Below, in pieces: positions 1 through 64,000 of a DNA stretch of 64,000 bases; position 1 is the stretch's first letter; every line of letters begins with the position of its first letter. Below the pieces are notes generated by a model that was not told the DNA's origin, did not search any database, and saw only the letters and a program-made list of their open reading frames with translations. Source of the DNA: Agrobacterium vitis (GTDB taxonomy: Bacteria; Pseudomonadota; Alphaproteobacteria; Rhizobiales; Rhizobiaceae); contig NZ_AP023273.1 of the NCBI RefSeq assembly GCF_013426735.1, positions 868,001-932,000 of the forward strand. The letters run 5' to 3'. Both the position numbers and the translations under genes were made by a program.

Positions 1-1020
1 GGCATTCTCTTCGACAACGATGGCAGGAGCAGGCACCGAAATCGCCTGTTCCGCACCATGGCGCACCCGGATTTCCCTATAAAGTGCTGCCACCGAGCCA
101 CTAACCGGCTGCGATACAGGTTCCACTGCGGGAATGGGCGTCCATACCGGCGCCAAAGCAACCTGGGGAGCCTCCACCTCGACGGGAAGATCAAAGGGAT
201 CGGCGAGCATTTCAAAAAATGCAAAATCGGACACCGACAACTGGGCTGTAGCGACAACAGGCGCCGCCTGCCCTCTATCAGCTGGAATTTCGGCAGCAGC
301 AGCCACCAACAGGCTCTCATTGCGCAGGTTCAACTCGATATTCTCTGCCATGCGCATGGCTGCCGCAGCCTGACGCAAACGCAGCGCCTCCGGCAATTGC
401 GGCAGGTCCGCACCGATAGATTCGGCTTTCTGTGCGTTCGGCAAGGGCCGCACCAGTGTCTCCGGCGAAAATTGCGGGGCGATAACGATCTGTGGCACTT
501 GAACCATCTCAGCCTGGGCAGCCTCATGTTCCTGAACAGGTTCAGCCACTGACACATCGGCAACGGGCTGCGGCGGGCGCGCATTCACCGGCCTTGGTGG
601 AGGCGCACGGCGCGGGACGATCAACGGACTGCCCGTCTTCGGCAATCCGAAAAAGCCCGTGTTCTGCGCTGCTGAATCAGGAGCGATAGAGGTAGGCATC
701 GCCGTGGTCGAGGCCAGATCGGGGGAGGCGGAGACCACAGGGGTGGATACGCGAGCCTGATCTACAGCCTTCTGCAAGGCGGCGACGACTGCCGCCTGCT
801 CGGCTGCAGCTTCTGCTTCCCGGCGCTTGTTGATGGCGGCTTCCGGTGTGCGGGTAAAGCGCACATTCGGGCCCAAGACGAAGGCCGATTGCCAAGGCTC
901 CAGCGGTCCGTTCGGACCGGACTGGCGGCCCTGATCGGATGAAGACACCGCGCCAGACTGCGGATCGTCATGACCGGACTGATCGGAAGAACGGGGACTA
1001 TTCTGTGTGGGAACGCGCAT
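1..1020 (-). CDS. N-terminal part of a large protein, possibly an FtsK-type DNA translocase (cut by left edge)
   Basis: An open leftward frame runs without a stop from an ATG at 1018-1020 to the window edge, giving at least 340 residues. The translation starts MRVPTQNSPRSSD and contains WQSAFVLGPNVRFTRTPEA at about residues 43-61. After that it is Ala/Pro/Gln/Val-rich and of low complexity. No membrane segment or ATPase motif lies in the visible part. The 'PNVRFTRTPE' stretch and the long disordered linker recall the N-terminal region of the soluble-type FtsK proteins of Rhizobiaceae, but the motor domain would lie outside the window, so this naming is from memory of the family and unproven. 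The existence of the coding frame is much better supported than the product name. Confidence 0.6.
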   Translation of the reverse strand, partial: MRVPTQNSPRSSDQSGHDDPQSGAVSSSDQGRQSGPNGPLEPWQSAFVLGPNVRFTRTPEAAINKRREAEAAAEQAAVVAALQKAVDQARVSTPVVSASPDLASTTAMPTSIAPDSAAQNTGFFGLPKTGSPLIVPRRAPPPRPVNARPPQPVADVSVAEPVQEHEAAQAEMVQVPQIVIAPQFSPETLVRPLPNAQKAESIGADLPQLPEALRLRQAAAAMRMAENIELNLRNESLLVAAAAEIPADRGQAAPVVATAQLSVSDFAFFEMLADPFDLPVEVEAPQVALAPVWTPIPAVEPVSQPVSGSVAALYREIRVRHGAEQAISVPAPAIVVEENA

Positions 1021-1431
1021 GATGCCTAACAGTTCATTTGGAATGGCTCTTATCCCCTATAGAAGTAAAAAATAAAGGTTAATCACTCCTTTCCAAGCCG
1101 CATCATAACTGGGCGAAACCTTGCGAAACCCCGCGTATAACCCATTGTTTTTCAATGCGTGGCTGGAAGAGCACAGATCAACGCCCGCCCTCAGCGCCTT
1201 GAAAACAGGGGATAATCGCAGTCAGAATTTTTTTCGCCCCGGATAGGCCAGCGGACGCATTTTATTCGTCCGGCGAGAGGCACAGCGATGGGCCACACCC
1301 CATTCTTCATCGTTCTCAAAGGAATGCCGCTGGTTTGCCCATTCATACCCCAACCCGCTTAGACGAATCGACAGTAGCCAGGCCGGACTGGACATGGCAG
1401 TTTCCACGACACTGATAGTGAGGAGACAATC
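1021..1431. other. Intergenic region, divergent promoters, no gene seen
   Basis: About 410 bases separate the leftward partial gene from the rightward AcuI-like gene. A good Shine-Dalgarno sequence (GAGGAG at 1419-1424) precedes the ATG at 1432. A short leftward frame of 57 codons (1222-1395) exists but has no family resemblance and no clear ribosome site, so it is not called. I see no terminator or clear operator. Confidence 0.5.
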
Positions 1432-2427
1432 ATGACCGAACCATTCACCGCAATCGTCATCGACACCATTGACGGCAAGCCAAAAGGCGTCTTTCGGCAA
1501 TTGACACTGGCCGATCTGGCCGATCACGATGTGCTGGTGGAGGTTTCCTATTCGACCTTGAACTATAAGGATGGATTGGCCTTTACAGGCGCCGGTCGGA
1601 TTGCCCGGCGCACCCCCATCATCGCCGGTGCCGATCTTGCTGGAACAGTGGTAGAATCGCGCTCGCCGGGTTGGAAACCCGGTGACCGCGTGGTCGTCAA
1701 CGGGTTTGGCATGACCGAGACAGAAGGCGGCGGCTATAGCCGCTACCAGCGGGTCAAGCCTGAATGGTTGCTGCGTTTGCCCGAAGGCTTTTCCTTGCAG
1801 GAAGCAATGGCCATCGGCACAGCTGGCTATACCGCAGCGCTGGCCGTGCTGGCTTTGGAGGATTGGAGCGCAATCCAGCCGGGGAGTGGCGAGGTTCTGG
1901 TAACAGGGGCTGGCGGCGGCCTTGGCTCCATGGCCGTCAGCCTTTTGGCTTCGCGGGGCTATCAGGTGACGGCATCCACTGGCAGGCCTGAGACCCATGA
2001 TTACCTGAAAGCGCTTGGGGCCAGCCAATTCGTGGACCGTGCCGAGTTGGCGCAAAAGGCCGGCGCCTTGCAAAAAGAACGTTGGACCGGTGCCATCGAC
2101 AGCGTCGGCTCAACCACGCTTGCCAATGTTATCGCCCAAACCGTTTACAATGGCGCTGTCGCAGCCTGCGGGTTGGCGGGTGGTGCCGACCTGCCTGCCA
2201 CCGTCATGCCGTTCATCCTGCGTGGCGTGGCGCTGCTGGGTATCGATTCCGTCATGACGCCGATGGAAAAACGCATCCGCGCCTGGGATTTTCTCGATAA
2301 AACCCTCAACCGCGACCACCTCGCAGCCATGACAACCATCGAACCAATGTCCAATTTGCCCGCGCTGGCAGAGGCTATCCTTGCCGGGAAAACCCGTGGC
2401 CGGGTGGTGATTGATGTGACGAGATAA
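1432..2427 (+). CDS. acuI: AcuI/YhdH-type acrylyl-CoA reductase-like NADPH oxidoreductase
   Basis: This 331-residue protein belongs to the medium-chain dehydrogenase/reductase superfamily, quinone-oxidoreductase branch (YhdH/YhfP/AcuI). Such enzymes reduce an activated double bond, for example acrylyl-CoA to propionyl-CoA, with NADPH in the cytoplasm. The N-terminal GroES-like domain includes YSTLNYKDGLAFTG, and the Rossmann fold carries GAGGGLGSMAVSLLASRG at about residues 161-178. The zinc ligands of classical alcohol dehydrogenases are absent, as expected for this branch. Length is typical. A GAGGAG ribosome site sits about 8 bases before the ATG. It appears to be a single-gene unit converging on pcaB. 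Substrate is inferred from the subfamily only. Confidence 0.8.
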   Translation: MTEPFTAIVIDTIDGKPKGVFRQLTLADLADHDVLVEVSYSTLNYKDGLAFTGAGRIARRTPIIAGADLAGTVVESRSPGWKPGDRVVVNGFGMTETEGGGYSRYQRVKPEWLLRLPEGFSLQEAMAIGTAGYTAALAVLALEDWSAIQPGSGEVLVTGAGGGLGSMAVSLLASRGYQVTASTGRPETHDYLKALGASQFVDRAELAQKAGALQKERWTGAIDSVGSTTLANVIAQTVYNGAVAACGLAGGADLPATVMPFILRGVALLGIDSVMTPMEKRIRAWDFLDKTLNRDHLAAMTTIEPMSNLPALAEAILAGKTRGRVVIDVTR

Positions 2428-2467
2428 TCGCCCTTGCAATCGACGGACATCGTTTTTCCGCTTGATA

Positions 2468-3526
2468 TCAGGCCGATTTGCCAAGCCGGGCGATGGCACC
2501 GATCAATTGCAGACCGGTTTTTGTGGCGGCCCCTGTCGCCACAACCATCTGTGGCAGCAGCAACCATTCCAAGGCCCAGGCAGCGCCGGACCGTTCCTGC
2601 TCATGCACAAGGCTTTGATGTAGGCCAGCCACCTGGACGGCATTGAAACGGGCAAGCGTCACCAGCGTTTCAGCCCCCACCGGGTTTTGCTTATGCGGCA
2701 TGGCCGAGGAGCCGCCGCCGCCGGTCAATTGAATTTCTCCACCCATTTCCGCCAGAAGCGCCACGTCCTGCCCGAATTTGCCAAGGCTGCCTGAGATCAA
2801 TGACAGGAGATCGGCAAAGGCAACGATCCGGTCACGCTGGCTATGCCATTGGAGCGCATCCTCAAGGCCAAGCAGTTCAGCCAGTCGGGCGCGCACCGCA
2901 GGGCCCTTATCGCCAAGCTTTTCCAATGTTCCGGCAGCACCGCCAAATTGCAGGGCAAAACCATCACCAAGCAAAGCCCGCAGACGGGAGCGGTGCCGTT
3001 GCAAAGGTCCGACCCAGGCGGCGATCCGATCTGAAGCTGTAATCGGGATGGCCGCCTGCATGCGTGTATGGCCCATCAGAGCGTTCTGCCCAAAAGCGGC
3101 ATCGAGCTGTTCAAACCCGACAATCAATGCCGCCAACCGCTCATCAAGGTGTTCCGCCGCCATCTTCAGGCGCAGCACGAGGCTGGTATCGATGACATCC
3201 TGACTGGTGGCACCGAAATGCAGCTTTGCAGCGCTTGTCCCGCCGACAGCTTTGCGCATCTGGCCGACCAATTCGGGAATGACCACGCCATCGCGTGCCG
3301 TGGCCGTTTTCAAGGCATCGAGATCCGCTGTGAAGCGGGCGAGGCCCGCCTGGATCGCCGTGGCATCCCCCACTTCGATCACCCCGGCCTCACCTTGAGC
3401 GGTGGCCAGCGCCGCCTCAAAGGACAACATGGCCGCAATATCTGCCTGCTCGGCAAACAAGGCAGAAAAGGCCTCATCGCCAAACAGGCCGGACAGGAAG
3501 GAATGTTCGAAAGGAGAAATGCTCAT
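2468..3526 (-). CDS. pcaB: 3-carboxy-cis,cis-muconate cycloisomerase PcaB
   Basis: PcaB converts beta-carboxy-cis,cis-muconate to gamma-carboxymuconolactone, the second ring-derived step of the protocatechuate branch. The protein belongs to the fumarase/aspartase superfamily. The superfamily signature GGSSAMPHKQNPVGAE lies at about residues 250-265, and the lyase core is visible around HFGATSQDVIDT. I take the ATG at 3524-3526 (MSISPFEHSFL) as the start. An in-frame TTG four codons upstream overlaps the pcaG stop and has no better ribosome site. About 352 residues is shorter than the roughly 450-residue pseudomonad enzyme. It is the last gene of the leftward pcaDCHGB operon, eight bases after pcaG. 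Confidence 0.93.
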   Translation of the reverse strand: MSISPFEHSFLSGLFGDEAFSALFAEQADIAAMLSFEAALATAQGEAGVIEVGDATAIQAGLARFTADLDALKTATARDGVVIPELVGQMRKAVGGTSAAKLHFGATSQDVIDTSLVLRLKMAAEHLDERLAALIVGFEQLDAAFGQNALMGHTRMQAAIPITASDRIAAWVGPLQRHRSRLRALLGDGFALQFGGAAGTLEKLGDKGPAVRARLAELLGLEDALQWHSQRDRIVAFADLLSLISGSLGKFGQDVALLAEMGGEIQLTGGGGSSAMPHKQNPVGAETLVTLARFNAVQVAGLHQSLVHEQERSGAAWALEWLLLPQMVVATGAATKTGLQLIGAIARLGKSA

Positions 3527-3534
3527 GTTACCAA

Positions 3535-4152
3535 TCAAATATCGAAGAACACAGTTTCGTTTTCACCCTGGAGGTGAATATCGAACACGTAGTCATTGCC
3601 CTGCTTTTTGGCAATCAATGTCGGAACCCGTACCTTGTGCTCGATACGCGCCAGAAGCGGATCTTCAGCATTAGCCGCCTCTTCCTCCGGGAAATACATG
3701 CGTGTCTGCAAGCCGATATTAATCCCGCGTGCCACAACCCAGAAGGTCACATGCGGCGCCATCCATCGGCCTCCGGCAAAGGGAACCTTGCCCGGCTTGA
3801 TGGTGTGAAACACGAATTCTCCGGTTGCCATATCACCTGGGCAACGAGCCCAACCGAGGAAATTCGGATCGGCCTTACCGCCGGTTTCCGACGGACTGTT
3901 GTAAAGCCCGTCGCTATCGGCCTGCCAGATTTCGATCAGCGCGTCTTTCAGCGCATTCCCGCCGCCGTCATAAACGAAACCGCGAATGGTGATGCGTTCA
4001 CCACGGGTTTTGTCGTTATAAAGCGGACCAGAACCGAGATCTTCCTTGAAAATCCCCTCTATGCCACAGAAATTCGGTGTGCAACCGATATGAACATAGG
4101 GGCCTGCCGTCTGCGACGGAGATTCCTTCAGATAACCGAGTGGTTGCACCAT
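3535..4152 (-). CDS. pcaG: Protocatechuate 3,4-dioxygenase alpha subunit
   Basis: This is the alpha subunit of the intradiol, non-haem Fe(III) dioxygenase that cleaves protocatechuate between its hydroxyl groups. The 205-residue frame from ATG 4150-4152 (MVQPLGYLKESPSQTAGPY) matches the usual alpha-subunit length. A longer in-frame extension upstream lies inside pcaH and is not credible. It shows the intradiol fold segments TAGPYVHIG and the paired-subunit region FHTIKPGKVPF...APHVTFWV. In this alpha chain the iron-binding histidines are replaced (APHVTFW where the beta chain has PAHIHFS), as is normal for PcaG. The start lies one base beyond the pcaH stop region, so the two subunits are probably translationally coupled. 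Confidence 0.95.
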   Translation of the reverse strand: MVQPLGYLKESPSQTAGPYVHIGCTPNFCGIEGIFKEDLGSGPLYNDKTRGERITIRGFVYDGGGNALKDALIEIWQADSDGLYNSPSETGGKADPNFLGWARCPGDMATGEFVFHTIKPGKVPFAGGRWMAPHVTFWVVARGINIGLQTRMYFPEEEAANAEDPLLARIEHKVRVPTLIAKKQGNDYVFDIHLQGENETVFFDI

Positions 4153-4153
4153 A

Positions 4154-4894
4154 TCAGTTGCCCTCCTTGCGATTTTCAAACAGTGTGGAGCGGCGTCCGC
4201 GCAACACGATATCGAATTTGTAGGCGCGCATGTCCATCGGGATGGCCGCATTCATATCCAGCGGTGCCACCAGGCGTTTGATCGCCTCTTCATCTGGAAT
4301 GGTTTTGACGATCGGACACAGCCAGATCATCGGATCGCCTTCGAAATACATCTGGGTGATCAACCGCTGGGCAAAGCCATGACCGAAAATGGAAAAATGA
4401 ATATGCGCCGGACGCCAGTCATTGACGCCGTTCGGCCAGGGATATGCACCCGGCTTGATGGTCTTGAACCAGTAATAGCCATTCTCGTCGGTGATGGTGC
4501 GCCCTACCCCGCCGAAATTCGGATCGAGTGCCGCCAGATAGGTTTCCTTCTTGTGGCGATAACGCCCACCGGCATTGGCCTGCCAGAATTCAACCAAGGC
4601 ACCGTTTACGCCGACTCCACGCTCATCCAGCACCCGGCCATGCACCAGAATGCGCTGGCCAATCGCCATTTCACCTGGTTTGGCATAGTTGAGGATCAGG
4701 TCGTTATCGGTCTCGTTCAACAGGCCGTGCCCGAAGACAGGGCCGGTAATTTCACTCTTGGTACCCTCAAGCGAAATCAACGCACGCTGCGGTGAGCGCA
4801 GCACACTGGTCTTGTACCAGGGGGCATAGGCCGGCGGATGCATATCCCGGTCACGGGCAAAAAACGGCCCGGTCTCCGGCAGGGAATTCTTCAT
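4154..4894 (-). CDS. pcaH: Protocatechuate 3,4-dioxygenase beta subunit (iron-binding)
   Basis: The catalytic beta subunit of protocatechuate 3,4-dioxygenase holds the Fe(III) site. The two histidine ligands are visible in [15 protein letters not shown], and the tyrosine ligands are expected in GRYRHKKE and [14 protein letters not shown]. The start is ATG at 4892-4894 ([11 protein letters not shown]), with a strong AGGAGG seven bases upstream. The longer TTG-initiated frame would begin inside that ribosome site. Length (246 residues) is typical. The gene is preceded by pcaC and followed by pcaG with a near-zero gap. Confidence 0.96.
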
Positions 4895-4945
4895 ATCTTT
4901 CCTCCTCAAGTTTCACCTTTGCAGTCATCCTGATCCCGGTCAGGC

Positions 4946-5350
4946 TCAAACTGCTTCGGCATCCATCTGCGCGTAAACGCCCTTGGCAATCTTGAACGCG
5001 TGGTTTGCGGCCGGAACGCCCGCATAGATCGCCACATGCATCAGCGCTTCGCGTATATCCTCGCGGGTTGCCCCGGTATTGACCGTGGCGCGAATATGCA
5101 TGGCCACTTCCTCGTCCTGACCAAGGGCGGCCAGCAGCGCGATGGTCACCATCGACCGCTCGCGTTTCGTCCACTGCTCACCCGACCACACCGTTCCCCA
5201 GGCGCTTTCCGTAATCAGCGTCTGGAAGGGCTGATCGAAGGCGGTTGCCGCCGCTGTTGCCCGATCCACATGGGCGTCGCCAAGCACGGAGCGTCTGGTT
5301 TTCATACCGCGCCGATGTGCCTCTGATGCTGTGTCTGTTTTATCCGTCAT
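4946..5350 (-). CDS. pcaC: 4-carboxymuconolactone decarboxylase
   Basis: PcaC decarboxylates gamma-carboxymuconolactone to beta-ketoadipate enol-lactone. The 134-residue single-domain protein belongs to the carboxymuconolactone decarboxylase (AhpD-like) family, with the core stretches ITESAWGTVWSGEQW and EEVAMHIRATVNTGATREDIRE. It stands alone and is not fused to PcaD, unlike the PcaL form of actinobacteria. It lies between pcaD and pcaH in the operon. The ATG at 5348-5350 starts at the first conserved residues of the family. Confidence 0.94.
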   Translation of the reverse strand: MTDKTDTASEAHRRGMKTRRSVLGDAHVDRATAAATAFDQPFQTLITESAWGTVWSGEQWTKRERSMVTIALLAALGQDEEVAMHIRATVNTGATREDIREALMHVAIYAGVPAANHAFKIAKGVYAQMDAEAV

Positions 5351-5392
5351 GTCCGCTCTGTCTCCGCGACGATCTCGTTTGTTGTTTTTTGG

Positions 5393-6184
5393 TTAGGCCA
5401 ACTCATCCAAAAACGGCAGCAAGGCCGCCACATAGGCGTCCGGTTGCTCAACGCAGGGAATATGGCCCGCATCAGCCACGACTGAAAACCGGCTACCGGC
5501 GATCAACTCCGCTAGCGATTGCACCAGGGACGGCGGGGTCGAGCCATCTTGGTCGCCAACGACACAAAGCGTCGCAACACCGATAGCCGCTGCCTGCTCC
5601 GTGAAATCGGCATCGCGCAGCGCAGCGCACGTGCCGCAATAACCTTCTGCTGACTGGCGCAGCAACATGGTGCAGCACCCCGAATAGACCGAATTATCCC
5701 TCGTGCGGAACGGTGCCGTAAACCATCTCTCCATGATCGGTTCGAGTAAGGAGCCAATGCCGTTGTCTTGAATTGTCGCAATACGGTTGTTCCACATCTC
5801 GGCAGAACCGATCTTATGGGCGGTGTTGCTGAGGATAAGCGCCCGCACCAGATCAGGACGGCTGGCGTAAAGGCCCTGAGCAATCAAACCGCCGACAGAA
5901 AGACCGACGACAATCACCTGTTTCAACGAAAGATGATCCAGCAATGCGGCCATGTCATCGACATGGGTGGCCATCGAATAGGGAGGATTTCCGAGATCCG
6001 ACAGGCCATGACCGCGCTTGTCGTGCAGCACGAAGGCGAATCGATCCTTGAGACGTTCGATCACCTCGTCCCAGATCCGGAAATCGGTGCCGAGTGAATT
6101 GGCAAACGCAATCACCGGCTTGCCACTCTCCAGGCCAATCGCGTGATAATGAATAACTGCATCCGTGGTCTTGAGAAATTTCAT
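5393..6184 (-). CDS. pcaD: 3-oxoadipate enol-lactonase
   Basis: PcaD hydrolyses beta-ketoadipate enol-lactone to beta-ketoadipate. It is an alpha/beta hydrolase of 263 residues. The nucleophile elbow is VVGLSVGGLIAQG, and the catalytic histidine is in ADAGHIPCVEQP near the C-terminus. A GGAGG ribosome site is followed by GTG then ATG (6185-6187 and 6182-6184), and I prefer the ATG because its spacing is better. It is the first gene of the leftward pcaDCHGB operon, about 70 bases downstream of a PcaQ-type operator shared with divergent pcaQ. Confidence 0.94.
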   Translation of the reverse strand: MKFLKTTDAVIHYHAIGLESGKPVIAFANSLGTDFRIWDEVIERLKDRFAFVLHDKRGHGLSDLGNPPYSMATHVDDMAALLDHLSLKQVIVVGLSVGGLIAQGLYASRPDLVRALILSNTAHKIGSAEMWNNRIATIQDNGIGSLLEPIMERWFTAPFRTRDNSVYSGCCTMLLRQSAEGYCGTCAALRDADFTEQAAAIGVATLCVVGDQDGSTPPSLVQSLAELIAGSRFSVVADAGHIPCVEQPDAYVAALLPFLDELA

Positions 6185-6253
6185 CACTTATCCTCCGAAA
6201 GCGATCTTGCAGCAGCCGATCGGTTAAGTAAAATGACATTATCGCCACTAACG

Positions 6254-6269
6254 ATAACCTGTAGGTTAT
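6254..6269. promoter_or_regulatory. Probable PcaQ operator (ATAACC-N4-GGTTAT)
   Basis: The interrupted dyad ATAACC-TGTA-GGTTAT lies in the pcaD/pcaQ divergent promoter. It matches the ATAACC-N4-GGTTAA motif described for PcaQ in Sinorhizobium and Agrobacterium except at the last base. As written it is a perfect inverted repeat. It overlaps the upstream candidate ATG of pcaQ at 6268. A separate GGTTAA at 6222-6227 could be a half-site nearer pcaD. Function is inferred from motif and position. Confidence 0.8.
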
Positions 6270-6276
6270 GAAAAAT

Positions 6277-8453
<2,177 letters not shown>

Positions 8454-8485
8454 CTATTTGACCATCAACGAAGGATACTGCGACC

Positions 8486-9412
8486 ATGGCTGCCATACCG
8501 ACTTACAAGCTATATGGTGAGAAAACCGAGGTTTCCGGTGAGTTTTTGCTGCATTGCGAAACACTTTTTTCCCGCAGCAGCCTCTATCGCTTCGAGATCG
8601 ACCTCCACCGCCATGAGAACTTTCTGCAAATTCTGTACATTTCAGAGGGTCAGGGAGATGCAACACTGGACGGCAAGGTGATAGCCATTACCCCACCCGC
8701 CGCCATCGTCGTTCCACCGCTGTTTAGCCATGGATTTCGGTTCTCGCGTGCAATCAAGGGCATGATCATCACCGTTTTGCCAGCCGCCCTGCCGCTTGCC
8801 GTTCGAACCAGCCTGAAACAGGCTTTGCCCCTGCCTCTCCATATGCCTTTGGAAGGCGAGCCGTGCGCAATCGAAATCGGCCTGTTGATGGAGCGGATCG
8901 CCGAAGAATATGCTGGCGCAAAGCCGGGCCGCAACGGATTGCTTGAGGCTTATCTTGCGACCGTCGTGCTTCTGCTGGCAAGGCAGGCCGCGCCGGACGC
9001 ATCCCAAGACCTGATGACACTGACGGCCAATGACCGGCGGATGGAAAAGCTTGCGGCACTGATTGCTGCCAATTTTCGCAGCCACAAGACTGCTGCTTTC
9101 TATGCACGGGAAATGGGCCTTTCGCCGACCCATCTGAACAGGCTTGCCAAAGCGGGAACCGGCGCAACTCTGCAACAATTGATCGCTCGCAAGCAGTTGG
9201 AAATCGCCCAGCAGGAGTTGATCTTCAGTCAAACCAGTATTCAGGCTATCGCGCTCAACCACGGCTTTACCGATCCCGCCTATTTCACCCGTTTTTTCAC
9301 CCGGGAAACCGGCCTCACACCGCGGGCCTGGCGCCTCGCGGAACGACAAAAACTCCAAAACCTGAGCGACCGAGCGCAGGCGGAGATCAGCGCAGCAACG
9401 CTTTTAGAATAG
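8486..9412 (+). CDS. pobR: AraC-family regulator divergent from pobA (PobR-like)
   Basis: This is a 308-residue AraC/XylS-type regulator. The N-terminal cupin-like effector domain includes FEIDLHRHENFLQILYISEGQGDATLDGK. The C-terminal double HTH (about residues 190-290) includes FYAREMGLSPTHLNRLAKAGTG and the second helix region IQAIALNHGFTDPAYFTRFFTRETGLTPRAWR. Its divergent position next to pobA with a 116-base shared promoter strongly suggests 4-hydroxybenzoate-dependent activation of pobA. The pobR name is positional: in Acinetobacter PobR is IclR-type, while AraC-type PobR occurs in pseudomonads and rhizobia. Its last 26 bases overlap the end of pcaR. Confidence 0.87.
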   Translation: MAAIPTYKLYGEKTEVSGEFLLHCETLFSRSSLYRFEIDLHRHENFLQILYISEGQGDATLDGKVIAITPPAAIVVPPLFSHGFRFSRAIKGMIITVLPAALPLAVRTSLKQALPLPLHMPLEGEPCAIEIGLLMERIAEEYAGAKPGRNGLLEAYLATVVLLLARQAAPDASQDLMTLTANDRRMEKLAALIAANFRSHKTAAFYAREMGLSPTHLNRLAKAGTGATLQQLIARKQLEIAQQELIFSQTSIQAIALNHGFTDPAYFTRFFTRETGLTPRAWRLAERQKLQNLSDRAQAEISAATLLE

Positions 9413-10142
9413 CTTGTGTCGCCAACAGCGCTGGAAGGTAACGCTCAGCCATTTCCGACGCGGGGATAAGAGCGGCTGGCGCGCCGATATTGATCGCCGC
9501 TGCCATCTGGCCGCGACTGTCATAAACCGGCACGGCAATAGAGCACAAGCCGATTTCCAGCTCCTGATCGATGATTGCATAGCCTTGGTGCCGCACATGG
9601 GCAATTTCGGCCATGAGGTCTTCCGGATCAGTTCGGGTGAAGGCCGTATTGGCCTTCAACACCGATGCCTCAAGCACGGCCCTGACCTCCGTATCGCTCA
9701 CTCCGGCCAGCAAAACCCGCCCCATGGAGGCGGAATAGGCTGGCAAGCGGCTTCCCGGCATGAGGTTGATGGACATGACGCGCCGTTGTGACGCGCGAGC
9801 GATATAGACGATCTCCGTCCCATCGAGAACGCTCGCCGACGCGCTTTGACCGACTTTTTCACTGAGCTGATCGAGATGCGGCTGTAGAATGGCAGGCAAT
9901 GGCGTGGCGGAGAGCCAGGCGTGACCGAGCCGCAAGATCTTTGGTGTCAGAGAGAAGAATTTCCCATCATAATCGGCATAGCCCAATTGGGAAAGCGTCA
10001 GCAGACATCTGCGGGCTGTTGCCCGGTCCAGGCCCGACAGCTTTGCTGCCTCTGCGATGGACAGGCGCGGGGCTGCCTCCTCGAAAGCCTCGATGATCTT
10101 CAGGCCTTTGGCAAACCCGCCCATGATATCCGTTTCGCGCAT
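9387..10142 (-). CDS. pcaR: IclR-family regulator PcaR
   Basis: This IclR-family regulator probably activates pcaIJF with beta-ketoadipate. It has an N-terminal winged HTH (about residues 10-65, with LSIAEAAKLSGLDRATARRCLLTLSQLGYA) and an IclR effector domain (SQRRVMSINLMPGSRLPAYSASMGRVLLA). I start it at ATG 10140-10142 (MRETDIMGGFAKGL), preceded by GAGGAGG. The longer frame would begin with TTG inside the operator. It diverges from pcaI across about 150 bases holding an inverted repeat like known PcaR sites. Confidence 0.9.
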   Translation of the reverse strand: MRETDIMGGFAKGLKIIEAFEEAAPRLSIAEAAKLSGLDRATARRCLLTLSQLGYADYDGKFFSLTPKILRLGHAWLSATPLPAILQPHLDQLSEKVGQSASASVLDGTEIVYIARASQRRVMSINLMPGSRLPAYSASMGRVLLAGVSDTEVRAVLEASVLKANTAFTRTDPEDLMAEIAHVRHQGYAIIDQELEIGLCSIAVPVYDSRGQMAAAINIGAPAALIPASEMAERYLPALLATQAILKALLR

Positions 10143-10167
10143 CACGCCCTCCTCGTTGATATGCACT

Positions 10168-10205
10168 TTGTGCGTTATTCGAACAAATGTCAATTATCGC
10201 ACAAA
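10168..10205. promoter_or_regulatory. Probable PcaR/IclR operator between pcaR and pcaI
   Basis: Two similar elements face each other. GTTCGAATAACGCAC is on the minus strand (10170-10184) and GTCAATTATCGCAC on the plus strand (10189-10202), both flanked by TTGTGCG/CGCACAA. The first closely resembles the GTTCGATAATCGCAC box recalled for pseudomonad PcaR. The site lies 25 bases or more upstream of pcaR and about 90-125 bases upstream of pcaI, compatible with control of both. A further TTGTTGCGA at 10207-10215 may be part of a cluster. Confidence 0.7.
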
Positions 10206-10294
10206 TTTGTTGCGAGGTCATCGGTCCGGGCCTATCTTCCATGTCGGAGGCGCGCCCGACTTTTCTCTGGCGCAATCGCAAACGGGAGAATCCC

Positions 10295-11002
10295 ATGGAT
10301 AAGACTATCGCCAGCACGGCAGACGCCGTTGCCGGTATACATGATGGTGCCGTCGTCATGATCGGCGGCTTTGGCGGCTCCGGCGCGCCTATCGAACTCA
10401 TTCACGCCCTGATCGACAAGGGGCCGAAGAACCTGACGGTCATCAACAACAATGCCGGTAATGGCCGGATTGGCATCGCGGCAATGATCGATGCGGGCAT
10501 GGTCAAGAAGATGATCTGCTCCTTTCCGCGCTCTTCCGATCCACGCGCCTTCACTGACCGCTATCTGGCAGGACAAATCGAGCTTGAATTGGTGCCACAA
10601 GGCACGCTAGCGGAGCGCATTCGCGCTGGCGGGGCTGGAATTCCAGCTTTCTATACGCCAACCGGTTACGGTACGGAACTCGCCGAAGGCAAAGTGATTG
10701 CCGAGTTCGATGGCCGCCATTATGTACAGGAACGCTGGCTGAAGGCGGATTTCGCCATTGTCAAAGCCCATCTCGGCGATTTGCATGGCAACCTGACCTA
10801 TAGCAAGGCGGGCCGCAACTTCAATCCGCTGATGTGCATGGCTGCAACCAAGGCCATTGTACAGGTCTCCAAAATTGTTGCGCCTGGCGAGATCGATCCT
10901 GAAATCATCGTCACGCCTGGCATTTTCATAGATGGCGTCGTTGAGGTCGCCAATCCGCAACAGGAAGAAGCGCTGATCCGCGCCGGAGTGGCCTACGCAT
11001 GA
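10295..11002 (+). CDS. pcaI: 3-oxoadipate CoA-transferase subunit A
   Basis: PcaI is the alpha subunit of beta-ketoadipate:succinyl-CoA transferase. The 235-residue frame starts at ATG 10295 (MDKTIASTADAVAG), with GGGAGA just upstream. The longer upstream frame runs through the promoter and is discarded. The CoA-transferase family I signature is visible as MIGGFGGSGAPIELIHALIDKG, with NNNAGNG downstream. Its stop overlaps the pcaJ start by four bases (ATGA), indicating coupled synthesis of the two subunits. Confidence 0.95.
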   Translation: MDKTIASTADAVAGIHDGAVVMIGGFGGSGAPIELIHALIDKGPKNLTVINNNAGNGRIGIAAMIDAGMVKKMICSFPRSSDPRAFTDRYLAGQIELELVPQGTLAERIRAGGAGIPAFYTPTGYGTELAEGKVIAEFDGRHYVQERWLKADFAIVKAHLGDLHGNLTYSKAGRNFNPLMCMAATKAIVQVSKIVAPGEIDPEIIVTPGIFIDGVVEVANPQQEEALIRAGVAYA

Positions 11003-11688
11003 CAATAGACACTCGCGAAGACATCAAGCTTTCCAATGCCCAGATCGCCTGGCGCGCCGCCCAGGACATTGCCGACGGCGCCTATGTCAATCTCGGCATC
11101 GGCTTTCCCGAAATGGTGGCGCAATATCAGCCGCCGGGCCGTCAGGCGATTTTCCACACGGAAAACGGCATCCTGAACTTCGGCGAAGCACCGCCGGAAG
11201 GCGAGGAAGACTGGGACCTGATCAATGCCGGCAAAAAGGCGGTCACCCTGAAACCGGGCGCTGCCTTCTTCCACCATGCCGACAGCTTTGCCATGGTACG
11301 CGGCGGCCATCTGGATGTCGCCATTCTCGGTGCCTATCAGGTCTCGCAAAATGGCGATCTCGCCAATTGGCGGGTCGGCAGCAAGGGCGTGCCTGCTGTG
11401 GGCGGTGCGATGGATCTTGTCCATGGCGCAAAACAGGTTTTCGTCATCACGGAACATGTCAGCAAAAAGGGCGAGTTCAAGCTTTTGGACAAATGCACCT
11501 TCCCGTTGACCGGCGTTGGCTGCATTACCCGTGTCTATACCAGCCATGCCGTGATCGATATCGACAAGGGTCACTTCGTGGTGCGTGAAATGCTCGCCGC
11601 CATGACGCTGGACGAATTGCAGGCAATGACTGGCGCAAAGCTGCATGTCGATGGGCCGATTGCCGATCTCACCGTACCCGCGCTTTGA
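10999..11688 (+). CDS. pcaJ: 3-oxoadipate CoA-transferase subunit B
   Basis: PcaJ is the beta subunit of the transferase. It carries the catalytic glutamate in the FHTENGILNFGEAP segment (about residues 51-64), which forms the glutamyl-CoA thioester in this family. The GIGFPEMVAQY segment and the C-terminal MTLDELQAMTGA stretch are typical. Length (229 residues) is normal. The gene overlaps pcaI by ATGA and precedes pcaF by about 10 bases. Confidence 0.95.
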   Translation: MTIDTREDIKLSNAQIAWRAAQDIADGAYVNLGIGFPEMVAQYQPPGRQAIFHTENGILNFGEAPPEGEEDWDLINAGKKAVTLKPGAAFFHHADSFAMVRGGHLDVAILGAYQVSQNGDLANWRVGSKGVPAVGGAMDLVHGAKQVFVITEHVSKKGEFKLLDKCTFPLTGVGCITRVYTSHAVIDIDKGHFVVREMLAAMTLDELQAMTGAKLHVDGPIADLTVPAL

Positions 11689-11698
11689 GGAGATCCCG

Positions 11699-12904
<1,206 letters not shown>

Positions 12905-12934
12905 TCCGGTTTCTAACCAGCAAGATGACAGATG

Positions 12935-12964
12935 AAGGTGGAGGAGGATTTCTCCACCTTTTTT
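12935..12964 (+). terminator. Intrinsic terminator of pcaIJF
   Basis: The arms AAGGTGGAG (12935-12943) and CTCCACCTT (12952-12960) form a nine-base-pair stem with an eight-base loop, followed immediately by a run of T. It lies 31 bases after the pcaF stop. Confidence 0.9.
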
Positions 12965-13301
12965 GGCTTTAGGTTCGTTTCATCAGACGTTGCACAATGC
13001 CTATCTATGCGATGGTTGTTGGCATTTACACAACAGCACTTGACCTTGCTCGCATGGCTGGTAGTTAACATATGCTGCCGCATTGCCAGACATCGGTCTG
13101 TGCGGAGTGAACTTATGGTGCCGGGCCCCTCTGGCGAGAGTTTACGGCGCTCTCGTGATGTCGGTACCGCCAGCAATCATGGCCGGCGGATTATAACGCA
13201 ATGACAATTTCATCCACGTGTTTTTCGCGTGATCGATCCGGCATGGCCGGTGCTCGTTCACGCGCCACCCCGCTTTTCCATCGTGTTTTGGAGGTGCGGA
13301 C
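12965..13301 (+). promoter_or_regulatory. Long leader/promoter region of the DUF475 gene with a nested hairpin
   Basis: About 335 bases without a convincing gene lie between the pcaF terminator and the TerC-superfamily gene. CTGGCG at 13131-13136 pairs with CGCCAG at 13168-13173, enclosing GAGAG/CTCTC (13136-13140 with 13150-13154). This could fold as a structured leader. Some TerC-superfamily genes elsewhere carry manganese-sensing yybP-ykoY riboswitches, but I cannot recognise that consensus here. A GGAGGTG ribosome site lies at about 13289-13295. Confidence 0.4.
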
Positions 13302-14363
13302 ATGAGCACGGCAACCTCGTCCAATTCCGTTCTCAGCTATTTCAAATGGGCCTTCATCGTCACCATTGCCGGTCTTGCTCTCGGTGCCTGGCTCGGCTGG
13401 AACATGACAGGCACGCTTGGCGGCATGGCCAGCGTGTTCTTTATCTGCACGGTGCTGGCCGTTCTGGAAATCTCGCTTTCGTTTGACAATGCTATTGTCA
13501 ATGCGAACAAGCTGAAGGAAATGACCCCGGTTTGGCAGCAACGCTTTCTGACCTGGGGTATCCTGATCGCCGTGTTTGGTATGCGGATCATTTTTCCCTT
13601 GGCAATCGTCGCCATCGCGGCCCAGATTGGTCCGATCGAAGCGCTGAAACTGGCGGCCGCTGAACCGGCGGAATACGCCAGAATCATGAATGAAGCGCAT
13701 CTGCCGATTGCGGCCTTTGGCGGCACATTCCTGATGATGGTTGGTCTCAACTACTTTTTCGATCAGGAAAAAGACGTCCACTGGATCGCCTTTATCGAAA
13801 AGCATATGGCAAGATATGCGAGCATCAAGGGTATCGAAGTGGCGTTCGTCCTGGTGCTGATCCTGCTGTTCTCGTCCTTCCTGGAGGGAGCGGAAGCGAT
13901 TACCTTCCTTTACAGCGCCATCTATGGCCTGTTGACCTTCCTCGCCGTCGAATTGGTCGGCGGCCTGCTCGATGCGTCGCAACAGACGATGAGCGCTGCG
14001 GCCAAAGGTGGCCTGGGCGCTTTCATCTATCTTGAGGTGCTCGACGCCAGCTTCTCCTTCGACGGTGTGATTGGTGCGTTTGCACTCACGCAAAACCTGT
14101 TCGTGATTGCCATTGGCCTTGGCATCGGTGCCATGTATGTCCGCTCGATGACGATTATGCTGGTCGAGAAAGGCACACTTGCGGAATATCGCTATCTGGA
14201 ACACGGCGCTTTCTACGCAATCCTGATACTCTCGGTGATCATGTATTGCCAGACGCTGGTGCATATTCCCGAAGTGATCACCGGCCTTGGCGGTGCAGCG
14301 CTGATCGGCATCTCGCTCTGGTCATCGATCCGTTACAACAAACGCGAACACCAGAAGGGCTGA
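13302..14363 (+). CDS. DUF475/TerC-superfamily integral membrane protein
   Basis: This 353-residue polytopic membrane protein has about nine hydrophobic segments. Acidic motifs of the TerC superfamily lie within them: VLEISLSFDNAIVNANKL at about residues 53-70 and LDASFSFDGVIGAFALT at about residues 248-264. The paired 'SFDNAI/SFDGVI' aspartates are characteristic of DUF475 and TerC/YkoY-type proteins, proposed to move metal ions (manganese for relatives such as Alx/YkoY). A soluble loop (about residues 112-150) separates the halves. It stands alone between two terminators. Substrate unknown, metal export inferred from the superfamily only. Confidence 0.85.
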   Translation: MSTATSSNSVLSYFKWAFIVTIAGLALGAWLGWNMTGTLGGMASVFFICTVLAVLEISLSFDNAIVNANKLKEMTPVWQQRFLTWGILIAVFGMRIIFPLAIVAIAAQIGPIEALKLAAAEPAEYARIMNEAHLPIAAFGGTFLMMVGLNYFFDQEKDVHWIAFIEKHMARYASIKGIEVAFVLVLILLFSSFLEGAEAITFLYSAIYGLLTFLAVELVGGLLDASQQTMSAAAKGGLGAFIYLEVLDASFSFDGVIGAFALTQNLFVIAIGLGIGAMYVRSMTIMLVEKGTLAEYRYLEHGAFYAILILSVIMYCQTLVHIPEVITGLGGAALIGISLWSSIRYNKREHQKG

Positions 14364-14402
14364 CAAGCTTCACTGCATAAGACAAAAGCTTTTCCTGCAA
14401 CA

Positions 14403-14437
14403 AAAAGCCCGCCAGTTGGTTCAACTGGCGGGCTTTT
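14403..14437. terminator. Bidirectional intrinsic terminator
   Basis: A perfect 16-base inverted repeat (14403-14418 with 14422-14437) with arms AAAAGCCCGCCAGTTG and its complement and a three-base loop. The A-run on one side and T-run on the other let it serve both the rightward DUF475 gene and the leftward small gene that ends at 14458. Confidence 0.93.
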
Positions 14438-14457
14438 ACATGCGGATATGAAAAAAT

Positions 14458-14625
14458 TCAGTCAGCGCGCTTGATATTGCGGAAGCTTAGGGGATCGATA
14501 CCCAGAAGACGCAGGTCGCGGTCACGCGGCTGGCGATGCCCATCTACAGCCGCGGCAGCGGCGGTTGCTGCGCCAAACACGGCGATGGCACGACCGATAA
14601 AGCCTTTACGGGGGAGGGAAGCCAT
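14458..14625 (-). CDS. Small protein of 55 residues, function unknown
   Basis: A leftward frame starts at ATG 14623-14625 and encodes MASLPRKGFIGRAIAVFG, an Ala-rich hydrophobic stretch (AATAAAAAV), then a charged tail with RDRDLRLLGIDPLSFRNI. A purine-rich AAGGAAAGAGA stretch precedes the start. The stop is 21 bases from a terminator, which supports a real transcription unit. Short Rhizobiaceae proteins ending in a similar LGIDPxxFR-like tail are familiar to me as unnamed hypotheticals, but I cannot assign a function. It is too hydrophilic at the C-terminus for a pure membrane peptide and could be membrane-anchored or DNA-associated. Confidence 0.65.
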   Translation of the reverse strand: MASLPRKGFIGRAIAVFGAATAAAAAVDGHRQPRDRDLRLLGIDPLSFRNIKRAD

Positions 14626-14847
14626 TTTCGTTCTCTTTCCTTGTTAAATCTTACAGAAGAAAGATGGGCCTTCCATTAGCTTGTTTCAATGCACACAAAC
14701 GCACTGTAGCCATGCAACCTGAACAGATCGAACTGATTTACCCGTACGATTTTATGGATATAACCAATAGCATCGCTTCCTTTGCGCCTGGAAAGGCCTG
14801 AACTCGCCCATTTTGGGAGAGATTTGCAGAGAATTTGCCCGAATGAA
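14626..14847. other. Intergenic region upstream of the small gene, no gene seen
   Basis: This AT-richer stretch presumably contains the promoter of the 55-residue gene. A 60-codon leftward frame (14738-14920) runs through the terminator and is not credible. I see no clear repeats besides the terminator that follows. Confidence 0.4.
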
Positions 14848-14887
14848 ACAAAACAGCCCCCTGCGCCATAATGGCGCAGGGGGCTGT
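14848..14887 (-). terminator. Intrinsic terminator of tctCBA
   Basis: The arms AACAGCCCCCTGCGCC and its complement (14852-14867 and 14872-14887) surround a short AT loop. Read leftward the stem is followed by TTTTGTTT. It lies 30 bases after the tctA stop. Confidence 0.88.
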
Positions 14888-14916
14888 TGGCTGTTCATTT
14901 TTGCCGAGACTGAAAC

Positions 14917-16434
14917 TCAATCTTCGTTGGCAGCAAGCTGCGACAGAACCTGCCCACGCCCTCTGATTCTCATAATCAGCGGAATCAAGAAGGCCGCCGC
15001 GGCCACGAGGAAAAGGCCAACAGCGATCGGTGACATGAACAGCACCGTGAAGTCGCCCTGCCCTATCGCCAGCGCCCGACGCAATTGTTGCTCCGCCAGA
15101 GGTCCAAGAATGAGGCCGATAACCACAGGTGCAATCGGATAACCGAAGATGCGCATGACATAGCCGAGAATTCCGAACGCCAGCAACATGCCAAGCTCAA
15201 ACACCGACGGATTGGCGCCAATCGTGCCGAGTGTGGCAAACAGCAGGATGCCAGCGTAAAGCCAGGGCTTCGGGATGGTCAGCAGCTTTACCCAGAGACC
15301 AATCAACGGCAGGTTCAAAACCAGCAGCATGAAATTGGCAATCAGCAGGCTGGCAATCAGGCCCCAGACCAATTGCGGATTGGTGGCAAACAGCAAAGGA
15401 CCAGGTTGAAGGCCGAACTGCTGGAAACCGGCCAGCATGATGGCCGCCGTCGCCGTAGTCGGCAAGCCCAGCGTCAGCAGCGGCACCAATGTTCCGGCAG
15501 CCGACGCATTGTTGGCCGCTTCAGGACCAGCCACACCTTCGATGGCACCATTGCCAAACTCCTCAGGATATTTCGTCAGCTTTTTTTCAGTGGCGTAAGA
15601 CAGGAAGGTGCCAATCTCGGCGCCGCCAGCTGGCATCGCGCCAATGGGGAACCCGATAGCCGTGCCGCGCAACCAGGGCTTCCAGGACCGCGCCCAATCC
15701 TGCGCACTCATCCACACGGAGCCTTTGACCGCTTCGACCTTATCGGGGCCAAGATTACCCTGGGCAACGATGTACAGGGTCTCGCCAATGGCGAACATGG
15801 CAACCGCCAGCGTCGTGACTTCGACACCATCCAGAAGATCTGGCACGCCGAAACTCATCCGGGTCTGGCCCGTCAATTGGTCGATGCCAATAATTGCCAG
15901 CGTGAAGCCAATGAAAAGTGAGGTCAGTCCCCGCAATGCCGAGTCACCGAATGCAGAAGACACGGTCACGAAAGCCAGAACCATCAGCGCGAAATATTCG
16001 CGTGGGCCAAACACCAGTGCAAGCTTGACGATTGTCGTGGCAACAAGCGCCAAGGCAATCGTTGCCAGAAGCCCGGCCACGAACGATCCGATGGCAGCCG
16101 TTGCCAGAGCGGGGCCACCGCGCCCGGCCCTGGCCATCTTGTTGCCCTCCAATGCCGTGACAATCGAAGCGCTTTCTCCCGGCGTGTTGAGTAGGATCGA
16201 CGTGGTTGAGCCGCCATACATGCCGCCGTAATAAATGCCGGCAAACATGATCAGCGAGCCAGCAGGATCGAGCTGATAGGTCACGGGCAGCAGCAGCGCC
16301 ACGGTCAGGGCGGGTCCGATACCCGGCAACACGCCAACGGCAGTGCCAAGCGTCACCCCGATCAAGGCATAGAACAGGTTCATGGGTTGCATTGCAACGA
16401 CAAGACCCTGCATCAGGAATTCAAATGTACTCAT
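14917..16434 (-). CDS. tctA: Tripartite tricarboxylate transporter large permease TctA
   Basis: TctA is the large, roughly 12-segment membrane permease of a TTT-family importer. The family signature [20 protein letters not shown], followed by [20 protein letters not shown] and [14 protein letters not shown], lies in the first 130 residues. A second conserved block [19 protein letters not shown] is near the middle. The start is taken as ATG 16432-16434 ([11 protein letters not shown]), giving 505 residues as usual; the longer frame reads into tctB. It is the last gene of the leftward tctCBA operon. The substrate may be citrate or another carboxylate and cannot be read from sequence. Confidence 0.94.
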
Positions 16435-16456
16435 GAAGGTAAGTCCCTGTCGGGTA

Positions 16457-16951
16457 TCAGAAAAACAGATTTTCCAGCGGCCCGGCGGGCAGCGACAATT
16501 GCAACAGGCCAGCAAAGACCAGCCAAACAGCAAGGCTAAGCGCTATGCCTATGGGTATCGAGAACCACACTTTACGTTTGCCGAAGGCCCTTGCTGTCGC
16601 TGCAAAAAGCAGGCCGGTTGCAATGGAGAATCCAGCAACATCGAGCAGAAGCATCTGCGCGGCAAGGCCACCCACGACCCAGATCACCGGGGCGATTTCC
16701 TGCTTTTCGCGCTCAGGAAATTCACCGCGCCATGCCTCAAACACGGTCCAGATCGCCAGTCCGATCAAACAGATCGCGATTGCATAGGGAACGGTCGCGG
16801 GGCCGACGGGCGAGTAGCCCGCCACAGCACCAAGCCGGGCAGAGTCCCAAAGAATGACACCGGCGATGGCAACGAGAAACACTGCGATGGCAAGCGCCGC
16901 CCAGTCAGGGCGGCGCTTCTCATTGGTCAAGGGGTTAGGGCCGGTGCTCAT
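16457..16951 (-). CDS. tctB: Tripartite tricarboxylate transporter small permease TctB
   Basis: TctB is the small four-segment membrane subunit. The 164-residue protein has hydrophobic stretches at about residues 14-32, 47-65, 85-105 and 110-150, and the family-typical [22 protein letters not shown]. Its ATG overlaps the tctC stop (ATGA), and 22 bases separate it from tctA. The spacing indicates a fixed-stoichiometry operon. Confidence 0.9.
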
Positions 16952-17892
16952 TTCACCAGACCGATATCTTTGAGGATTGTCGAGGTCGAGGCGATGTCCT
17001 TGTCGAGCTGCGCGTTGAAAGCATCGCCCGCCAGATAGGTATCCTGCCAGCCCTTGGTCTTCAGCAGGTCTTTCCAGCCTTCGGACTTGGCCAGTTTATC
17101 AATATCGGCAGAAACAGCAGCTTTCTGTTCGGCCGACAGCCCAGGAGCGGCAGCCACCATGCGCCAATTTTCAACCACGACATCAAGACCGGATTCTTTC
17201 AATGTCGGCGCATCGATGCCAGCGATCCGCTCGGCGCTCGAAATGGCGATCAGCCGCAGCGTTCCCGACTTGACCTGGGATTCGAATTCCCCGTAGCCGG
17301 AAATACCCGCCGTCACCTGCGCACCGAGAATAGCCGCCAATGCCTCACCACCACCGGAATAGGCGATATAGTTGATCTTGGTCGGATCGACGCCAGCAGC
17401 CTTGGCGATCAGGCCAACAGCGATATGATCGACACCACCGGCAGAACCACCTGCCCATGAAACCTTGGCCGGATCTGCCTTCAGCGCAGCAACCAGATCC
17501 GCAGCATTCTTGATCGGCGAGGAAGCTGGCACAACGACCGCCTCATATTCGCCGGTCAGGCGAGCAATCGGCGTTACGTCCTTCAGCGTCACCGGCGCAT
17601 TGTTGGTCAGGATTGCGCCCACCATGACATAACCGCCGACGATCAGGGCATTGGCTTTGCCCTTTTGTTGGCTTGCGAATTGCGCAAGACCAATGGTGCC
17701 GCCCGCACCCGGTACATTTTGAACCTGCACCCGCTTTGAGATGCCTTCCTTCTGCATGACAGTCTGGAGGGAGCGGGCAGTCTGGTCCCAGCCGCCGCCA
17801 GGATTGGCAGGTGCGATAATGGTGTAATCGGCCGCTGCGACCGGCAGCGCCATGGCTCCGGCCAGGATGGTTGCGAGAATGAACTGCTTCAA
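16948..17892 (-). CDS. tctC: Tripartite tricarboxylate transporter substrate-binding protein TctC (TTG start)
   Basis: TctC is the periplasmic receptor of the tctCBA importer. I start it at TTG 17890-17892, eight bases after a strong AGGAGG. This gives a classical signal peptide ([21 protein letters not shown]) and 314 residues, the normal Bug/TctC length. No ATG exists near it, and the earlier in-frame ATG would add 60 charged residues before the signal peptide. The Bug-family motif [21 protein letters not shown] follows the cleavage site, and [10 protein letters not shown] is present. It is the first gene of the operon, preceded by a 250-base region that must hold the promoter. Confidence 0.93.
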
Positions 17893-18144
17893 AATAATGT
17901 CCTCCTGCGAGTGCGCCTCTATGCGCAGTGTTCGTCGATGCCGAAGGAAGAGTGTGTCACGGGACCCTCCTGCAAGCCGCGGCAAGACACCGTGCTCGTC
18001 CATCCCTTGAGTATCCTCCCTCAAGCCGCAATCATCCGCCTCCACGGATAATCGAGATCTGGAACGCACCATACAAAGCTGTCATCGAGCTGACATTGCA
18101 CTGCGTTTTATCAAGCGGCGGCGCACGCCCCACAATTCAATGGG

Positions 18145-19227
18145 TTATTGCAATCGCAAAACCTCGTTCCAGCGGGCGATGAGACGCATACGCTTGACCT
18201 GATCGAGATAGACCATCAGGCCGGGACTGACGGGGACGGGCCGCAGCTGAGCGCCCAGCACGGATTGCATGGTGTTGGCGGTATTTTCGCCACCAACATC
18301 GGGACTGACCGCCGCAATTTGCAGTTCGCGCGCCATGATGCCCTGCCCTTCCTTCGACATGAAGAATTCCAGATAGCGCCGACCAAGTTCCGGCGATGCG
18401 GCCGCCTGTGGCACGAGCCCGATTCGTGACATCACCACGGTGTAATCCTTGGGCAGCACAATGCCGACATCGGGATGGCGCGAAGCCCAGTCGGCAGCGT
18501 AGGACCCCAGAATATTATAACCAAGCACGAATCGCCCATCGGCGACCCGCTCCAGAATGGCCGAACTGTTGGAGTAGAGCTTGACGCCCGCCGTACCCAT
18601 GCTGCGGATCACCGACCAGATATCGCCAAACTGCTCCTGGTCACGGGCCATAAACAGAAAGCCGACCCCTGAACGCTCGATATCGTAGGTTCCAATCCGG
18701 CCATAGACGGCATTTCCTTGGCTTTTCAGGTAATCCACGAATTCCGCTCGTGTCGAGGGCGGCTTCTGATTGGCGAAACTCGGCTTGTGATAGACGAAAA
18801 CCGCAGGTTCGAATGTGAGAGCATAGGCGGTGTTGCGCCAATTCGCCCAGGCGGGCCAGCTTGCGCTCATCGGCAAATCACTGCGCTGGGCATAACCATC
18901 GTTGCTGAGCTTGACTTGCAGGTCCATGGCCGATGAAAAAGCAAAATCTGCTGTTGTCTTGCCCGCATCGGTTTCCTGAACGATCCGATCGTAGATTTCG
19001 CTGGTCAGCATATCCTCGTAGCGCACCGCGATATCGGGATTTTTCGCCTGGAAGCCCGCAATGATCTGCTTTGCCATCGGCTCATCAAGAGAAGAATAGA
19101 CAAGCAGCTCGGGAGATTTCGCATTACCCGACAAGGCAGGAAATAATACGGGGCTGGCAGCCGCTGTCCCGGCCACGTATGGCAAGGCAAGGCCCAGCAG
19201 GATTGAAATACACAAGATAAAACGCAT
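18145..19227 (-). CDS. Periplasmic solute-binding protein (iron/polyvalent-anion type) linked to tctDE
   Basis: This 360-residue extracellular solute-binding protein has an N-terminal signal peptide (MRFILCISILLGLALPYVAG, cleavage near TAAA-SP). The fold resembles Fe(III)/sulfonate-type class II receptors, with LLVYSSLDEPMAKQIIAGFQ at the start of the mature protein. Start ATG 19225-19227 is chosen because it opens the signal peptide. No permease or ATPase gene accompanies it. It lies between tctCBA and the divergent tctDE, so it may deliver ligand information to the TctE sensor. A similar binding-protein/sensor pairing is known in other two-component systems. That role is inference. Confidence 0.85.
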   Translation of the reverse strand: MRFILCISILLGLALPYVAGTAAASPVLFPALSGNAKSPELLVYSSLDEPMAKQIIAGFQAKNPDIAVRYEDMLTSEIYDRIVQETDAGKTTADFAFSSAMDLQVKLSNDGYAQRSDLPMSASWPAWANWRNTAYALTFEPAVFVYHKPSFANQKPPSTRAEFVDYLKSQGNAVYGRIGTYDIERSGVGFLFMARDQEQFGDIWSVIRSMGTAGVKLYSNSSAILERVADGRFVLGYNILGSYAADWASRHPDVGIVLPKDYTVVMSRIGLVPQAAASPELGRRYLEFFMSKEGQGIMARELQIAAVSPDVGGENTANTMQSVLGAQLRPVPVSPGLMVYLDQVKRMRLIARWNEVLRLQ

Positions 19228-19396
19228 AGACGGATCATGCCGCAGCCCAGCGTTGTTCACAAGCACCATGGACGGCACCATAGCATAAATGCTTCAAAAG
19301 ACCTCGAAGTGGAATGCAAAGTATCATTTTCAGCGTTTCATCGTATTCCAGACCAAATATAAAATGCTAGAGCAGTGACTCAGGAGGCATTCCCCA

Positions 19397-20077
19397 GTGC
19401 GCATCTTGCTCGTTGAAGACAATAAGGCTCTCGCCGATGGCCTGTCTGCCATTCTGCGCGGCACCGGCTATGCGGTCGATACCGTCAGCGACGGCGCGTC
19501 TGCTGACGCCGCGATTGCGACGGAAAACTTCGATCTTGTCATCCTGGACCTCAACCTGCCGGAAATGGACGGCATAGAGGTGCTGCGCTGCGTACGCGCC
19601 CGCCATGACAAGGTGGCAATCCTGATCCTGACGGCGCGCGGCACACCGGAAGACAAGGTCAAAGGCCTGGATCTCGGCGCTGACGACTACATGATCAAGC
19701 CTTTCGATATTGGCGAATTCGAAGCACGGGTGCGCATGTTGTTGCGTCGGCAGGCCGGACTGCGGTCTTCGATGGTCAGCTACGGAGCGGTTTCGCTCGA
19801 TTTGAATTCGCGCAGCTTTTCGGCAGCAGGCGTGCCCCTCGACATTCCCGCCCGGGAACTGGGACTGCTGGAAGTGCTTTTCATGCGGGCGGGCAAAGTC
19901 GTGGCGAAGGAAGCTATCATTCAGTCGCTGGCGGCCTTTGACGACGATCTCAGCGCCAATGCCATAGAACAATATGCCAGCCGGTTGCGCAAACGGCTTG
20001 CGCCTCACGGCCTCACCGTGCGCACTGCGCGCGGCATCGGCTACTACCTCGAAAAAACCCTGACCGAGACGGCATGA
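19397..20077 (+). CDS. tctD: OmpR-family response regulator TctD
   Basis: This 226-residue response regulator has its phospho-acceptor at Asp51 (VILDLNLPEMDG), with the conserved Thr/Ala and Lys switch residues in ILTARG and DYMIKPFDIGEFEARVR. A C-terminal winged helix runs at about residues 125-222 (IEQYASRLRKRL...VRTARGIGYYL). It initiates at GTG 19397, with CAGGAGG ten bases upstream. It probably activates tctCBA and perhaps the adjacent binding-protein gene. Its stop overlaps the start of tctE (ATGA). Confidence 0.93.
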   Translation: MRILLVEDNKALADGLSAILRGTGYAVDTVSDGASADAAIATENFDLVILDLNLPEMDGIEVLRCVRARHDKVAILILTARGTPEDKVKGLDLGADDYMIKPFDIGEFEARVRMLLRRQAGLRSSMVSYGAVSLDLNSRSFSAAGVPLDIPARELGLLEVLFMRAGKVVAKEAIIQSLAAFDDDLSANAIEQYASRLRKRLAPHGLTVRTARGIGYYLEKTLTETA

Positions 20078-21477
20078 CCGGGGTCGCCTACTCGCTCCGT
20101 CGCCGTTTGCTGGGCTGGTTGCTGCTATCAACTGCACTCATCGGTGCCGTCGCCCTGATCGATACCTATTACGAGGCCGTCAAAACTGCCGATACAGTCT
20201 CCGACCGGGTTCTGGCCGGGTCCGCATTGGCGATTGCCGAACGGGTCATCGTCTCGGAAAATGGAGAGTTGGCGGTTGATATTCCCTATGTTGCACTGGA
20301 AATGCTCACGTCAGGGGCGCAGGATCGGGTATTCTACCGCGTCGATGGCCCTGGTGGCCGCTTCATCACCGGTTACCAGAACTTACCGACAGTTTCCGAT
20401 TTCAAGGGGCAATCGGCTGTGTATATGGACGCAGCTTTCCGCAACGAACCGATCCGCATCGCGGCCCTGCAACGGTCTGCCTCGACCGGTATCGATTCGC
20501 TGCCCTTCGTGGTGACCGTGGCTGAGACGACGATTGCGCGCAATCAGCTCACCCAGGCCATTCTGTTGCGCTCGGCTTTGCGGCTTTTGCTGATGATTGC
20601 CGGTGCTGGTGCCATTGTCTGGGTTGCTGTCACCTATTCGCTACGCCCGCTTTACCGGCTGGGAGAGGCCATTGCCGAGCGCAGTCCGAACGATCTGCAT
20701 CCCATCGAGCAATCCGTTCCAAGCGAAGTCGAAAACCTTGTCGAAACCGTCAATTCCTTCATGGTCCGGCTGCAATCGGCGTTGGATGCGCTTCGCCATT
20801 TCACCGGCAATGCCAGCCATCAATTGCGCACGCCGCTGGCGATCATTCGAACACAGTTGGCGCTGTCTGCCCGCGCCACAAGTCTTGGTGATGCGCAATC
20901 GGCAGCGCGCAAAGGCGATGAGGCACTCGCCCACGCTGAACACATTCTGGCGCAACTGCTGTTGATGGCCCGTGTCGATGCCGCAGGCTCCAACGACCCG
21001 CAAACGCTGCCCCGGATCGATCTGGCCCAACTGTCGCAATCGATCACCGCCGATCATGTGCCTCGCGCCGCCGATGCCGGTATCGATCTCGGGTTCGAGG
21101 GGCAGGATGGCCCTGCTTTCGTGCTGGCTGAACCCTTACTGATCGGAGAATTGCTCAGCAATCTGATCGCCAATGCCCTTGCCTATGCAGGGAATGGCGC
21201 GGAAGTCACTGTGCGCATCCGCCACGACATGCGAAACGTTTCCCTGATCGTCGAAGACAATGGTCCGGGTATTGCTCCCGAACGGCGCAGCATCGTGCGC
21301 CAACGATTCGCCCGGGGTGAGCAGAGCCCATCTCCCGGACTTGGACTTGGCCTGCCGATCGTTGAGGAAATCGCCAATCTCTTCAATGCCAAACTCACGC
21401 TTCAAGACACATCCGAGGGGCGTGGCCTGACGGTATCGGTCACATTTCCCAATGCCGCAAAAGTAGCGCAGGCATAA
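20074..21477 (+). CDS. tctE: Sensor histidine kinase TctE
   Basis: This is a 467-residue membrane sensor kinase. TM1 is at about residues 11-28, followed by a periplasmic sensor of the two-component-sensor N-terminal type (about 30-165) and TM2 at about 168-190. The HisKA dimerisation domain carries His249 in NASHQLRTPLAIIRTQ. The HATPase domain has N-box SNLIANALAY and G-boxes VEDNGPGI and GLGLGLPIVEEI. It is coupled to tctD by a four-base overlap. Tricarboxylate or related carboxylates are the expected signals by family. Confidence 0.93.
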   Translation: MTGVAYSLRRRLLGWLLLSTALIGAVALIDTYYEAVKTADTVSDRVLAGSALAIAERVIVSENGELAVDIPYVALEMLTSGAQDRVFYRVDGPGGRFITGYQNLPTVSDFKGQSAVYMDAAFRNEPIRIAALQRSASTGIDSLPFVVTVAETTIARNQLTQAILLRSALRLLLMIAGAGAIVWVAVTYSLRPLYRLGEAIAERSPNDLHPIEQSVPSEVENLVETVNSFMVRLQSALDALRHFTGNASHQLRTPLAIIRTQLALSARATSLGDAQSAARKGDEALAHAEHILAQLLLMARVDAAGSNDPQTLPRIDLAQLSQSITADHVPRAADAGIDLGFEGQDGPAFVLAEPLLIGELLSNLIANALAYAGNGAEVTVRIRHDMRNVSLIVEDNGPGIAPERRSIVRQRFARGEQSPSPGLGLGLPIVEEIANLFNAKLTLQDTSEGRGLTVSVTFPNAAKVAQA

Positions 21478-21501
21478 GCCTTCCAAGGTCTTGCAGGAGC
21501 A

Positions 21502-22626
21502 TCAAAGCACCCTGTCCGCCCTCGACTGCTTGCGGGTCTCGGCCAGTTTACTCGCTGTCCAGATGCAATCTGCAATCAGTCGCGGTGTCAGTTTAACCGG
21601 GACAGAGTGAATGACGCTGGCTGGAGCCATGGCGATCTCACCGACTTTCAACAGGTCTTCCGCTGTGACCGTCTCCAGCCCGAGATCGCCAAGCATTGTC
21701 GGCAATTTCAGGTCCTGGCAGAAGTCGATGGCCTCGTTGATCTCATCCAACGGACGGTTTTCCAGCACCAGCAGGCCGATAATGCCGAAAGCAACCTTTT
21801 CGCCGTGGAAGAAATGATGGGTCGGCTCCAGCACGGTCAACGCATCATGGATGCCGTGGGCACCGGAGACACCGCAATTTTCAAACCCGAGACCGCTCAA
21901 AAGCGTATTGGCCTCAATGATATTTTCAACCGCTGGCGTCAGCTTGCCATCGATGGCGGCAGCGTAAGCGGCCCGGCCATCGCGCATCAGCACCTTATGG
22001 CAACGCCGGGCAATGGCTGCCCCCGCCGCCGTGGTTCCATAACCATCGCCGATATAATTGTTTGAATGGCTTTCGAAATTAGAGCGCGCCTCATACCAGG
22101 TCGATAGCGCATCGCCCATGCCGGAAACCAGAAACCGGGCGGGGGCCTTGATAATCAAGGCACTATCGACCAGAACCACATCCGGATTACGGCCACAACG
22201 CACCACCCGGTCATAGACGCCATCCTCACTGTAAATTACGCCCAGCGCACTGGTCGGGGAATCGGTCGAGGCGATGGTGGGGACAGTTACAGTGCGCGCA
22301 CCAATATGAAGCGCAGAAATCTTGGCCGTATCGAGCGCCTTGCCGCCCCCGATGCCAATCACAACGCCAGCACCAGCAGTTTTGCCGAGGCTCACGGCCC
22401 GCTCAACTTCCTTATCCGTGGATTCGCCGCAAAATTTCATGAAATGGCTTTTCACCCCATGGGCATAAAGGTTTTTCTCCACTTCGGGCCGCAGATTATC
22501 CCAGAAAAACCCATCGATGACGATCAGTGCCGAGTTTGACAGCGGCGCGATGTAAAGCCCGATTTCATCAATGACACCCGGTCCCTGAACATACCGCAGC
22601 GGTCCGCCATAGCCTCTTGAAGTCAT
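21502..22626 (-). CDS. Glycerol-dehydrogenase-like iron/zinc alcohol dehydrogenase (GldA type)
   Basis: This 374-residue NAD-dependent dehydrogenase belongs to the GldA branch of the iron-containing superfamily. The NAD site is GIGGGKALDTAK (about residues 93-104). Metal ligands are expected at Asp in GMGDALSTWYEAR and His in GAHGIHDAL and FFHGEKVAFG, all present. TIASTDSPTSALGVIY is the typical substrate-side loop. The ribosome site AAGGA precedes the ATG. It ends the leftward sugar-acid operon and converges with tctE. Glycerol is only one possible substrate: in this operon it may oxidise or reduce a polyol or a 2-hydroxy carbonyl intermediate. Confidence 0.87.
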   Translation of the reverse strand: MTSRGYGGPLRYVQGPGVIDEIGLYIAPLSNSALIVIDGFFWDNLRPEVEKNLYAHGVKSHFMKFCGESTDKEVERAVSLGKTAGAGVVIGIGGGKALDTAKISALHIGARTVTVPTIASTDSPTSALGVIYSEDGVYDRVVRCGRNPDVVLVDSALIIKAPARFLVSGMGDALSTWYEARSNFESHSNNYIGDGYGTTAAGAAIARRCHKVLMRDGRAAYAAAIDGKLTPAVENIIEANTLLSGLGFENCGVSGAHGIHDALTVLEPTHHFFHGEKVAFGIIGLLVLENRPLDEINEAIDFCQDLKLPTMLGDLGLETVTAEDLLKVGEIAMAPASVIHSVPVKLTPRLIADCIWTASKLAETRKQSRADRVL

Positions 22627-22656
22627 GGTTTTATCCTTTTTCTAAAAATGCATTGA

Positions 22657-23454
22657 TCAACGCAGCGTCAAGCCGCCATCAATGGTGATAATTTCACCTG
22701 TGGTGAAGGAACTGGCGTCGCTAGCCAGATAAACGACCGAACCGGCCAGTTCCTCGACGGAACCGATTCTGTTCTGCACGGCACCTTTTGCCCAATGATC
22801 CCTGACGACATCGGGATGCTGCCGCAGCACGTCATCGGTCAGCTCGGTGCGAATATAGCCCGGAGCAATCGCGTTGACGCGGATATTGTGCTCGGCCCAT
22901 TCCGTTGCCAGCGCCTTGGTCAACATATGGACGCCAGCCTTGGATACATTATAGGCGGCGTGACGAAAGGGCCAGTTGACGATCCGCCCCGACATCGAGC
23001 CAATATTGATGATCGAGCCGCTTTTCTGCGCGATCATTTGCCGTCCAACATGTTTGGAGGCAAGGAAAACGCCGTCCAGATTGACCGCCATGGTCTGACG
23101 CCACTGGTCGAGGCTGCAATCTTCTGCTGGCGCGGGCAGCACAATACCAGCATTATTGATGAGAATGTCGATACGCCCGAAGCGATCAACCACCGACTGG
23201 GTCATGCGCTCGACATCTGCCTCCTGTGCGACATCGGCTTGCAGGGCAAAACTGTCGCGCCCTTGTGCCCTTATACTGGCGGCCAGTTCCTCGGCGCGAT
23301 CCAGCGTCGAACGCACAACAATGGCGACATCTGCCCCATGGGCTGCGAGCGCCTCGGCCAGCGCCTTGCCAATGCCCCGCGACCCACCGGTCACAATGGC
23401 CTTACGTCCGGTCAAGTCGAACATTTGACGGTAATCGGATGCTGTGTTTGACAT
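22657..23454 (-). CDS. SDR-family oxidoreductase, probable sugar-acid or polyol dehydrogenase
   Basis: This 265-residue classical short-chain dehydrogenase has the cofactor motif TGGSRGIGKALAEAL (about residues 20-34) and NNAGI. The catalytic Ser is in NIGSMSGRIV and the Tyr-Lys pair in AAYNVSKAGVH. The C-terminal ends with FTTGEIITIDGG. The start is ATG 23452-23454 (MSNTASDYRQMFDL) behind GGAGG; the longer frame enters the upstream GMC gene. Its place after a UxaA-type dehydratase suggests oxidation of a 2-keto-3-deoxy acid such as 2-keto-3-deoxy-L-fuconate, or of another polyol. This is inference. Confidence 0.88.
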   Translation of the reverse strand: MSNTASDYRQMFDLTGRKAIVTGGSRGIGKALAEALAAHGADVAIVVRSTLDRAEELAASIRAQGRDSFALQADVAQEADVERMTQSVVDRFGRIDILINNAGIVLPAPAEDCSLDQWRQTMAVNLDGVFLASKHVGRQMIAQKSGSIINIGSMSGRIVNWPFRHAAYNVSKAGVHMLTKALATEWAEHNIRVNAIAPGYIRTELTDDVLRQHPDVVRDHWAKGAVQNRIGSVEELAGSVVYLASDASSFTTGEIITIDGGLTLR

Positions 23455-23488
23455 GTAGGCTCCTCCCTGTCTGTCTTGTTTTTGCCGA

Positions 23489-25054
23489 TCAGGCCACGGT
23501 TGGTGAAGCCTGTGGTGTGACGGCGGTTTCGCCCCATTGGGCCAAAATATGTTCAGCGGTGCGCTGCGCCTGCGCGACAATGGTCAGCGATGGATTGACA
23601 GCGGTGGAGGACGGCAGGAAGGACGCATCGACGACATAGAGATTATCGACATCCCAAACCTTGCAATGCGTGTCCAGAACCGAGGTTTCCGGTGCCTTTC
23701 CAAAGCGCGCGGTGCCGCATTGATGCATGGACACCTTGATATCCATCTTGTTGGTGATGATCAGCGGATAGCCCAACGCGCGCATATGCCGTGACCAGAC
23801 CTTCACCAGTTCATTGTGCGATTTGAGATTGTTGGCCGTATAGCTCAAACGGATGCGGCCATCCGTATCGACGGTGACGCGGTTTTCAGGATCGGGCAGG
23901 TCTTCCGACATCAGCCACCAATCGACACTGCGATCGGCGAAGATCGACATCAACCATTCAGGCGCCCAGGCCGCACCAGCGGTCAGCATGCCGCCCTGCA
24001 ATTTGCCAAGCCCCTGGATATTGCCGAGTGGATAGGGTTTTTCGGCATTGGCGAGATAATAATCGTTGATCGCCATGGATTTCTGGAAGATGACCCGGTT
24101 CTTCTTGAAGGGCGAAATCGCCATCAACGCCGTATTGTTATGCGCCATGTAATTGCGGCCGAGCTGGTCGGACATGCTGTTGCCGATGCCGCGTTTATGG
24201 GACTGATTGGCTGATCGCAGCAGCAGGGCTGCTGAATTGATCGCACCTGCACTGGAGACGAACAGATCGGCTTCAATCAGCTTTTTCTCACCGCCATGGG
24301 TCAGTTCAACGCCCGTCACCCTCTTGCCAGTCGGATCGGTCAGCAAGCGATGCACAAAGGCTTCCGTGACAAGCTCGATCTTACCTTTACCACGGGCGAG
24401 CGCCGGATTGACGAGACGCACTTCCGCATCCCCCTTGGCGCCCAGCTTGCAGGCAAAACCGTCACAGGTCCGACATCGGATACAGCTGCCGCCTTGGTGG
24501 TAATCGATGGCAATCGGCAACGGAAAGGGATGAAGCCCTCTTTCCTTCAGTTTCTTTTCAAAGAAGGCAATTTCCGGTTCATGGCCGATAGCCGGATGCG
24601 GCATGGGGCCGGATCGTGGCGGCTCGGTCGGGTCGAGGCCCGCCGTTCCATGCGTCCCCATCAACCGTTCGGCCACAGCATAATAGGGTTCGAACTCGTC
24701 GTAGGAAACCGGCCAGGCCGGGGCAATGCCGCCTTCATGCGGCAAATCCTCAAAATCCTCCCGGCGAAAGCGCAGGGTCGCCGCACCAAAGAATTTGCTG
24801 TTGCCGCCGACATAATAAAACGTGCTGGGCCTGAAGGACTGACCATCCTTGTCGCGCCATTCTTCCGTCGTTGCATATTTTTTCTGGTGGAAAACCGCAT
24901 CGACGCTCCAGTTGTCGTCTTCGCGTGGCAGCCGTGGGCCACGTTCGACCATCAGGATATTGCGGCCCGACTCTGCTAACCGGTTTGCCAGCGCTCCACC
25001 GCCGACACCTGATCCAATAATGATCACGTCGTAAAATCGCTTCAACTCACTCAT
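23489..25054 (-). CDS. GMC-family FAD oxidoreductase
   Basis: This 521-residue flavoprotein of the glucose-methanol-choline family starts with FYDVIIIGSGVGGGALANRLAESG (FAD-binding, residues 6-30). It ends with the typical catalytic block: His in SMHQCGTARFG and Asn in STAVNPSLTIVAQAQRTAEHI. A cysteine-rich loop CIRCRTCDGFACKLGAKGDAE lies near residue 210, as in membrane-linked sugar and alcohol dehydrogenases of this group. No Tat or Sec signal and no gluconate-dehydrogenase-type small subunit or cytochrome gene is next to it, so its electron acceptor is unclear. It is the third gene of the leftward operon, 110 bases after the dehydratase. The substrate may be a sugar, sugar acid or polyol. 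Confidence 0.87.
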   Translation of the reverse strand: MSELKRFYDVIIIGSGVGGGALANRLAESGRNILMVERGPRLPREDDNWSVDAVFHQKKYATTEEWRDKDGQSFRPSTFYYVGGNSKFFGAATLRFRREDFEDLPHEGGIAPAWPVSYDEFEPYYAVAERLMGTHGTAGLDPTEPPRSGPMPHPAIGHEPEIAFFEKKLKERGLHPFPLPIAIDYHQGGSCIRCRTCDGFACKLGAKGDAEVRLVNPALARGKGKIELVTEAFVHRLLTDPTGKRVTGVELTHGGEKKLIEADLFVSSAGAINSAALLLRSANQSHKRGIGNSMSDQLGRNYMAHNNTALMAISPFKKNRVIFQKSMAINDYYLANAEKPYPLGNIQGLGKLQGGMLTAGAAWAPEWLMSIFADRSVDWWLMSEDLPDPENRVTVDTDGRIRLSYTANNLKSHNELVKVWSRHMRALGYPLIITNKMDIKVSMHQCGTARFGKAPETSVLDTHCKVWDVDNLYVVDASFLPSSTAVNPSLTIVAQAQRTAEHILAQWGETAVTPQASPTVA

Positions 25055-25164
25055 GTCTCTCTCCCGTGCCTGCCCTTGGCTGCACCTGCGTCTGAATGAA
25101 TGCCTTTCTCCTCCGAAAGGCGCTTTTCGACCAAGGCTTGAAGATGCTCCAATGCTCGTTGGTG

Positions 25165-26697
25165 TTACATGATCGCGCCGACCTGCCAGGGGACGAATTC
25201 GTTGTCGCCGTAATTGTAGATCTCGCTCACGGTCCGTTCTCCCGAGGCTGTAGCGATCACAGCCTCGAAAATCCGCTGCCCGACCGCCTCCACCGTCTCA
25301 TCGCCGGTGACGATGGTGCCGCAATTGAGGTCCATGTCTTCCTGCATCCGCTCATACATCGGCGTGTTGGTGGCTAGCTTCAGCGACGGCGCCGGTTTGA
25401 AGCCAGACACCGAACCGCGCCCGGTGGTGAAACAGATGACATTGCAGCCGCCCGCCACCTGGCCGGTCACTGCAATCGGGTCATAGCCAGGGGTATCCAT
25501 GAAGACGAAGCCGGGTTCCTTGATGCGCTCGGCATATTCATAGACGGCGTTGAGCCTGGTCGTGCCACCTTTGGCCACCGCACCCAGCGACTTCTCCAGA
25601 ATTGTGGTCAGCCCACCGGCCTTATTGCCATGGGATGGATTGTTGTTCAGCTCGGCCCTGCCCCGCGCCGCATAATCGCGCCACCATTCGATGCGCTCCA
25701 GCAGCTTTTGTGCCACATCAGGGCTTTTTGCCCGCCGGGTCAACAAATGTTCAGCACCGTAGATTTCCGGCGTCTCGGCGAGGCAAGCGGTTCCACCATG
25801 GCGGACCAGTAGGTCGGCGGCATAGCCAAGCGCCGGATTGGCGGAAATGCCGGAATACCCATCAGATCCGCCGCATTCGAGTGCCAATTTCAGCTTCGAC
25901 ACCGGTTGCGGCGTGCGCTCCAAGGCATTGATGGCGGGCAGCATTGAATCGATGGCCGCAATTGCGGCTTCAATGGATTTGCGGGTGCCGCCGGCTGCCT
26001 GAATGGTCAGCGTGTGGAATCTGCCGCTCTCGATGAGGCCATGAGCGGCAAGCAAAGCCGGAACCTGGTTGGTTTCGCAGCCAAGGCCAATCATCACCAC
26101 GCCGCCGACATTGGCGTGGGCGGCATATCCGGCCAGCGTGCGGGTGAGATAGAGATAACCCTCGGTCGCGGTATTGATGGCACAGCCGCCAGCATGGGTG
26201 AGTGCAATGACCCCATCGACATTGGCGAAATCGTCAAGCCTGCCCGGCTGGGCGTAATGCTGCGCCACGGCCTTGGCTACGGTGGCGGAACAGTTCACGG
26301 AAGAGACGATGGCGATGTAATTGCGCGTACCGGCCTCACCATTCTCCCGCTGATAACCCATAAACGTTGCGGGCTGTGGCACAAAAACAGGCTCCTGCGC
26401 ATCCACGCAAAACTCGTGGGCCAGTTCCACATCCCCCATCGCCATATTGTGCGTATGAACATGATCGCCAACGGCAATAGGCTGCATGGCAAAGCCGATG
26501 ATCTGGCCGTATTTGATAATGGCCTGCCCCGGCTGAAGGTCCGTGATGGCAACCTTGTGTCCCTGGGTGATCCGGGCCGAAAGCCGCACACCGCCAAGCT
26601 CTGGAAGCGTCACCGGCTCCAGCGTCAGCCGAGCAACGGCAACATTGTCGCGCATATTGAGCTTAAGCAGCGGCGAAGAAACCGAAGTCACTGTCAT
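25165..26697 (-). CDS. UxaA-family altronate-type sugar acid dehydratase (fused SAF and catalytic domains)
   Basis: This 510-residue protein has the N-terminal SAF domain (about residues 1-95, with GDHVHTHNMAMGDVELAHEF) and the large UxaA/GarD C-terminal domain (about 110-500, with TRNYIAIVSSVNCSATVAKAVA, GGCAINTATEGYLYLTRTL and LECGGSDGYSGISANPALG). Family members dehydrate altronate, galactarate or related aldonates to 2-keto-3-deoxy acids with an iron centre. Its start overlaps the stop of the upstream GntR gene (ATGA), so the two are co-translated. With the fucose-type lactonase, mutarotase and reductase in the divergent operon, L-fuconate or a similar 6-deoxy aldonate is a plausible substrate. 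Fuconate dehydratases known to me are mostly of the enolase superfamily. Confidence 0.9.
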   Translation of the reverse strand: MTVTSVSSPLLKLNMRDNVAVARLTLEPVTLPELGGVRLSARITQGHKVAITDLQPGQAIIKYGQIIGFAMQPIAVGDHVHTHNMAMGDVELAHEFCVDAQEPVFVPQPATFMGYQRENGEAGTRNYIAIVSSVNCSATVAKAVAQHYAQPGRLDDFANVDGVIALTHAGGCAINTATEGYLYLTRTLAGYAAHANVGGVVMIGLGCETNQVPALLAAHGLIESGRFHTLTIQAAGGTRKSIEAAIAAIDSMLPAINALERTPQPVSKLKLALECGGSDGYSGISANPALGYAADLLVRHGGTACLAETPEIYGAEHLLTRRAKSPDVAQKLLERIEWWRDYAARGRAELNNNPSHGNKAGGLTTILEKSLGAVAKGGTTRLNAVYEYAERIKEPGFVFMDTPGYDPIAVTGQVAGGCNVICFTTGRGSVSGFKPAPSLKLATNTPMYERMQEDMDLNCGTIVTGDETVEAVGQRIFEAVIATASGERTVSEIYNYGDNEFVPWQVGAIM

Positions 26698-27383
26698 GGT
26701 CCTTCCTTTCCATCAAAGAGCGCGCCCTGATCCTCATGCATTTTGGCCATGACGGCGAAGGAGGAATCGAGGTGGATGCGCATGGCCAACTCGGCCTGAT
26801 CAGCGTTGCGGCTGGCCAGCGCCCGCACGATTGTGTCGTGTTGCTCGGTCACAACAGCCAGATGGCCCGGCACAGGTGCGCTGAGCTGGCGCATCCGGTC
26901 GAGATGAACCTTGGCGAGCGTTATGAACTTCCAGATACGCGGATAGCCGCTGATCGTGGCAATGGCACTGTGAAAGGCATCGTCACAATCCAGGTATTTG
27001 TCCAGCTGGTCGCTATCGAGGATGGCCTGCATCTGCGTGATGATCGACTTCAGCTGCGCGACGTCGCGATCTGTTACATTGGCCACAGCCTTTCGGACAC
27101 TTTCGATTTCCAACGCACGGCGAATGACAAAACCCTCTTCCGCGACGGTGAAGGAAATACGGCTGACATAGGTGCCGGAATGGGGAAACACATCCACCAG
27201 CCCTTCATCCGCCAGCCGCTGCAAGGCCTCTCTAACCGGGGTACGAGACACACCAAACTCGGCGCAGAGGTCCTTTTCGGAGATAATCGCGCCCGGTTGC
27301 ATCTCTAGATGGACGATGGCTTGCCGCAACAACCAATATATCTGTTCAGCCTTTGGAACTGTCTTCATTTTTTCCGTACGCAT
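26694..27383 (-). CDS. GntR-family (FCD) regulator of the divergent sugar operons
   Basis: This 229-residue regulator has an N-terminal GntR winged HTH (about residues 10-75: LCAEFGVSRTPVREALQRLADEGLVDV). Its C-terminal FCD effector domain keeps the metal-binding Asp/His pattern (DDAFHSAIATISGY, EQHDTIVRAL, MRIHLDSS). Two starts, ATG 27381-27383 and ATG 27366-27368, are possible. It is the first gene of the leftward operon and faces the rightward alcohol dehydrogenase operon across about 290 bases. It probably represses both until a sugar acid intermediate binds. Confidence 0.9.
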   Translation of the reverse strand: MRTEKMKTVPKAEQIYWLLRQAIVHLEMQPGAIISEKDLCAEFGVSRTPVREALQRLADEGLVDVFPHSGTYVSRISFTVAEEGFVIRRALEIESVRKAVANVTDRDVAQLKSIITQMQAILDSDQLDKYLDCDDAFHSAIATISGYPRIWKFITLAKVHLDRMRQLSAPVPGHLAVVTEQHDTIVRALASRNADQAELAMRIHLDSSFAVMAKMHEDQGALFDGKEGP

Positions 27384-27673
27384 ATCAATCTCGTTATTAT
27401 CAGGGCTTTTAGCACGAGAAGAGAAGTTTTCGAAAGCCTGTTGACAGGCGAATAATCATCTGACTTAGATAACTCATATATTGGTTGATGGCGCAAGTGA
27501 AATTTTCAGCCCGCAGCCAGGAGGACTAAACCGAGCTGGCAAGGAGGCCGGCAGGCGCTTTCAAAAATTGGGAATGACGATTCTGGCCGACACTGTTTGC
27601 GCGTTGCGTGATGCAATGGCGACGGGAGATCTGTGTCTCACTTCGGCTGACAAACTATGGATGCAAGCGGATC
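27384..27673. promoter_or_regulatory. Divergent promoter region of the two sugar operons
   Basis: These 290 bases between the GntR gene and the alcohol dehydrogenase gene are richer in A+T on the left side. A short inverted element TTGC-N5-GCAA lies at 27604-27616. I cannot point to a clear GntR-FCD operator. A 74-codon frame crossing the region (27481-27705) runs into the dehydrogenase gene out of frame and is not credible. Confidence 0.45.
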
Positions 27674-28786
27674 ATGGCGACAATCAATTATCTGACGCGG
27701 ATTGAATTCAACGAGGGCGCAATTTCCACACTGCCTGTGTTGCTGACTGAACTTGGCGTGAAAAAGCCGCTGATCGCAACAGACAAAGGACTGGTTTCGA
27801 CTGGTCTGGTTGCGAACGTCCTCCGCCTGTTTGATGAAACACCCGCGGTGTTTGACGGCACTCCGGCCAATCCGACGGAAGAGGCTGTTACCCAAGCTTA
27901 TGACCTCTATAAAAGCGCCGGATGCGACGGCATTGTCGGCCTCGGCGGCGGATCATCACTCGATCTGGCCAAGGCCGTCCGGCTTCTGACTGGCCACGCC
28001 GCACCACTGGCGCAATATACGGCGGTAGAAGGCGGCGCCTCGAAAATCCATGGGCGCATCTGTCCGATGATAGCCGTACCGACCACATCAGGCACCGGTT
28101 CGGAAGTGGGGCGCGCTGCCGTCATCATCACCAGGGAAGGCCGCAAGCTTGGCATATTGAGTGGCCACATGCTGCCCTCCATTGCACTCTGCGACCCGGA
28201 ACTGACTTATGGCCTGCCGCCCTTCCTGACGGCGGCAACCGGCATGGATGCCCTCTCCCATTGCCTGGAAACCTATATGGGACCCTCCGTCAATCCGCCT
28301 GCTGACGCCATTGCGCTCGACGGATTGAAGCGCGGCTTTCCTGCCATTCGCAAGGCGGTTGCCAATGGAGGCGACCGGCAAGCGCGCTGGGACATGATGA
28401 TGACTGCGCTGGAAGGGGCCATGGCGTTCCAGAAAGGTCTCGGTGCTGTCCATGCCCTGACCCATCCGCTGGGCGCGATCCGCGAGCTTAATCTGCACCA
28501 TGGCACGCTGAATGCGGTGCTGATGCCCGCCGTGTTGCGCTTTAACCGCTCGGTCATCGGCGCGAAATGGGAGGTGATGGCCGACATCATGGGCGGTGCG
28601 CCGGATGAGGTCACCGCAGCGCTGAACCAGGATATCGGCATGCCCTCCGGCCTGAAAGCCATGGGTGTGACGGACGCGATGATGGAAAAAATCGCCGGAG
28701 AAGCCCTGAAAGACCATTGCCACGCCACCAATCCCCGGCTCGCCAGCCGTGAGGATTACCTGGCGCTATTACAGGAATCGGCCTGA
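27674..28786 (+). CDS. Iron-containing (type III) alcohol dehydrogenase
   Basis: This 370-residue protein of the Fe-ADH superfamily has the NAD motif GLGGGSSLDLAKAVRLL (about residues 94-110) and GTGSEVGRAAVI. The metal ligands are the Asp in LCDPELTYGLPP and histidines in MDALSHCLETY and VHALTHPLGAIRELNLHHG. ATG 27674 (MATINYLTRIEF) is taken as start because the upstream in-frame part is promoter sequence. It leads the rightward operon with the sugar ABC importer. It could reduce L-lactaldehyde, as FucO does, if the pathway ends in aldol cleavage. Substrate not determinable here. Confidence 0.9.
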   Translation: MATINYLTRIEFNEGAISTLPVLLTELGVKKPLIATDKGLVSTGLVANVLRLFDETPAVFDGTPANPTEEAVTQAYDLYKSAGCDGIVGLGGGSSLDLAKAVRLLTGHAAPLAQYTAVEGGASKIHGRICPMIAVPTTSGTGSEVGRAAVIITREGRKLGILSGHMLPSIALCDPELTYGLPPFLTAATGMDALSHCLETYMGPSVNPPADAIALDGLKRGFPAIRKAVANGGDRQARWDMMMTALEGAMAFQKGLGAVHALTHPLGAIRELNLHHGTLNAVLMPAVLRFNRSVIGAKWEVMADIMGGAPDEVTAALNQDIGMPSGLKAMGVTDAMMEKIAGEALKDHCHATNPRLASREDYLALLQESA

Positions 28787-28828
28787 AAACCGAGGAAAAC
28801 GACAACAATCGAGTGGGAGGAGAACACA

Positions 28829-29866
28829 ATGTCTGACTTTGAGGAAACCAGGGATCGCGGCCGGTTTATGGGCGATCTGAAACTGAGCCGTCGTGGCGTG
28901 TTGAGCGCCGGTGCGGCACTCACCGTGGCCGCCGCCCTGAGCAGGCCACGGCTAGCCGGTGCAGAAGACCTGAAATTCTGCGCCTCGCTGGGCTGGACCG
29001 TCTGGGAATCCGGTCGCCATATCGTCAATGGCTATAAGGATGCCGTCTCGCGTCTGGGCGGAACCTTGACTATCGCCGATGCCAATTACGACATCAAGAA
29101 ACAGGCCGATCAAATCGCCTCCTTCGTGGCGTCCAAGCCAGCGGCCATCTTCATAACACCAGCCGATGCCGCCGCGATCTCGCCTGCCGTACAGGCTGCG
29201 GTTGCCTCCGGCATTCCGATTTTCTGTGGTGACAGCTATGTGCCCAACACCACGGTAACATCCACGGCCATGTCGAATAATTTCGGCCTCGGGGCAGCCG
29301 GGGCGGAATATATTGCCAAACGGCTGAACGGCAAAGGACAGGTCGCGCTCGTCAGCCTGCCCTCCAACGAGTCCTGGGACCAGCGCACCTTGGGCGCAAA
29401 GTCGGTTTTCGTCCGCTTTCCCGATATCAAGGTCGTCTCGGAAATCGCCTTTGCCTTGGGCGGTACGACAACGCCCCGTCAGGTGGTGGACAATATCCTG
29501 ACGGCCAACCCTGAATTAAACGCCATCTGGTGCGCCTGGGATGGCGCAGCCTCCGAAGGCACGCTCGCCATTCGTGCGGCAGGCCGCAAGGTGTTCATCA
29601 CCGGTATCGATGGTGGCCGCCAGTCGTTTGAATATATCAAGGCCGGTTCACCCTTTGCCATGACCATGGCGCAGAGCTTCTACGAAATGGCCTATATGAA
29701 CGCCTTTTATGCCCATGAAGTCGTGGCAGGCCGCAAGGCGCCACGATTCGTCATCACGCCGTCCTATGCGGTGACCGAAGACAGCCTGAAGCCCCTCAAG
29801 GACATTCCCGACAATTACGACCAGCCGGGCGAAGCCATCAAGCTTGGCTGGGCGCGCGCGCTTTAA
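28829..29866 (+). CDS. Sugar ABC transporter substrate-binding protein with Tat-type signal
   Basis: This 345-residue periplasmic receptor belongs to the ribose/xylose-type (Peripla_BP_4) family. The N-terminus carries a twin-arginine motif, SRRGVLSAG (RR at residues 21-22), then AALTVAAALS and a likely cleavage after LAGA. The mature part has NYDIKKQADQIASFVASKPAAIFITPADAAA, the typical first-lobe sequence. GGAGGAG precedes the ATG. Tat export means the receptor probably folds in the cytoplasm first. A 20-base palindrome follows the gene before the ATPase. Confidence 0.92.
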   Translation: MSDFEETRDRGRFMGDLKLSRRGVLSAGAALTVAAALSRPRLAGAEDLKFCASLGWTVWESGRHIVNGYKDAVSRLGGTLTIADANYDIKKQADQIASFVASKPAAIFITPADAAAISPAVQAAVASGIPIFCGDSYVPNTTVTSTAMSNNFGLGAAGAEYIAKRLNGKGQVALVSLPSNESWDQRTLGAKSVFVRFPDIKVVSEIAFALGGTTTPRQVVDNILTANPELNAIWCAWDGAASEGTLAIRAAGRKVFITGIDGGRQSFEYIKAGSPFAMTMAQSFYEMAYMNAFYAHEVVAGRKAPRFVITPSYAVTEDSLKPLKDIPDNYDQPGEAIKLGWARAL

Positions 29867-29881
29867 TCTGTCACTCCGGCA

Positions 29882-29901
29882 GGCCAGCAGGCCTGCTGGC
29901 C
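29882..29901 (+). repeat. Perfect 20-base palindrome between receptor and ATPase genes
   Basis: The ten-base arms GGCCAGCAGG and CCTGCTGGCC directly abut. In the transcript this would fold into a hairpin 16 bases after the receptor stop codon. Such intercistronic hairpins often protect the upstream receptor message and lower expression of the downstream ATPase and permeases. That role is inferred from position. Confidence 0.75.
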
Positions 29902-29943
29902 CCATGAATACAGCCGGCCAGAAATACTGCCGGAAAGGTGTGA

Positions 29944-31461
29944 GTGCAGGATATGACGGCCATTCTCGACATGAAGGGAATCGAAAAACGGTTCGGCGTT
30001 GTCAAAGCGCTGGACAATGTCGATTTCTCGCTGGACGCGGGCGAAATTCACGCTCTGCTCGGCATTAATGGCGCGGGCAAATCGACGTTGATCAAGATCC
30101 TCTCCGGCGTCTATTCCAAGGATGCCGGTACAATCGCCATTGCCGGGGAGACGGTGGAACTTGGCAGCCCGGCAGCAGCGATTGCCTGCGGCATCGCCTC
30201 TGTGCAGCAGCATCCGGAACTGGTGGATGACTTCACCGGGGTGGAAAACATTTTTCTCGGTCAGGAGGCGGCGACGGCCGGTATTGGCCGCCGCATAGAC
30301 CGCAAAGTGCTGAAGAGCGAGGCGGCCTTGTTGCTGAAACGCTTTCCCATCGACGTCGATCTTGACCAGCGTGTCGGCGAAATGCCTGCCGTTGACAGGG
30401 AAATTGTCGCCATTCTGCATGCGCTCAGGCGCGAGGACATCCGTATCCTCATTCTCGATGAGCCGACCTCGACACTGACAGAGCGCGAAAAGACCTCCCT
30501 GTTCCAGTTGATGCGACATCTGAAGGCCGCAGGCATCGCCATTATCTACATCACCCACCGGCTGGAAGAGGTTTTCGAGATCGGCGACCGCTTCACGGTG
30601 TTCCGGGCAGGCAAACGCGTTGCCACCTTCACCTGCCGTGAGGCGCGCGACAGCAACATATCCATTCCCGAACTGATGCTGGACGAAAAGCCGGGCAATA
30701 TCTTTCCTCCCAAGGCCGAGAGCGCCGCAGGGGAAGCACTTCTGGAGGTCGAGGGTCTTGAACGACCGGGCCTATTTTCCGGCGTAAGCTTCACCCTGCG
30801 ACGCGGCGAAATCCTTGGTATTTTCGGCTTGGTTGGCTCCGGTGCCGATGAATTGTCGAAAGCGCTGTTCGGCGTCATCCGGCCCGACACCGGCACGATC
30901 CGCATCAAGGGCAAGCCGGTGACGTTGAAAGACCCGCATGACGCCTTACGCAAAGGGATTTTCCTGGTTCCCGGTGATCGCCGCACAGAAGGCCTGACCC
31001 TGTCACGCAACGTGATTTTCAACATGACGCTGGCCCATTTGAAGAAAGCCTCGTTTTTAGGCGGGCTGTTGAAATTCTCCTCCAGCCGCAAGATTTCCGA
31101 ACAATTGGCCCAGCGCGTCGCTCTTCATCCGCTGACGCTGGACCGCCCGGCCAGTGCCTTTTCCGGCGGAAACCAGCAGAAGATCGTGATCGCCAAAGGC
31201 CTCTACCGCGATGCTGACATTTATATCTTTGTTGAGCCGACGGTGGGCGTCGATATCGGCGCACGAGCAACGCTCTATGCGCTGATGCGGGAATTGTCGC
31301 AGCATGCAGGCGTGCTGGTGATTTCATCTGACTGCGACGAAGTGCATGGCGTCGCCGACCGGATGATCGCCCTTTACAAGGGCCGCCCTGTCGCCGTCGC
31401 CGACCAGCGCCCCAGCCGCGATCAGCTGCTGTCCGCCGGAATCATGGGAGCACGTTCATGA
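29944..31461 (+). CDS. Sugar ABC transporter ATP-binding protein (two fused ATPase domains, RbsA type)
   Basis: This 505-residue protein contains two nucleotide-binding domains. The first has Walker A GINGAGKSTLIKIL (about residues 40-53) and Walker B ILILDEPTSTLTERE, with a weak signature (VGEMPAVDRE). The second has a degenerate P-loop (GLVGSGADELSKALFG), signature SGGNQQKIVIAKGL and IYIFVEPTVGVDIGARA, where the usual Asp of the Walker B DEP is Val. GTG 29944 and ATG 29953 are both possible starts; GGAAAGG upstream favours GTG. Its stop overlaps the next permease start (ATGA). Confidence 0.93.
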   Translation: MQDMTAILDMKGIEKRFGVVKALDNVDFSLDAGEIHALLGINGAGKSTLIKILSGVYSKDAGTIAIAGETVELGSPAAAIACGIASVQQHPELVDDFTGVENIFLGQEAATAGIGRRIDRKVLKSEAALLLKRFPIDVDLDQRVGEMPAVDREIVAILHALRREDIRILILDEPTSTLTEREKTSLFQLMRHLKAAGIAIIYITHRLEEVFEIGDRFTVFRAGKRVATFTCREARDSNISIPELMLDEKPGNIFPPKAESAAGEALLEVEGLERPGLFSGVSFTLRRGEILGIFGLVGSGADELSKALFGVIRPDTGTIRIKGKPVTLKDPHDALRKGIFLVPGDRRTEGLTLSRNVIFNMTLAHLKKASFLGGLLKFSSSRKISEQLAQRVALHPLTLDRPASAFSGGNQQKIVIAKGLYRDADIYIFVEPTVGVDIGARATLYALMRELSQHAGVLVISSDCDEVHGVADRMIALYKGRPVAVADQRPSRDQLLSAGIMGARS

Positions 31462-32450
31462 TTGCCTCGTTCAAATCCTCACCACTCGCCTTGCGGCTTT
31501 CCGCCTTCCTGATTCTGCTCTGCGTCATCGCTGCGGTCTTTCAGTCCTTCGCGCCCGCCTATCTGACCGAAAACAACCTGCACGCCCTGCTGCGCCATAT
31601 GTCGGTCAACGGCTTGACGGCCATCGGACTGACCTTCGTCATCGTCGTTCGCCATTTCGACCTCTCCTTTCCGGGCGTTGCGTCTTTGGGCGCAATGACA
31701 CTCGGTTGGCTGCTTGCCAATGACTATAGCCTGTCTGCAAGCGTGCTGGGCGGCATCGGCGTCGGGCTGCTGGCCGGGCTGATCAACGGCACGGTCATTT
31801 CCTATCTGCGGCTGCCTGATATTGTCACCACTATCGCCACCGGCGGCGTGGCAGTCGGATTGTCCTATTTCTACAGCAACGGCACATCGATTTCGGAAAA
31901 CTTCTTCATGTCGGGCATTCTCGACCTGAACGATTCGAAATTCCTGGCGCTCGACATGCCCGTGGTCATCCTGCTGGCAACGGCGATCGTGGCTTTCGTT
32001 ATCCTGCATTGCACCCGCTTTGGCAGGGCGTTTTATGCCACTGGCGAAAACCGGCGTTCAGCTGTGTTTTCCGGCATCCGGGTAAAAACATATATCCTTG
32101 GGGCCTTCGGTCTGTGCGGCGCGCTGAGCTGTCTTGCCATCACGCTGCTGGTTGCCTCATCGGGGGCGGCCAATGTCACAGCGGGCAACCAGTTGATGAT
32201 GCCAGCCTTTGCCGCTGTTTACCTGGGGGCTGCGCTTTTCGGTTCCCCCTCCATTCCAGCGACGCTTGCCGGGGCGCTATTGATGTCAGCGATGCTGAAC
32301 GGCTTCACCCTGCTTGCCATTCCCTACTACTACAGCGACGCCATTGTCAGCACCGTGCTGATCCTTGCCATTGGTATTTTCGATCCGAAGCTCACCACAC
32401 TGCTTGGCGACATTTTTGGCCGCAAGGCCGCGAGCAAAGACGGGAGATAG
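31458..32450 (+). CDS. Sugar ABC transporter permease 1
   Basis: This 330-residue inner-membrane permease of the BPD_transp_2 (ribose/xylose) type has about nine to ten hydrophobic segments. The family segment IGVGLLAGLINGTVISYLRLPDIVTTIATGG is near residues 94-125, and a second conserved loop (ATGENRRSAVFSGI) is near residue 195. It overlaps the ATPase gene by four bases and precedes a second permease of the same family by three bases, implying a heterodimeric pore. Confidence 0.92.
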   Translation: MIASFKSSPLALRLSAFLILLCVIAAVFQSFAPAYLTENNLHALLRHMSVNGLTAIGLTFVIVVRHFDLSFPGVASLGAMTLGWLLANDYSLSASVLGGIGVGLLAGLINGTVISYLRLPDIVTTIATGGVAVGLSYFYSNGTSISENFFMSGILDLNDSKFLALDMPVVILLATAIVAFVILHCTRFGRAFYATGENRRSAVFSGIRVKTYILGAFGLCGALSCLAITLLVASSGAANVTAGNQLMMPAFAAVYLGAALFGSPSIPATLAGALLMSAMLNGFTLLAIPYYYSDAIVSTVLILAIGIFDPKLTTLLGDIFGRKAASKDGR

Positions 32451-32453
32451 TGG

Positions 32454-33461
32454 ATGAAAAACGCAACGGATATCACCATGACGACTCTGCAAAGCGCGGC
32501 AACTCCTGGCCGTTTAGACATTCAGGGATTTTTCCTGCGCTACGGACTGTTCCTTCTCTTAATATTGCTCATTCTGCTATTTGCTTGGCTGCGGCCCAGC
32601 TTCGTCAGTGGTGGTAACATCAATGACATGCTGCGCTCGGCCAGCATCGCAGCCCTGATGTTTTTGGGGCTGACCTGGATCATTGCGGCAGGTGAAATCG
32701 ATGTCAGCTTCATGTCCGTTGCAGCGCTTGCCAATATGGTCGTGGCAGCGCTGGTTGCGGCAGGCCAGGGCTGGGCGGTGGCCTGTCTTGTGGGCCTGTT
32801 GGTTGGTCTTGTCTTTGGTCTCGTAAACGGATTGCTTGTCGCGATCTTCAAGCTCCCGGCCCTCGTCATCACCATTGCCACGGGCGGGCTGGCCGGATCG
32901 ATTGCCGCCGCCATCGGGCTTGGCACATCGATTTCCCTCTCCTCCACCGGCTTTGTCGGCTCTCTCCTGCATGTCAATTTCGGCATCATGCCGCTGCTGA
33001 CAGTGATCGTCGCGCTTCTCTATGCCGGTGCCTGGTTTATCCAGGAAAGGCTGACCTTCGGCCATTATCTCTACGCCATGGAGCAGAACCGCGCCGCCGT
33101 GATTGAAGCAGGCGTGCCAGTCAACCGGTTATTGCTGATGCTTTATGTGCTGTCTGGCCTTGTGTCGGCGCTGGCGGGCATCCTGCTGACAGCCGATCTC
33201 TCGTCCGGTCAGCCCTATATCGGCAGTTCCTATTTCATTGACGGCCTGACCTCGGTTCTGCTGGGGGGCATGGCGCTGAAATATGGCAAGCCCAATGTCA
33301 TCGGCACCGTCACCGCCGTTCTGCTGCTGGCAACGCTTCTGAGTGGTGCCGCATTGTTGGGTTGGACGGATGCGCAACGCCAGATCGTGCGTGGCCTGCT
33401 CCTCCTGTGTGGTGTCGCCACGGTTGTCTGGGCAAGGCGCAAAACACGCGCCCACATTTAA
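32454..33461 (+). CDS. Sugar ABC transporter permease 2
   Basis: This 335-residue partner permease is of the same family. It has multiple hydrophobic segments, the block LVGLVFGLVNGLLVAIFKLPALVI and the cytoplasmic coupling region YAMEQNRAAVIEAGVPVNRLL. The first 25 residues are hydrophilic and may be trimmed if translation starts at the second ATG (32478). It completes the importer. Downstream 16 bases later is the aldo/keto reductase. Confidence 0.92.
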   Translation: MKNATDITMTTLQSAATPGRLDIQGFFLRYGLFLLLILLILLFAWLRPSFVSGGNINDMLRSASIAALMFLGLTWIIAAGEIDVSFMSVAALANMVVAALVAAGQGWAVACLVGLLVGLVFGLVNGLLVAIFKLPALVITIATGGLAGSIAAAIGLGTSISLSSTGFVGSLLHVNFGIMPLLTVIVALLYAGAWFIQERLTFGHYLYAMEQNRAAVIEAGVPVNRLLLMLYVLSGLVSALAGILLTADLSSGQPYIGSSYFIDGLTSVLLGGMALKYGKPNVIGTVTAVLLLATLLSGAALLGWTDAQRQIVRGLLLLCGVATVVWARRKTRAHI

Positions 33462-33477
33462 AGCCAAGGAAAATAGC

Positions 33478-34509
33478 ATGAAAGCGACTGAGAAACGCCC
33501 CATCGGCAAGACCGGCCTGACTGTCACCGCGCTTGGCGTCGGCACGGCCCCGCTTGGCGGACTATATGCAGCGGTCTCCAAGGACGATGCCACCGCCATG
33601 CTGGATCGTGCCTGGGAGGCCGGTATCCGCTATTTCGACACCGCCCCCATGTATGGCAATGGCCGTTCCGAACATCTTGTCGGGGAATTATTGCGAGAGA
33701 AAAATCCCGAGCAACGAGACTGGACGATCAGCACCAAGGTCGGACGATTGATGACAACGGAGCGGGCGGGCCGAAAGCTTCCCCCCGCACCGCCGAAAAA
33801 CCCGCTTGATCCCGGCTGGTGGAACGGCTTGGATTTCCGAGAGGTGTTCGATTACAGCTATGACGGCATCATGCGCAGCTTCGATGATAGCCAGCAGCGC
33901 CTGGGCTTTCCCAATCCCGACATTCTCTATGTGCATGACATTGGCAGCGTTACCCATGCCGATCTGCACGACCATCATTGGTCGGCGCTGACCAAAGGGG
34001 GTGGCTTCCGGGCACTGAGCGAATTGCGCGACGCAGGCGATATCAAAGGCTTCGGCCTTGGTGTCAATGAATGGCAGATCATCCGCGATGCGCTGGAAGA
34101 GGCTGACCTCGACTGCTCGATGTTGGCGGGCCGCTATACGTTGCTGGACCAGGATGCGGAACAGCAGTTTCTGCCATTGGCCCATAAACGCGGCATGGCG
34201 CTGGTGGTCGCAGGCGTCTTCAATTCCGGCATTCTTGCCTCCACAACCGGTCGTCGGAAGTTCAACTACGCCGATGCGCCGCAGGACATAATCGACAAGG
34301 CCGAAAGGCTGAGGGCAATCTGCGACAGTTTCGCGGTCCCACTGCCCGCCGCCGCCATCCAGTTTCCGCTACGCCATCCGGCTGCGACCTGCGTGGTGAT
34401 CGGCGCGAAAACCGCAGAGCAGATCTCCACCAATATTGCCTGGTTCGAACAGGACATTCCCGAGGATCTTTGGGCGCAACTACGCGCTGAAGGCCTTATA
34501 AGTCATTAA
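33478..34509 (+). CDS. Aldo/keto reductase, probable L-fucose/D-threo-aldose 1-dehydrogenase
   Basis: This 343-residue aldo/keto reductase barrel has the catalytic tetrad visible: Asp and Tyr in RYFDTAPMYGNGRSE, Lys in ISTKVGRLM and His in ILYVHDIGS. Its length and N-terminal RPIGKTGLTVTALGVGTAPLGGLY fit the L-fucose dehydrogenase / D-threo-aldose 1-dehydrogenase / pyridoxal dehydrogenase group. It would oxidise the sugar to its 1,5-lactone, which the nearby lactonase opens. ATG 33478 follows AAGGAAA; the longer frame lies inside the permease gene. Confidence 0.88.
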   Translation: MKATEKRPIGKTGLTVTALGVGTAPLGGLYAAVSKDDATAMLDRAWEAGIRYFDTAPMYGNGRSEHLVGELLREKNPEQRDWTISTKVGRLMTTERAGRKLPPAPPKNPLDPGWWNGLDFREVFDYSYDGIMRSFDDSQQRLGFPNPDILYVHDIGSVTHADLHDHHWSALTKGGGFRALSELRDAGDIKGFGLGVNEWQIIRDALEEADLDCSMLAGRYTLLDQDAEQQFLPLAHKRGMALVVAGVFNSGILASTTGRRKFNYADAPQDIIDKAERLRAICDSFAVPLPAAAIQFPLRHPAATCVVIGAKTAEQISTNIAWFEQDIPEDLWAQLRAEGLISH

Positions 34510-34528
34510 CCTGTCCTGGAGGACGACC

Positions 34529-34954
34529 ATGCTGAAAACCATCAACCCGCTTTTGACCGGCGATCTGCTCGCTATCCTCGCCGATATGGGCCATGGCGAT
34601 GAAATCGTTATCGCTGATGCTAATTTCCCGGCAGTCACCGTCGCCAACCGTCTGGTGCAGATGCCGGGCATCGACGCTTGTGCTGTGCTGGAGGCTATTC
34701 TCTCACTGATGCCGCTCGATGATTTTGTCGAATATCCGGCTGGCGTCATGGACGCGCCGGGCGAGCGGCCCTCCATCTATGCCGAGTTCGATGCACTGAT
34801 TGAACGCGCAGAAAATCGGAGAATCGAACTGGATCTCATCGACCGCTTCGCTTTCTACGACCGGTCCAAAGCCGCCTTTGCGGTGGTCTCAACCGGCGAG
34901 CGTCGGCTGTACGGCAATATCATCCTGAAAAAGGGCGTGGTTCGTCCCGCATAA
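34529..34954 (+). CDS. fucU: RbsD/FucU-family sugar mutarotase
   Basis: This 141-residue member of the RbsD/FucU family interconverts alpha and beta anomers of fucose (FucU) or ribopyranose/furanose forms (RbsD). The conserved catalytic region ADMGHGDEIVIADANFP (about residues 19-35) and the C-terminal SKAAFAVVSTGERRLYGNIILKKG match FucU. GGAGGA precedes the ATG. The gene sits between the sugar dehydrogenase and the lactonase, which favours an aldose that must be presented as one anomer. Confidence 0.9.
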   Translation: MLKTINPLLTGDLLAILADMGHGDEIVIADANFPAVTVANRLVQMPGIDACAVLEAILSLMPLDDFVEYPAGVMDAPGERPSIYAEFDALIERAENRRIELDLIDRFAFYDRSKAAFAVVSTGERRLYGNIILKKGVVRPA

Positions 34955-34974
34955 GCCAGAGTGGAAAGCTTCCG

Positions 34975-35799
34975 ATGCTCGACAGTCATCAACATTTCTG
35001 GAAAGTCGACCGTGGCGATTACGGCTGGCTGACGCCTGATCTTGGAGCGATTTATCGCAATTTCCTGCCAAAGGATCTGGAACCCGACATGCGCCGGGCC
35101 GGAATAACCCGGACCATTCTGGTCCAGGCGGCGGAAACCCAGGCAGAAACCGATTTCCTGCTGACGATTGCCGCAAAGACTGATTTCATCGCAGGTGTTG
35201 TCGGCTGGCTCGATCTGGAAGCCGATGATTTTTCCACGCGCCTGAAACACTACCGCGCCAATCCTGATTTCATCGGCATCCGTCCCATGCTGCAAAGCTT
35301 GGCCGACGACGTCTATATCCTGCGCCCGAAGGTGATCGATAGCCTCAAAGCCATCGCTGACAGCGGTCTGCCTTTCGATATCCTGACCTTCCCACGCCAT
35401 TTACCGCATGTGATCGCGGCATTGAGACAGGTGCCGGATCTGACGGCTGTGGTCGATCATATTTCCAAGCCGGAAATTGCCAAAGGCACACTTGATCCCT
35501 GGCGCGACCATATGGCGGAAATTGCCAATTTCGACCAAGTCTACTGTAAGGTTTCCGGGATGGTCACAGAAGCCAGTGCCGATTGGGCGCTTGAAGATTT
35601 CCGGCCTTATGTGAATCATGTTGCCAAATGTTTCGGTCCCAACCGGCTGATGTTCGGCAGCGATTGGCCGGTTTGCACGCTGGCCGCCAGCTATGGCGAA
35701 GTTGCCAATCTGGCCCGCACCTTATTGTCCGCCCATTTCGGCCCTGATGATCTCACGCTGATTTTCGAGACCAATGCGCGCCGTTTTTACGGTGTTTGA
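34975..35799 (+). CDS. Amidohydrolase-family sugar lactonase (L-fuconolactonase-like)
   Basis: This 274-residue metal-dependent hydrolase of the amidohydrolase-2 family starts MLDSHQHFWKVDRGDYGWL. The HxH metal motif (HQH) is at residues 5-7. It also has a central DHISKPEIAKG and a C-terminal Asp in LMFGSDWPVC. This layout matches L-fucono-1,5-lactonases and 4-sulfomuconolactone hydrolase relatives. It would convert the lactone made by the upstream aldo/keto reductase to the aldonate dehydrated by the UxaA-type enzyme. It is the last gene of the rightward operon and is followed by a bidirectional terminator. Confidence 0.9.
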   Translation: MLDSHQHFWKVDRGDYGWLTPDLGAIYRNFLPKDLEPDMRRAGITRTILVQAAETQAETDFLLTIAAKTDFIAGVVGWLDLEADDFSTRLKHYRANPDFIGIRPMLQSLADDVYILRPKVIDSLKAIADSGLPFDILTFPRHLPHVIAALRQVPDLTAVVDHISKPEIAKGTLDPWRDHMAEIANFDQVYCKVSGMVTEASADWALEDFRPYVNHVAKCFGPNRLMFGSDWPVCTLAASYGEVANLARTLLSAHFGPDDLTLIFETNARRFYGV

Positions 35800-35841
35800 A
35801 TCGGAAGTCTCAGCGAACTTTCGCAACGTCCCTTTACGTCG

Positions 35842-35883
35842 AACGCCCACCTCGATCTTATAAACAGACCGAGGTGAGCGTTT
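35842..35883. terminator. Probable bidirectional terminator between convergent operons
   Basis: AACGCCCACCTCG (35842-35854) and CGAGGTGAGCGTT (35870-35882) can pair with one internal mismatch around a 15-base loop, with T-rich sequence after the right arm. It separates the lactonase from the convergent aldehyde dehydrogenase. The long loop lowers certainty. Confidence 0.7.
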
Positions 35884-35900
35884 GATTTTACGTGCTAAAA

Positions 35901-37292
35901 TCAGAAAGGTGCATCGATATCCACGACATCAATCAGCTTGTGATTGACGAATTCCTTGATGCCAAGGCCCAGCAATTCGCGGCCATAGCCCGAACGTTTG
36001 ACGCCGCCGAACGGCAGGTCCGCCTTGACCATGGTCGGATGGTTGATGAACACCATGCCCGTGGTGATCCGGTGGGCAAGAGCAACCCCGCGCGCGGTGT
36101 CACGGGTGAAGATCGAGCCGCCCAAACCATAGGGCGTATCATTGGCGATGCGGATCGCATCATCATCATCCTTGGCGCGAAACAGCATGGAGACAGGGCC
36201 GAAAAACTCCCAATAACGGGCCGGATTGTCATCGGCCAGATCGGTCAGAATGGTTGGCTGCACAAAGGCACCCTGGTTTGGCACCGGCGGCCCGACTTCG
36301 GTTGCCGTGGCCCCATAGGACACCGCTTCGGCAATCTTCTGACGGATCTCGTCGGCAGCACCTTGCGAGGACAGCGGCGCAAGCGTCGTTTGCGGATCGA
36401 ACGGATCACCGGCTTTCAGCCCAGCGACACCGGTTTTGTATTGTTCCAGAAAGGCATCGTAGACCGCATCGACGATAATCATCCGCTTGGACGAGACGCA
36501 AACCTGACCGCCGTTCCAGTGACGACCGAAGACTGCCCATTTCACGGTCTTTTCCAGATCGGCATCGGCCAGAACCACGAAAGCATCGGCGCCTCCCAGT
36601 TCCATGGTGGATTTTTTCAGCGCCTGTCCCGCCTGCGCGGCAATCGTGGCGCCCGCGCCTTCCGAACCCGTCAAAGCAACGCCATGGACGCGCGGATCGT
36701 TGAGGATCATTTCTACCTGGGTCCGCGTCGCATAAAGATTGGTGAAGGCCCCTTTCGGCAGACCGGCCTCCAGCATCAACCGCTCAAAAGCTGCTGCGCA
36801 TTGCGGCACATTCGACGCGTGCTTCAACAGCATGGTATTTCCGGCCGACAGCTGCGGTGCGATGATCCGGGCGATCTGATAATAGGGGAAATTCCAGGGC
36901 TCGATGGCCAACAGCACACCGAGCGGCTCATGCACCAGGACCGCCTCACCTTCAGCCTTGTCGGCGACGGGTAGCTGTTCAGGCTTCAACAGGCGCTCGG
37001 CATTGACAGCGTAGTAATCGAGGATATCGGCAGAAAGCCCCACCTCAGCGCGTGCTTCAGACATCAGCTTGCCCATTTCCAGGGTCAGCAGCTTGGCATA
37101 ATCATCCGTCTGGCCGCGCAGGATTTCGGCGGCAGCATGCATGACCTTGGCGCGCTCGGCAAAGGATGTCTGTCGCCATTGCTGAAATGCGGCATCCGCC
37201 GCCGTGATGGCCGCCTGAACGGCAGCGTCGGTTGCTTCGGGAAAAGTGATAAGAGTTTCGCCAGTATAGGGATTGGTTGTTGCGTAAGCCAT
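35901..37292 (-). CDS. NAD(P)-dependent aldehyde dehydrogenase, succinate-semialdehyde dehydrogenase-like
   Basis: This 463-residue aldehyde dehydrogenase from ATG 37290-37292 (MAYATTNPYTGETLITF) sits behind AAGGACGG. An upstream ATG at 37313 would add seven residues. The catalytic Cys is in GGQVCVSSKRM, and the general-base Glu is in TMELGGADAFVVL. GSEGAGATIAAQAGQ matches the cofactor loop. Length and sequence resemble the short succinate-semialdehyde dehydrogenase (GabD/Sad) group. It lies 160 bases downstream of the polyamine-type ABC ATPase and may be the last gene of that ten-gene unit. It could equally finish lactaldehyde or another small aldehyde. Confidence 0.9.
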   Translation of the reverse strand: MAYATTNPYTGETLITFPEATDAAVQAAITAADAAFQQWRQTSFAERAKVMHAAAEILRGQTDDYAKLLTLEMGKLMSEARAEVGLSADILDYYAVNAERLLKPEQLPVADKAEGEAVLVHEPLGVLLAIEPWNFPYYQIARIIAPQLSAGNTMLLKHASNVPQCAAAFERLMLEAGLPKGAFTNLYATRTQVEMILNDPRVHGVALTGSEGAGATIAAQAGQALKKSTMELGGADAFVVLADADLEKTVKWAVFGRHWNGGQVCVSSKRMIIVDAVYDAFLEQYKTGVAGLKAGDPFDPQTTLAPLSSQGAADEIRQKIAEAVSYGATATEVGPPVPNQGAFVQPTILTDLADDNPARYWEFFGPVSMLFRAKDDDDAIRIANDTPYGLGGSIFTRDTARGVALAHRITTGMVFINHPTMVKADLPFGGVKRSGYGRELLGLGIKEFVNHKLIDVVDIDAPF

Positions 37293-37453
37293 GGAACCGT
37301 CCTTTGCAGTCATTGCTGCGGCGCGCATTAAACCGACATCGGTCGCGTCGATGAGGCAATGATAGCGCTGAAGGTGGTTCTGACTGTTGATCCTAATCAA
37401 GATCGCAAAAGTTGTAGATTATAGCATTTTCAGGAAGCGGTTCTCCCAAAACG

Positions 37454-38530
37454 CTAGTCTGCGAAAACATGCGCCGACGCCGGATCGAACCCCAGCGCAA
37501 CCGGCGCACCGATCGTCAATCCATCCAGTGCGGCATGGCCGAAGGGCAGACGCACGGACAGGCCATGCCCGCCTTCGCTCAATAGCGCGATATGAATCGT
37601 ATTTCCCAGAAACGTAATGTCCTCAATCTTGGCCGCAAGCGTTCCCGGTCCTTGAGCCGAAAGCAGGGTCAACCGCTCTGGTCGCAGCATCAGCATGGTA
37701 TTGCTTCCACTCTGCGCTGATCCATGCAGCGGAATATTTCCGATTGCCAGATGATCACCAAGGCGAATTTCAGCCTTACCGTCCCCGGCATCCGTCACGA
37801 CGCAGGGCAGAAAATCGCTGTCCCCGATAAACTCCGCCACAAACCGCGTCGCCGGATTGGCATAAAGCTCGGCACCGGTGCCGATCTGGTCGATCACCCC
37901 TTTGGAAAACACCGCAATCCTGTCGGAAAGCCGCAGCGCCTCTTCCTGGTCATGGGTGACGTAGAGGATGGTGACATCCGTCTGGTGATGGATGCGGCGG
38001 ATTTCGTGCTGAATTTCCTCGCGCAGTTTCTTGTCCAGCGCCGAAAGCGGCTCGTCCATCAACAGCACAGGCGGATCGTAAGCCAGCGCCCGTGCCAGTG
38101 CGACACGCTGCTGCTGACCGCCCGACATTTGCGCCGGTTTGCGATCCTCATAGCCTTCCAGCCGCACCAATTGCAGCATCTTGCGGACGCGCTCGGTGAT
38201 ATCAGCCTTCGACCAGCCGCGCATTTTCAGCGGAAAGGCGATGTTCTGACCAACAGACAAATGCGGAAACAGCGTATAGCGCTGAAACACCATGCCGATA
38301 TTGCGTTGGTGTGATGGGGTCTGCAAGACGCTCTTGCCCGATAGCAGCATATCGCCCGCACTCGGCTGCTCGAAACCGGCAAGGATATAAAGTGTCGTGC
38401 TCTTGCCGGACCCGGATGGGCCGAGAAAGGTCATGAACTCGCCCTTTGCCACCTCAAGATTGACATCCTGCACGGCGACCACCGGGCCATATTGCTTGCG
38501 GATACCGCGAATTTCCAGAAAAGGCGTCAT
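37454..38530 (-). CDS. Polyamine/spermidine-type ABC transporter ATPase
   Basis: This 358-residue PotA/FbpC-type ATPase has Walker A GPSGSGKSTTLYIL (about residues 36-49), signature MSGGQQQRVALARAL, Walker B PVLLMDEPLSALD and switch His in YVTHDQEEAL. The C-terminal TOBE domain (about residues 275-350) has MLMLRPERLTLL. It overlaps the upstream permease start by four bases. It energises import of the unknown substrate of this unit. Confidence 0.93.
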   Translation of the reverse strand: MTPFLEIRGIRKQYGPVVAVQDVNLEVAKGEFMTFLGPSGSGKSTTLYILAGFEQPSAGDMLLSGKSVLQTPSHQRNIGMVFQRYTLFPHLSVGQNIAFPLKMRGWSKADITERVRKMLQLVRLEGYEDRKPAQMSGGQQQRVALARALAYDPPVLLMDEPLSALDKKLREEIQHEIRRIHHQTDVTILYVTHDQEEALRLSDRIAVFSKGVIDQIGTGAELYANPATRFVAEFIGDSDFLPCVVTDAGDGKAEIRLGDHLAIGNIPLHGSAQSGSNTMLMLRPERLTLLSAQGPGTLAAKIEDITFLGNTIHIALLSEGGHGLSVRLPFGHAALDGLTIGAPVALGFDPASAHVFAD

Positions 38531-39327
38531 GCTTTCAGTCCTTTGCGCACCAGGGCGGTGATCAGCATCAACGCGATGGTGACGACAATCAGAAGGGTGG
38601 AGGCGGCGGCAATCACCGGTGTCAGATCCTGACGCAGCGTCGCCCAGATCTTCACAGGCAAAGTTTGCAGCGTTGGGCTTGCCATGAAGATCGCCAGAAC
38701 AACCTCATCCCAGGAGGTCAGGAAGGAAAACACCGCCGCCGAAAACAAGCCGTGGCCGATGCAGGGCAGCGTTATCAACAGCCGCGCCTTCAGCGGCGAG
38801 GCACCGCACAGTACCGCCGCATCCTCGATAGATTTGTCAAAACCTTCCAGCGCGTTGGTCAGCGCCAGAATAGAGAATGGCAGTGCGACAACCAGATGGG
38901 CGATGACGAAACCGAGTGTCGTGCCGTTCAGACCGATGCGCAGGAAAAACGCATAGAGCGCCACGGCCAGCACCACAACGGGCAGGATCATCGGCGTCAT
39001 GAACAGTGCGCGCAGCGCGTCCCGCCCCAGAAACCGGCCACGCACCAGGCCGAACGAGGCACAAAGCCCAATGAGCACCGACAGGATGGTGACGATGACA
39101 GCGATGCGAAAGCTGGTCCAGGCGGCATCCAGCCAACGCGGATCGGCAAACAGCTGGCCATACCATTTTGTGGTCCAGGCCGGTGGCGGAAAAATCAGCC
39201 ATTGCGAGGAGCCGAAGGACAGGGCCGCGATAAACAGGATGGGCAGCAAGAGAAAAGCCGCCGTCAGCAGCGTGATGACCAGCAAAATCCATTTCCAGGT
39301 GCCAAGGCTGTTGAAATTCAAAAGCAT
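38527..39327 (-). CDS. ABC transporter permease (PotC-like)
   Basis: This 266-residue permease has six hydrophobic segments and the EAA coupling loop EDAAVLCGASPLKARLLITLP (about residues 178-198). The start is ATG 39325-39327 (MLLNFNSLGTWKW), preceded by GGGAGGG. The longer frame overlaps the other permease. It pairs with the gene just upstream. The N-terminal 20 residues form a normal first segment entry and not a signal peptide. Confidence 0.92.
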   Translation of the reverse strand: MLLNFNSLGTWKWILLVITLLTAAFLLLPILFIAALSFGSSQWLIFPPPAWTTKWYGQLFADPRWLDAAWTSFRIAVIVTILSVLIGLCASFGLVRGRFLGRDALRALFMTPMILPVVVLAVALYAFFLRIGLNGTTLGFVIAHLVVALPFSILALTNALEGFDKSIEDAAVLCGASPLKARLLITLPCIGHGLFSAAVFSFLTSWDEVVLAIFMASPTLQTLPVKIWATLRQDLTPVIAAASTLLIVVTIALMLITALVRKGLKA

Positions 39328-39328
39328 G

Positions 39329-40195
39329 TCAGCGCCCTCCCTCACCGGCTGCACCGAACAGCTTCAGTTGCAGGGCGTAGAGGCTCAGCGTCACCACCAG
39401 CAGCACCAGCGCCGCCGCACCGCCCATGCCCCAATTGACCAGCGATTGGACGAATTGAGCGATCAGTTCGGCCAGCATCATATTGGATGTGCCGCCAAGC
39501 AGCGACGGCGTAACGAAATAGCCAAGCGACATGACAAACACCATCAACCCGCCCGACACCATGCCCGGCATGGCGAGCGGCAGCAGCACCGTCACCAGTG
39601 CCTGCCAGCGGGTCGCGCCGCACAGTGCCGCGGCCTGCAACAGCGCCGGATCGATCTTGCGGATCACCCCATAGAGCGGAATGATAATGAAGGGCAGCAT
39701 GATATAGCTCATACCAATAGTCACACCGACGAGATTGTTGACCATCACCAGCGGCGTATCGATCACACCGAGGCTGATCAGTGTCTTGTTGATGACCCCG
39801 GTGCGCTGTAACAGCACCATCCAGGCATAGGTACGGGCCAGAAGGTTGGTCCACATCGACAGCAAGACGATGGCAAAGATCACTGAAGCCAATCGTTGCG
39901 GCATGATCGACAGCGCCCAGGCGACGGGAAAGCCGATCAGCAGCGAAATTACTGTGACCAAGGCCGAAACGAAGAACGTGTTGAAGAAGATTTTCAGATA
40001 AGTCGCACTTCCCAGCAATGCGGCATAATTGCCAAGGCCGAGAACCGGCTCCGTCACCGAGCGCGTGAGCAGTGCCAGCACCGGCAGGACGAAGAAAATC
40101 AGGATCAACACCAGCGCCGGCAGGGTCGCGGCTTTATTGCCGAAACCAAACCGGTTCCTACTGGGCTGCTCAATGGTCGAGATCGGGGACGCCAT
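39329..40195 (-). CDS. ABC transporter permease (PotB-like)
   Basis: This 288-residue permease starts at ATG 40193-40195 (MASPISTIEQPSRNRFG) behind AAGGA. An earlier ATG (40229-40231) lacks a good ribosome site. Six hydrophobic segments follow a hydrophilic N-terminus, and the coupling loop LLQAAALCGATRWQALVTVLLP is near residue 190-211. Together with the PotC-like subunit and the PotD/F-like receptor it forms a polyamine/opine/amine-family importer. Confidence 0.92.
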   Translation of the reverse strand: MASPISTIEQPSRNRFGFGNKAATLPALVLILIFFVLPVLALLTRSVTEPVLGLGNYAALLGSATYLKIFFNTFFVSALVTVISLLIGFPVAWALSIMPQRLASVIFAIVLLSMWTNLLARTYAWMVLLQRTGVINKTLISLGVIDTPLVMVNNLVGVTIGMSYIMLPFIIIPLYGVIRKIDPALLQAAALCGATRWQALVTVLLPLAMPGMVSGGLMVFVMSLGYFVTPSLLGGTSNMMLAELIAQFVQSLVNWGMGGAAALVLLVVTLSLYALQLKLFGAAGEGGR

Positions 40196-40317
40196 GCCGT
40201 TTCCTTGCGAAACCCGTCCGGCATCGTGCATTTGGAAGATGCAACATGCCGCAACGCTGAGGACGCTCCGGCACCGGATGTTTACGGTGCCGGAAATGCC
40301 TTACTTTAGAGTATGGC

Positions 40318-41328
40318 TTATTTTGACTGCCAAGCGTACCAGCGCTCGCCAATCTCGTCACGGTGCTTGGCCCAATAGGCCATGTCAGCATTGACCTGCG
40401 ACGCGGTCTGCTGGTCCGGCAAGGTCTTGGCGATAGCGGGGTCCATCAGCGCTGGTGACTTGGTATTCACAGGCGCATAGCCGGTCCCTGCCGCCATCTC
40501 GGCCTGGCCAGCGGGTGAAGTTGCGAAAGCGATGAATTTCATCGCCGCTTCCTTGTTCTTGGTACCCTTCGGTGCCACCAACGCATCGGCTGCCGTGATG
40601 TTCTGCGCCCAGGAGGTTTCAACCGTAACACCGGTCGCGGCCAGCGCCGTCAACCGGCCATTCCAGAAGGAGCCGAACGGGGCTTCGGCAGAGGCCAGCA
40701 ATTGCTGCGACTGCGCACCGCCCGACCACCAGATGATGTCGGATTTGATGGTGTCGAGCTTCTTGAAGGCGCGGTCGAGATCGAGCGGGTAAAGCTTGTC
40801 CGGGGTTACACCATCCGCCAACAGCGCGGCTTCAATCACGCCCGGTGCAGACCATTTATAGAAGGTTCGTTTGCCCGGAAATTTCTTGGTGTCGAACAGG
40901 TCCGTCCAGCTTTTCGGGCAGGCGGCAACAGCGTCCTTGTTGCAGCCGACCACGAAGGAATAATAAAAGCTGCCGACCGAATAATCCGTCACGAAGCGCG
41001 GATCGAGTGTGGTCTTGTCGATGGTCTTGAAATCGAGCTTTTCCAGCAGACCCTTGTCGCCAGCCTGAATGGCATAGTCGCCTTCGACATCGACGACGTC
41101 CCAGCTCACGCCCTTGGCCTCAACCATGGCTTTGATCTTGCCGTAATCGGTCGGGCCATCCTGGAGAACGTTGATTCCTTCTTTGGCCGTGAATTTATCC
41201 GCCCAGGCGGATTTCTGCACATCCTGCGTGGTGCCGCCCCAACTGGTGAACACCATGTCGGCGGCCACAGCCTGGCTGGAGACGCCCAAGAGCAAAGCCA
41301 GCGATGCGATAATGGTTGTGTTTTTCAT
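40318..41328 (-). CDS. ABC transporter substrate-binding protein, polyamine/putrescine-type
   Basis: This 336-residue periplasmic receptor has a Sec signal peptide (MKNTTIIASLALLLGVSSQA, cleavage after AVA). The mature protein begins DMVFTSWGGTTQDVQKSAWADKF, typical of PotD/PotF/opine-type class II receptors, with the WDVVDVEGD hinge. Two cysteines (VVGCNKDAVAACPKSW) may form the disulfide usual in this family. It leads the transporter block, 80 bases downstream of the aldehyde dehydrogenase gene. Substrate probably a charged amine or related small molecule, by family. Confidence 0.92.
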   Translation of the reverse strand: MKNTTIIASLALLLGVSSQAVAADMVFTSWGGTTQDVQKSAWADKFTAKEGINVLQDGPTDYGKIKAMVEAKGVSWDVVDVEGDYAIQAGDKGLLEKLDFKTIDKTTLDPRFVTDYSVGSFYYSFVVGCNKDAVAACPKSWTDLFDTKKFPGKRTFYKWSAPGVIEAALLADGVTPDKLYPLDLDRAFKKLDTIKSDIIWWSGGAQSQQLLASAEAPFGSFWNGRLTALAATGVTVETSWAQNITAADALVAPKGTKNKEAAMKFIAFATSPAGQAEMAAGTGYAPVNTKSPALMDPAIAKTLPDQQTASQVNADMAYWAKHRDEIGERWYAWQSK

Positions 41329-41409
41329 GTTCCCTTGTCCTTGTTTGATTGTGCCTTACCCGGATGCCGGTTGCTTCTTTTGGGCCATCCATCCGGGGCA
41401 TGTTCTTAA

Positions 41410-42873
41410 TCACCGCATCACGAACGGATCGGGAAACGGGTCATCTGAGGTTTTCAGCCAGACTGTCTTGGTGCGGGTATAATCCAGCACCGCGGCCATG
41501 CCGCCTTCCCGTCCATGTCCGGACAGGCCAAAGCCGCCAAACGGCGCAATCGGCGAAACAGCACGGTAGGTATTGACCCAGACGACGCCAGCGCGAAGCG
41601 CCCGTATCATCCGGTGAGCACGTGTCAGGTTTTGGGTAAAGACGCCGGATGCCAGGCCATAGGCCGTGTCATTGGCCAGATGCAGCGCCTCCGCCTCACC
41701 CGCGAAAGACACCACCGACAGGACCGGTCCAAAAAACTCCTGCGCCAGCGACGGAGAGTTGACGCCATCGCAATCGAGAATGGTCGGCGGATAGAAATTG
41801 CCTGGACCATCCGGGCGCTGCCCTCCCGTCACCAGCCGAGCGCCTGCGGCGACCGAGGCCATGACCAACGCATCGACATGATCCTGCTGGCGTCTTGTGG
41901 CCAGCGGTCCGACCTCTGTTGCCATATCCAGTGGACTGCCGATGCGGATTGCTTCGGCCTTGTCCTTCAACCGGGCCAGAAATGCATCCTTTACCGAGCG
42001 TTCGACAATCAGCCGTGATCCGGCAACGCAGGACTGGCCGGTCGCGGCAAATATGCCGGAGACCTGCGCATTGGCAGCACTTTCCAGATCCGCGTCGGCA
42101 AACACGATAAGCGGTGACTTGCCGCCCAGTTCCAGCGAGGTCGAGGCCAGATTTTCCGCCGAATTGCGCACCACATGCCGTGCTGCCTCCGGCCCGCCGG
42201 TAAAGGCCACATGGGCAACCCTGGGATGGCGGGTCAGCGCTGCACCGCAGGACGGGCCAAATCCGGTGATGATATTAATGACACCGGGTGGGAACCCCGC
42301 CTCATGCACCAGCCGGGCAAATTCCAGCATCGGGGCCGGACCGTCTTCCGAGGCTTTCACCACCATCGTGCAGCCAGCCGCCAGCGCCGGGCCGATCTTG
42401 ACCGCCGAGAGAAACAACTGGCTGTTCCACGGAATGACCATGGCGACCACACCGACCGGCTCTCTCCGCAGCCAGACATCCATATCCGGCTTGTCTATCG
42501 GCAGTGTCGAGCCTTCGATCTTGTCAGCGAGCCCCGCATAATAGCGATAGTAATCGGCGACATAGGCAATTTGTGAGCTTGTTTCTCGGATGATCTTGCC
42601 GGTATCGCGGGTTTCCAGCTCTGCCAGCCTTTGCGCATTGGCGGCAATCAGGTCGGCCAGCCGGTAGATCAACTTGCCACGCTGGGTGGCGGTCATTTTT
42701 GCCCATGGCCCGTCATAGAGTGCTGCATGGGCCGCCTCCACTGCGCGGTTCACATCCGCTTCGCGCGCTTCCGGCATATCCGCCCAGACCTCGCCGGTGG
42801 CCGGATCGAGGCTTTCAAACCGCGCTTCGCCGTCACTGAAGGCACCATCGATGTAAAGCTGGAAACGCTGCAT
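41410..42873 (-). CDS. Aldehyde dehydrogenase (NAD-dependent, betaine/aminoaldehyde-type)
   Basis: This 487-residue aldehyde dehydrogenase starts at ATG 42871-42873 (MQRFQLYIDGAFSDGEARFESLDP). The catalytic Cys is in TGQSCVAGSRLIV, the Glu in LELGGKSPLIVF, and the cofactor loop is AFTGGPEAARHVV. It resembles the betaine-aldehyde/aminoaldehyde/hydroxymuconic-semialdehyde groups of the superfamily. It lies four bases after the luciferase-like monooxygenase stop, so the two are clearly co-transcribed. It presumably oxidises an aldehyde released by the flavin monooxygenase. Confidence 0.91.
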   Translation of the reverse strand: MQRFQLYIDGAFSDGEARFESLDPATGEVWADMPEAREADVNRAVEAAHAALYDGPWAKMTATQRGKLIYRLADLIAANAQRLAELETRDTGKIIRETSSQIAYVADYYRYYAGLADKIEGSTLPIDKPDMDVWLRREPVGVVAMVIPWNSQLFLSAVKIGPALAAGCTMVVKASEDGPAPMLEFARLVHEAGFPPGVINIITGFGPSCGAALTRHPRVAHVAFTGGPEAARHVVRNSAENLASTSLELGGKSPLIVFADADLESAANAQVSGIFAATGQSCVAGSRLIVERSVKDAFLARLKDKAEAIRIGSPLDMATEVGPLATRRQQDHVDALVMASVAAGARLVTGGQRPDGPGNFYPPTILDCDGVNSPSLAQEFFGPVLSVVSFAGEAEALHLANDTAYGLASGVFTQNLTRAHRMIRALRAGVVWVNTYRAVSPIAPFGGFGLSGHGREGGMAAVLDYTRTKTVWLKTSDDPFPDPFVMR

Positions 42874-42877
42874 CGCC

Positions 42878-43915
42878 TTACTCCGCAAAAGCCGGCATGA
42901 CATCAGCAATGAAGCGCTCCAGCGACGCTTTCTTGCGCTCGAAGCTCATGCCGGTGTCGATCCAGAAGGAAAATTCGTCATAGCCCAGCGCCTCATAGCG
43001 TTTCAGCCGGGCGATCACCTCATCCGCCGTACCAACAGCCATATTGGCCCGCATCACCTCTGGTGCCAGCATGGCATTGGCGTCGATATCCTCCTGGCTC
43101 AACCGCTCGATCAGGCCTTGATGGATTGGACGCTCGTTTTTGAACCACGCGAAGAAGTAATTGTAATAGGTGCTCAATTCCCTGGCCGCCTGGGCAATAT
43201 CGGCCTCACTGGAACCAACATAGCTATGCAGCAGCAGCATGATTTTCGGACGCGGCAGATAGGGGGACTTCTCGCAGGCGGCATTGAATCGCTGCATCAG
43301 AGTTTCGATTTCGCCATCACCATTCCACAGCGGCGTCACCTGTACGTTGCAGCCATTGGCCACGGCAAAATCATGAGAATTGGGGTCACGTGCCGCCACC
43401 CAGAGCGGGATCGGTTCCTGCAAAGGTTTCGGTGCCGAGGTTGTCGCCGGGAAGGACCAGAACTCACCCTCATGGGCATAGTCGCCAGCCCAGACGCCTT
43501 TGATGGCGGGAACAAGTTCGCGCATCCGCTGCCCGGCGGTCCAGGCATCAAGGCCCGGCATCAGCCGCTCATATTCAAAGGAATAGGCACCCCGGGCGAT
43601 GCCGATATCCAGCCGGCCATTGGTGATCAGGTCGGTCATCGCCGCCTCGCCTGCCAGCTTGATCGGATGCCAGAAGGGCGCAATCACCGTTCCGGTTCCA
43701 AGGCGGACGTTTTTCACCCGGTTGGCCAGATCGGCAATGGTCACGAACGGGTTGGGCGCAATGGTGAAGTCCATGCCATGGTGTTCGCCGGTCCAGATCG
43801 CATGCATGCCACCCTTATCTGCTATCTCGCAGAGTTGCAGAAATTCCTCATAGAGGCTCTTGTGGCTCTGGCTGGCATCGAGCCGTTCCATATGGACGAA
43901 GAGAGAGAACTTCAT
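42878..43915 (-). CDS. Luciferase-like flavin-dependent monooxygenase
   Basis: This 345-residue LLM-class FMNH2-dependent monooxygenase (bacterial luciferase superfamily) starts MKFSLFVHMERLDA and has EHHGMDFTIAPNPFVTIADLANRVKN, the typical beta-barrel strand/loop near residues 45-70. LGTGTVIAPFWHPIKLAGEAAM follows, and the insertion loop and C-terminal helix VMPAFAE complete the fold. It needs reduced flavin, which the flavin reductase directly upstream would supply. Substrate not recognisable. Members attack alkanesulfonates, amines, nitriles, ketones or ring nitrogen compounds. Confidence 0.92.
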   Translation of the reverse strand: MKFSLFVHMERLDASQSHKSLYEEFLQLCEIADKGGMHAIWTGEHHGMDFTIAPNPFVTIADLANRVKNVRLGTGTVIAPFWHPIKLAGEAAMTDLITNGRLDIGIARGAYSFEYERLMPGLDAWTAGQRMRELVPAIKGVWAGDYAHEGEFWSFPATTSAPKPLQEPIPLWVAARDPNSHDFAVANGCNVQVTPLWNGDGEIETLMQRFNAACEKSPYLPRPKIMLLLHSYVGSSEADIAQAARELSTYYNYFFAWFKNERPIHQGLIERLSQEDIDANAMLAPEVMRANMAVGTADEVIARLKRYEALGYDEFSFWIDTGMSFERKKASLERFIADVMPAFAE

Positions 43916-43918
43916 GGA

Positions 43919-44839
43919 TCAAGCCTTCCTGGCAATGGAGTGAACCCGGCCTGCCGTCTCGTTGCCAACATAGACGCCGAAATTGCCAAGCGAGCTTTCC
44001 GCCGCGAACCGGTTGAGAATATCCGCCGTCGCCGCGCCGCCCGGACCGGAAAGCTGGTCAACCGGAACGAAATTGCCGTATTTCGGCGCGCCGGGACCCG
44101 CAAAAGCCCGGTAAACGATATGCTGGCATCCCTCGCTCTTGTCTTCGTAGACGGAATACAGAAACCCGATGGTAATGCCGAGCCCTGTCACCTGTTCGAG
44201 ATGGGATTTCAGATCCTGCAAAGGCTCGCCGCTGACCGCATGACAACCCGGCAGGCTGCGCCCACCCTCGCCCACCACAAGCACCTCACCGTCCCGCTCG
44301 ATAACGGCGCTCAGATGCAGTGGGCCATCGCTGGCGGCACTGACAGCTTTTTCGGCAAGAGCGGGCGTAAAGTAACCGCCGCGCACATAGCCAAGCCCGT
44401 TCAACTCGCTTTTGTCGAATGCCTGTACCCGCCCCAGCAGCACGACATGATCACCAGCCTCGATCACCTGTTTCAGGCTGCAATCAAACCAGGCAGACGT
44501 CCCGGAAAACACTGGCGACCCATGAGGACCAAGCTGCCACTCCACGCTTGCAAAACGATCTTCGACCGGTCGGGCGAAGGTGTTGGACACGTCCTTCTGC
44601 GCATCAGACAATATATTGACCGCAAAGCCTTTGGCCTTGGTCATCACCTCAAAATTGCGCGAGGTTCTGGCGAGACAGACCAGCAGCAGAGGAGGATCGA
44701 GCGACACCGAAGTAAAGGAATTGGCGGTAAAGCCGATGGGAGAACCATGAGGGTCAAGCGTGGTGACAACGGTGACGCCAGTGGCGAAAGCGCCGAAGGC
44801 ATCGCGCAGGCTGCGGGGGTCGATTATCGCTTCGCTCAT
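43919..44839 (-). CDS. Two-domain flavin reductase: DIM6/HpaC domain plus degenerate Nudix-like C-terminus
   Basis: This 306-residue protein begins with a flavin reductase domain of the HpaC type (about residues 1-165: LRDAFGAFATGVTVVTT, GFTANSFTSVSLDPPLLLVC, KGFAVNILSDAQKDVSNTFA). It continues with a second domain of about 135 residues that normal flavin reductases lack. The segment LPGCHAVSGEPLQDLKSHLE followed by QVTGLGITIGFLYSVYED and HIVYRAF aligns by eye with the Nudix box and following strands of Nudix hydrolases. The metal-binding glutamates of the box are missing, so it would be non-catalytic, perhaps ligand-sensing. The gene supplies FMNH2 to the monooxygenase three bases downstream. 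Confidence 0.85.
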   Translation of the reverse strand: MSEAIIDPRSLRDAFGAFATGVTVVTTLDPHGSPIGFTANSFTSVSLDPPLLLVCLARTSRNFEVMTKAKGFAVNILSDAQKDVSNTFARPVEDRFASVEWQLGPHGSPVFSGTSAWFDCSLKQVIEAGDHVVLLGRVQAFDKSELNGLGYVRGGYFTPALAEKAVSAASDGPLHLSAVIERDGEVLVVGEGGRSLPGCHAVSGEPLQDLKSHLEQVTGLGITIGFLYSVYEDKSEGCQHIVYRAFAGPGAPKYGNFVPVDQLSGPGGAATADILNRFAAESSLGNFGVYVGNETAGRVHSIARKA

Positions 44840-44870
44840 CCGCGCACCTCACTGTTGGTTTTCTCAGCAC

Positions 44871-45707
44871 TCATGGATGTGCCTCCGGTAAAGCCAGCCA
44901 CGCGGCCATGATGTTATGCACCTCTTGCGGTGCCGTAAGGTTGACCATGTGGCGATGGCCGGGAACGATTTTGGCAATACCCTGCTGCGCCTGCCCCGCC
45001 ATGGTCTGCGCCATTTCAGCCGTCGAGTTCGGATCACCGGCACCCGTCAGGAATAGCGCCGGACAGGTAACCTGCGGCCAGCAGTCGGCGTAGGTTTCAT
45101 CCCCATTGGCAAAGGCACGGTAAGCGGTGGCATAGGCATCGACATTCATCTGCCGCAGGCATTGCTCGGTCAGGGCGCGAGCTGCAAGGCTGACGGCATC
45201 GGTGTCGAACCAACGCTTCAACGGCCCTTCAATATCAATGCCGTCGGCGGCAATCGACTCTGCGCGGGCGATAACCGCCGCCTTGGCCTGTGCATCACGC
45301 CGGTAGACGCCGTTGACCAATGCCACGCGCCGGATTTTCTGCGGAAAGCTGGCGACGGCACCGCCTGCAATCAACGCGCCCATCGAATGACCGGCCAGAT
45401 TGATCGGTCCAAGCTTCATTTCCTCCAGGAAACCGCCGAACCAAGCCACGAAATCCGGCAGTTCGCTGCCTTTCGGCAAGGCAAGACTCTGACCATGGCC
45501 CGGCATATCGACCGCAATGACGCGATGACTGGCGGACAGGCTTTCCATTTGCGGCCACCATGCTTCCAGTCGCATGCCGACGCCATGAACCAGCACCACC
45601 GGCTCACCGCTACCTTGCTCCACATAAGCGGAGCCATTAGGGGTAATCTGGCGCTCGACCGCCGGAAATGGCGATGGGGCCGTGCCACGCATTGCTGCCA
45701 TCTCCAT
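44871..45707 (-). CDS. Alpha/beta hydrolase
   Basis: This 278-residue alpha/beta hydrolase has the nucleophile elbow NLAGHSMGALIAGG (about residues 104-117). The oxyanion region is VVLVHGVGMRLEAWW, and the catalytic His is in VPGHRHMVNLTAPQ. No signal peptide is present, so it acts in the cytoplasm. The frame starts at ATG 45705-45707, with further ATGs at codons 3 and 6. It lies between the DUF1185 gene and the flavin reductase. It may hydrolyse an ester, lactone or amide formed by the monooxygenase, or open the substrate before oxidation. Confidence 0.9.
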   Translation of the reverse strand: MEMAAMRGTAPSPFPAVERQITPNGSAYVEQGSGEPVVLVHGVGMRLEAWWPQMESLSASHRVIAVDMPGHGQSLALPKGSELPDFVAWFGGFLEEMKLGPINLAGHSMGALIAGGAVASFPQKIRRVALVNGVYRRDAQAKAAVIARAESIAADGIDIEGPLKRWFDTDAVSLAARALTEQCLRQMNVDAYATAYRAFANGDETYADCWPQVTCPALFLTGAGDPNSTAEMAQTMAGQAQQGIAKIVPGHRHMVNLTAPQEVHNIMAAWLALPEAHP

Positions 45708-45721
45708 CTCGCCGCCCCCGC

Positions 45722-46324
45722 TTATACGCCCGCCGGGTTGGCGACATCCTGGCCCAGATCTTTCAGATCCTGATAGCGGTCGCCGATCCGGTGATGGGGC
45801 CTTCCGCCGACAGACGCCCCAAGCCCGACAACGATTTCGTCGGCAGCTGGTGCATCGGCAATGGCCGTCTGGATCGTCAGGTAATGAGAGCGGCGGCCTT
45901 CGTCATTCTTGTCCATCAACGGAATCATGATCGGCGCATTGGCCGGACCGCGGGTGTTACAAAATGCGAGATAGGATTTTGCCCCCACCGCCGTGCGGTA
46001 ATGGTTGCCGAACCGCAACGTATGGATCAGCGCCGAAGCATGCTCGATCTCGCCATCAAGACCGACAACGGCAACTTTGCCATAGGCCTCGACCGCTTCG
46101 CCGGAGCCAACGGCTTCCAGAATCATGCCTGTCAGAAGCTCGCCGAGAACCGGGGCGCATTGATGGATTTCCGGTTTCAGATCCTCAACAAACCCGCGTC
46201 CGGCCCAGGGATTTTTAACGACAGCAAAAGCCGCGTAGAGCTTCAATGGTGTCGGCGCTGCCTTACCTCCTTCCACCAGAGTGGTTTCCACATGGAGTAG
46301 GGTTTTGCGGATGTGCAGGGCCAT
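45722..46324 (-). CDS. Amino acid synthesis family (DUF1185) protein
   Basis: This 200-residue member of the DUF1185/AA_synth family has characteristic pieces AAFAVVKNPWAGRGFVEDLKP, GKVAVVGLDGEIEHASALIHTLRFGN and the C-terminal VVGLGASVGGRPHHRIGDRYQD. The family name comes from domain databases and no reaction is established to my knowledge. Genes of this family often sit in flavin-monooxygenase catabolic clusters in rhizobia and burkholderias. It is the first structural gene of the leftward unit, with a GntR-type operator directly upstream of it. Confidence 0.9.
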   Translation of the reverse strand: MALHIRKTLLHVETTLVEGGKAAPTPLKLYAAFAVVKNPWAGRGFVEDLKPEIHQCAPVLGELLTGMILEAVGSGEAVEAYGKVAVVGLDGEIEHASALIHTLRFGNHYRTAVGAKSYLAFCNTRGPANAPIMIPLMDKNDEGRRSHYLTIQTAIADAPAADEIVVGLGASVGGRPHHRIGDRYQDLKDLGQDVANPAGV

Positions 46325-46348
46325 GGCTTACCTCAAATATCAATCTTG

Positions 46349-46364
46349 GTATTATGGTATGCCA
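46349..46364. promoter_or_regulatory. Probable GntR/FCD operator 1 upstream of the DUF1185 unit
   Basis: The sequence TATTATGGTATGCCAA (about 46349-46365) contains the dyad TGGTATGCCA (46355-46364), a form used by several FCD-type GntR regulators. It lies about 31 bases upstream of the DUF1185 start. It recurs nearly exactly upstream of the GntR gene at 47173-47189. Confidence 0.75.
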
Positions 46365-46425
46365 AGCTATTTCAGAGTCAAGCGACTTGTCGAGCAGGAA
46401 TTATTTTTTCTTTTAAGGAATATAC

Positions 46426-47118
46426 CTATTCGACCTCAACGGCGGATCGGGCCTGCTGCGCAAGCACCGCGACGGCAATAGAGGAGGCGCGCTGAACATG
46501 ATCAATTGCCGCCTGTTCGGCGGCTGGTCCATCGCCATTGCGGATCGCCTCGACAATCCGTTGCATCTGGGCTGGTCCCTCCGTCGCCCGGCCATCGGTC
46601 TTGATGGTCATAGAACGCAAATGGTTGATCCGCACGGTCATTTGCCGCACCACGCCCCAGGCGACCTGCCTATCAATCCGGGTAAACAAGGTCTCGTAAA
46701 ATCGCGTCGTTTCCTTCAAGACATCAGCCATGTCCTGGCGAGCATAACTGTCCTTGATCGCGTCCAGCGCGTCTGACAAGCCAGTCACAATAGCCGGATC
46801 ACCCCTCTCCGCACAAAGCCGCGCCGCCATGCCTTCCAAAGCCGCACGGATTTCATAGATCTGCCGGGCTTCATCAACGTCTAGCAGCGCCACCATCGGC
46901 CCCTTGCTTTGGGGATTGCTGACCAGACCCTCGGACTCCAGGTGCCGCAGCACTTCGCGCACCACCGTTCGGCTAACCCCAAGCTGCGCGCAGAGATCAC
47001 GCTCGACCAGCCGGTCGCCCGGCTTGAAATAGCCGCTGATGATCGCGTCGCGGACTTTTTCAAGCGCCAGTTCCCTGAGCGTCTTGGACGGGCGCTCCAC
47101 TTTTATGGTCTCTGTCAT
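46426..47118 (-). CDS. GntR-family (FCD) regulator of the flavin-monooxygenase unit
   Basis: This 230-residue regulator starts at ATG 47116-47118 (MTETIKVERPSKTLREL). The winged HTH spans about residues 12-75 (FKPGDRLVERDLCAQLGVSRTVVREVLRHLESEGLVSN). The FCD domain has metal-binding positions at RFYETLFTRIDRQ, RQMTVRINHLRS and QAAIDHVQRAS. A GTG ten codons upstream is an alternative start. It lies immediately upstream of the ten-gene unit, in the same direction with 100 bases between. Operator copies precede both, so it probably represses the unit and itself. Confidence 0.92.
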   Translation of the reverse strand: MTETIKVERPSKTLRELALEKVRDAIISGYFKPGDRLVERDLCAQLGVSRTVVREVLRHLESEGLVSNPQSKGPMVALLDVDEARQIYEIRAALEGMAARLCAERGDPAIVTGLSDALDAIKDSYARQDMADVLKETTRFYETLFTRIDRQVAWGVVRQMTVRINHLRSMTIKTDGRATEGPAQMQRIVEAIRNGDGPAAEQAAIDHVQRASSIAVAVLAQQARSAVEVE

Positions 47119-47172
47119 TCCCTCAAGCCTTCCCGGCAACCAGACCACTCATCAAGAGCAGGCAATTCACCC

Positions 47173-47188
47173 GTATTATGGTCTACCA
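47173..47188. promoter_or_regulatory. Probable GntR/FCD operator 2 upstream of the regulator gene
   Basis: GTATTATGGTCTACCAAA (around 47173-47189) contains TGGTCTACCA (47179-47188). It shares TATTATGGTNTRCCAA with operator 1 at 46349. It lies about 61 bases upstream of the regulator start, consistent with autoregulation. Confidence 0.75.
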
Positions 47189-47219
47189 AAAGCCAAAATG
47201 ACAAGCGGGAATGAATTCC

Positions 47220-47687
47220 TCACGATTTCGGCTTGGCATGGCGGGTTTTCAGTACATTGCGAATGGAAAAGCTGGAGTGGATGCGCGCTACGCCCGGCAG
47301 TTTGGCCAGGATTTCCTTGTGGATTCGTTCAAAATCATGGGCGCTTTCGACTTCCAGTTTCAAGAGGTAATCCGATCCGCCGGTCATCAGGAAACATTCC
47401 TGGATTTCCGGATATTTCCGGATCGCCGCCTCAAAGCGGTTGAGATGGTCCTCGGTCTGCCGGTCCAGTGTGATGTTGATGATGACGGCAATACCATCGT
47501 CCTTATCAGACTTGCCGAGAATGGCGGTATAGCCGCTGATATAACCCTGCTTTTCAAGCAGCGCGACACGCCGCAGGCAGGCTGAGGCGGAAAGCCCGAC
47601 AGCCGCCGCCAGACTGGCATTGCTGATGCGCGCATTCAGCTGCAATTGGCGCATAATGGCCCGGTCGATGGCGTCGATACCACTCAC
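47220..47687 (-). CDS. dadR: Lrp/AsnC-family regulator of the dad operon
   Basis: This 155-residue Lrp/AsnC protein has an N-terminal HTH (NARISNASLAAAVGLSASACLRRVALLEKQGYI at about residues 14-46) and the RAM effector domain (ECFLMTGGSDYLLKLEVESAHDFERIHKE). The start is GTG 47685-47687 (VSGIDAIDRAIMRQLQ), seven bases after GAGGA. The longer frame would read through the promoter. It is divergent from dadX-dadA, so it probably activates D-alanine/L-alanine catabolism in response to alanine. The name is by position and family. Confidence 0.88.
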   Translation of the reverse strand: MSGIDAIDRAIMRQLQLNARISNASLAAAVGLSASACLRRVALLEKQGYISGYTAILGKSDKDDGIAVIINITLDRQTEDHLNRFEAAIRKYPEIQECFLMTGGSDYLLKLEVESAHDFERIHKEILAKLPGVARIHSSFSIRNVLKTRHAKPKS

Positions 47688-47812
47688 GCAACAATCCTCG
47701 TTTTCTTCGCATAAAATTGCGCAGAAATTCACAAAGCACAAGAGTGGCCGATAACCCGCCCGGAAATTTCGCGAATCTTTCAATATCATCGGAGAAAAAA
47801 CGGGGTGCAGTT
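47688..47812. promoter_or_regulatory. dadR/dadX divergent promoter
   Basis: The 125 bases are A+T-rich near the centre and contain AATT-rich elements such as AATTGCGCAGAAATT (about 47716-47730) and GAAATTTCGCGAA (about 47763-47775). These resemble the loose Lrp-type binding dyads. The assignment is positional, and no exact motif is claimed. Confidence 0.4.
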
Positions 47813-48937
47813 ATGGACATGTCTATCAGCCAGGATCTGAATGCCGATGCGTTTTCCGCCCGCCTCGTGATCGACCTCGACGCGCTTGCCGACAATTACC
47901 GCCAACTGGCCGCTGAAGCCGCCCCGGCGGAAACCTCCGCTGTTGTCAAGGCCGATGCCTATGGCCTTGGAGCCGCCCGCGTCGGCCCCGCGCTCTACCG
48001 GGCTGGATGCCGGAAATTCTTCGTGGCGCATGTGCAGGAAGCAGCCGCGCTGAGGCAGCATTTGCCTGGGGATGCCGAACTATTCATTCTCAATGGTTTA
48101 CAGCCGGGCGCAGAACCCTTTGCCGCAGCAAACGGCTTCATACCGGTGCTGAATTCCTTGGACCAGCTTGCCAAATGGTCGAAAATGGCAAGCCAGTTTG
48201 GACGGCCCCTGCCCGCGATCCTGCAATTTGATACCGGCATGTCGCGGCTCGGCTTTTCACCAGAAGAAGCCAATGTTCTCGCTGGCGACCCCGCCCTGTT
48301 GTCCGGCCTTTCCATCCGCTATATCATGAGCCATCTCGCCTCAGCCGATGACAGCGCCAGCACCCAGAATGCCGCGCAATTTGCTGTCATGCGCGGGCGA
48401 TTGGCGCAATTTCCAGGCATTGCCTTGTGCTTTTCCAATTCAGGCGGCATCTTTATCGACAAGCAGTTTCACGGCGCGTTGGTGCGCCCCGGCGTTGCCC
48501 TTTACGGTGCGGTGCCCAGCGATCTGGCGGGAAGCCGTATGAAGCCGGTGGTGCGGGTCGATGCGAAAGTCATCCAGACACGAACGGTACCAGCCGGGGC
48601 CTGCGTGGGCTACGGCGCGACCTATGTGGCCACCAAGGAAACCCGGCTGGCCACCATCGCCATCGGTTATGCTGATGGCCTGCCGCGTTGCTTGAGCGAC
48701 CGGGGTGCCGCTTATTATGGCGACATCCGTTTGCCGATTGTCGGGCGGGTGTCGATGGACAGCATGACACTCGATATTTCGGACTTGCCGCCCGGCATGT
48801 TGACGCTGGGAAGTCTGGTGGAGATGATTGGTCCGCATCAGAGCCTGGAGGATGTGGCGCAAGCGGCGGGCACCATCGCCTATGAAATCCTGACCAGCCT
48901 TGGTCACCGCTATCACCGCGACTATATTTCAGCATAA
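47813..48937 (+). CDS. dadX: Alanine racemase (catabolic, DadX-type)
   Basis: This 374-residue fold-type III PLP enzyme interconverts L- and D-alanine. The PLP lysine is Lys46 in [17 protein letters not shown], and the catalytic Tyr is in [16 protein letters not shown] near residue 265. [12 protein letters not shown] sequence ([13 protein letters not shown]) follows. The start is ATG 47813 ([14 protein letters not shown]); the upstream in-frame part is promoter. It is followed 16 bases later by dadA, a catabolic arrangement: racemise, then oxidise the D-isomer. Confidence 0.94.
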
Positions 48938-48953
48938 AAAATTGGGGAACGAC

Positions 48954-50219
48954 ATGAAAGTTACCATTCTGGGCGCGGGCGTTATCGGGGTCACCAGTGC
49001 TTACTATCTCGCCAAAGCTGGCCACGAGGTCACGGTCATCGACCGGCAGACGGGTCCGGCCCTGGAAACCAGCTTTGCCAATGCAGGCGAAGTGTCCTTC
49101 GGCTATTGCTCGCCGTGGGCGGCACCGGGCATTCCGCAGAAGGCATTGAAATGGCTGTTCATGGAACATGCCCCGCTGATCCTGCGGCCCAAAATCGATG
49201 CCGCCATGCTGGGTTGGATGTTGAGAATGCTCTCCAACTGCACCTCCGGGCGCTACGCGATCAACAAAAGCCGGATGCTGCGGCTGGCCGATTACAGCCG
49301 GATTGCACTGGCGCAGCTGCGCACCGAGACCAATATCGACTACGACCAGCGCATGCAGGGGACTTTACAGCTGTTTCGCACTCAGGCGCAGCTGGATGCC
49401 TCGGCGAAAGATGTGAAAGCACTGGCGGCAGACGGTATTCCCTATGAAGTGCTGGACCGCGAAGCCTGCATCCGGGTCGAGCCGGCCTTGGCGGCAGCCC
49501 GCCACAAAATCGTCGGCGGCTTGCTGACGCCGAAGGACGAGACCGGCGACTGTTTCAAATTCACCAACCAGCTCGCTGAAAAGGCCGCATCGCTTGGCGT
49601 GGTGTTCGACTATGGCCGCAGCATAGAGCGGTTGGTGGTATCGGGAGACAAGGTCACCGGCGTTGTCACCGACAGGGGAACCGAAACCGCCGACGCCTAT
49701 GTCGTGGCACTCGGCAGCTATTCGCCGCTGCTGCTGAAGCCGCTCGGCATTACGCTGCCAGTCTATCCGGTCAAGGGCTATTCGCTGACCATCCCGATTG
49801 TCGATCCGTCGAAATCACCCGAATCCACCGTGATGGATGAGACCTATAAGATCGCCATCACCCGATTGGGCGACCGGATCCGGGTGGGCGGCATGGCGGA
49901 AATTTCCGGCTATACCAATGATCTGGGTGCCGCACGTCGCCGCACACTCGAACATTCCGTCACCGACCTGTTTCCCGGCGGCGATATGGCGCGGGCCGAT
50001 TTCTGGTCCGGACTTCGCCCAATGACGCCGGATGGCACGCCAGTGATCGGCGCAACCGGCATCAGCAATCTCTATATCAACAGCGGCCACGGCACGCTGG
50101 GCTGGACGATGAGCTGCGGTTCAGGCCGTTTGCTCAGCGACATCGTCAGTGGCCGCCAGACCGAGATCGACAATGCCGATCTGGCACTCAGCCGCTATGC
50201 TGCCGGCCGCGCCGGATAG
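48954..50219 (+). CDS. dadA: D-amino acid dehydrogenase small subunit DadA
   Basis: This 421-residue FAD protein oxidatively deaminates D-alanine to pyruvate and ammonia, passing electrons to the respiratory chain from the inner face of the membrane. The N-terminal FAD motif is [29 protein letters not shown], then [19 protein letters not shown] typical of DadA. The C-terminal block [16 protein letters not shown] and [19 protein letters not shown] is conserved. ATG 48954 follows GGGGAACGAC; the longer frame lies inside dadX. Confidence 0.95.
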
Positions 50220-50227
50220 AAAATGCT

Positions 50228-51493
50228 CTATTTCAAAGGCCGGACATGTTCCGGCCTGAAGCCAAGGCCGATCAGCCGCCCGGCAATATGGGCAAGCAAC
50301 GGCCAGCGGGCAATGGTCTTCAGGAATGCGGGCGGGCCGGAGGGCTTGGCCGGTGCTTCGTTCGCGACCGTCTCATCCTCGGCCTTCGGCTTGCGGCGCA
50401 TCATCAGTTGCAGTTTCTGCGTCGCCTTGGTTGGAAACAGTCGTCGTTTCTCGATGGCGGCGAGATGAGTGTCCAACGGCGCACCTGATAGCAAAGGTTT
50501 TGCCAGCCGGTTTGCCGCGGCCACGGCATCCTGAATGGCCAGGTTGACGCCAACACCACCAATCGGCGACATGGCATGGGCCGCATCGCCAATGCAGATC
50601 AGCCCCGGCTTCCACCAGCGTTTCAGGCGGTCGATACGGATGCTGAGAAGATAGAGATCGTCAAAGGAGGTGACTTCCTCCACCCGCTCCGGCGGTAGCG
50701 GCGAAACCAAAGCCACGGCTTGACGGAAGGCGTCGATCCCCTTGGCTTTGACCGTATCGAAACTGCCTTTGCGGACGATATAGCCGCATTGCCAATAGTC
50801 GCCTCGATCAATCATCACGAAACCCTGTCTTGGGCCGCCATGGCCCATTGTATAGGGCGGGTCTTGCGGCTGATGCGACAGCTTGAACCACAGCACATCG
50901 CTTGGACTGCCAAAACTTTCGACCTCCAGCCCCGCCTTGGCGCGGGTGACGGAATGACGGCCATCGGCACCGACCACCAGCCGGGATCGCAGCATCACCG
51001 ACCCTTGCGGGGTGGAAGCCGTCAAACCCATCACCCCAGTGGGCCCCTCCAGCAATGTCTCTACCCTGGCATTCATCAACAGCCGAAAATTGGCGTATTT
51101 CCCAGCTTCCCGGGCTAGGAAATCGAGAAAATCCCATTGCGGCATGAAGGCAATGAAGCGGCAGCGGGTCGGCAACCGGGAGAAATCAGCCATCGTCACA
51201 TCGCGTCCGCCGATTTCCGCATGCAAAGTCGGTGCCTGCACATGCGGCAGCTTCAACAAATCTTCCAGCAGGCCAAGTTCATGCATCACTTCCAGTGTGG
51301 AGGGGTGAAGTGTGTCGCCGCGAAAATCGCGCAGGAAATCGCCGTGCTTTTCAACTACCGTGACATTCACCCCGGCGCGGGCGAGCAACAGGCCGAGCAT
51401 CAGCCCGGCAGGCCCTGCACCGACAATGGCGCAATCGCAGTCAATCGTCTCCTCGATGGGGAGAACAGAGGCGAGGTCTTCCTGTTCATTCAT
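50228..51493 (-). CDS. FAD-dependent aromatic-type monooxygenase (PHBH fold)
   Basis: This 421-residue flavoprotein of the p-hydroxybenzoate-hydroxylase/UbiH superfamily has the dinucleotide motif GAGPAGLMLGLLLARAG (about residues 25-41). RSRLVVGADGRHSVTR carries the DG motif, and the second FAD motif is CIGDAAHAMSPIGGVGVNLAIQDAVAAAN. The C-terminus ends with GLGFRPEHV. Its physiological substrate is not evident. It converges with dadA, and its own start lies 15 bases downstream of recQ, so it may be co-transcribed with recQ. Confidence 0.88.
   Translation of the reverse strand: MNEQEDLASVLPIEETIDCDCAIVGAGPAGLMLGLLLARAGVNVTVVEKHGDFLRDFRGDTLHPSTLEVMHELGLLEDLLKLPHVQAPTLHAEIGGRDVTMADFSRLPTRCRFIAFMPQWDFLDFLAREAGKYANFRLLMNARVETLLEGPTGVMGLTASTPQGSVMLRSRLVVGADGRHSVTRAKAGLEVESFGSPSDVLWFKLSHQPQDPPYTMGHGGPRQGFVMIDRGDYWQCGYIVRKGSFDTVKAKGIDAFRQAVALVSPLPPERVEEVTSFDDLYLLSIRIDRLKRWWKPGLICIGDAAHAMSPIGGVGVNLAIQDAVAAANRLAKPLLSGAPLDTHLAAIEKRRLFPTKATQKLQLMMRRKPKAEDETVANEAPAKPSGPPAFLKTIARWPLLAHIAGRLIGLGFRPEHVRPLK
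50237..50257 (-). terminator. Hairpin at the dadA/monooxygenase convergence, possible weak terminator
   Basis: AGGCCGGA and TCCGGCCT form an eight-base-pair stem with a five-base loop inside the last codons of the leftward monooxygenase. Read leftward the tail is TTTGAAAT, a poor U-run. A bidirectional role is possible but weakly supported. Confidence 0.4.
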
Positions 51494-51508
51494 GATCCGT
51501 GCCTCTCA

Positions 51509-53365
51509 TCATCGCTCATGCGCCTGGATAACCTCCAGGAAAGCATCGCCATAGCGTTCCAGCTTTGATTGGCCGACGCCAGAAATACCCAGCAGCGCCT
51601 CCCGGCTATCAGGCCTTTCCGTTGCAAAGGCAATCAGCGTCGTATCCGGGAAAATCATATAAGGCGGCAGGGCAATTTCCTTGGCAATCGCCATTCGCGC
51701 CGCCCTGAGCGCCTCAAACAATTCCATATCGGCCCCCTCCAGCGCCGATTTCGCCTTTGCGGCGGCGGGCGAGGCAGTGCGTGCTGCCTTGCCCTTGGTC
51801 GGGCGGTCCTTGCGGAACCGCACTTCACGCTCCCGCTTGAAGACGGCGCGGGCATCCGGTTCCAGTTTCAATGCGCCGAAAGCGTCATGATCAACCCGGA
51901 TCAGACCGGCGGCCAGCAATTGCCGGAACACCGATTGCCAGGTTTTCAATGGCAGATCCTTGCCCGCACCGAAAACCGGCATATCAACGTGACCGAAACG
52001 GACCGTCTTGTCATTTTCATTCCCCAGCAGCACATCGATAAGATGGCCGGTGCCGAAACGCTCCCCCGTCCGGTAGATTGCCGCCAGCGCCTTGATGGCC
52101 GCATCGGTTCCGTCCCAGGTTTCCACCGGCTTCAGGCAGGTGTCGCAATTGCCACAGGAACCGGGATGCACTTCGCCGAAATGCGCCAGAATTGCCTGGC
52201 GGCGACAGCCGGGGGTTTCGCAGATTGCCAGCAGCGCATTCAGCTTGGCCCGCTCGACCCGCTTGACCTCCTCAGCCGAGGTGCCGCCATCGATCATCCG
52301 TCCGCGCTGGATGACATCGGCCATGCCATAGGCCATCCACACATCCGACGGCAGCCCATCACGCCCGGCCCGCCCGGTTTCCTGGTAATAGGCCTCGACG
52401 GAACCAGGCAGATCAAGATGCGCCACATAGCGCACATTCGGCTTGTCGATGCCCATGCCGAAGGCAACGGTTGCGACAAGGCAAAGGTTTTCCTCCTTCA
52501 GGAACGCATCCTGATTGGCATCACGCAACACCCGGTCCATGCCCGCATGATAGGCGAGTGACCTCACCCCTTGCGTGTTGAGCCATTCCGCCGTTTCCTC
52601 CACCTTAGCACGCGACAGGCAATAGACAATGCCGCTCTCGCCTTCATGGCGGGCAAGAAACCGCAGCAGCTGCTGGCGCGGCTGGTCGCGCTCGACGATT
52701 TCATAGGCGATATTCGGACGGTCGAAGGAGGTGGTAAACACCTTGGCCGATTGCAGGCCGAGCTTGTCGATAATGTCATCGCGCGTATGGGGATCGGCAG
52801 TCGCCGTCAGCGCCATGCGCGGCACGCCGGGATAGGCCTCGGCAAACTTGCCCAGTTCACGATATTCCGGGCGGAAATCATGGCCCCATTGAGAGACACA
52901 ATGGGCCTCGTCTATGGCAAACAACGCAATTTTCGCAGAGCCTATCACATCCTTGAAGGCAGGCGTGACGATCCGCTCCGGCGTGACATACAGTAGATCG
53001 AGCGTGCCATCTGCAATGGCGCGCCGCACCTCGACAAACTCCTCCCGCGACAAAGACGAATTCAACGCCGCCGCCCGCACACCCACCTGCTTCAACGCCT
53101 CCACCTGGTCGCGCATCAACGCAATCAGCGGCGAAACGACAACGCCGACTCCATCGCGGCACAGAGCCGGGATCTGGAAGCACAGGGATTTGCCAGCACC
53201 GGTCGGAAACAGCACGACCGCATCACCGCCAGCCACAACCTGCTGAACCACCTCGGCCTGCTTGCCGCGAAAGGCCGGATAGCCATAGACCCGCTTCAGA
53301 ATGGACAGCGGGTGTCTTTCGCCATGATCGAATGTCGGTTCGTGGCGGGGCTGGCTTGACGGCAT
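51509..53365 (-). CDS. recQ: ATP-dependent DNA helicase RecQ
   Basis: This 618-residue RecQ helicase acts in recombination and replication-fork repair. Walker A is [14 protein letters not shown] (about residues 55-68), and the DEAH box is [19 protein letters not shown]. Motif VI includes [13 protein letters not shown]. The zinc-binding domain has the four cysteines in [17 protein letters not shown] and [14 protein letters not shown] winged helix (RQC) follows, and a single HRDC domain lies at about residues 540-615 ([16 protein letters not shown]...[14 protein letters not shown]). Start ATG 53363-53365 gives the usual length. Confidence 0.96.
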
Positions 53366-53734
53366 GGCATTGCTTTCGAGACATTAAGGATGCCCAACAG
53401 GGCTGTTTAATCGGCTGCCGGATGGCAGCGAAAGCCAAGAGATAGAGTTATATCAGGCCCCGTGCAACCTGGATGACCTTAGGCAGGGTGGGATGAAAAC
53501 AGCTAAGGTCAACAAACCTGAAACGCAACCAAAACGAGATTCACCTTCACAACGCAAGCAAAACCTCTGAACACGGCAGCCAGACCGGATTTGCGCGGTG
53601 CAGCAGACATCAGTCTTCGACACATGAGTCATGCAAACTCGCCTGAGGTATCGGGCGCCTGTCTTTGATAGAATTTTCCATCAGCATGCATTTGGAAATG
53701 CTATCAGAAATGTTAAACGGGGCGACTAAAAATC
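53366..53734. promoter_or_regulatory. recQ/FUSC divergent region with an operator-like inverted repeat
   Basis: These 369 bases hold no convincing gene. Near the FUSC end, TGATAGAATTTTCC (53666-53679) faces GGAAATGCTATCA (53694-53706). The inverted repeat has the half-site TGATAGnATTTyCCA and is about 29 bases before the GTG start. It is placed like a repressor or activator binding site. The rest shows no repeat or terminator that I can see. Confidence 0.5.
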
Positions 53735-55561
53735 GTGAAAACTGTCCTTGGCTTGGCGATGACATCAGATACTGACAAATCACGCCGCCCTTCAGGACAT
53801 TGGGTTCGCCGCATTGCGCGCTGGCTGGAACTGCGTGCAATCGGGTTGACGCCTGAACATCTCGACATCATCGATGGCCTGCGCTCGGCCTTTATCGTCG
53901 GCGTTCCCGTCCTCATCGTCGCGGCAGGGCAAAGCCAATTTGGCTGGTCGATTTTTGCGGCTTTCTGGACCTGCCTTGCCGATACCGGCGGCGAAAAACG
54001 GTTCCAACGGCGGATGCTGGCGACCTTCGCGCTGCTGGGCAGCCTCACGGCTTTCCTCGCATCCTGGCTTGCGGGTTTCGGGTCCATAGCAGGGCTTGCC
54101 GCCGGCTCAATTCTCGTCGGTTTGACCGCATTGCTGCCGCTGCGCTGGCCTGTCGTGCCGCTTGTCGCCACACTCCTTGGCGTGGTTGGCGTTGTGGCGG
54201 CGGGTTATCCTCACACGGCACCGCAAGCGGCACTGCTCGCCTGTTCGTTTCTGGCTGGCAGCGCCTGGGCCGCGCTGGTGCTGACTGTCCTGTGGCCAAC
54301 AGATGCCTGGCGCCCAGCACGGCGCGCCATTTCCGCCGTTTACGCCCGGCTGGCCGATATGACGCTTGAGCTCGACACCATATCTCAGCCCGCAGCCATG
54401 CAAGCCTGGACCTTCAAAAGCAGCCAGCATCGGCGTGCTGTGCGCAATGCGATGGAGCGCGCGCGGTCTCACCTTGCCCGCGCAGCTCGTCCCTCGGAGC
54501 AGAGCGACAAGACCGCCCTCCATATCGCGCTTTTGGCGGCGGACGATATTTTTCACGCGCTTCTGGCGCTTGACCATCTGCGTTCATCCGAGCGTCAGGC
54601 AGATATCGGCCAGCTTTGCGCCGAGGTTATTCGGCCAAGCCTGATTGCGGCTGCCCAAAATCTCACCCTGCATACGGAGCCAATGACGGAGCTGCAAAAT
54701 CGGCTTTCAGTGCTGGAGCAGAGCATTTCGGACCGCCATGACGCCGTCGCGGGCGCGGTGCGGAGCATTGCAACAGCACTCCAATGGCAAGCAGCACCAG
54801 ACGTTATTGAAACGGCGGGACCAGAACAGGCCGTTTTGGACAAGATGGCACAGGCCCGGCAGCGACAGCATTTTCTGCGTGGCGCGGTTCGCAGCGCCGT
54901 GGGGGTGACGGTTGTCACCGTCGTCGCCCATCTGCTGGCCTTGAACTATCCCTATTGGGCTGCCATGGCCGTGGTCGTGGTTTTGCAGCCGGACCGGCGG
55001 ATGAGCTGGAGCCGGGCGCTGGAGCGTATCATCGGGTCGGTTGTGGGCAGCGCCTTGGCGCTGGCGCTTCTGACCAGCATACCGGCATCAGGGCTGCTTA
55101 CCGCCATCATCATTCCCCTCGCCGCAGCAACCATTGCCCTGCGCTCCGTCAGCTATACGCTGTTCGTCACCGTGCTGACCATGCTGTTCGTTCTCACCAT
55201 GGACATGTTGCATCCAGGCGCTGGCATTGCATCGGCTCGAATGCTCGACAATATCATCGGAAGTCTCGCGGCAATCATTGTCACCTTCCTCGTCTGGCCT
55301 GAAAAAGCGCCGTCCCTGTCAGAGCTGGCAGCCCGGGCGCTGGAGGCCAATCGCGCTTACCGTGAAGCCGCCGAACGCGGCGACGCGGCGCAGATCGCTC
55401 TCACGCGCCGTGCTGCCGGAATTGCCAGCACGGAAGCCGAGATCGCTTTCCATGCACCGGATCGATACCTTGGGAAAACGCCCCCTGCCTCCGATGTCGA
55501 GACACTGGCAAAGGCGCGGCAACTCGCTGGCGAAGCGGCGGTTCTGTGGCATAGCCGGTAG
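53735..55561 (+). CDS. FUSC-family (fusaric-acid-resistance-like) membrane protein
   Basis: This 608-residue protein has the FUSC/aromatic-acid-exporter architecture. An N-terminal block of hydrophobic segments (about residues 45-195) is followed by a large cytoplasmic region (about 200-385), then a C-terminal membrane block (about 388-515) with YPYWAAMAVVVVLQPDRRMSW, the FUSC_2 signature-like segment. It has no obvious HlyD-type partner gene beside it, unlike AaeAB-type systems. GTG 53735 and ATG 53759 are both possible starts, and neither has a strong ribosome site. Substrate unknown; export of small aromatic acids is the family expectation. Confidence 0.88.
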   Translation: MKTVLGLAMTSDTDKSRRPSGHWVRRIARWLELRAIGLTPEHLDIIDGLRSAFIVGVPVLIVAAGQSQFGWSIFAAFWTCLADTGGEKRFQRRMLATFALLGSLTAFLASWLAGFGSIAGLAAGSILVGLTALLPLRWPVVPLVATLLGVVGVVAAGYPHTAPQAALLACSFLAGSAWAALVLTVLWPTDAWRPARRAISAVYARLADMTLELDTISQPAAMQAWTFKSSQHRRAVRNAMERARSHLARAARPSEQSDKTALHIALLAADDIFHALLALDHLRSSERQADIGQLCAEVIRPSLIAAAQNLTLHTEPMTELQNRLSVLEQSISDRHDAVAGAVRSIATALQWQAAPDVIETAGPEQAVLDKMAQARQRQHFLRGAVRSAVGVTVVTVVAHLLALNYPYWAAMAVVVVLQPDRRMSWSRALERIIGSVVGSALALALLTSIPASGLLTAIIIPLAAATIALRSVSYTLFVTVLTMLFVLTMDMLHPGAGIASARMLDNIIGSLAAIIVTFLVWPEKAPSLSELAARALEANRAYREAAERGDAAQIALTRRAAGIASTEAEIAFHAPDRYLGKTPPASDVETLAKARQLAGEAAVLWHSR

Positions 55562-55717
55562 CGGCATGGAGCCGGAGTCATTCAAACCTGTTCCCGGAAA
55601 CGCTCTCCTTTGCACAACATCTTTATAAAATCCTTATCTCCCGCCACCGCATTCCCTATGGAGATTTAATGTCATTCGGGTGGATTGTGCATGTCTGACC
55701 ATAGACAGGAGCACAAT

Positions 55718-55801
55718 GTGACTGACTTGCTATTCATCGCCATCGGACTGGGGAGCTTCGTGGCTCTCGCGGTCTATGCCCGCGCCTTAAACAGTTTGTG
55801 A
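55718..55801 (+). CDS. Small single-segment membrane peptide at the head of the kdp operon
   Basis: This 27-residue frame begins at GTG 55718 six to eight bases after AGGAG, encoding VTDLLFIAIGLGSFVALAVY and ending ARALNSL. An upstream ATG (55691) would give 36 residues but lacks a ribosome site. It is a single hydrophobic helix with a short basic tail. It ends seven bases before kdpF. Similar short peptides precede kdpF in some rhizobial kdp operons, as I recall, without an assigned role. It may be a second KdpF-like accessory helix. Confidence 0.65.
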   Translation: MTDLLFIAIGLGSFVALAVYARALNSL

Positions 55802-55808
55802 GGCGACC

Positions 55809-55895
55809 ATGTTCGAACCTCTGCTCGGTCTTGCCGCCGCCCTGTTCATCTGCGTGTACCTGCTGATCACGCTGATCAGGCCCGAACGTTTCTGA
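55809..55895 (+). CDS. kdpF: KdpF, small subunit of the potassium-transporting ATPase
   Basis: This 28-residue single-helix peptide (MFEPLLGLAAALFICVYL, ending LIRPERF) has the typical KdpF pattern: short N-terminus, hydrophobic helix, then an RPERF end. AGGCGACC precedes the ATG. KdpF stabilises the KdpABC complex in the inner membrane. It is separated from kdpA by 152 bases, wider than in many kdp operons, and that gap contains a long hairpin. Confidence 0.88.
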   Translation: MFEPLLGLAAALFICVYLLITLIRPERF

Positions 55896-55975
55896 AGCGA
55901 CACCCGCTTCGGCCATTCTTGCCGCGTTTGTCTTTTCAGACATCGGACAGCTCTCTTTCCTGCCAAGCATCAGAC

Positions 55976-56022
55976 GTCCCGCATCGCGTCGCTTCATACT
56001 CGTAGCGACGATGGCGTGGGAC
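55976..56022 (+). repeat. Long imperfect hairpin between kdpF and kdpA
   Basis: GTCCCGCATCGCGTCGCT (55976-55993) is nearly complementary to AGCGACGATGGCGTGGGAC (56004-56022), giving a long stem with small bulges and a ten-base loop. It ends 25 bases before the kdpA ATG and has no T-run, so it is not a standard terminator. It may adjust expression of kdpABC relative to kdpF. Role inferred. Confidence 0.6.
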
Positions 56023-56047
56023 GCAATCCCTCTTTCCGGAGAACATC

Positions 56048-57757
56048 ATGTCTTCCAACGGTTGGCTGCAAATCGGCTTGCTGCTCGCTCTCGTCTTCCT
56101 CACCATCAAACCGCTTGGGCTTTACATCGCCTGCGTGTTCGAGGGGCAGCGGACGTTTCTCTCTCCCATTCTAGGCCCTCTTGAGCGGCTGCTCCTGCGC
56201 ATATCCGGCGTTGATGCGCGCCGCGAACAAGGCTGGCTAGCCTATACGGTTGCCATGCTCGCCTTCAATGCCGCTGGCTTTCTGGCGCTTTATGGCATTT
56301 TGCGGCTTCAGGCCTATTTGCCCTACAATCCGCAGGGTTTTGCTGGCATGACACCCGATCTGGCCTTCAATACCGCAATCAGCTTCGTCACCAATACCAA
56401 TTGGCAGGCCTATTCCGGCGAACAGTCCGCCAGCCATTTCTCGCAGATGGCCGGCCTTGCGGTCCAGAACTTCCTGTCGGCGGCCACCGGTATTGCCATC
56501 GCGCTGGCCGTCACCCGGGCCTTTGCCCGCTCGGCTGCCAACACACTCGGCAATTTCTGGGTCGATATGACCCGCTCGACGCTGTATCTGCTGCTGCCAA
56601 TGTCGATTGTGCTGGCCCTGGTTTTCGTCTGGATGGGCATTCCTCAAACCCTCGATGCATCTGTGACGGCCACGACACTGGACGGCGCCCAGCAGACCAT
56701 CGCTCTTGGCCCGATTGCCAGCCAGGAAGCCATCAAGCAGCTTGGCACCAATGGCGGCGGTTTTTTCAATGCCAATGCGGCACATCCGTTTGAAAACCCC
56801 TCGGCCATCAGCGATTACCTCAATATTCTCGCGATGATGTCGATCACCATGGCGCTGATCTATGCCTTCGGCAAAATGGTCGGCGACCTGCGCCAAGGCT
56901 GGGCGCTGATTGCCAGTGTTGCCGTGCTGCTGATATCAGGCATCGCCGCCGTCTACATCGCTGAAACCGCAGGCAACCCCATCCATCTGGCACTTGGGCT
57001 CGATCCTTCACTCGGCAATATGGAGGGCAAGGAAGTCCGCTTTGGCCAGGCAATGAGTGCGGCTTATACGGCGATCACCACAGGTATTTCCAACGGTGGC
57101 GTCAATACCATGCATGGCTCCCTCACCCCGCTTGGCGGCCTGGTGCCACTGTTCCTGATCCAGCTTGGCGAAATCCTTCCCGGTGGCGTCGGCTCCGGCC
57201 TTTACGGGCTGATCGTCTTTTGTGTGCTGACTGTCTTCGTCGCTGGCCTGATGGTCGGGCGCACGCCGGAATTCCTGGGCAAGAAGATCGAAGCCCGGGA
57301 AATGAAATTTGCCATGCTGGCCGTACTGGTCCTGCCCTTTGCCATCCTGGGATTTTCGGCGATTGCTGCCGTACTCCCCAATGCGCTGGCCTCGCTTGGC
57401 AATGCCGGACCGCATGGTCTGTCAGAAATCCTCTATGCCTATACGTCGGCGGCTGGCAATAACGGCTCGGCATTTGCAGGGCTTTCGGCCAATACCGCCT
57501 GGTATAATACCACGCTCGGTATTTCCATGGCGCTTGGCCGCTTCGCCTATGCGGTTCCCGTCCTCGCCATTGCCGGTTCTCTCGCCGCAAAGACAAAAGG
57601 CACAGCGTCGGCCGGCACATTCCCCACCCATACGCCGCTTTTCGTCGGCCTGCTGGTCGCCATCATCATCATACTGGGCGGGCTGCAATACTTCCCAGCA
57701 TTGGCACTTGGTCCCATTGCAGAACATGTCGGCATGCTCGCCGGAACCCTTTATTGA
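56048..57757 (+). CDS. kdpA: Potassium-transporting ATPase subunit KdpA
   Basis: This 569-residue K+ channel-like subunit of the Kdp pump has ten or more membrane segments and four selectivity-filter-like loops: [46 protein letters not shown] and [22 protein letters not shown] ribosome site is nine bases upstream of the ATG. The length equals the family norm. It binds extracellular K+ and passes it to the KdpB pump through the intersubunit tunnel. Confidence 0.97.
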
Positions 57758-57775
57758 TTGAAAGAGGCTGTCATC

Positions 57776-59839
57776 ATGACACAGTCACAATCCACCACAG
57801 AGACCAGGCCCGCCCAACGGCTGTTTGAACCGTCGATCCTCAAGGGCGCGTTCAAAGATGCCTTCGTGAAGCTCGACCCACGGCAACTGATCCGAAATCC
57901 GGTGATGTTTGTCACCGAAATTGTCGCCATGGTCGTCACGATCCTTGCCGTCCGCGACCTGATTACCGGAAATTCAGCGGTGTTCTCCGGCCAGATTGCC
58001 GCCTGGCTCTGGTTTACCGTGTTGTTTGCCACCTTCGCTGAAGCCGTTGCCGAAGGCAGGGGCAAGGCGCAGGCCGATAGCCTGCGCCGCACCAAGAGCG
58101 AGCTTTCTGCCCGCAAAGTGTCAGGCAATGCCGCCAGCAGCCGGGAAACAACCACGGTTGCCGCCACCACGCTGAAGATTGGCGATGTGGTACTGGTCGC
58201 GGCTGGCGAACTCATTCCCGGCGATGGCGAAGTGATTGAAGGCGTTGCCTCAGTCAACGAAAGCGCCATTACCGGCGAATCCGCACCAGTCATCCGCGAG
58301 GCTGGCGGCGACCGCTCTGCTGTGACAGGCGGAACCCAGGTTCTTTCGGACGAGATCCGCATCAAGATCACCACAGCTCCCGGCTCGTCCTTCGTTGACC
58401 GGATGATTGCGCTGATCGAAGGGGCCGAACGCCAGAAAACCCCGAATGAAATCGCTCTGTCGATCCTGCTCTCCGGGTTGACATTGATCTTCGTGATCGC
58501 CGTCGTCACACTCTGGGGTCTTGCCAGCTATTCCGGCGTGGTGCTGACGGTTACGGTCATGGCCGCCCTTCTGGTGACGCTGATCCCGACCACGATCGGC
58601 GGCCTGCTATCGGCCATCGGCATTGCTGGCATGGACCGGTTGGTGCGCTTCAACGTCATCGCCACCTCAGGCCGCGCCGTGGAAGCGGCGGGCGATGTCG
58701 ATACGCTGCTGCTCGACAAGACCGGCACCATCACCTTCGGCAACCGCATGGCCAGCGATTTCATCGCCGTGCCTGGCGTCAGCGCCACTGAAATCGCCGA
58801 GGCTGCCCTTCTTGCTAGCCTTTCCGATGAAACCCCTGAAGGCCGCTCCATCGTCGCCTTGGCGACCGGCGAATACGGCCAATCCGCCCCCGATGCGGCA
58901 CCGGATGCGGTCATCCCGTTCACTGCCGAAACCCGGCTTTCCGGCGTCGATATCGGGGCTAAGCGTCTGCGCAAGGGTGCGGTGGATTCGGTCCTGGCCT
59001 TTACCGGTCTCGACGCGGCATCCGCACCACGCGCCTTTACCGACGCCGTTACCCGGATCGCCCAATCGGGCGGCACGCCGCTGGCCGTTGCCGATGGCAG
59101 CCGGTTGCTGGGGGTCATTCACCTGAAGGACGTGGTCAAGCCCGGCATCAAGGAACGCTTCGCCGCCCTGCGCGCCATGGGCATCCGCACGGTGATGGTC
59201 ACGGGTGACAACCCGATCACCGCCGCAGCAATTGCCTCTGAAGCCGGTGTGGATGATTTTCTGGCCCAGGCGACGCCTGAAGACAAGCTTGCCTATATAC
59301 GCAAGGCACAGCAGGGCAGCCGGTTGATCGCCATGTGCGGCGATGGCACCAATGACGCCCCGGCGCTGGCCCAGGCCGATGTCGGTGTCGCCATGCAAAC
59401 CGGCACGCAGGCCGCCCGTGAAGCCGCCAATATGGTCGATCTGGATTCCAGCCCGACCAAGCTGATCGAGATTGTCGAAATCGGCAAACAGCTGTTGATG
59501 ACACGCGGTTCGCTGACGACGTTTTCGATTGCCAATGACGTCGCCAAATATTTCGCCATCATTCCGGCTCTGTTTGTCACCGCCTATCCGGGGCTTGCCG
59601 CGCTCAACATCATGCAGCTCGCCTCGCCGCAATCGGCCATCCTCTCGGCAGTGATCTTCAACGCGCTTATTATCGTTGCGCTGATCCCGCTTGCCCTCAA
59701 GGGAGTTGCATACCGCCCGGTTGGGGCCGCAGCACTGCTGCGCCGCAATCTTCTGGTCTATGGGCTGGGCGGATTGGTCCTTCCCTTTATCGGCATCAAG
59801 ATTGTCGATCTCGCCATTACAACGCTGCATTGGGTGTAA
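57776..59839 (+). CDS. kdpB: Potassium-transporting P-type ATPase subunit KdpB
   Basis: This 687-residue class I P-type ATPase has its phosphorylated Asp at residue 314 in [13 protein letters not shown]. The actuator loop is [13 protein letters not shown], and the hinge region is [12 protein letters not shown] and [18 protein letters not shown]. Start ATG 57776 ([12 protein letters not shown]) follows GAAAGAGGC; the frame also opens with TTG directly after the kdpA stop. It hydrolyses ATP to drive high-affinity K+ uptake. Confidence 0.97.
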
Positions 59840-59841
59840 TC

Positions 59842-60417
59842 ATGCTGTCCCATCTTCGTCCCGCCATCACCATGACCGTGCTGTTTACCGGTCTTTGCGG
59901 CCTCGCCTATCCGCTCGCCATGACAGGCGTTGCGCAAGCGGTGCTTCCCGCCCAGGCCAATGGCAGCATTGTTAAGAAAGGCGATGCCGTGGTCGGCTCG
60001 GCTCTGATCGGCCAAACCTTCACGTCGCCACGCTATTTCGCCTCCCGTCCATCGGCCACCAGCAATTCGCCCTATAATCCGCTGGCCTCAGGCGGCACCA
60101 ATCTTGGCGCCACCTCGCAAAAGCTGAAGGACCAGATTGCCGCCGCTGTCACCGCCTGGCAAGCGAACGGTCGCAGCGGGCCGGTGCCTGCCGATGCCGT
60201 CACGTCATCCGCTTCCGGGCTTGACCCGGATATCTCGCCTGAAAATGCTCGCCAACAGGTGGCGCTGGTTGCCAAAGCCCGCAACATGCCGGAAAAGGAT
60301 GTGGCAGCGCTGGTGGAAGCCCAGGTGCAACCACGGCTTTTGGGCGTGATCGGTGAGCCAAGGGTCAATGTATTGCGGCTGAACATGGCGCTCGATGCGG
60401 CAGGAGCCACTCAATAA
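59842..60417 (+). CDS. kdpC: Potassium-transporting ATPase subunit KdpC
   Basis: This 191-residue KdpC has one N-terminal membrane helix (about residues 10-32) and a periplasmic domain (YFASRPSATSNSPYNPLASGGTNLGATS, then DAVTSSASGLDPDISPENARQQ and VDAT-like end). It assembles with KdpA and KdpB. ATG 59842 lies two bases after the kdpB stop. The length is typical. Confidence 0.96.
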   Translation: MLSHLRPAITMTVLFTGLCGLAYPLAMTGVAQAVLPAQANGSIVKKGDAVVGSALIGQTFTSPRYFASRPSATSNSPYNPLASGGTNLGATSQKLKDQIAAAVTAWQANGRSGPVPADAVTSSASGLDPDISPENARQQVALVAKARNMPEKDVAALVEAQVQPRLLGVIGEPRVNVLRLNMALDAAGATQ

Positions 60418-60426
60418 GGTCTACTC

Positions 60427-63135
60427 ATGTCCGACGCCCAGCGCGACACCAACCGCCGTCCCGATCCTGACGCCCTGCTTGGGCTCGCCAACCGGGACGG
60501 ACGGGGAAAACTGACGATTTTTCTGGGAGCAGCGCCCGGAGTTGGAAAAACCTATGCCATGTTATCACGTGCCCGCGGTCAAAAGACGGCGGGCATTGAT
60601 ATCGTTATCGGCCTGGTCGAAACCCATGGTCGCAGCGAAACCGAATTGCTGACGGACGGGCTCGAAACCCTGCCGCGCAAGCAGATTGCCTACAAGGACC
60701 GTGTCCTAGAGGAATTCGACATCGACGCGGCGCTTGCCCGCCGTCCTGCGGTCATCATTGTCGATGAGCTTGCCCATAGCAATGTCCCGGAAAGCCGCCA
60801 TCCGAAACGCCACCAGGACATCGAGGAACTTCTGGCTGCCGGAATCGACGTCTGGACCGCCTTGAACATCCAGCATCTCGAAAGCCTCTCGGACATCGTC
60901 ACGCAAATCACCGGCGTCCAGGTGCGGGAAACCGTGCCAGACCGGGTGTTGAAACAGGCCGATGTGGTCGTGCTCATCGACCTGCCACCGGAAGAACTGA
61001 TCGTCCGGCTACGAGAGGGCAAGATCTACCTGCCTGACAATGCCCGTCGCGCCACCGACAGCTTCTTTCGTCTTGGCAATCTGACCGCGCTGCGCGAACT
61101 GGCCTTGCGACGCACTGCCGACCGGGTCGATGACCAGATGGTCGATTACCTCAAACAGAATGCCATTGAAGGACCGTGGCGCACGGGTGAGCGGCTGCTT
61201 GTCTGTATCGGCCCGGATGCGCTCTCGGAAAAAGTGGTGCGCACCGCCAGCAATCTCGCGTCGGGGATGAATGCCCGCTGGTTGGTCGTCTCTCTGGAAC
61301 AGGCCGACCAGGCGGATGAAAATCCCGGCGACCAGACCCGGATCGAAGAGCTGTTTCGGCTGGCGGAGCGGTTTGGTGCAGAAACCCGGCGCGTCCAGGG
61401 CCGCGATTTCGTTCACGAAATCCTGCGTCTCGCCAAGAAGGAACACGTCACCCAAATCGTCATCGGCGCACCGAAGCGTTCCCGCTGGCAAAGGCTTTTC
61501 CGCCATTCCCTGCCGGATGCCTTGCTGGACGTCAGATCCGGCATGGGCATTCATCTGATCACCGGAGAAGCAGCGCCAGAGTCCGCAAAGCATGTCCAGC
61601 GGACGAAAGCCTTTTCCCGGAAGACCTTGCCGGTTCGGCCAAGGGACATCATCACCGCTCTGCTCACCACCACGGTGGCCGCCATCGGCGCACGCGGCAT
61701 CATTGAGTTCGTGGCGCTACCCAATGTGTCGATGCTGTTTCTGCTGGCCGTGCTGGTTTCAGCTCTGCGCGAGGGCTATGTCGCCGCCGTTCTGACCTCC
61801 GTTCTGTCGGCGCTGGCCTATAATTTCTTTTTCATCTCACCGGTTTTCACCCTGACCATCGCCGCGCCGCATGAAGTCTTTGCCTTCGTCATGTTCATCG
61901 CCGCCGCGCTGATCGCCGGTGGCATTGCCGCACGGATACGCGCCCAGGGGCAGATTGCGGCCCGTCGCGCCACACAGACGCAGATCCTGTACGACGTCTC
62001 TTCAAAACTTGCAGGCACGGTGGATGCCGATGGCGTGGTCTGGACCGCCGTCAGCCAGTTGAACGGTATTATCAAGCGGCCTGTCGCCTTGCTCTCGCCG
62101 CAGAATGGCACACTGGCTTTACGTTCCTGCTGGCCGCCGGATACCGAGCTTGGGGTGGCGGAAATGGCAGCGGCCCGTTTTGCTCTCGAAAAAGGCGAGA
62201 CAGCGGGTGCCGGCACCGGCACTCTACCGAATTCAAAACTGCAATTTCGGCCCTTGCGCAGTCCTGCCGGTACACTGGCGGTCTGTGGCCATGAAATGAC
62301 TGGGGAGCCACTCGATCCGATGGAGGAGCGGGCGCTGTCCGCCATTCTCGACCAGGTGACGATTGCTCTCGACCGGGCCAACCTGACGATCCGCAGTGTA
62401 GAGGACCAGGCGCGCTTGGAGCGGGAACGTTTCCAGTCAACGCTCCTGTCTTCCATCTCCCACGATCTGCGCACGCCGCTTGCCACGATTACCGGCGCTG
62501 TCACCAGCCTGAAGGAATTTGGCGAGCGCATGCCCGTCGAAAGCCGCCGCGACCTGCTGCAATCCATCGAGGAAGAGGGTGAAAGGCTGTCGCGTTTTGT
62601 CGGCAATCTCCTGGACATGACCCGGATTGAGGCCGGGGCATTGGAAGCCAAGCACGATTGGGTAGATTTGAACGATGTGATTTCGGACAGCATCGCCCGT
62701 GCTCGCCGTGTCGCACCAGCCACAGAGATCAGCGCCAGCATTGCCAAGGACCTGCCCTTGCTGCGGGCGGATAGCCTGCTTCTGGGTCAGGTGTTGTTCA
62801 ACCTGATCGACAATGCCTGTAAACATGGCGGTGGCGAGCCGGTCACCGTCTATGCCCGCGCCGATGATACAGTGCTATCGCTTTCGGTAACGGACATGGG
62901 CAAGGGCATTTCGGAAAAAGACATCGACCGGATCTTTGAAAAGTTCTACCGTCGCGGCAAGGGAGCGGATGGCCGCAAGCCGGGGACCGGCCTTGGCCTT
63001 GCCATTGCCAAGGGCTTTGTCGAGGCGATGGGCGGCACGATCACCGTCGAAAGCCCGGCAGTGAAACGGATAGGCACGCGGTTCACCCTGCGTTTTCCGT
63101 TGGAGAATATGGAAAAGGACCGGACTGAGGCATGA
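60427..63135 (+). CDS. kdpD: Sensor histidine kinase KdpD
   Basis: This 902-residue membrane sensor has the N-terminal KdpD domain with Walker A-type ATP site GAAPGVGKTYAML (about residues 36-48). It then has a Usp-like domain (about residues 250-370, with IVIGAPKRSRWQRLF), four membrane segments (about 400-500) and a GAF-like region. The HisKA domain carries His679 in SSISHDLRTPLATITG. The HATPase domain has NLIDNACKHGGG and GTGLGLAIAKG. It phosphorylates KdpE when K+ is limiting or turgor falls. It follows kdpC by nine bases. Confidence 0.97.
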   Translation: MSDAQRDTNRRPDPDALLGLANRDGRGKLTIFLGAAPGVGKTYAMLSRARGQKTAGIDIVIGLVETHGRSETELLTDGLETLPRKQIAYKDRVLEEFDIDAALARRPAVIIVDELAHSNVPESRHPKRHQDIEELLAAGIDVWTALNIQHLESLSDIVTQITGVQVRETVPDRVLKQADVVVLIDLPPEELIVRLREGKIYLPDNARRATDSFFRLGNLTALRELALRRTADRVDDQMVDYLKQNAIEGPWRTGERLLVCIGPDALSEKVVRTASNLASGMNARWLVVSLEQADQADENPGDQTRIEELFRLAERFGAETRRVQGRDFVHEILRLAKKEHVTQIVIGAPKRSRWQRLFRHSLPDALLDVRSGMGIHLITGEAAPESAKHVQRTKAFSRKTLPVRPRDIITALLTTTVAAIGARGIIEFVALPNVSMLFLLAVLVSALREGYVAAVLTSVLSALAYNFFFISPVFTLTIAAPHEVFAFVMFIAAALIAGGIAARIRAQGQIAARRATQTQILYDVSSKLAGTVDADGVVWTAVSQLNGIIKRPVALLSPQNGTLALRSCWPPDTELGVAEMAAARFALEKGETAGAGTGTLPNSKLQFRPLRSPAGTLAVCGHEMTGEPLDPMEERALSAILDQVTIALDRANLTIRSVEDQARLERERFQSTLLSSISHDLRTPLATITGAVTSLKEFGERMPVESRRDLLQSIEEEGERLSRFVGNLLDMTRIEAGALEAKHDWVDLNDVISDSIARARRVAPATEISASIAKDLPLLRADSLLLGQVLFNLIDNACKHGGGEPVTVYARADDTVLSLSVTDMGKGISEKDIDRIFEKFYRRGKGADGRKPGTGLGLAIAKGFVEAMGGTITVESPAVKRIGTRFTLRFPLENMEKDRTEA

Positions 63136-63818
63136 AAGGGCAACGCATTCTCGTCGTCGATGATGAGCCGCAGATCCTAAGGTTCCTGCGCCCTGCACTT
63201 GCGGCGGCCGGTTACGAGGTGATTGAAGCCGATACGGGCAAGCAGGCATTGGCGCTGGTGGCAACCGCCGTGCCGGACCTGCTGATCCTCGATCTCGGCC
63301 TGCCTGATATGGATGGCAAAGAGGTGATCGCCCAATTGCGCCACTGGAACCCGATCCCGATCATCGTGCTGTCTGCCCGCGACCGTGAGATCGAAAAAAT
63401 CGCAGCCCTTGATCTCGGTGCCGACGACTATCTCGAAAAACCGTTCGGAATCGGCGAATTGACGGCCCGCATTCGCGTCGCCCTTCGCCATAAACCGCAA
63501 GCGGAACCGGCCCCATCCATCATCCGCAGTGGTGAACTCGTCATCGACATCGACCGCCGCCTCGTCACAAGAGCGGATCAGCCGGTCAAGCTGACGCCGA
63601 AGGAATATGACCTGCTGCGCCTGCTCGCCACCCATGCGGGTCGCGTCTTGACCCATGGTGCCTTGCTGAAAGAGGTATGGGGCCCGGCCCATGCCCACGA
63701 CCTTCAATATCTGCGCGTCTTTATTCGCCAGATCCGCGCCAAGATCGAAAAAGACGAAAGCCAACCGGCAATCATCCTCACCGAAGCCGGGGTTGGTTAT
63801 CGCTTTGTGCTGGTGTGA
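63132..63818 (+). CDS. kdpE: Response regulator KdpE
   Basis: This 228-residue OmpR-type regulator has phospho-acceptor Asp54 in LLILDLGLPDMDG, IIVLSARDREIEKI and DYLEKPFGIGELTARIR. The C-terminal winged helix spans about residues 128-226 (LTPKEYDLLRLLATHAGRVLTHGALL...VGYRFVLV). Its start overlaps the kdpD stop (ATGA). It activates the kdp promoter upstream of 55718. Confidence 0.97.
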   Translation: MKGQRILVVDDEPQILRFLRPALAAAGYEVIEADTGKQALALVATAVPDLLILDLGLPDMDGKEVIAQLRHWNPIPIIVLSARDREIEKIAALDLGADDYLEKPFGIGELTARIRVALRHKPQAEPAPSIIRSGELVIDIDRRLVTRADQPVKLTPKEYDLLRLLATHAGRVLTHGALLKEVWGPAHAHDLQYLRVFIRQIRAKIEKDESQPAIILTEAGVGYRFVLV

Positions 63819-63839
63819 CGGCTTTGAGGCCCCGAGAGA

Positions 63840-64000
63840 CTATGTTGGCATTGTGCGCTGACGCTGGGCCAAATGTGCAATTGCCAGGAAGGCAAGGACC
63901 GCAACACCGCCAATGGCGGTGTTGATTGCAAGAGCGAGATCCGTACCCATGTTTTCCATCATCCATGCGAAAGCGAAAGGGGCCGTCGAAGACACGACCA
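63840..64000 (-). CDS. C-terminal fragment of a probable MFS transporter (cut by right edge)
   Basis: A leftward frame is open at the right edge and ends at the TAG 63840-63842. Its last 53 residues read VVSSTAPFAFAWMMENMG, then TDLALAINTAIGGVAVLAF and LAIAHLAQRQRTMPT. The Phe-Ala-rich helix, short Gly-Thr-Asp loop, final hydrophobic helix and basic tail look like the last two segments of a major-facilitator-superfamily exporter. The rest lies outside the window, so the family call is tentative. It converges with kdpE. Confidence 0.55.
   Translation of the reverse strand, partial: VVSSTAPFAFAWMMENMGTDLALAINTAIGGVAVLAFLAIAHLAQRQRTMPT

Follow-up and report, generated by a model that had tools for sequence, protein, structure and literature searches.

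What does the ten-gene cluster that runs leftward behind a GntR gene in a 64,000-nucleotide stretch of Agrobacterium vitis DNA (the window) break down? The initial annotation had confirmable features of layout and an open question of chemistry. In the ORF list of the window, the GntR ORF and each of the ten others lie on the minus strand where that annotation had put them (Table 1), and the open frame of the GntR gene extends to 47148 if GTG is used. The ORF ends are separated by 14, 31, 3, 4, 81, and 86 bp, the ABC genes overlap by 26 and 4 bp, the gap before the tenth gene, the start codon of which is unsure, is 53 to 161 bp, and 101 bp separate the GntR gene from the first operon gene. The best Pfam matches, all above their curated cut-offs, are, from the tenth gene to the first, Aldedh, ABC_tran plus TOBE_2, two BPD_transp_1, SBP_bac_8, Aldedh, Bac_luciferase, Flavin_Reduct (followed by a C-terminal extension of ∼150 residues), Abhydrolase_6, and AA_synth (formerly DUF1185). 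These matches and gap lengths bear out the gene families and the tight spacing first described. In the best 80 of 583 relatives, ranked by their luciferase-like monooxygenase (LLM), the order and strand of the five-gene core are kept in 79 (the exception is a contig of 3.4 kb), and the four ABC genes lie next to the core in 78 (the exceptions are contigs of 5.7 and 3.4 kb); given this constancy, the arrangement is not due to chance.

Table 1. Positions within the window of the genes and operator-like sites of the putative trigonelline operon
Feature	Product or role	Position	Strand	Evidence
SSADH-like gene	Aldehyde dehydrogenase in the tgnE slot	35901..37400	-	Aldedh; likely start 37313 or 37292
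gtsD	ABC ATPase	37454..38530	-	ABC_tran + TOBE_2; 75% vs S. meliloti
gtsC	ABC permease	38527..39354	-	BPD_transp_1; 78% vs S. meliloti; inner ATG 39327 possible
gtsB	ABC permease	39329..40231	-	BPD_transp_1; 82% vs S. meliloti pSymA
gtsA	Periplasmic receptor, GABA-binding-protein type	40318..41328	-	83.7% over 313 residues vs PDB 4EQ7/4EUO sequence
tgnC	Aldehyde dehydrogenase	41410..42873	-	Aldedh; 69% vs Acinetobacter; ATG 4 bases after tgnB
tgnB	Putative luciferase-like (LLM) trigonelline monooxygenase	42878..43915	-	70, 68, 69% vs P0241, P0242, P0243
tgnA	Flavin reductase	43919..44839	-	Flavin_Reduct, residues 16-158 of 306; 42% vs Acinetobacter
tgnD	Alpha/beta hydrolase	44871..45707	-	Abhydrolase_6; 54% vs Acinetobacter
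tgnF	AA_synth/DUF1185, putative SSA dehydrogenase helper	45722..46324	-	PF06684, 223.6 bits; 76% vs Acinetobacter
Operator-like site	Over putative operon promoter	46352..46367	-	4/16 mismatches; among the weaker of 90 loci
gtsR/tgnR	GntR-FCD regulator	46426..47118	-	GntR + FCD Pfam; 45% vs divergent Acinetobacter-cluster GntR
Operator-like palindrome	Over putative -10 of GntR gene	47176..47191	-	2/16 mismatches to 16-bp consensus

The substrate and pathway had been called unknown. We consider the cluster very probably to be an operon for the catabolism of trigonelline (N-methylnicotinate), of the Allorhizobium/Agrobacterium vitis type, based on the gene content, gene order, orthology, and common operator motif that we observed, from which the reactions are deduced. 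A published pathway with the same genes, which the initial annotation had said would speak against it, was looked up and found: the gene set matches that of the trigonelline pathway tgnABCDEF of Acinetobacter baylyi, attributed to Perchat et al. 2018 in excerpts of PMC7913881 and PMC8269262. Since this pathway is already known, the cluster is no mystery. The DUF1185 protein, initially described as having no known reaction, does have a reported role: the excerpted text of PMC7913881 has TgnF stimulating the succinate semialdehyde (SSA) dehydrogenase TgnE; that of PMC8269262 has TgnA/TgnB opening the trigonelline ring.

Our Acinetobacter reference was an A. baumannii record (L141, deposited as a 4.09-Mb plasmid) together with protein names, rather than the A. 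baylyi ADP1 proteins. In this record, GntR (on the minus strand) is followed by F-D-A-B-C, with identities of 45, 76, 54, 42, 71, and 69% to the window, respectively; the orthologs of TgnA, -C, -D, and -F (42, 69, 54, and 76%) thus stand in one block with TgnB, in the same order and strand, and the regulator and the operator motif are common to both. In L141, tgnC is followed by a Transp_cyt_pur permease, the SSADH is a separate GabD-type unit, and the regulator is divergent, whereas the window has the GtsABCD importer and a nonorthologous SSADH. An order-wide sample of 390 genomes held 10 carriers, the lowest locus GC content being 0.44 versus 0.39 for the A. baumannii locus. The three protein clusters closest to the L141 LLM (93 to 94% identical), P0241 to P0243, carry the NCBI name flavin-dependent trigonelline monooxygenase oxygenase component and are 68 to 70% identical to the window LLM; they are 3 of the 120 matches listed, in which many names are incomplete or missing, and at least 7 among the 120 matches listed nearest the window LLM carry a trigonelline monooxygenase name from JGI. 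In a maximum likelihood tree of 47 rows, the window and Acinetobacter LLMs fall in one 31-row clade (100/98), separate from the 40% paralogs. At least 5 among the 120 listed members of a clade of 46 to 52% identity also bear the trigonelline label, so the label by itself cannot fix the substrate.

The view of a single catabolic unit that takes up its substrate, oxidizes it with reduced flavin, and proceeds through a hydrolysis and two aldehyde oxidations to succinate agrees with the gene content and orthology, from which its reactions are predicted. The trigonelline pathway reportedly proceeds in the order ring oxidation, aldehyde-level oxidation, hydrolysis, and SSA oxidation, through intermediates said to be those of Perchat et al. 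2018. In our model, GtsABCD (receptor, permeases, and ATPase) would import the plant betaine trigonelline, TgnA would reduce flavin, and TgnB (the LLM) would cleave the pyridinium ring between C5 and C6 with this reduced flavin and O2. TgnC would then oxidize the hydroxybutyrolactone product to N-methylformamido-methylene succinate, the hydrolysis of which by TgnD would give methylamine, formate, CO2, and succinate semialdehyde, and the last dehydrogenase, aided by TgnF, would yield succinate. The methylamine could feed a gamma-glutamylmethylamide/N-methylglutamate-type gene set on the same contig; indeed, a GMAS-type gene that exceeds its cut-off is present in this genome, as are mgs-like and sox genes.

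The ten-gene unit first described stands for nine of its genes, which are conserved; the tenth, SSADH-like gene is not part of the conserved set. Its slot holds the window's form in 3 of the 80 loci and a GabD-type enzyme in 22; in 52, nothing within 1.2 kb matches aldehyde dehydrogenase, while 1 locus is cut off and 2 are without the ABC block. The gene is 29% identical to the Acinetobacter enzyme and 33% to that of Sinorhizobium meliloti, and its best NCBIfam match, the NADP-SSADH model PRK09406.1, scores 478 bits, below the cut-off of 730. From these comparisons, TgnE is probably replaced here by a nonorthologous SSADH-like dehydrogenase.

A palindromic operator motif, TTATGGTATACCATAA, lies upstream of the enzyme genes and, where these are separate, of the receptor genes. 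We counted it upstream of tgnF in loci that had a DUF1185 match above 60% and 260 bases of upstream sequence (n = 90, including the window). At ≤3 mismatches it occurred in 83/90 loci versus 0/90 in shuffled sequences (1/90 at 4), and at ≤5 mismatches in 90/90 versus 9/90; the consensus was derived from the same loci, many of them close kin, and the shuffles preserve base content only. In L146 and L147, the LLMs of which are at 67 and 63%, no site was present at ≤3 mismatches. The motif also stands 29 bp ahead of the Acinetobacter SSADH gene and 142, 146, and 111 bp ahead of the receptor genes of L116, L117, and L135, respectively. A genome-wide search allowing one mismatch found 38 sites, including a single exact match, versus 31 in a reversed control; with numbers this close, only the exact site counts, and the core of the site in front of the operon is the sole exact TGGYATRCCAWAA in this genome. 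Promoter-like hexamers are present at 47204-47175, around the palindrome ahead of the GntR gene, such sites being no commoner than expected by chance (5 found versus 5.0 expected; 13 terminator-like sites versus 10.9). We propose that GntR/GtsR would repress the operon and its own gene at sites resembling TTATGGTATACCATAA that overlap the promoters, which makes gtsR/tgnR a likely autorepressor, and that it may be released by trigonelline or a product of the pathway.

Similar clusters occur in other rhizobia. On pRL10 of Rhizobium leguminosarum/johnstonii 3841, GntR precedes eleven genes, F-D-A-B-C-NIPSNAP-SBP-permease-permease-ATPase-SSADH, which we take to be the operon pRL100242-252, with gtsABCD as 248 to 251; this gts operon has a NIPSNAP gene and another SSADH, whereas the window is without NIPSNAP. 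White et al. 2009 are said to have read it as serving GABA transport and the breakdown of an unidentified precursor. For Agrobacterium fabrum C58, the evidence comes from L027 and L039: their receptors, both in tgn clusters, share 94.6% identity with the 4EQ7 sequence, and the L027 receptor is the 11th plus-strand ORF after GntR (ORFs being taken as genes), which fits the atu4232/atu4243 numbering; we infer that a tgn cluster spans atu4232-atu4243. S. meliloti pSymA has orthologs of nine of the window's ten genes and of GntR, plus NIPSNAP and a GabD-type SSADH, and its importer is probably potABCD2 (SMa0799-803). The cluster lies in the symbiotic region between noeB and nifB, with stc genes and nodD2 upstream. 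According to excerpts of PMC4207669, wild-type S. meliloti grows on trigonelline and the ΔpSymA strain does not; a trigonelline (trc) region is credited to Boivin 1990 and Goldmann 1991, and the title of the latter assigns trigonelline genes to the symbiotic region of pSym.

Could the same chemistry serve another N-heteroaromatic, such as homarine, pyridine, nicotinate, or an N-methyl analog? LLM two-component systems do diverge by substrate, an Arthrobacter pyridine pathway follows a similar logic, and the wider LLM family may not be confined to one substrate, since a 40% paralogous operon on A. fabrum pAt has a different transporter nearby. This reading nevertheless appears improbable in view of the ∼70% identity to the Acinetobacter block, with which synteny is complete, and of an S. 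meliloti ortholog on the replicon required for growth on trigonelline, and excerpts of PMC8269262 argue on steric grounds against homarine as a TgnA/B substrate. More improbable still is a polyamine/amine pathway supplied through a PotABCD importer, the importer type initially assigned. In NCBIfam, the ABC parts do match Pot or phosphonate models best, the depositors of PDB 4EQ7 name it a polyamine receptor, and excerpts of PMC7268258 count potABCD2 among the putrescine uptake systems required for symbiosis. The Pot models among the matches listed, however, all fall below their curated cut-offs (PotD, 60.5 versus 582 bits; potA subfamily, 345.5 versus 355.6, the ATPase being judged from the best 25 of 189 families), solved putrescine/spermidine receptor chains match at ≤103 bits versus 599 bits for Atu4243, and the operon is without an aminotransferase, amine oxidase, or glutamylpolyamine enzyme. 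We thus rejected PotABCD, as the cut-offs fail and the nearest solved receptors are of the GABA type, Atu4243 being 84% identical. A pyrimidine Rut-like system was also discarded: RutF scored 100.5, below the cut-off of 254.75, and RutA was absent from the best 25 of 26 LLM families.

The importer, a receptor orthologous to Atu4243/GtsA with two permeases and an ATPase in the gene order of pRL10, raises the question of its cargo. GABA binding by relatives of the window receptor is well supported: Atu4243 (PDB 4EQ7/4EUO; 4EUO is assigned to it in excerpts of PMC6829864) is described as highly GABA specific in those of PMC3907764, PA0222, 33% identical to Atu4243 with contact residues kept, binds GABA at 0.29 μM (excerpts of PMC6829864), and a homologous Gts (<40% identity) carries 3H-GABA in Brucella (excerpts of PMC7449393). 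It is possible, if somewhat doubtful, that the enzymes are Tgn and the importer is truly for GABA, two sources of succinate semialdehyde being gathered in one operon and trigonelline entering otherwise; three tgn clusters in which tgnC is followed by a permease of another type, and one with a BCCT carrier adjoining the LLM, speak against this. The operon also has no GABA transaminase gene, and among 218 genomes of the family the receptor (≥63%) is present in 27, adjoined by the tgnB monooxygenase in 27/27, a count that excluded 8 receptor matches at 36 to 39% and 10 LLM matches at 37 to 45% in 8 genomes (7 without a closer LLM). One genome, G950, has one excluded match of each kind, on different contigs.

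Separate receptor units, in three loci, sit behind the Tgn operator. In two of them (L116 and L117), the receptors are 82 to 87% identical to two segments (103 and 169 residues) of Pf622, the iGABASnFR receptor, and lie behind the same motif, with a 49% LLM gene no farther than ∼8 kb away; these loci belong to the clade of 46 to 52% LLMs and, unlike the window, have the receptor as a separate unit. In the 19 kb read of L116, LLM and reductase matches were found, and F, D, and C were not. Furthermore, excerpts of PMC3907764 describe the Atu4243 operon as repressed, with a derepression signal still not known in 2014, which would be odd if GABA were the inducer. Since the receptor stood beside the monooxygenase in all 27 family genomes that have it, and one operator precedes both enzyme genes and separate receptor genes, we lean slightly toward the bacterial GABA receptors of the Atu4243/GtsA/Pf622 family being importers of a trigonelline regulon. 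Their natural ligand would be trigonelline (or a close N-methyl-heteroaromatic betaine), which GABA would merely resemble, and the signal that relieves GntR repression of the gts/atu4243 operon would be trigonelline or one of its breakdown products.

The value of the cluster is that it joins trigonelline catabolism (tgn and trc), the gts GABA operon, Atu4243, and the GABA-imaging receptor; in the library that we searched, we found no work joining these literatures. If our reading of the importer is true, trigonelline may also trigger Pf622-based GABA sensors, and the S. meliloti system potABCD2, a reported requirement for symbiosis, probably imports trigonelline. Trigonelline is a common plant compound. 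By the title of one report, this betaine activates NodD2 in an alfalfa symbiont, and the real cargo of the importer therefore matters for the biology of the rhizosphere and the nodule.

The gene families of the ten-gene run, named in the initial annotation, all matched above the Pfam cut-offs, and the first aldehyde dehydrogenase starts with an ATG 4 bases past the gene for the luciferase-like monooxygenase (LLM). The pathway, whose substrate was there called unknown, has the gene set of the trigonelline (N-methylnicotinate) pathway, for which Perchat et al. (2018) is the primary paper. In that pathway, TgnA/TgnB are described as opening the aromatic ring of trigonelline (PMC8269262), and TgnF, the DUF1185 protein, as stimulating TgnE (PMC7913881). 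An Acinetobacter baumannii record (L141), taken as the orthology reference, has the same order as the window, tgnF-tgnD-tgnA-tgnB-tgnC (76, 54, 42, 71, and 69% identity, respectively), but its GntR gene (45%) is divergent. NCBI names the three Acinetobacter protein clusters nearest to the L141 LLM (93 to 94%) as flavin-dependent trigonelline monooxygenase oxygenase component, and the window LLM is 68 to 70% identical to them. In a 47-row maximum-likelihood tree, in which L108 is a long branch, the window and Acinetobacter LLMs share a single 31-row clade (support 100/98). Two other clades stand separate from it: one with weak support (90/51) and 46 to 52% identity to the window LLM, made up of Pseudomonas, halomonads, and actinobacteria, and one at 38 to 41% that includes A. 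fabrum pAt. We regard the window enzymes as very probably those of the trigonelline pathway.

Features of the window, contig C2, and related loci
Feature	Coordinates	Strand	Remarks
Ten-gene run	46324 down to 35901	minus	preceded by GntR-FCD regulator gene
SSADH gene, window form	35901-37400
Receptor gene	40318-41328	minus	83.7% over 313 residues to the sequence common to PDB 4EQ7 and 4EUO
Flavin reductase	43919-44839		about 150 residues beyond the Pfam domain, no Pfam family match there
Operator-like site before operon	46352-46367		4 mismatches
Operator-like site before GntR gene	47176-47191		2 mismatches
Aldo/keto reductase and amidohydrolase	33343-35799	plus	convergent with operon; amidohydrolase closest to L-fucono-1,5-lactonase (226 bits, cut-off 400)
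Lrp-type regulator, alanine racemase, and DadA-like FAD oxidoreductase	47220-50219		beside cluster; regulator gene divergent from the other two; perhaps a D-alanine catabolic set
Type III glutamate-ammonia ligase/GMAS-type gene	C2:1161536-1162822		681 bits, cut-off 470
Sister operon, A. fabrum pAt	L084:6466-12255
Additional flavin reductases, S. meliloti pSymA	L140:2062-2754 and 6360-7052
Importer orthologue, S. meliloti pSymA	L140:25281-29137

The genome that contains the window is 5.88 Mb in size. Among the best 80 of 583 relatives, the closest named ones at this locus are Agrobacterium (Allorhizobium) vitis CG78 and CG118 (LLM, 98%). In the same set, the window form of the succinate-semialdehyde dehydrogenase (SSADH) gene occurs in 3 loci, all from A. 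vitis or A. taibaishanense; a GabD-type gene takes its position in 22, and in 52 nothing within 1.2 kb matches an aldehyde dehydrogenase. The window SSADH is 29 to 36% identical to three GabD-type enzymes. A NIPSNAP gene, found in the S. meliloti and pRL10 clusters, is missing from the window, as the 81-base gap between tgnC and the receptor gene indicates. The sister operon of A. fabrum pAt, also found in L119 and L120, encodes an LLM (40 to 41%), flavin reductase (37 to 39%), aldehyde dehydrogenase (44 to 46%), hydrolase (29 to 31%), and DUF1185 protein (49 to 53%); on pAt it comes with NIPSNAP, a carboxymuconolactone-decarboxylase-like gene, and a nearby ProXWV-type betaine ABC importer, and its substrate is perhaps another N-methylated heteroaromatic betaine. 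The 46 to 52% clade (e.g., L115, L116, L117, P0121, P0150, and P0163) carries the label "trigonelline monooxygenase" in 5 of the 120 matches listed, in some sources, and several of its loci have the operator motif described below.

Upstream of the DUF1185 gene there is a palindromic 16-bp motif (consensus TTATGGTATACCATAA), with at most 3 mismatches in 83 of 90 loci versus 0 of 90 shuffles, and at most 5 in all 90 loci versus 9 shuffles. Acinetobacter has sites ahead of both tgnF and the SSADH gene, which stands apart there and starts 29 bp after its site. In L116, L117, and L135, where the receptor gene forms a unit of its own, a site precedes it by 142, 146, and 111 bp (3, 3, and 1 mismatches); the L116 and L117 receptors are the closest, among those compared, to Pf622, on which GABA sensors have been built. 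At 3 mismatches or fewer, the motif was absent from four loci of the 38 to 41% clade (L084, L119, L120, and L121) and from L146 and L147 (LLMs 67 and 63% identical to that of the window).

An orthologous cluster (LLM 82%, DUF1185 86%, and receptor 82%) is found on pSymA of Sinorhizobium meliloti, with nodL-noeA-noeB on one side and nifB on the other; stc3/stc4 and nodD2 are located upstream of it, whereas nifHDK follow downstream. Wild-type S. meliloti is reported to grow on trigonelline and a strain lacking pSymA is not (PMC4207669); these data and the title of Goldmann et al. (1991), by which trigonelline genes belong to the symbiotic region of pSym, fit the cluster, but neither singles out its genes. 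Its importer is probably SMa0799-803 (potABCD2), as judged from gene numbers just ahead of fixABCX SMa0816-0822; PMC7268258 treats potABCD2 as a putrescine system on which symbiosis depends. Two additional pSymA flavin reductases, one annotated as stachydrine N-demethylase Stc3, are 56 to 57% identical to TgnA over 222 to 232 residues and 76 residues shorter than the window enzyme, and an operator of the Tgn type precedes each of them by about 180 bp. Their place may therefore be in the trigonelline regulon and not in the breakdown of stachydrine.

For methylamine, the C2 contig carries a GMAS-type gene and, at its opposite end, glutamine amidotransferase and glutamate-synthase-like domain genes (below cut-offs), one open reading frame that matched no family, and soxB-soxA-soxG, of which soxG is below its cut-off. 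If the contig is read as a circle, this is the layout of the N-methylglutamate pathway for methylamine. The sox genes alone could encode sarcosine oxidase; the whole set supports methylamine use and is not specific to trigonelline.

Judged by closest relatives, the polyamine type first assigned to the importer is not right. The solved relatives nearest to its receptor are of the GABA type: bit scores are 394 and 393 for 9D57 and 6DGV, both GABA sensor entries, versus at most 103 for solved receptor chains named for putrescine or spermidine. PDB 4EQ7 and 4EUO were deposited as "polyamine receptor"; 4EUO is given as Atu4243 with GABA (PMC6829864), described as highly specific for GABA (PMC3907764) and serving as the liganded model for the sensor of PMC12999171. 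The Gts systems of R. leguminosarum and A. tumefaciens are referred to as GABA transport systems (PMC7449393). The cargo could be GABA, and the GABA data on these relatives are real and structural: even PA0222, just 33% identical to Atu4243, is reported to retain the GABA-contact residues and to bind GABA at 0.29 µM (PMC6829864). Trigonelline does not occur (0 occurrences) in PMC12999171, PMC7449393, PMC3907764, or PMC7268258, and among the papers listed by our literature search, gts and trigonelline stood together in PMC11674799 only, a plant proteomics review also containing gaba, where gts may mean glycosyltransferases. Since subscription papers lie outside that search, this absence is weak evidence of novelty.

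Several genomic observations speak for a tie between the importer and trigonelline. Two of them are the operator sites described above, which also precede receptor genes that stand apart, and the operon's lack of a GABA transaminase gene. The receptor, at 63% identity or more, occurs in 27 of 218 family genomes, in all 27 with a tgnB-type LLM on the same contig, 2.6 to 3.7 kb away from start to start; another 3 genomes carry the LLM but no such receptor (Fisher P of about 1e-31, kinship ignored). On pRL10 of strain 3841, an annotated eleven-gene run begins with DUF1185, ends with SSADH, and has the ABC genes in positions 7 to 10, presumably the operon pRL100242-252, with gtsABCD as 248-251, that White et al. 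reportedly described in 2009. The receptors nearest to 4EQ7 (94.6%; L027 and L039) lie inside tgn clusters, and in L027, with plus-strand open reading frames taken as genes, the receptor is the eleventh gene after the GntR gene, matching the spacing of the numbers atu4232 and atu4243. The atu4243 gene is reported to be totally repressed by the atu4232 product, its derepression being described in 2014 as so far unknown (PMC3907764). In some loci the transporter is swapped, with a Transp_cyt_pur permease after tgnC in L141, L118, and L136 and a BCCT carrier adjoining the LLM in L137, as expected if each cluster brings an importer for the same cargo. Among the neighbors scanned in other receptor-less loci, L145 has an FMO-like enzyme, L147 and L148 have outer-membrane efflux proteins, L149 has an EamA-type carrier, and L150 has a gamma-glutamyltranspeptidase, so that a clear importer is not evident in every cluster. 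We lean toward the view that the window importer takes up trigonelline.
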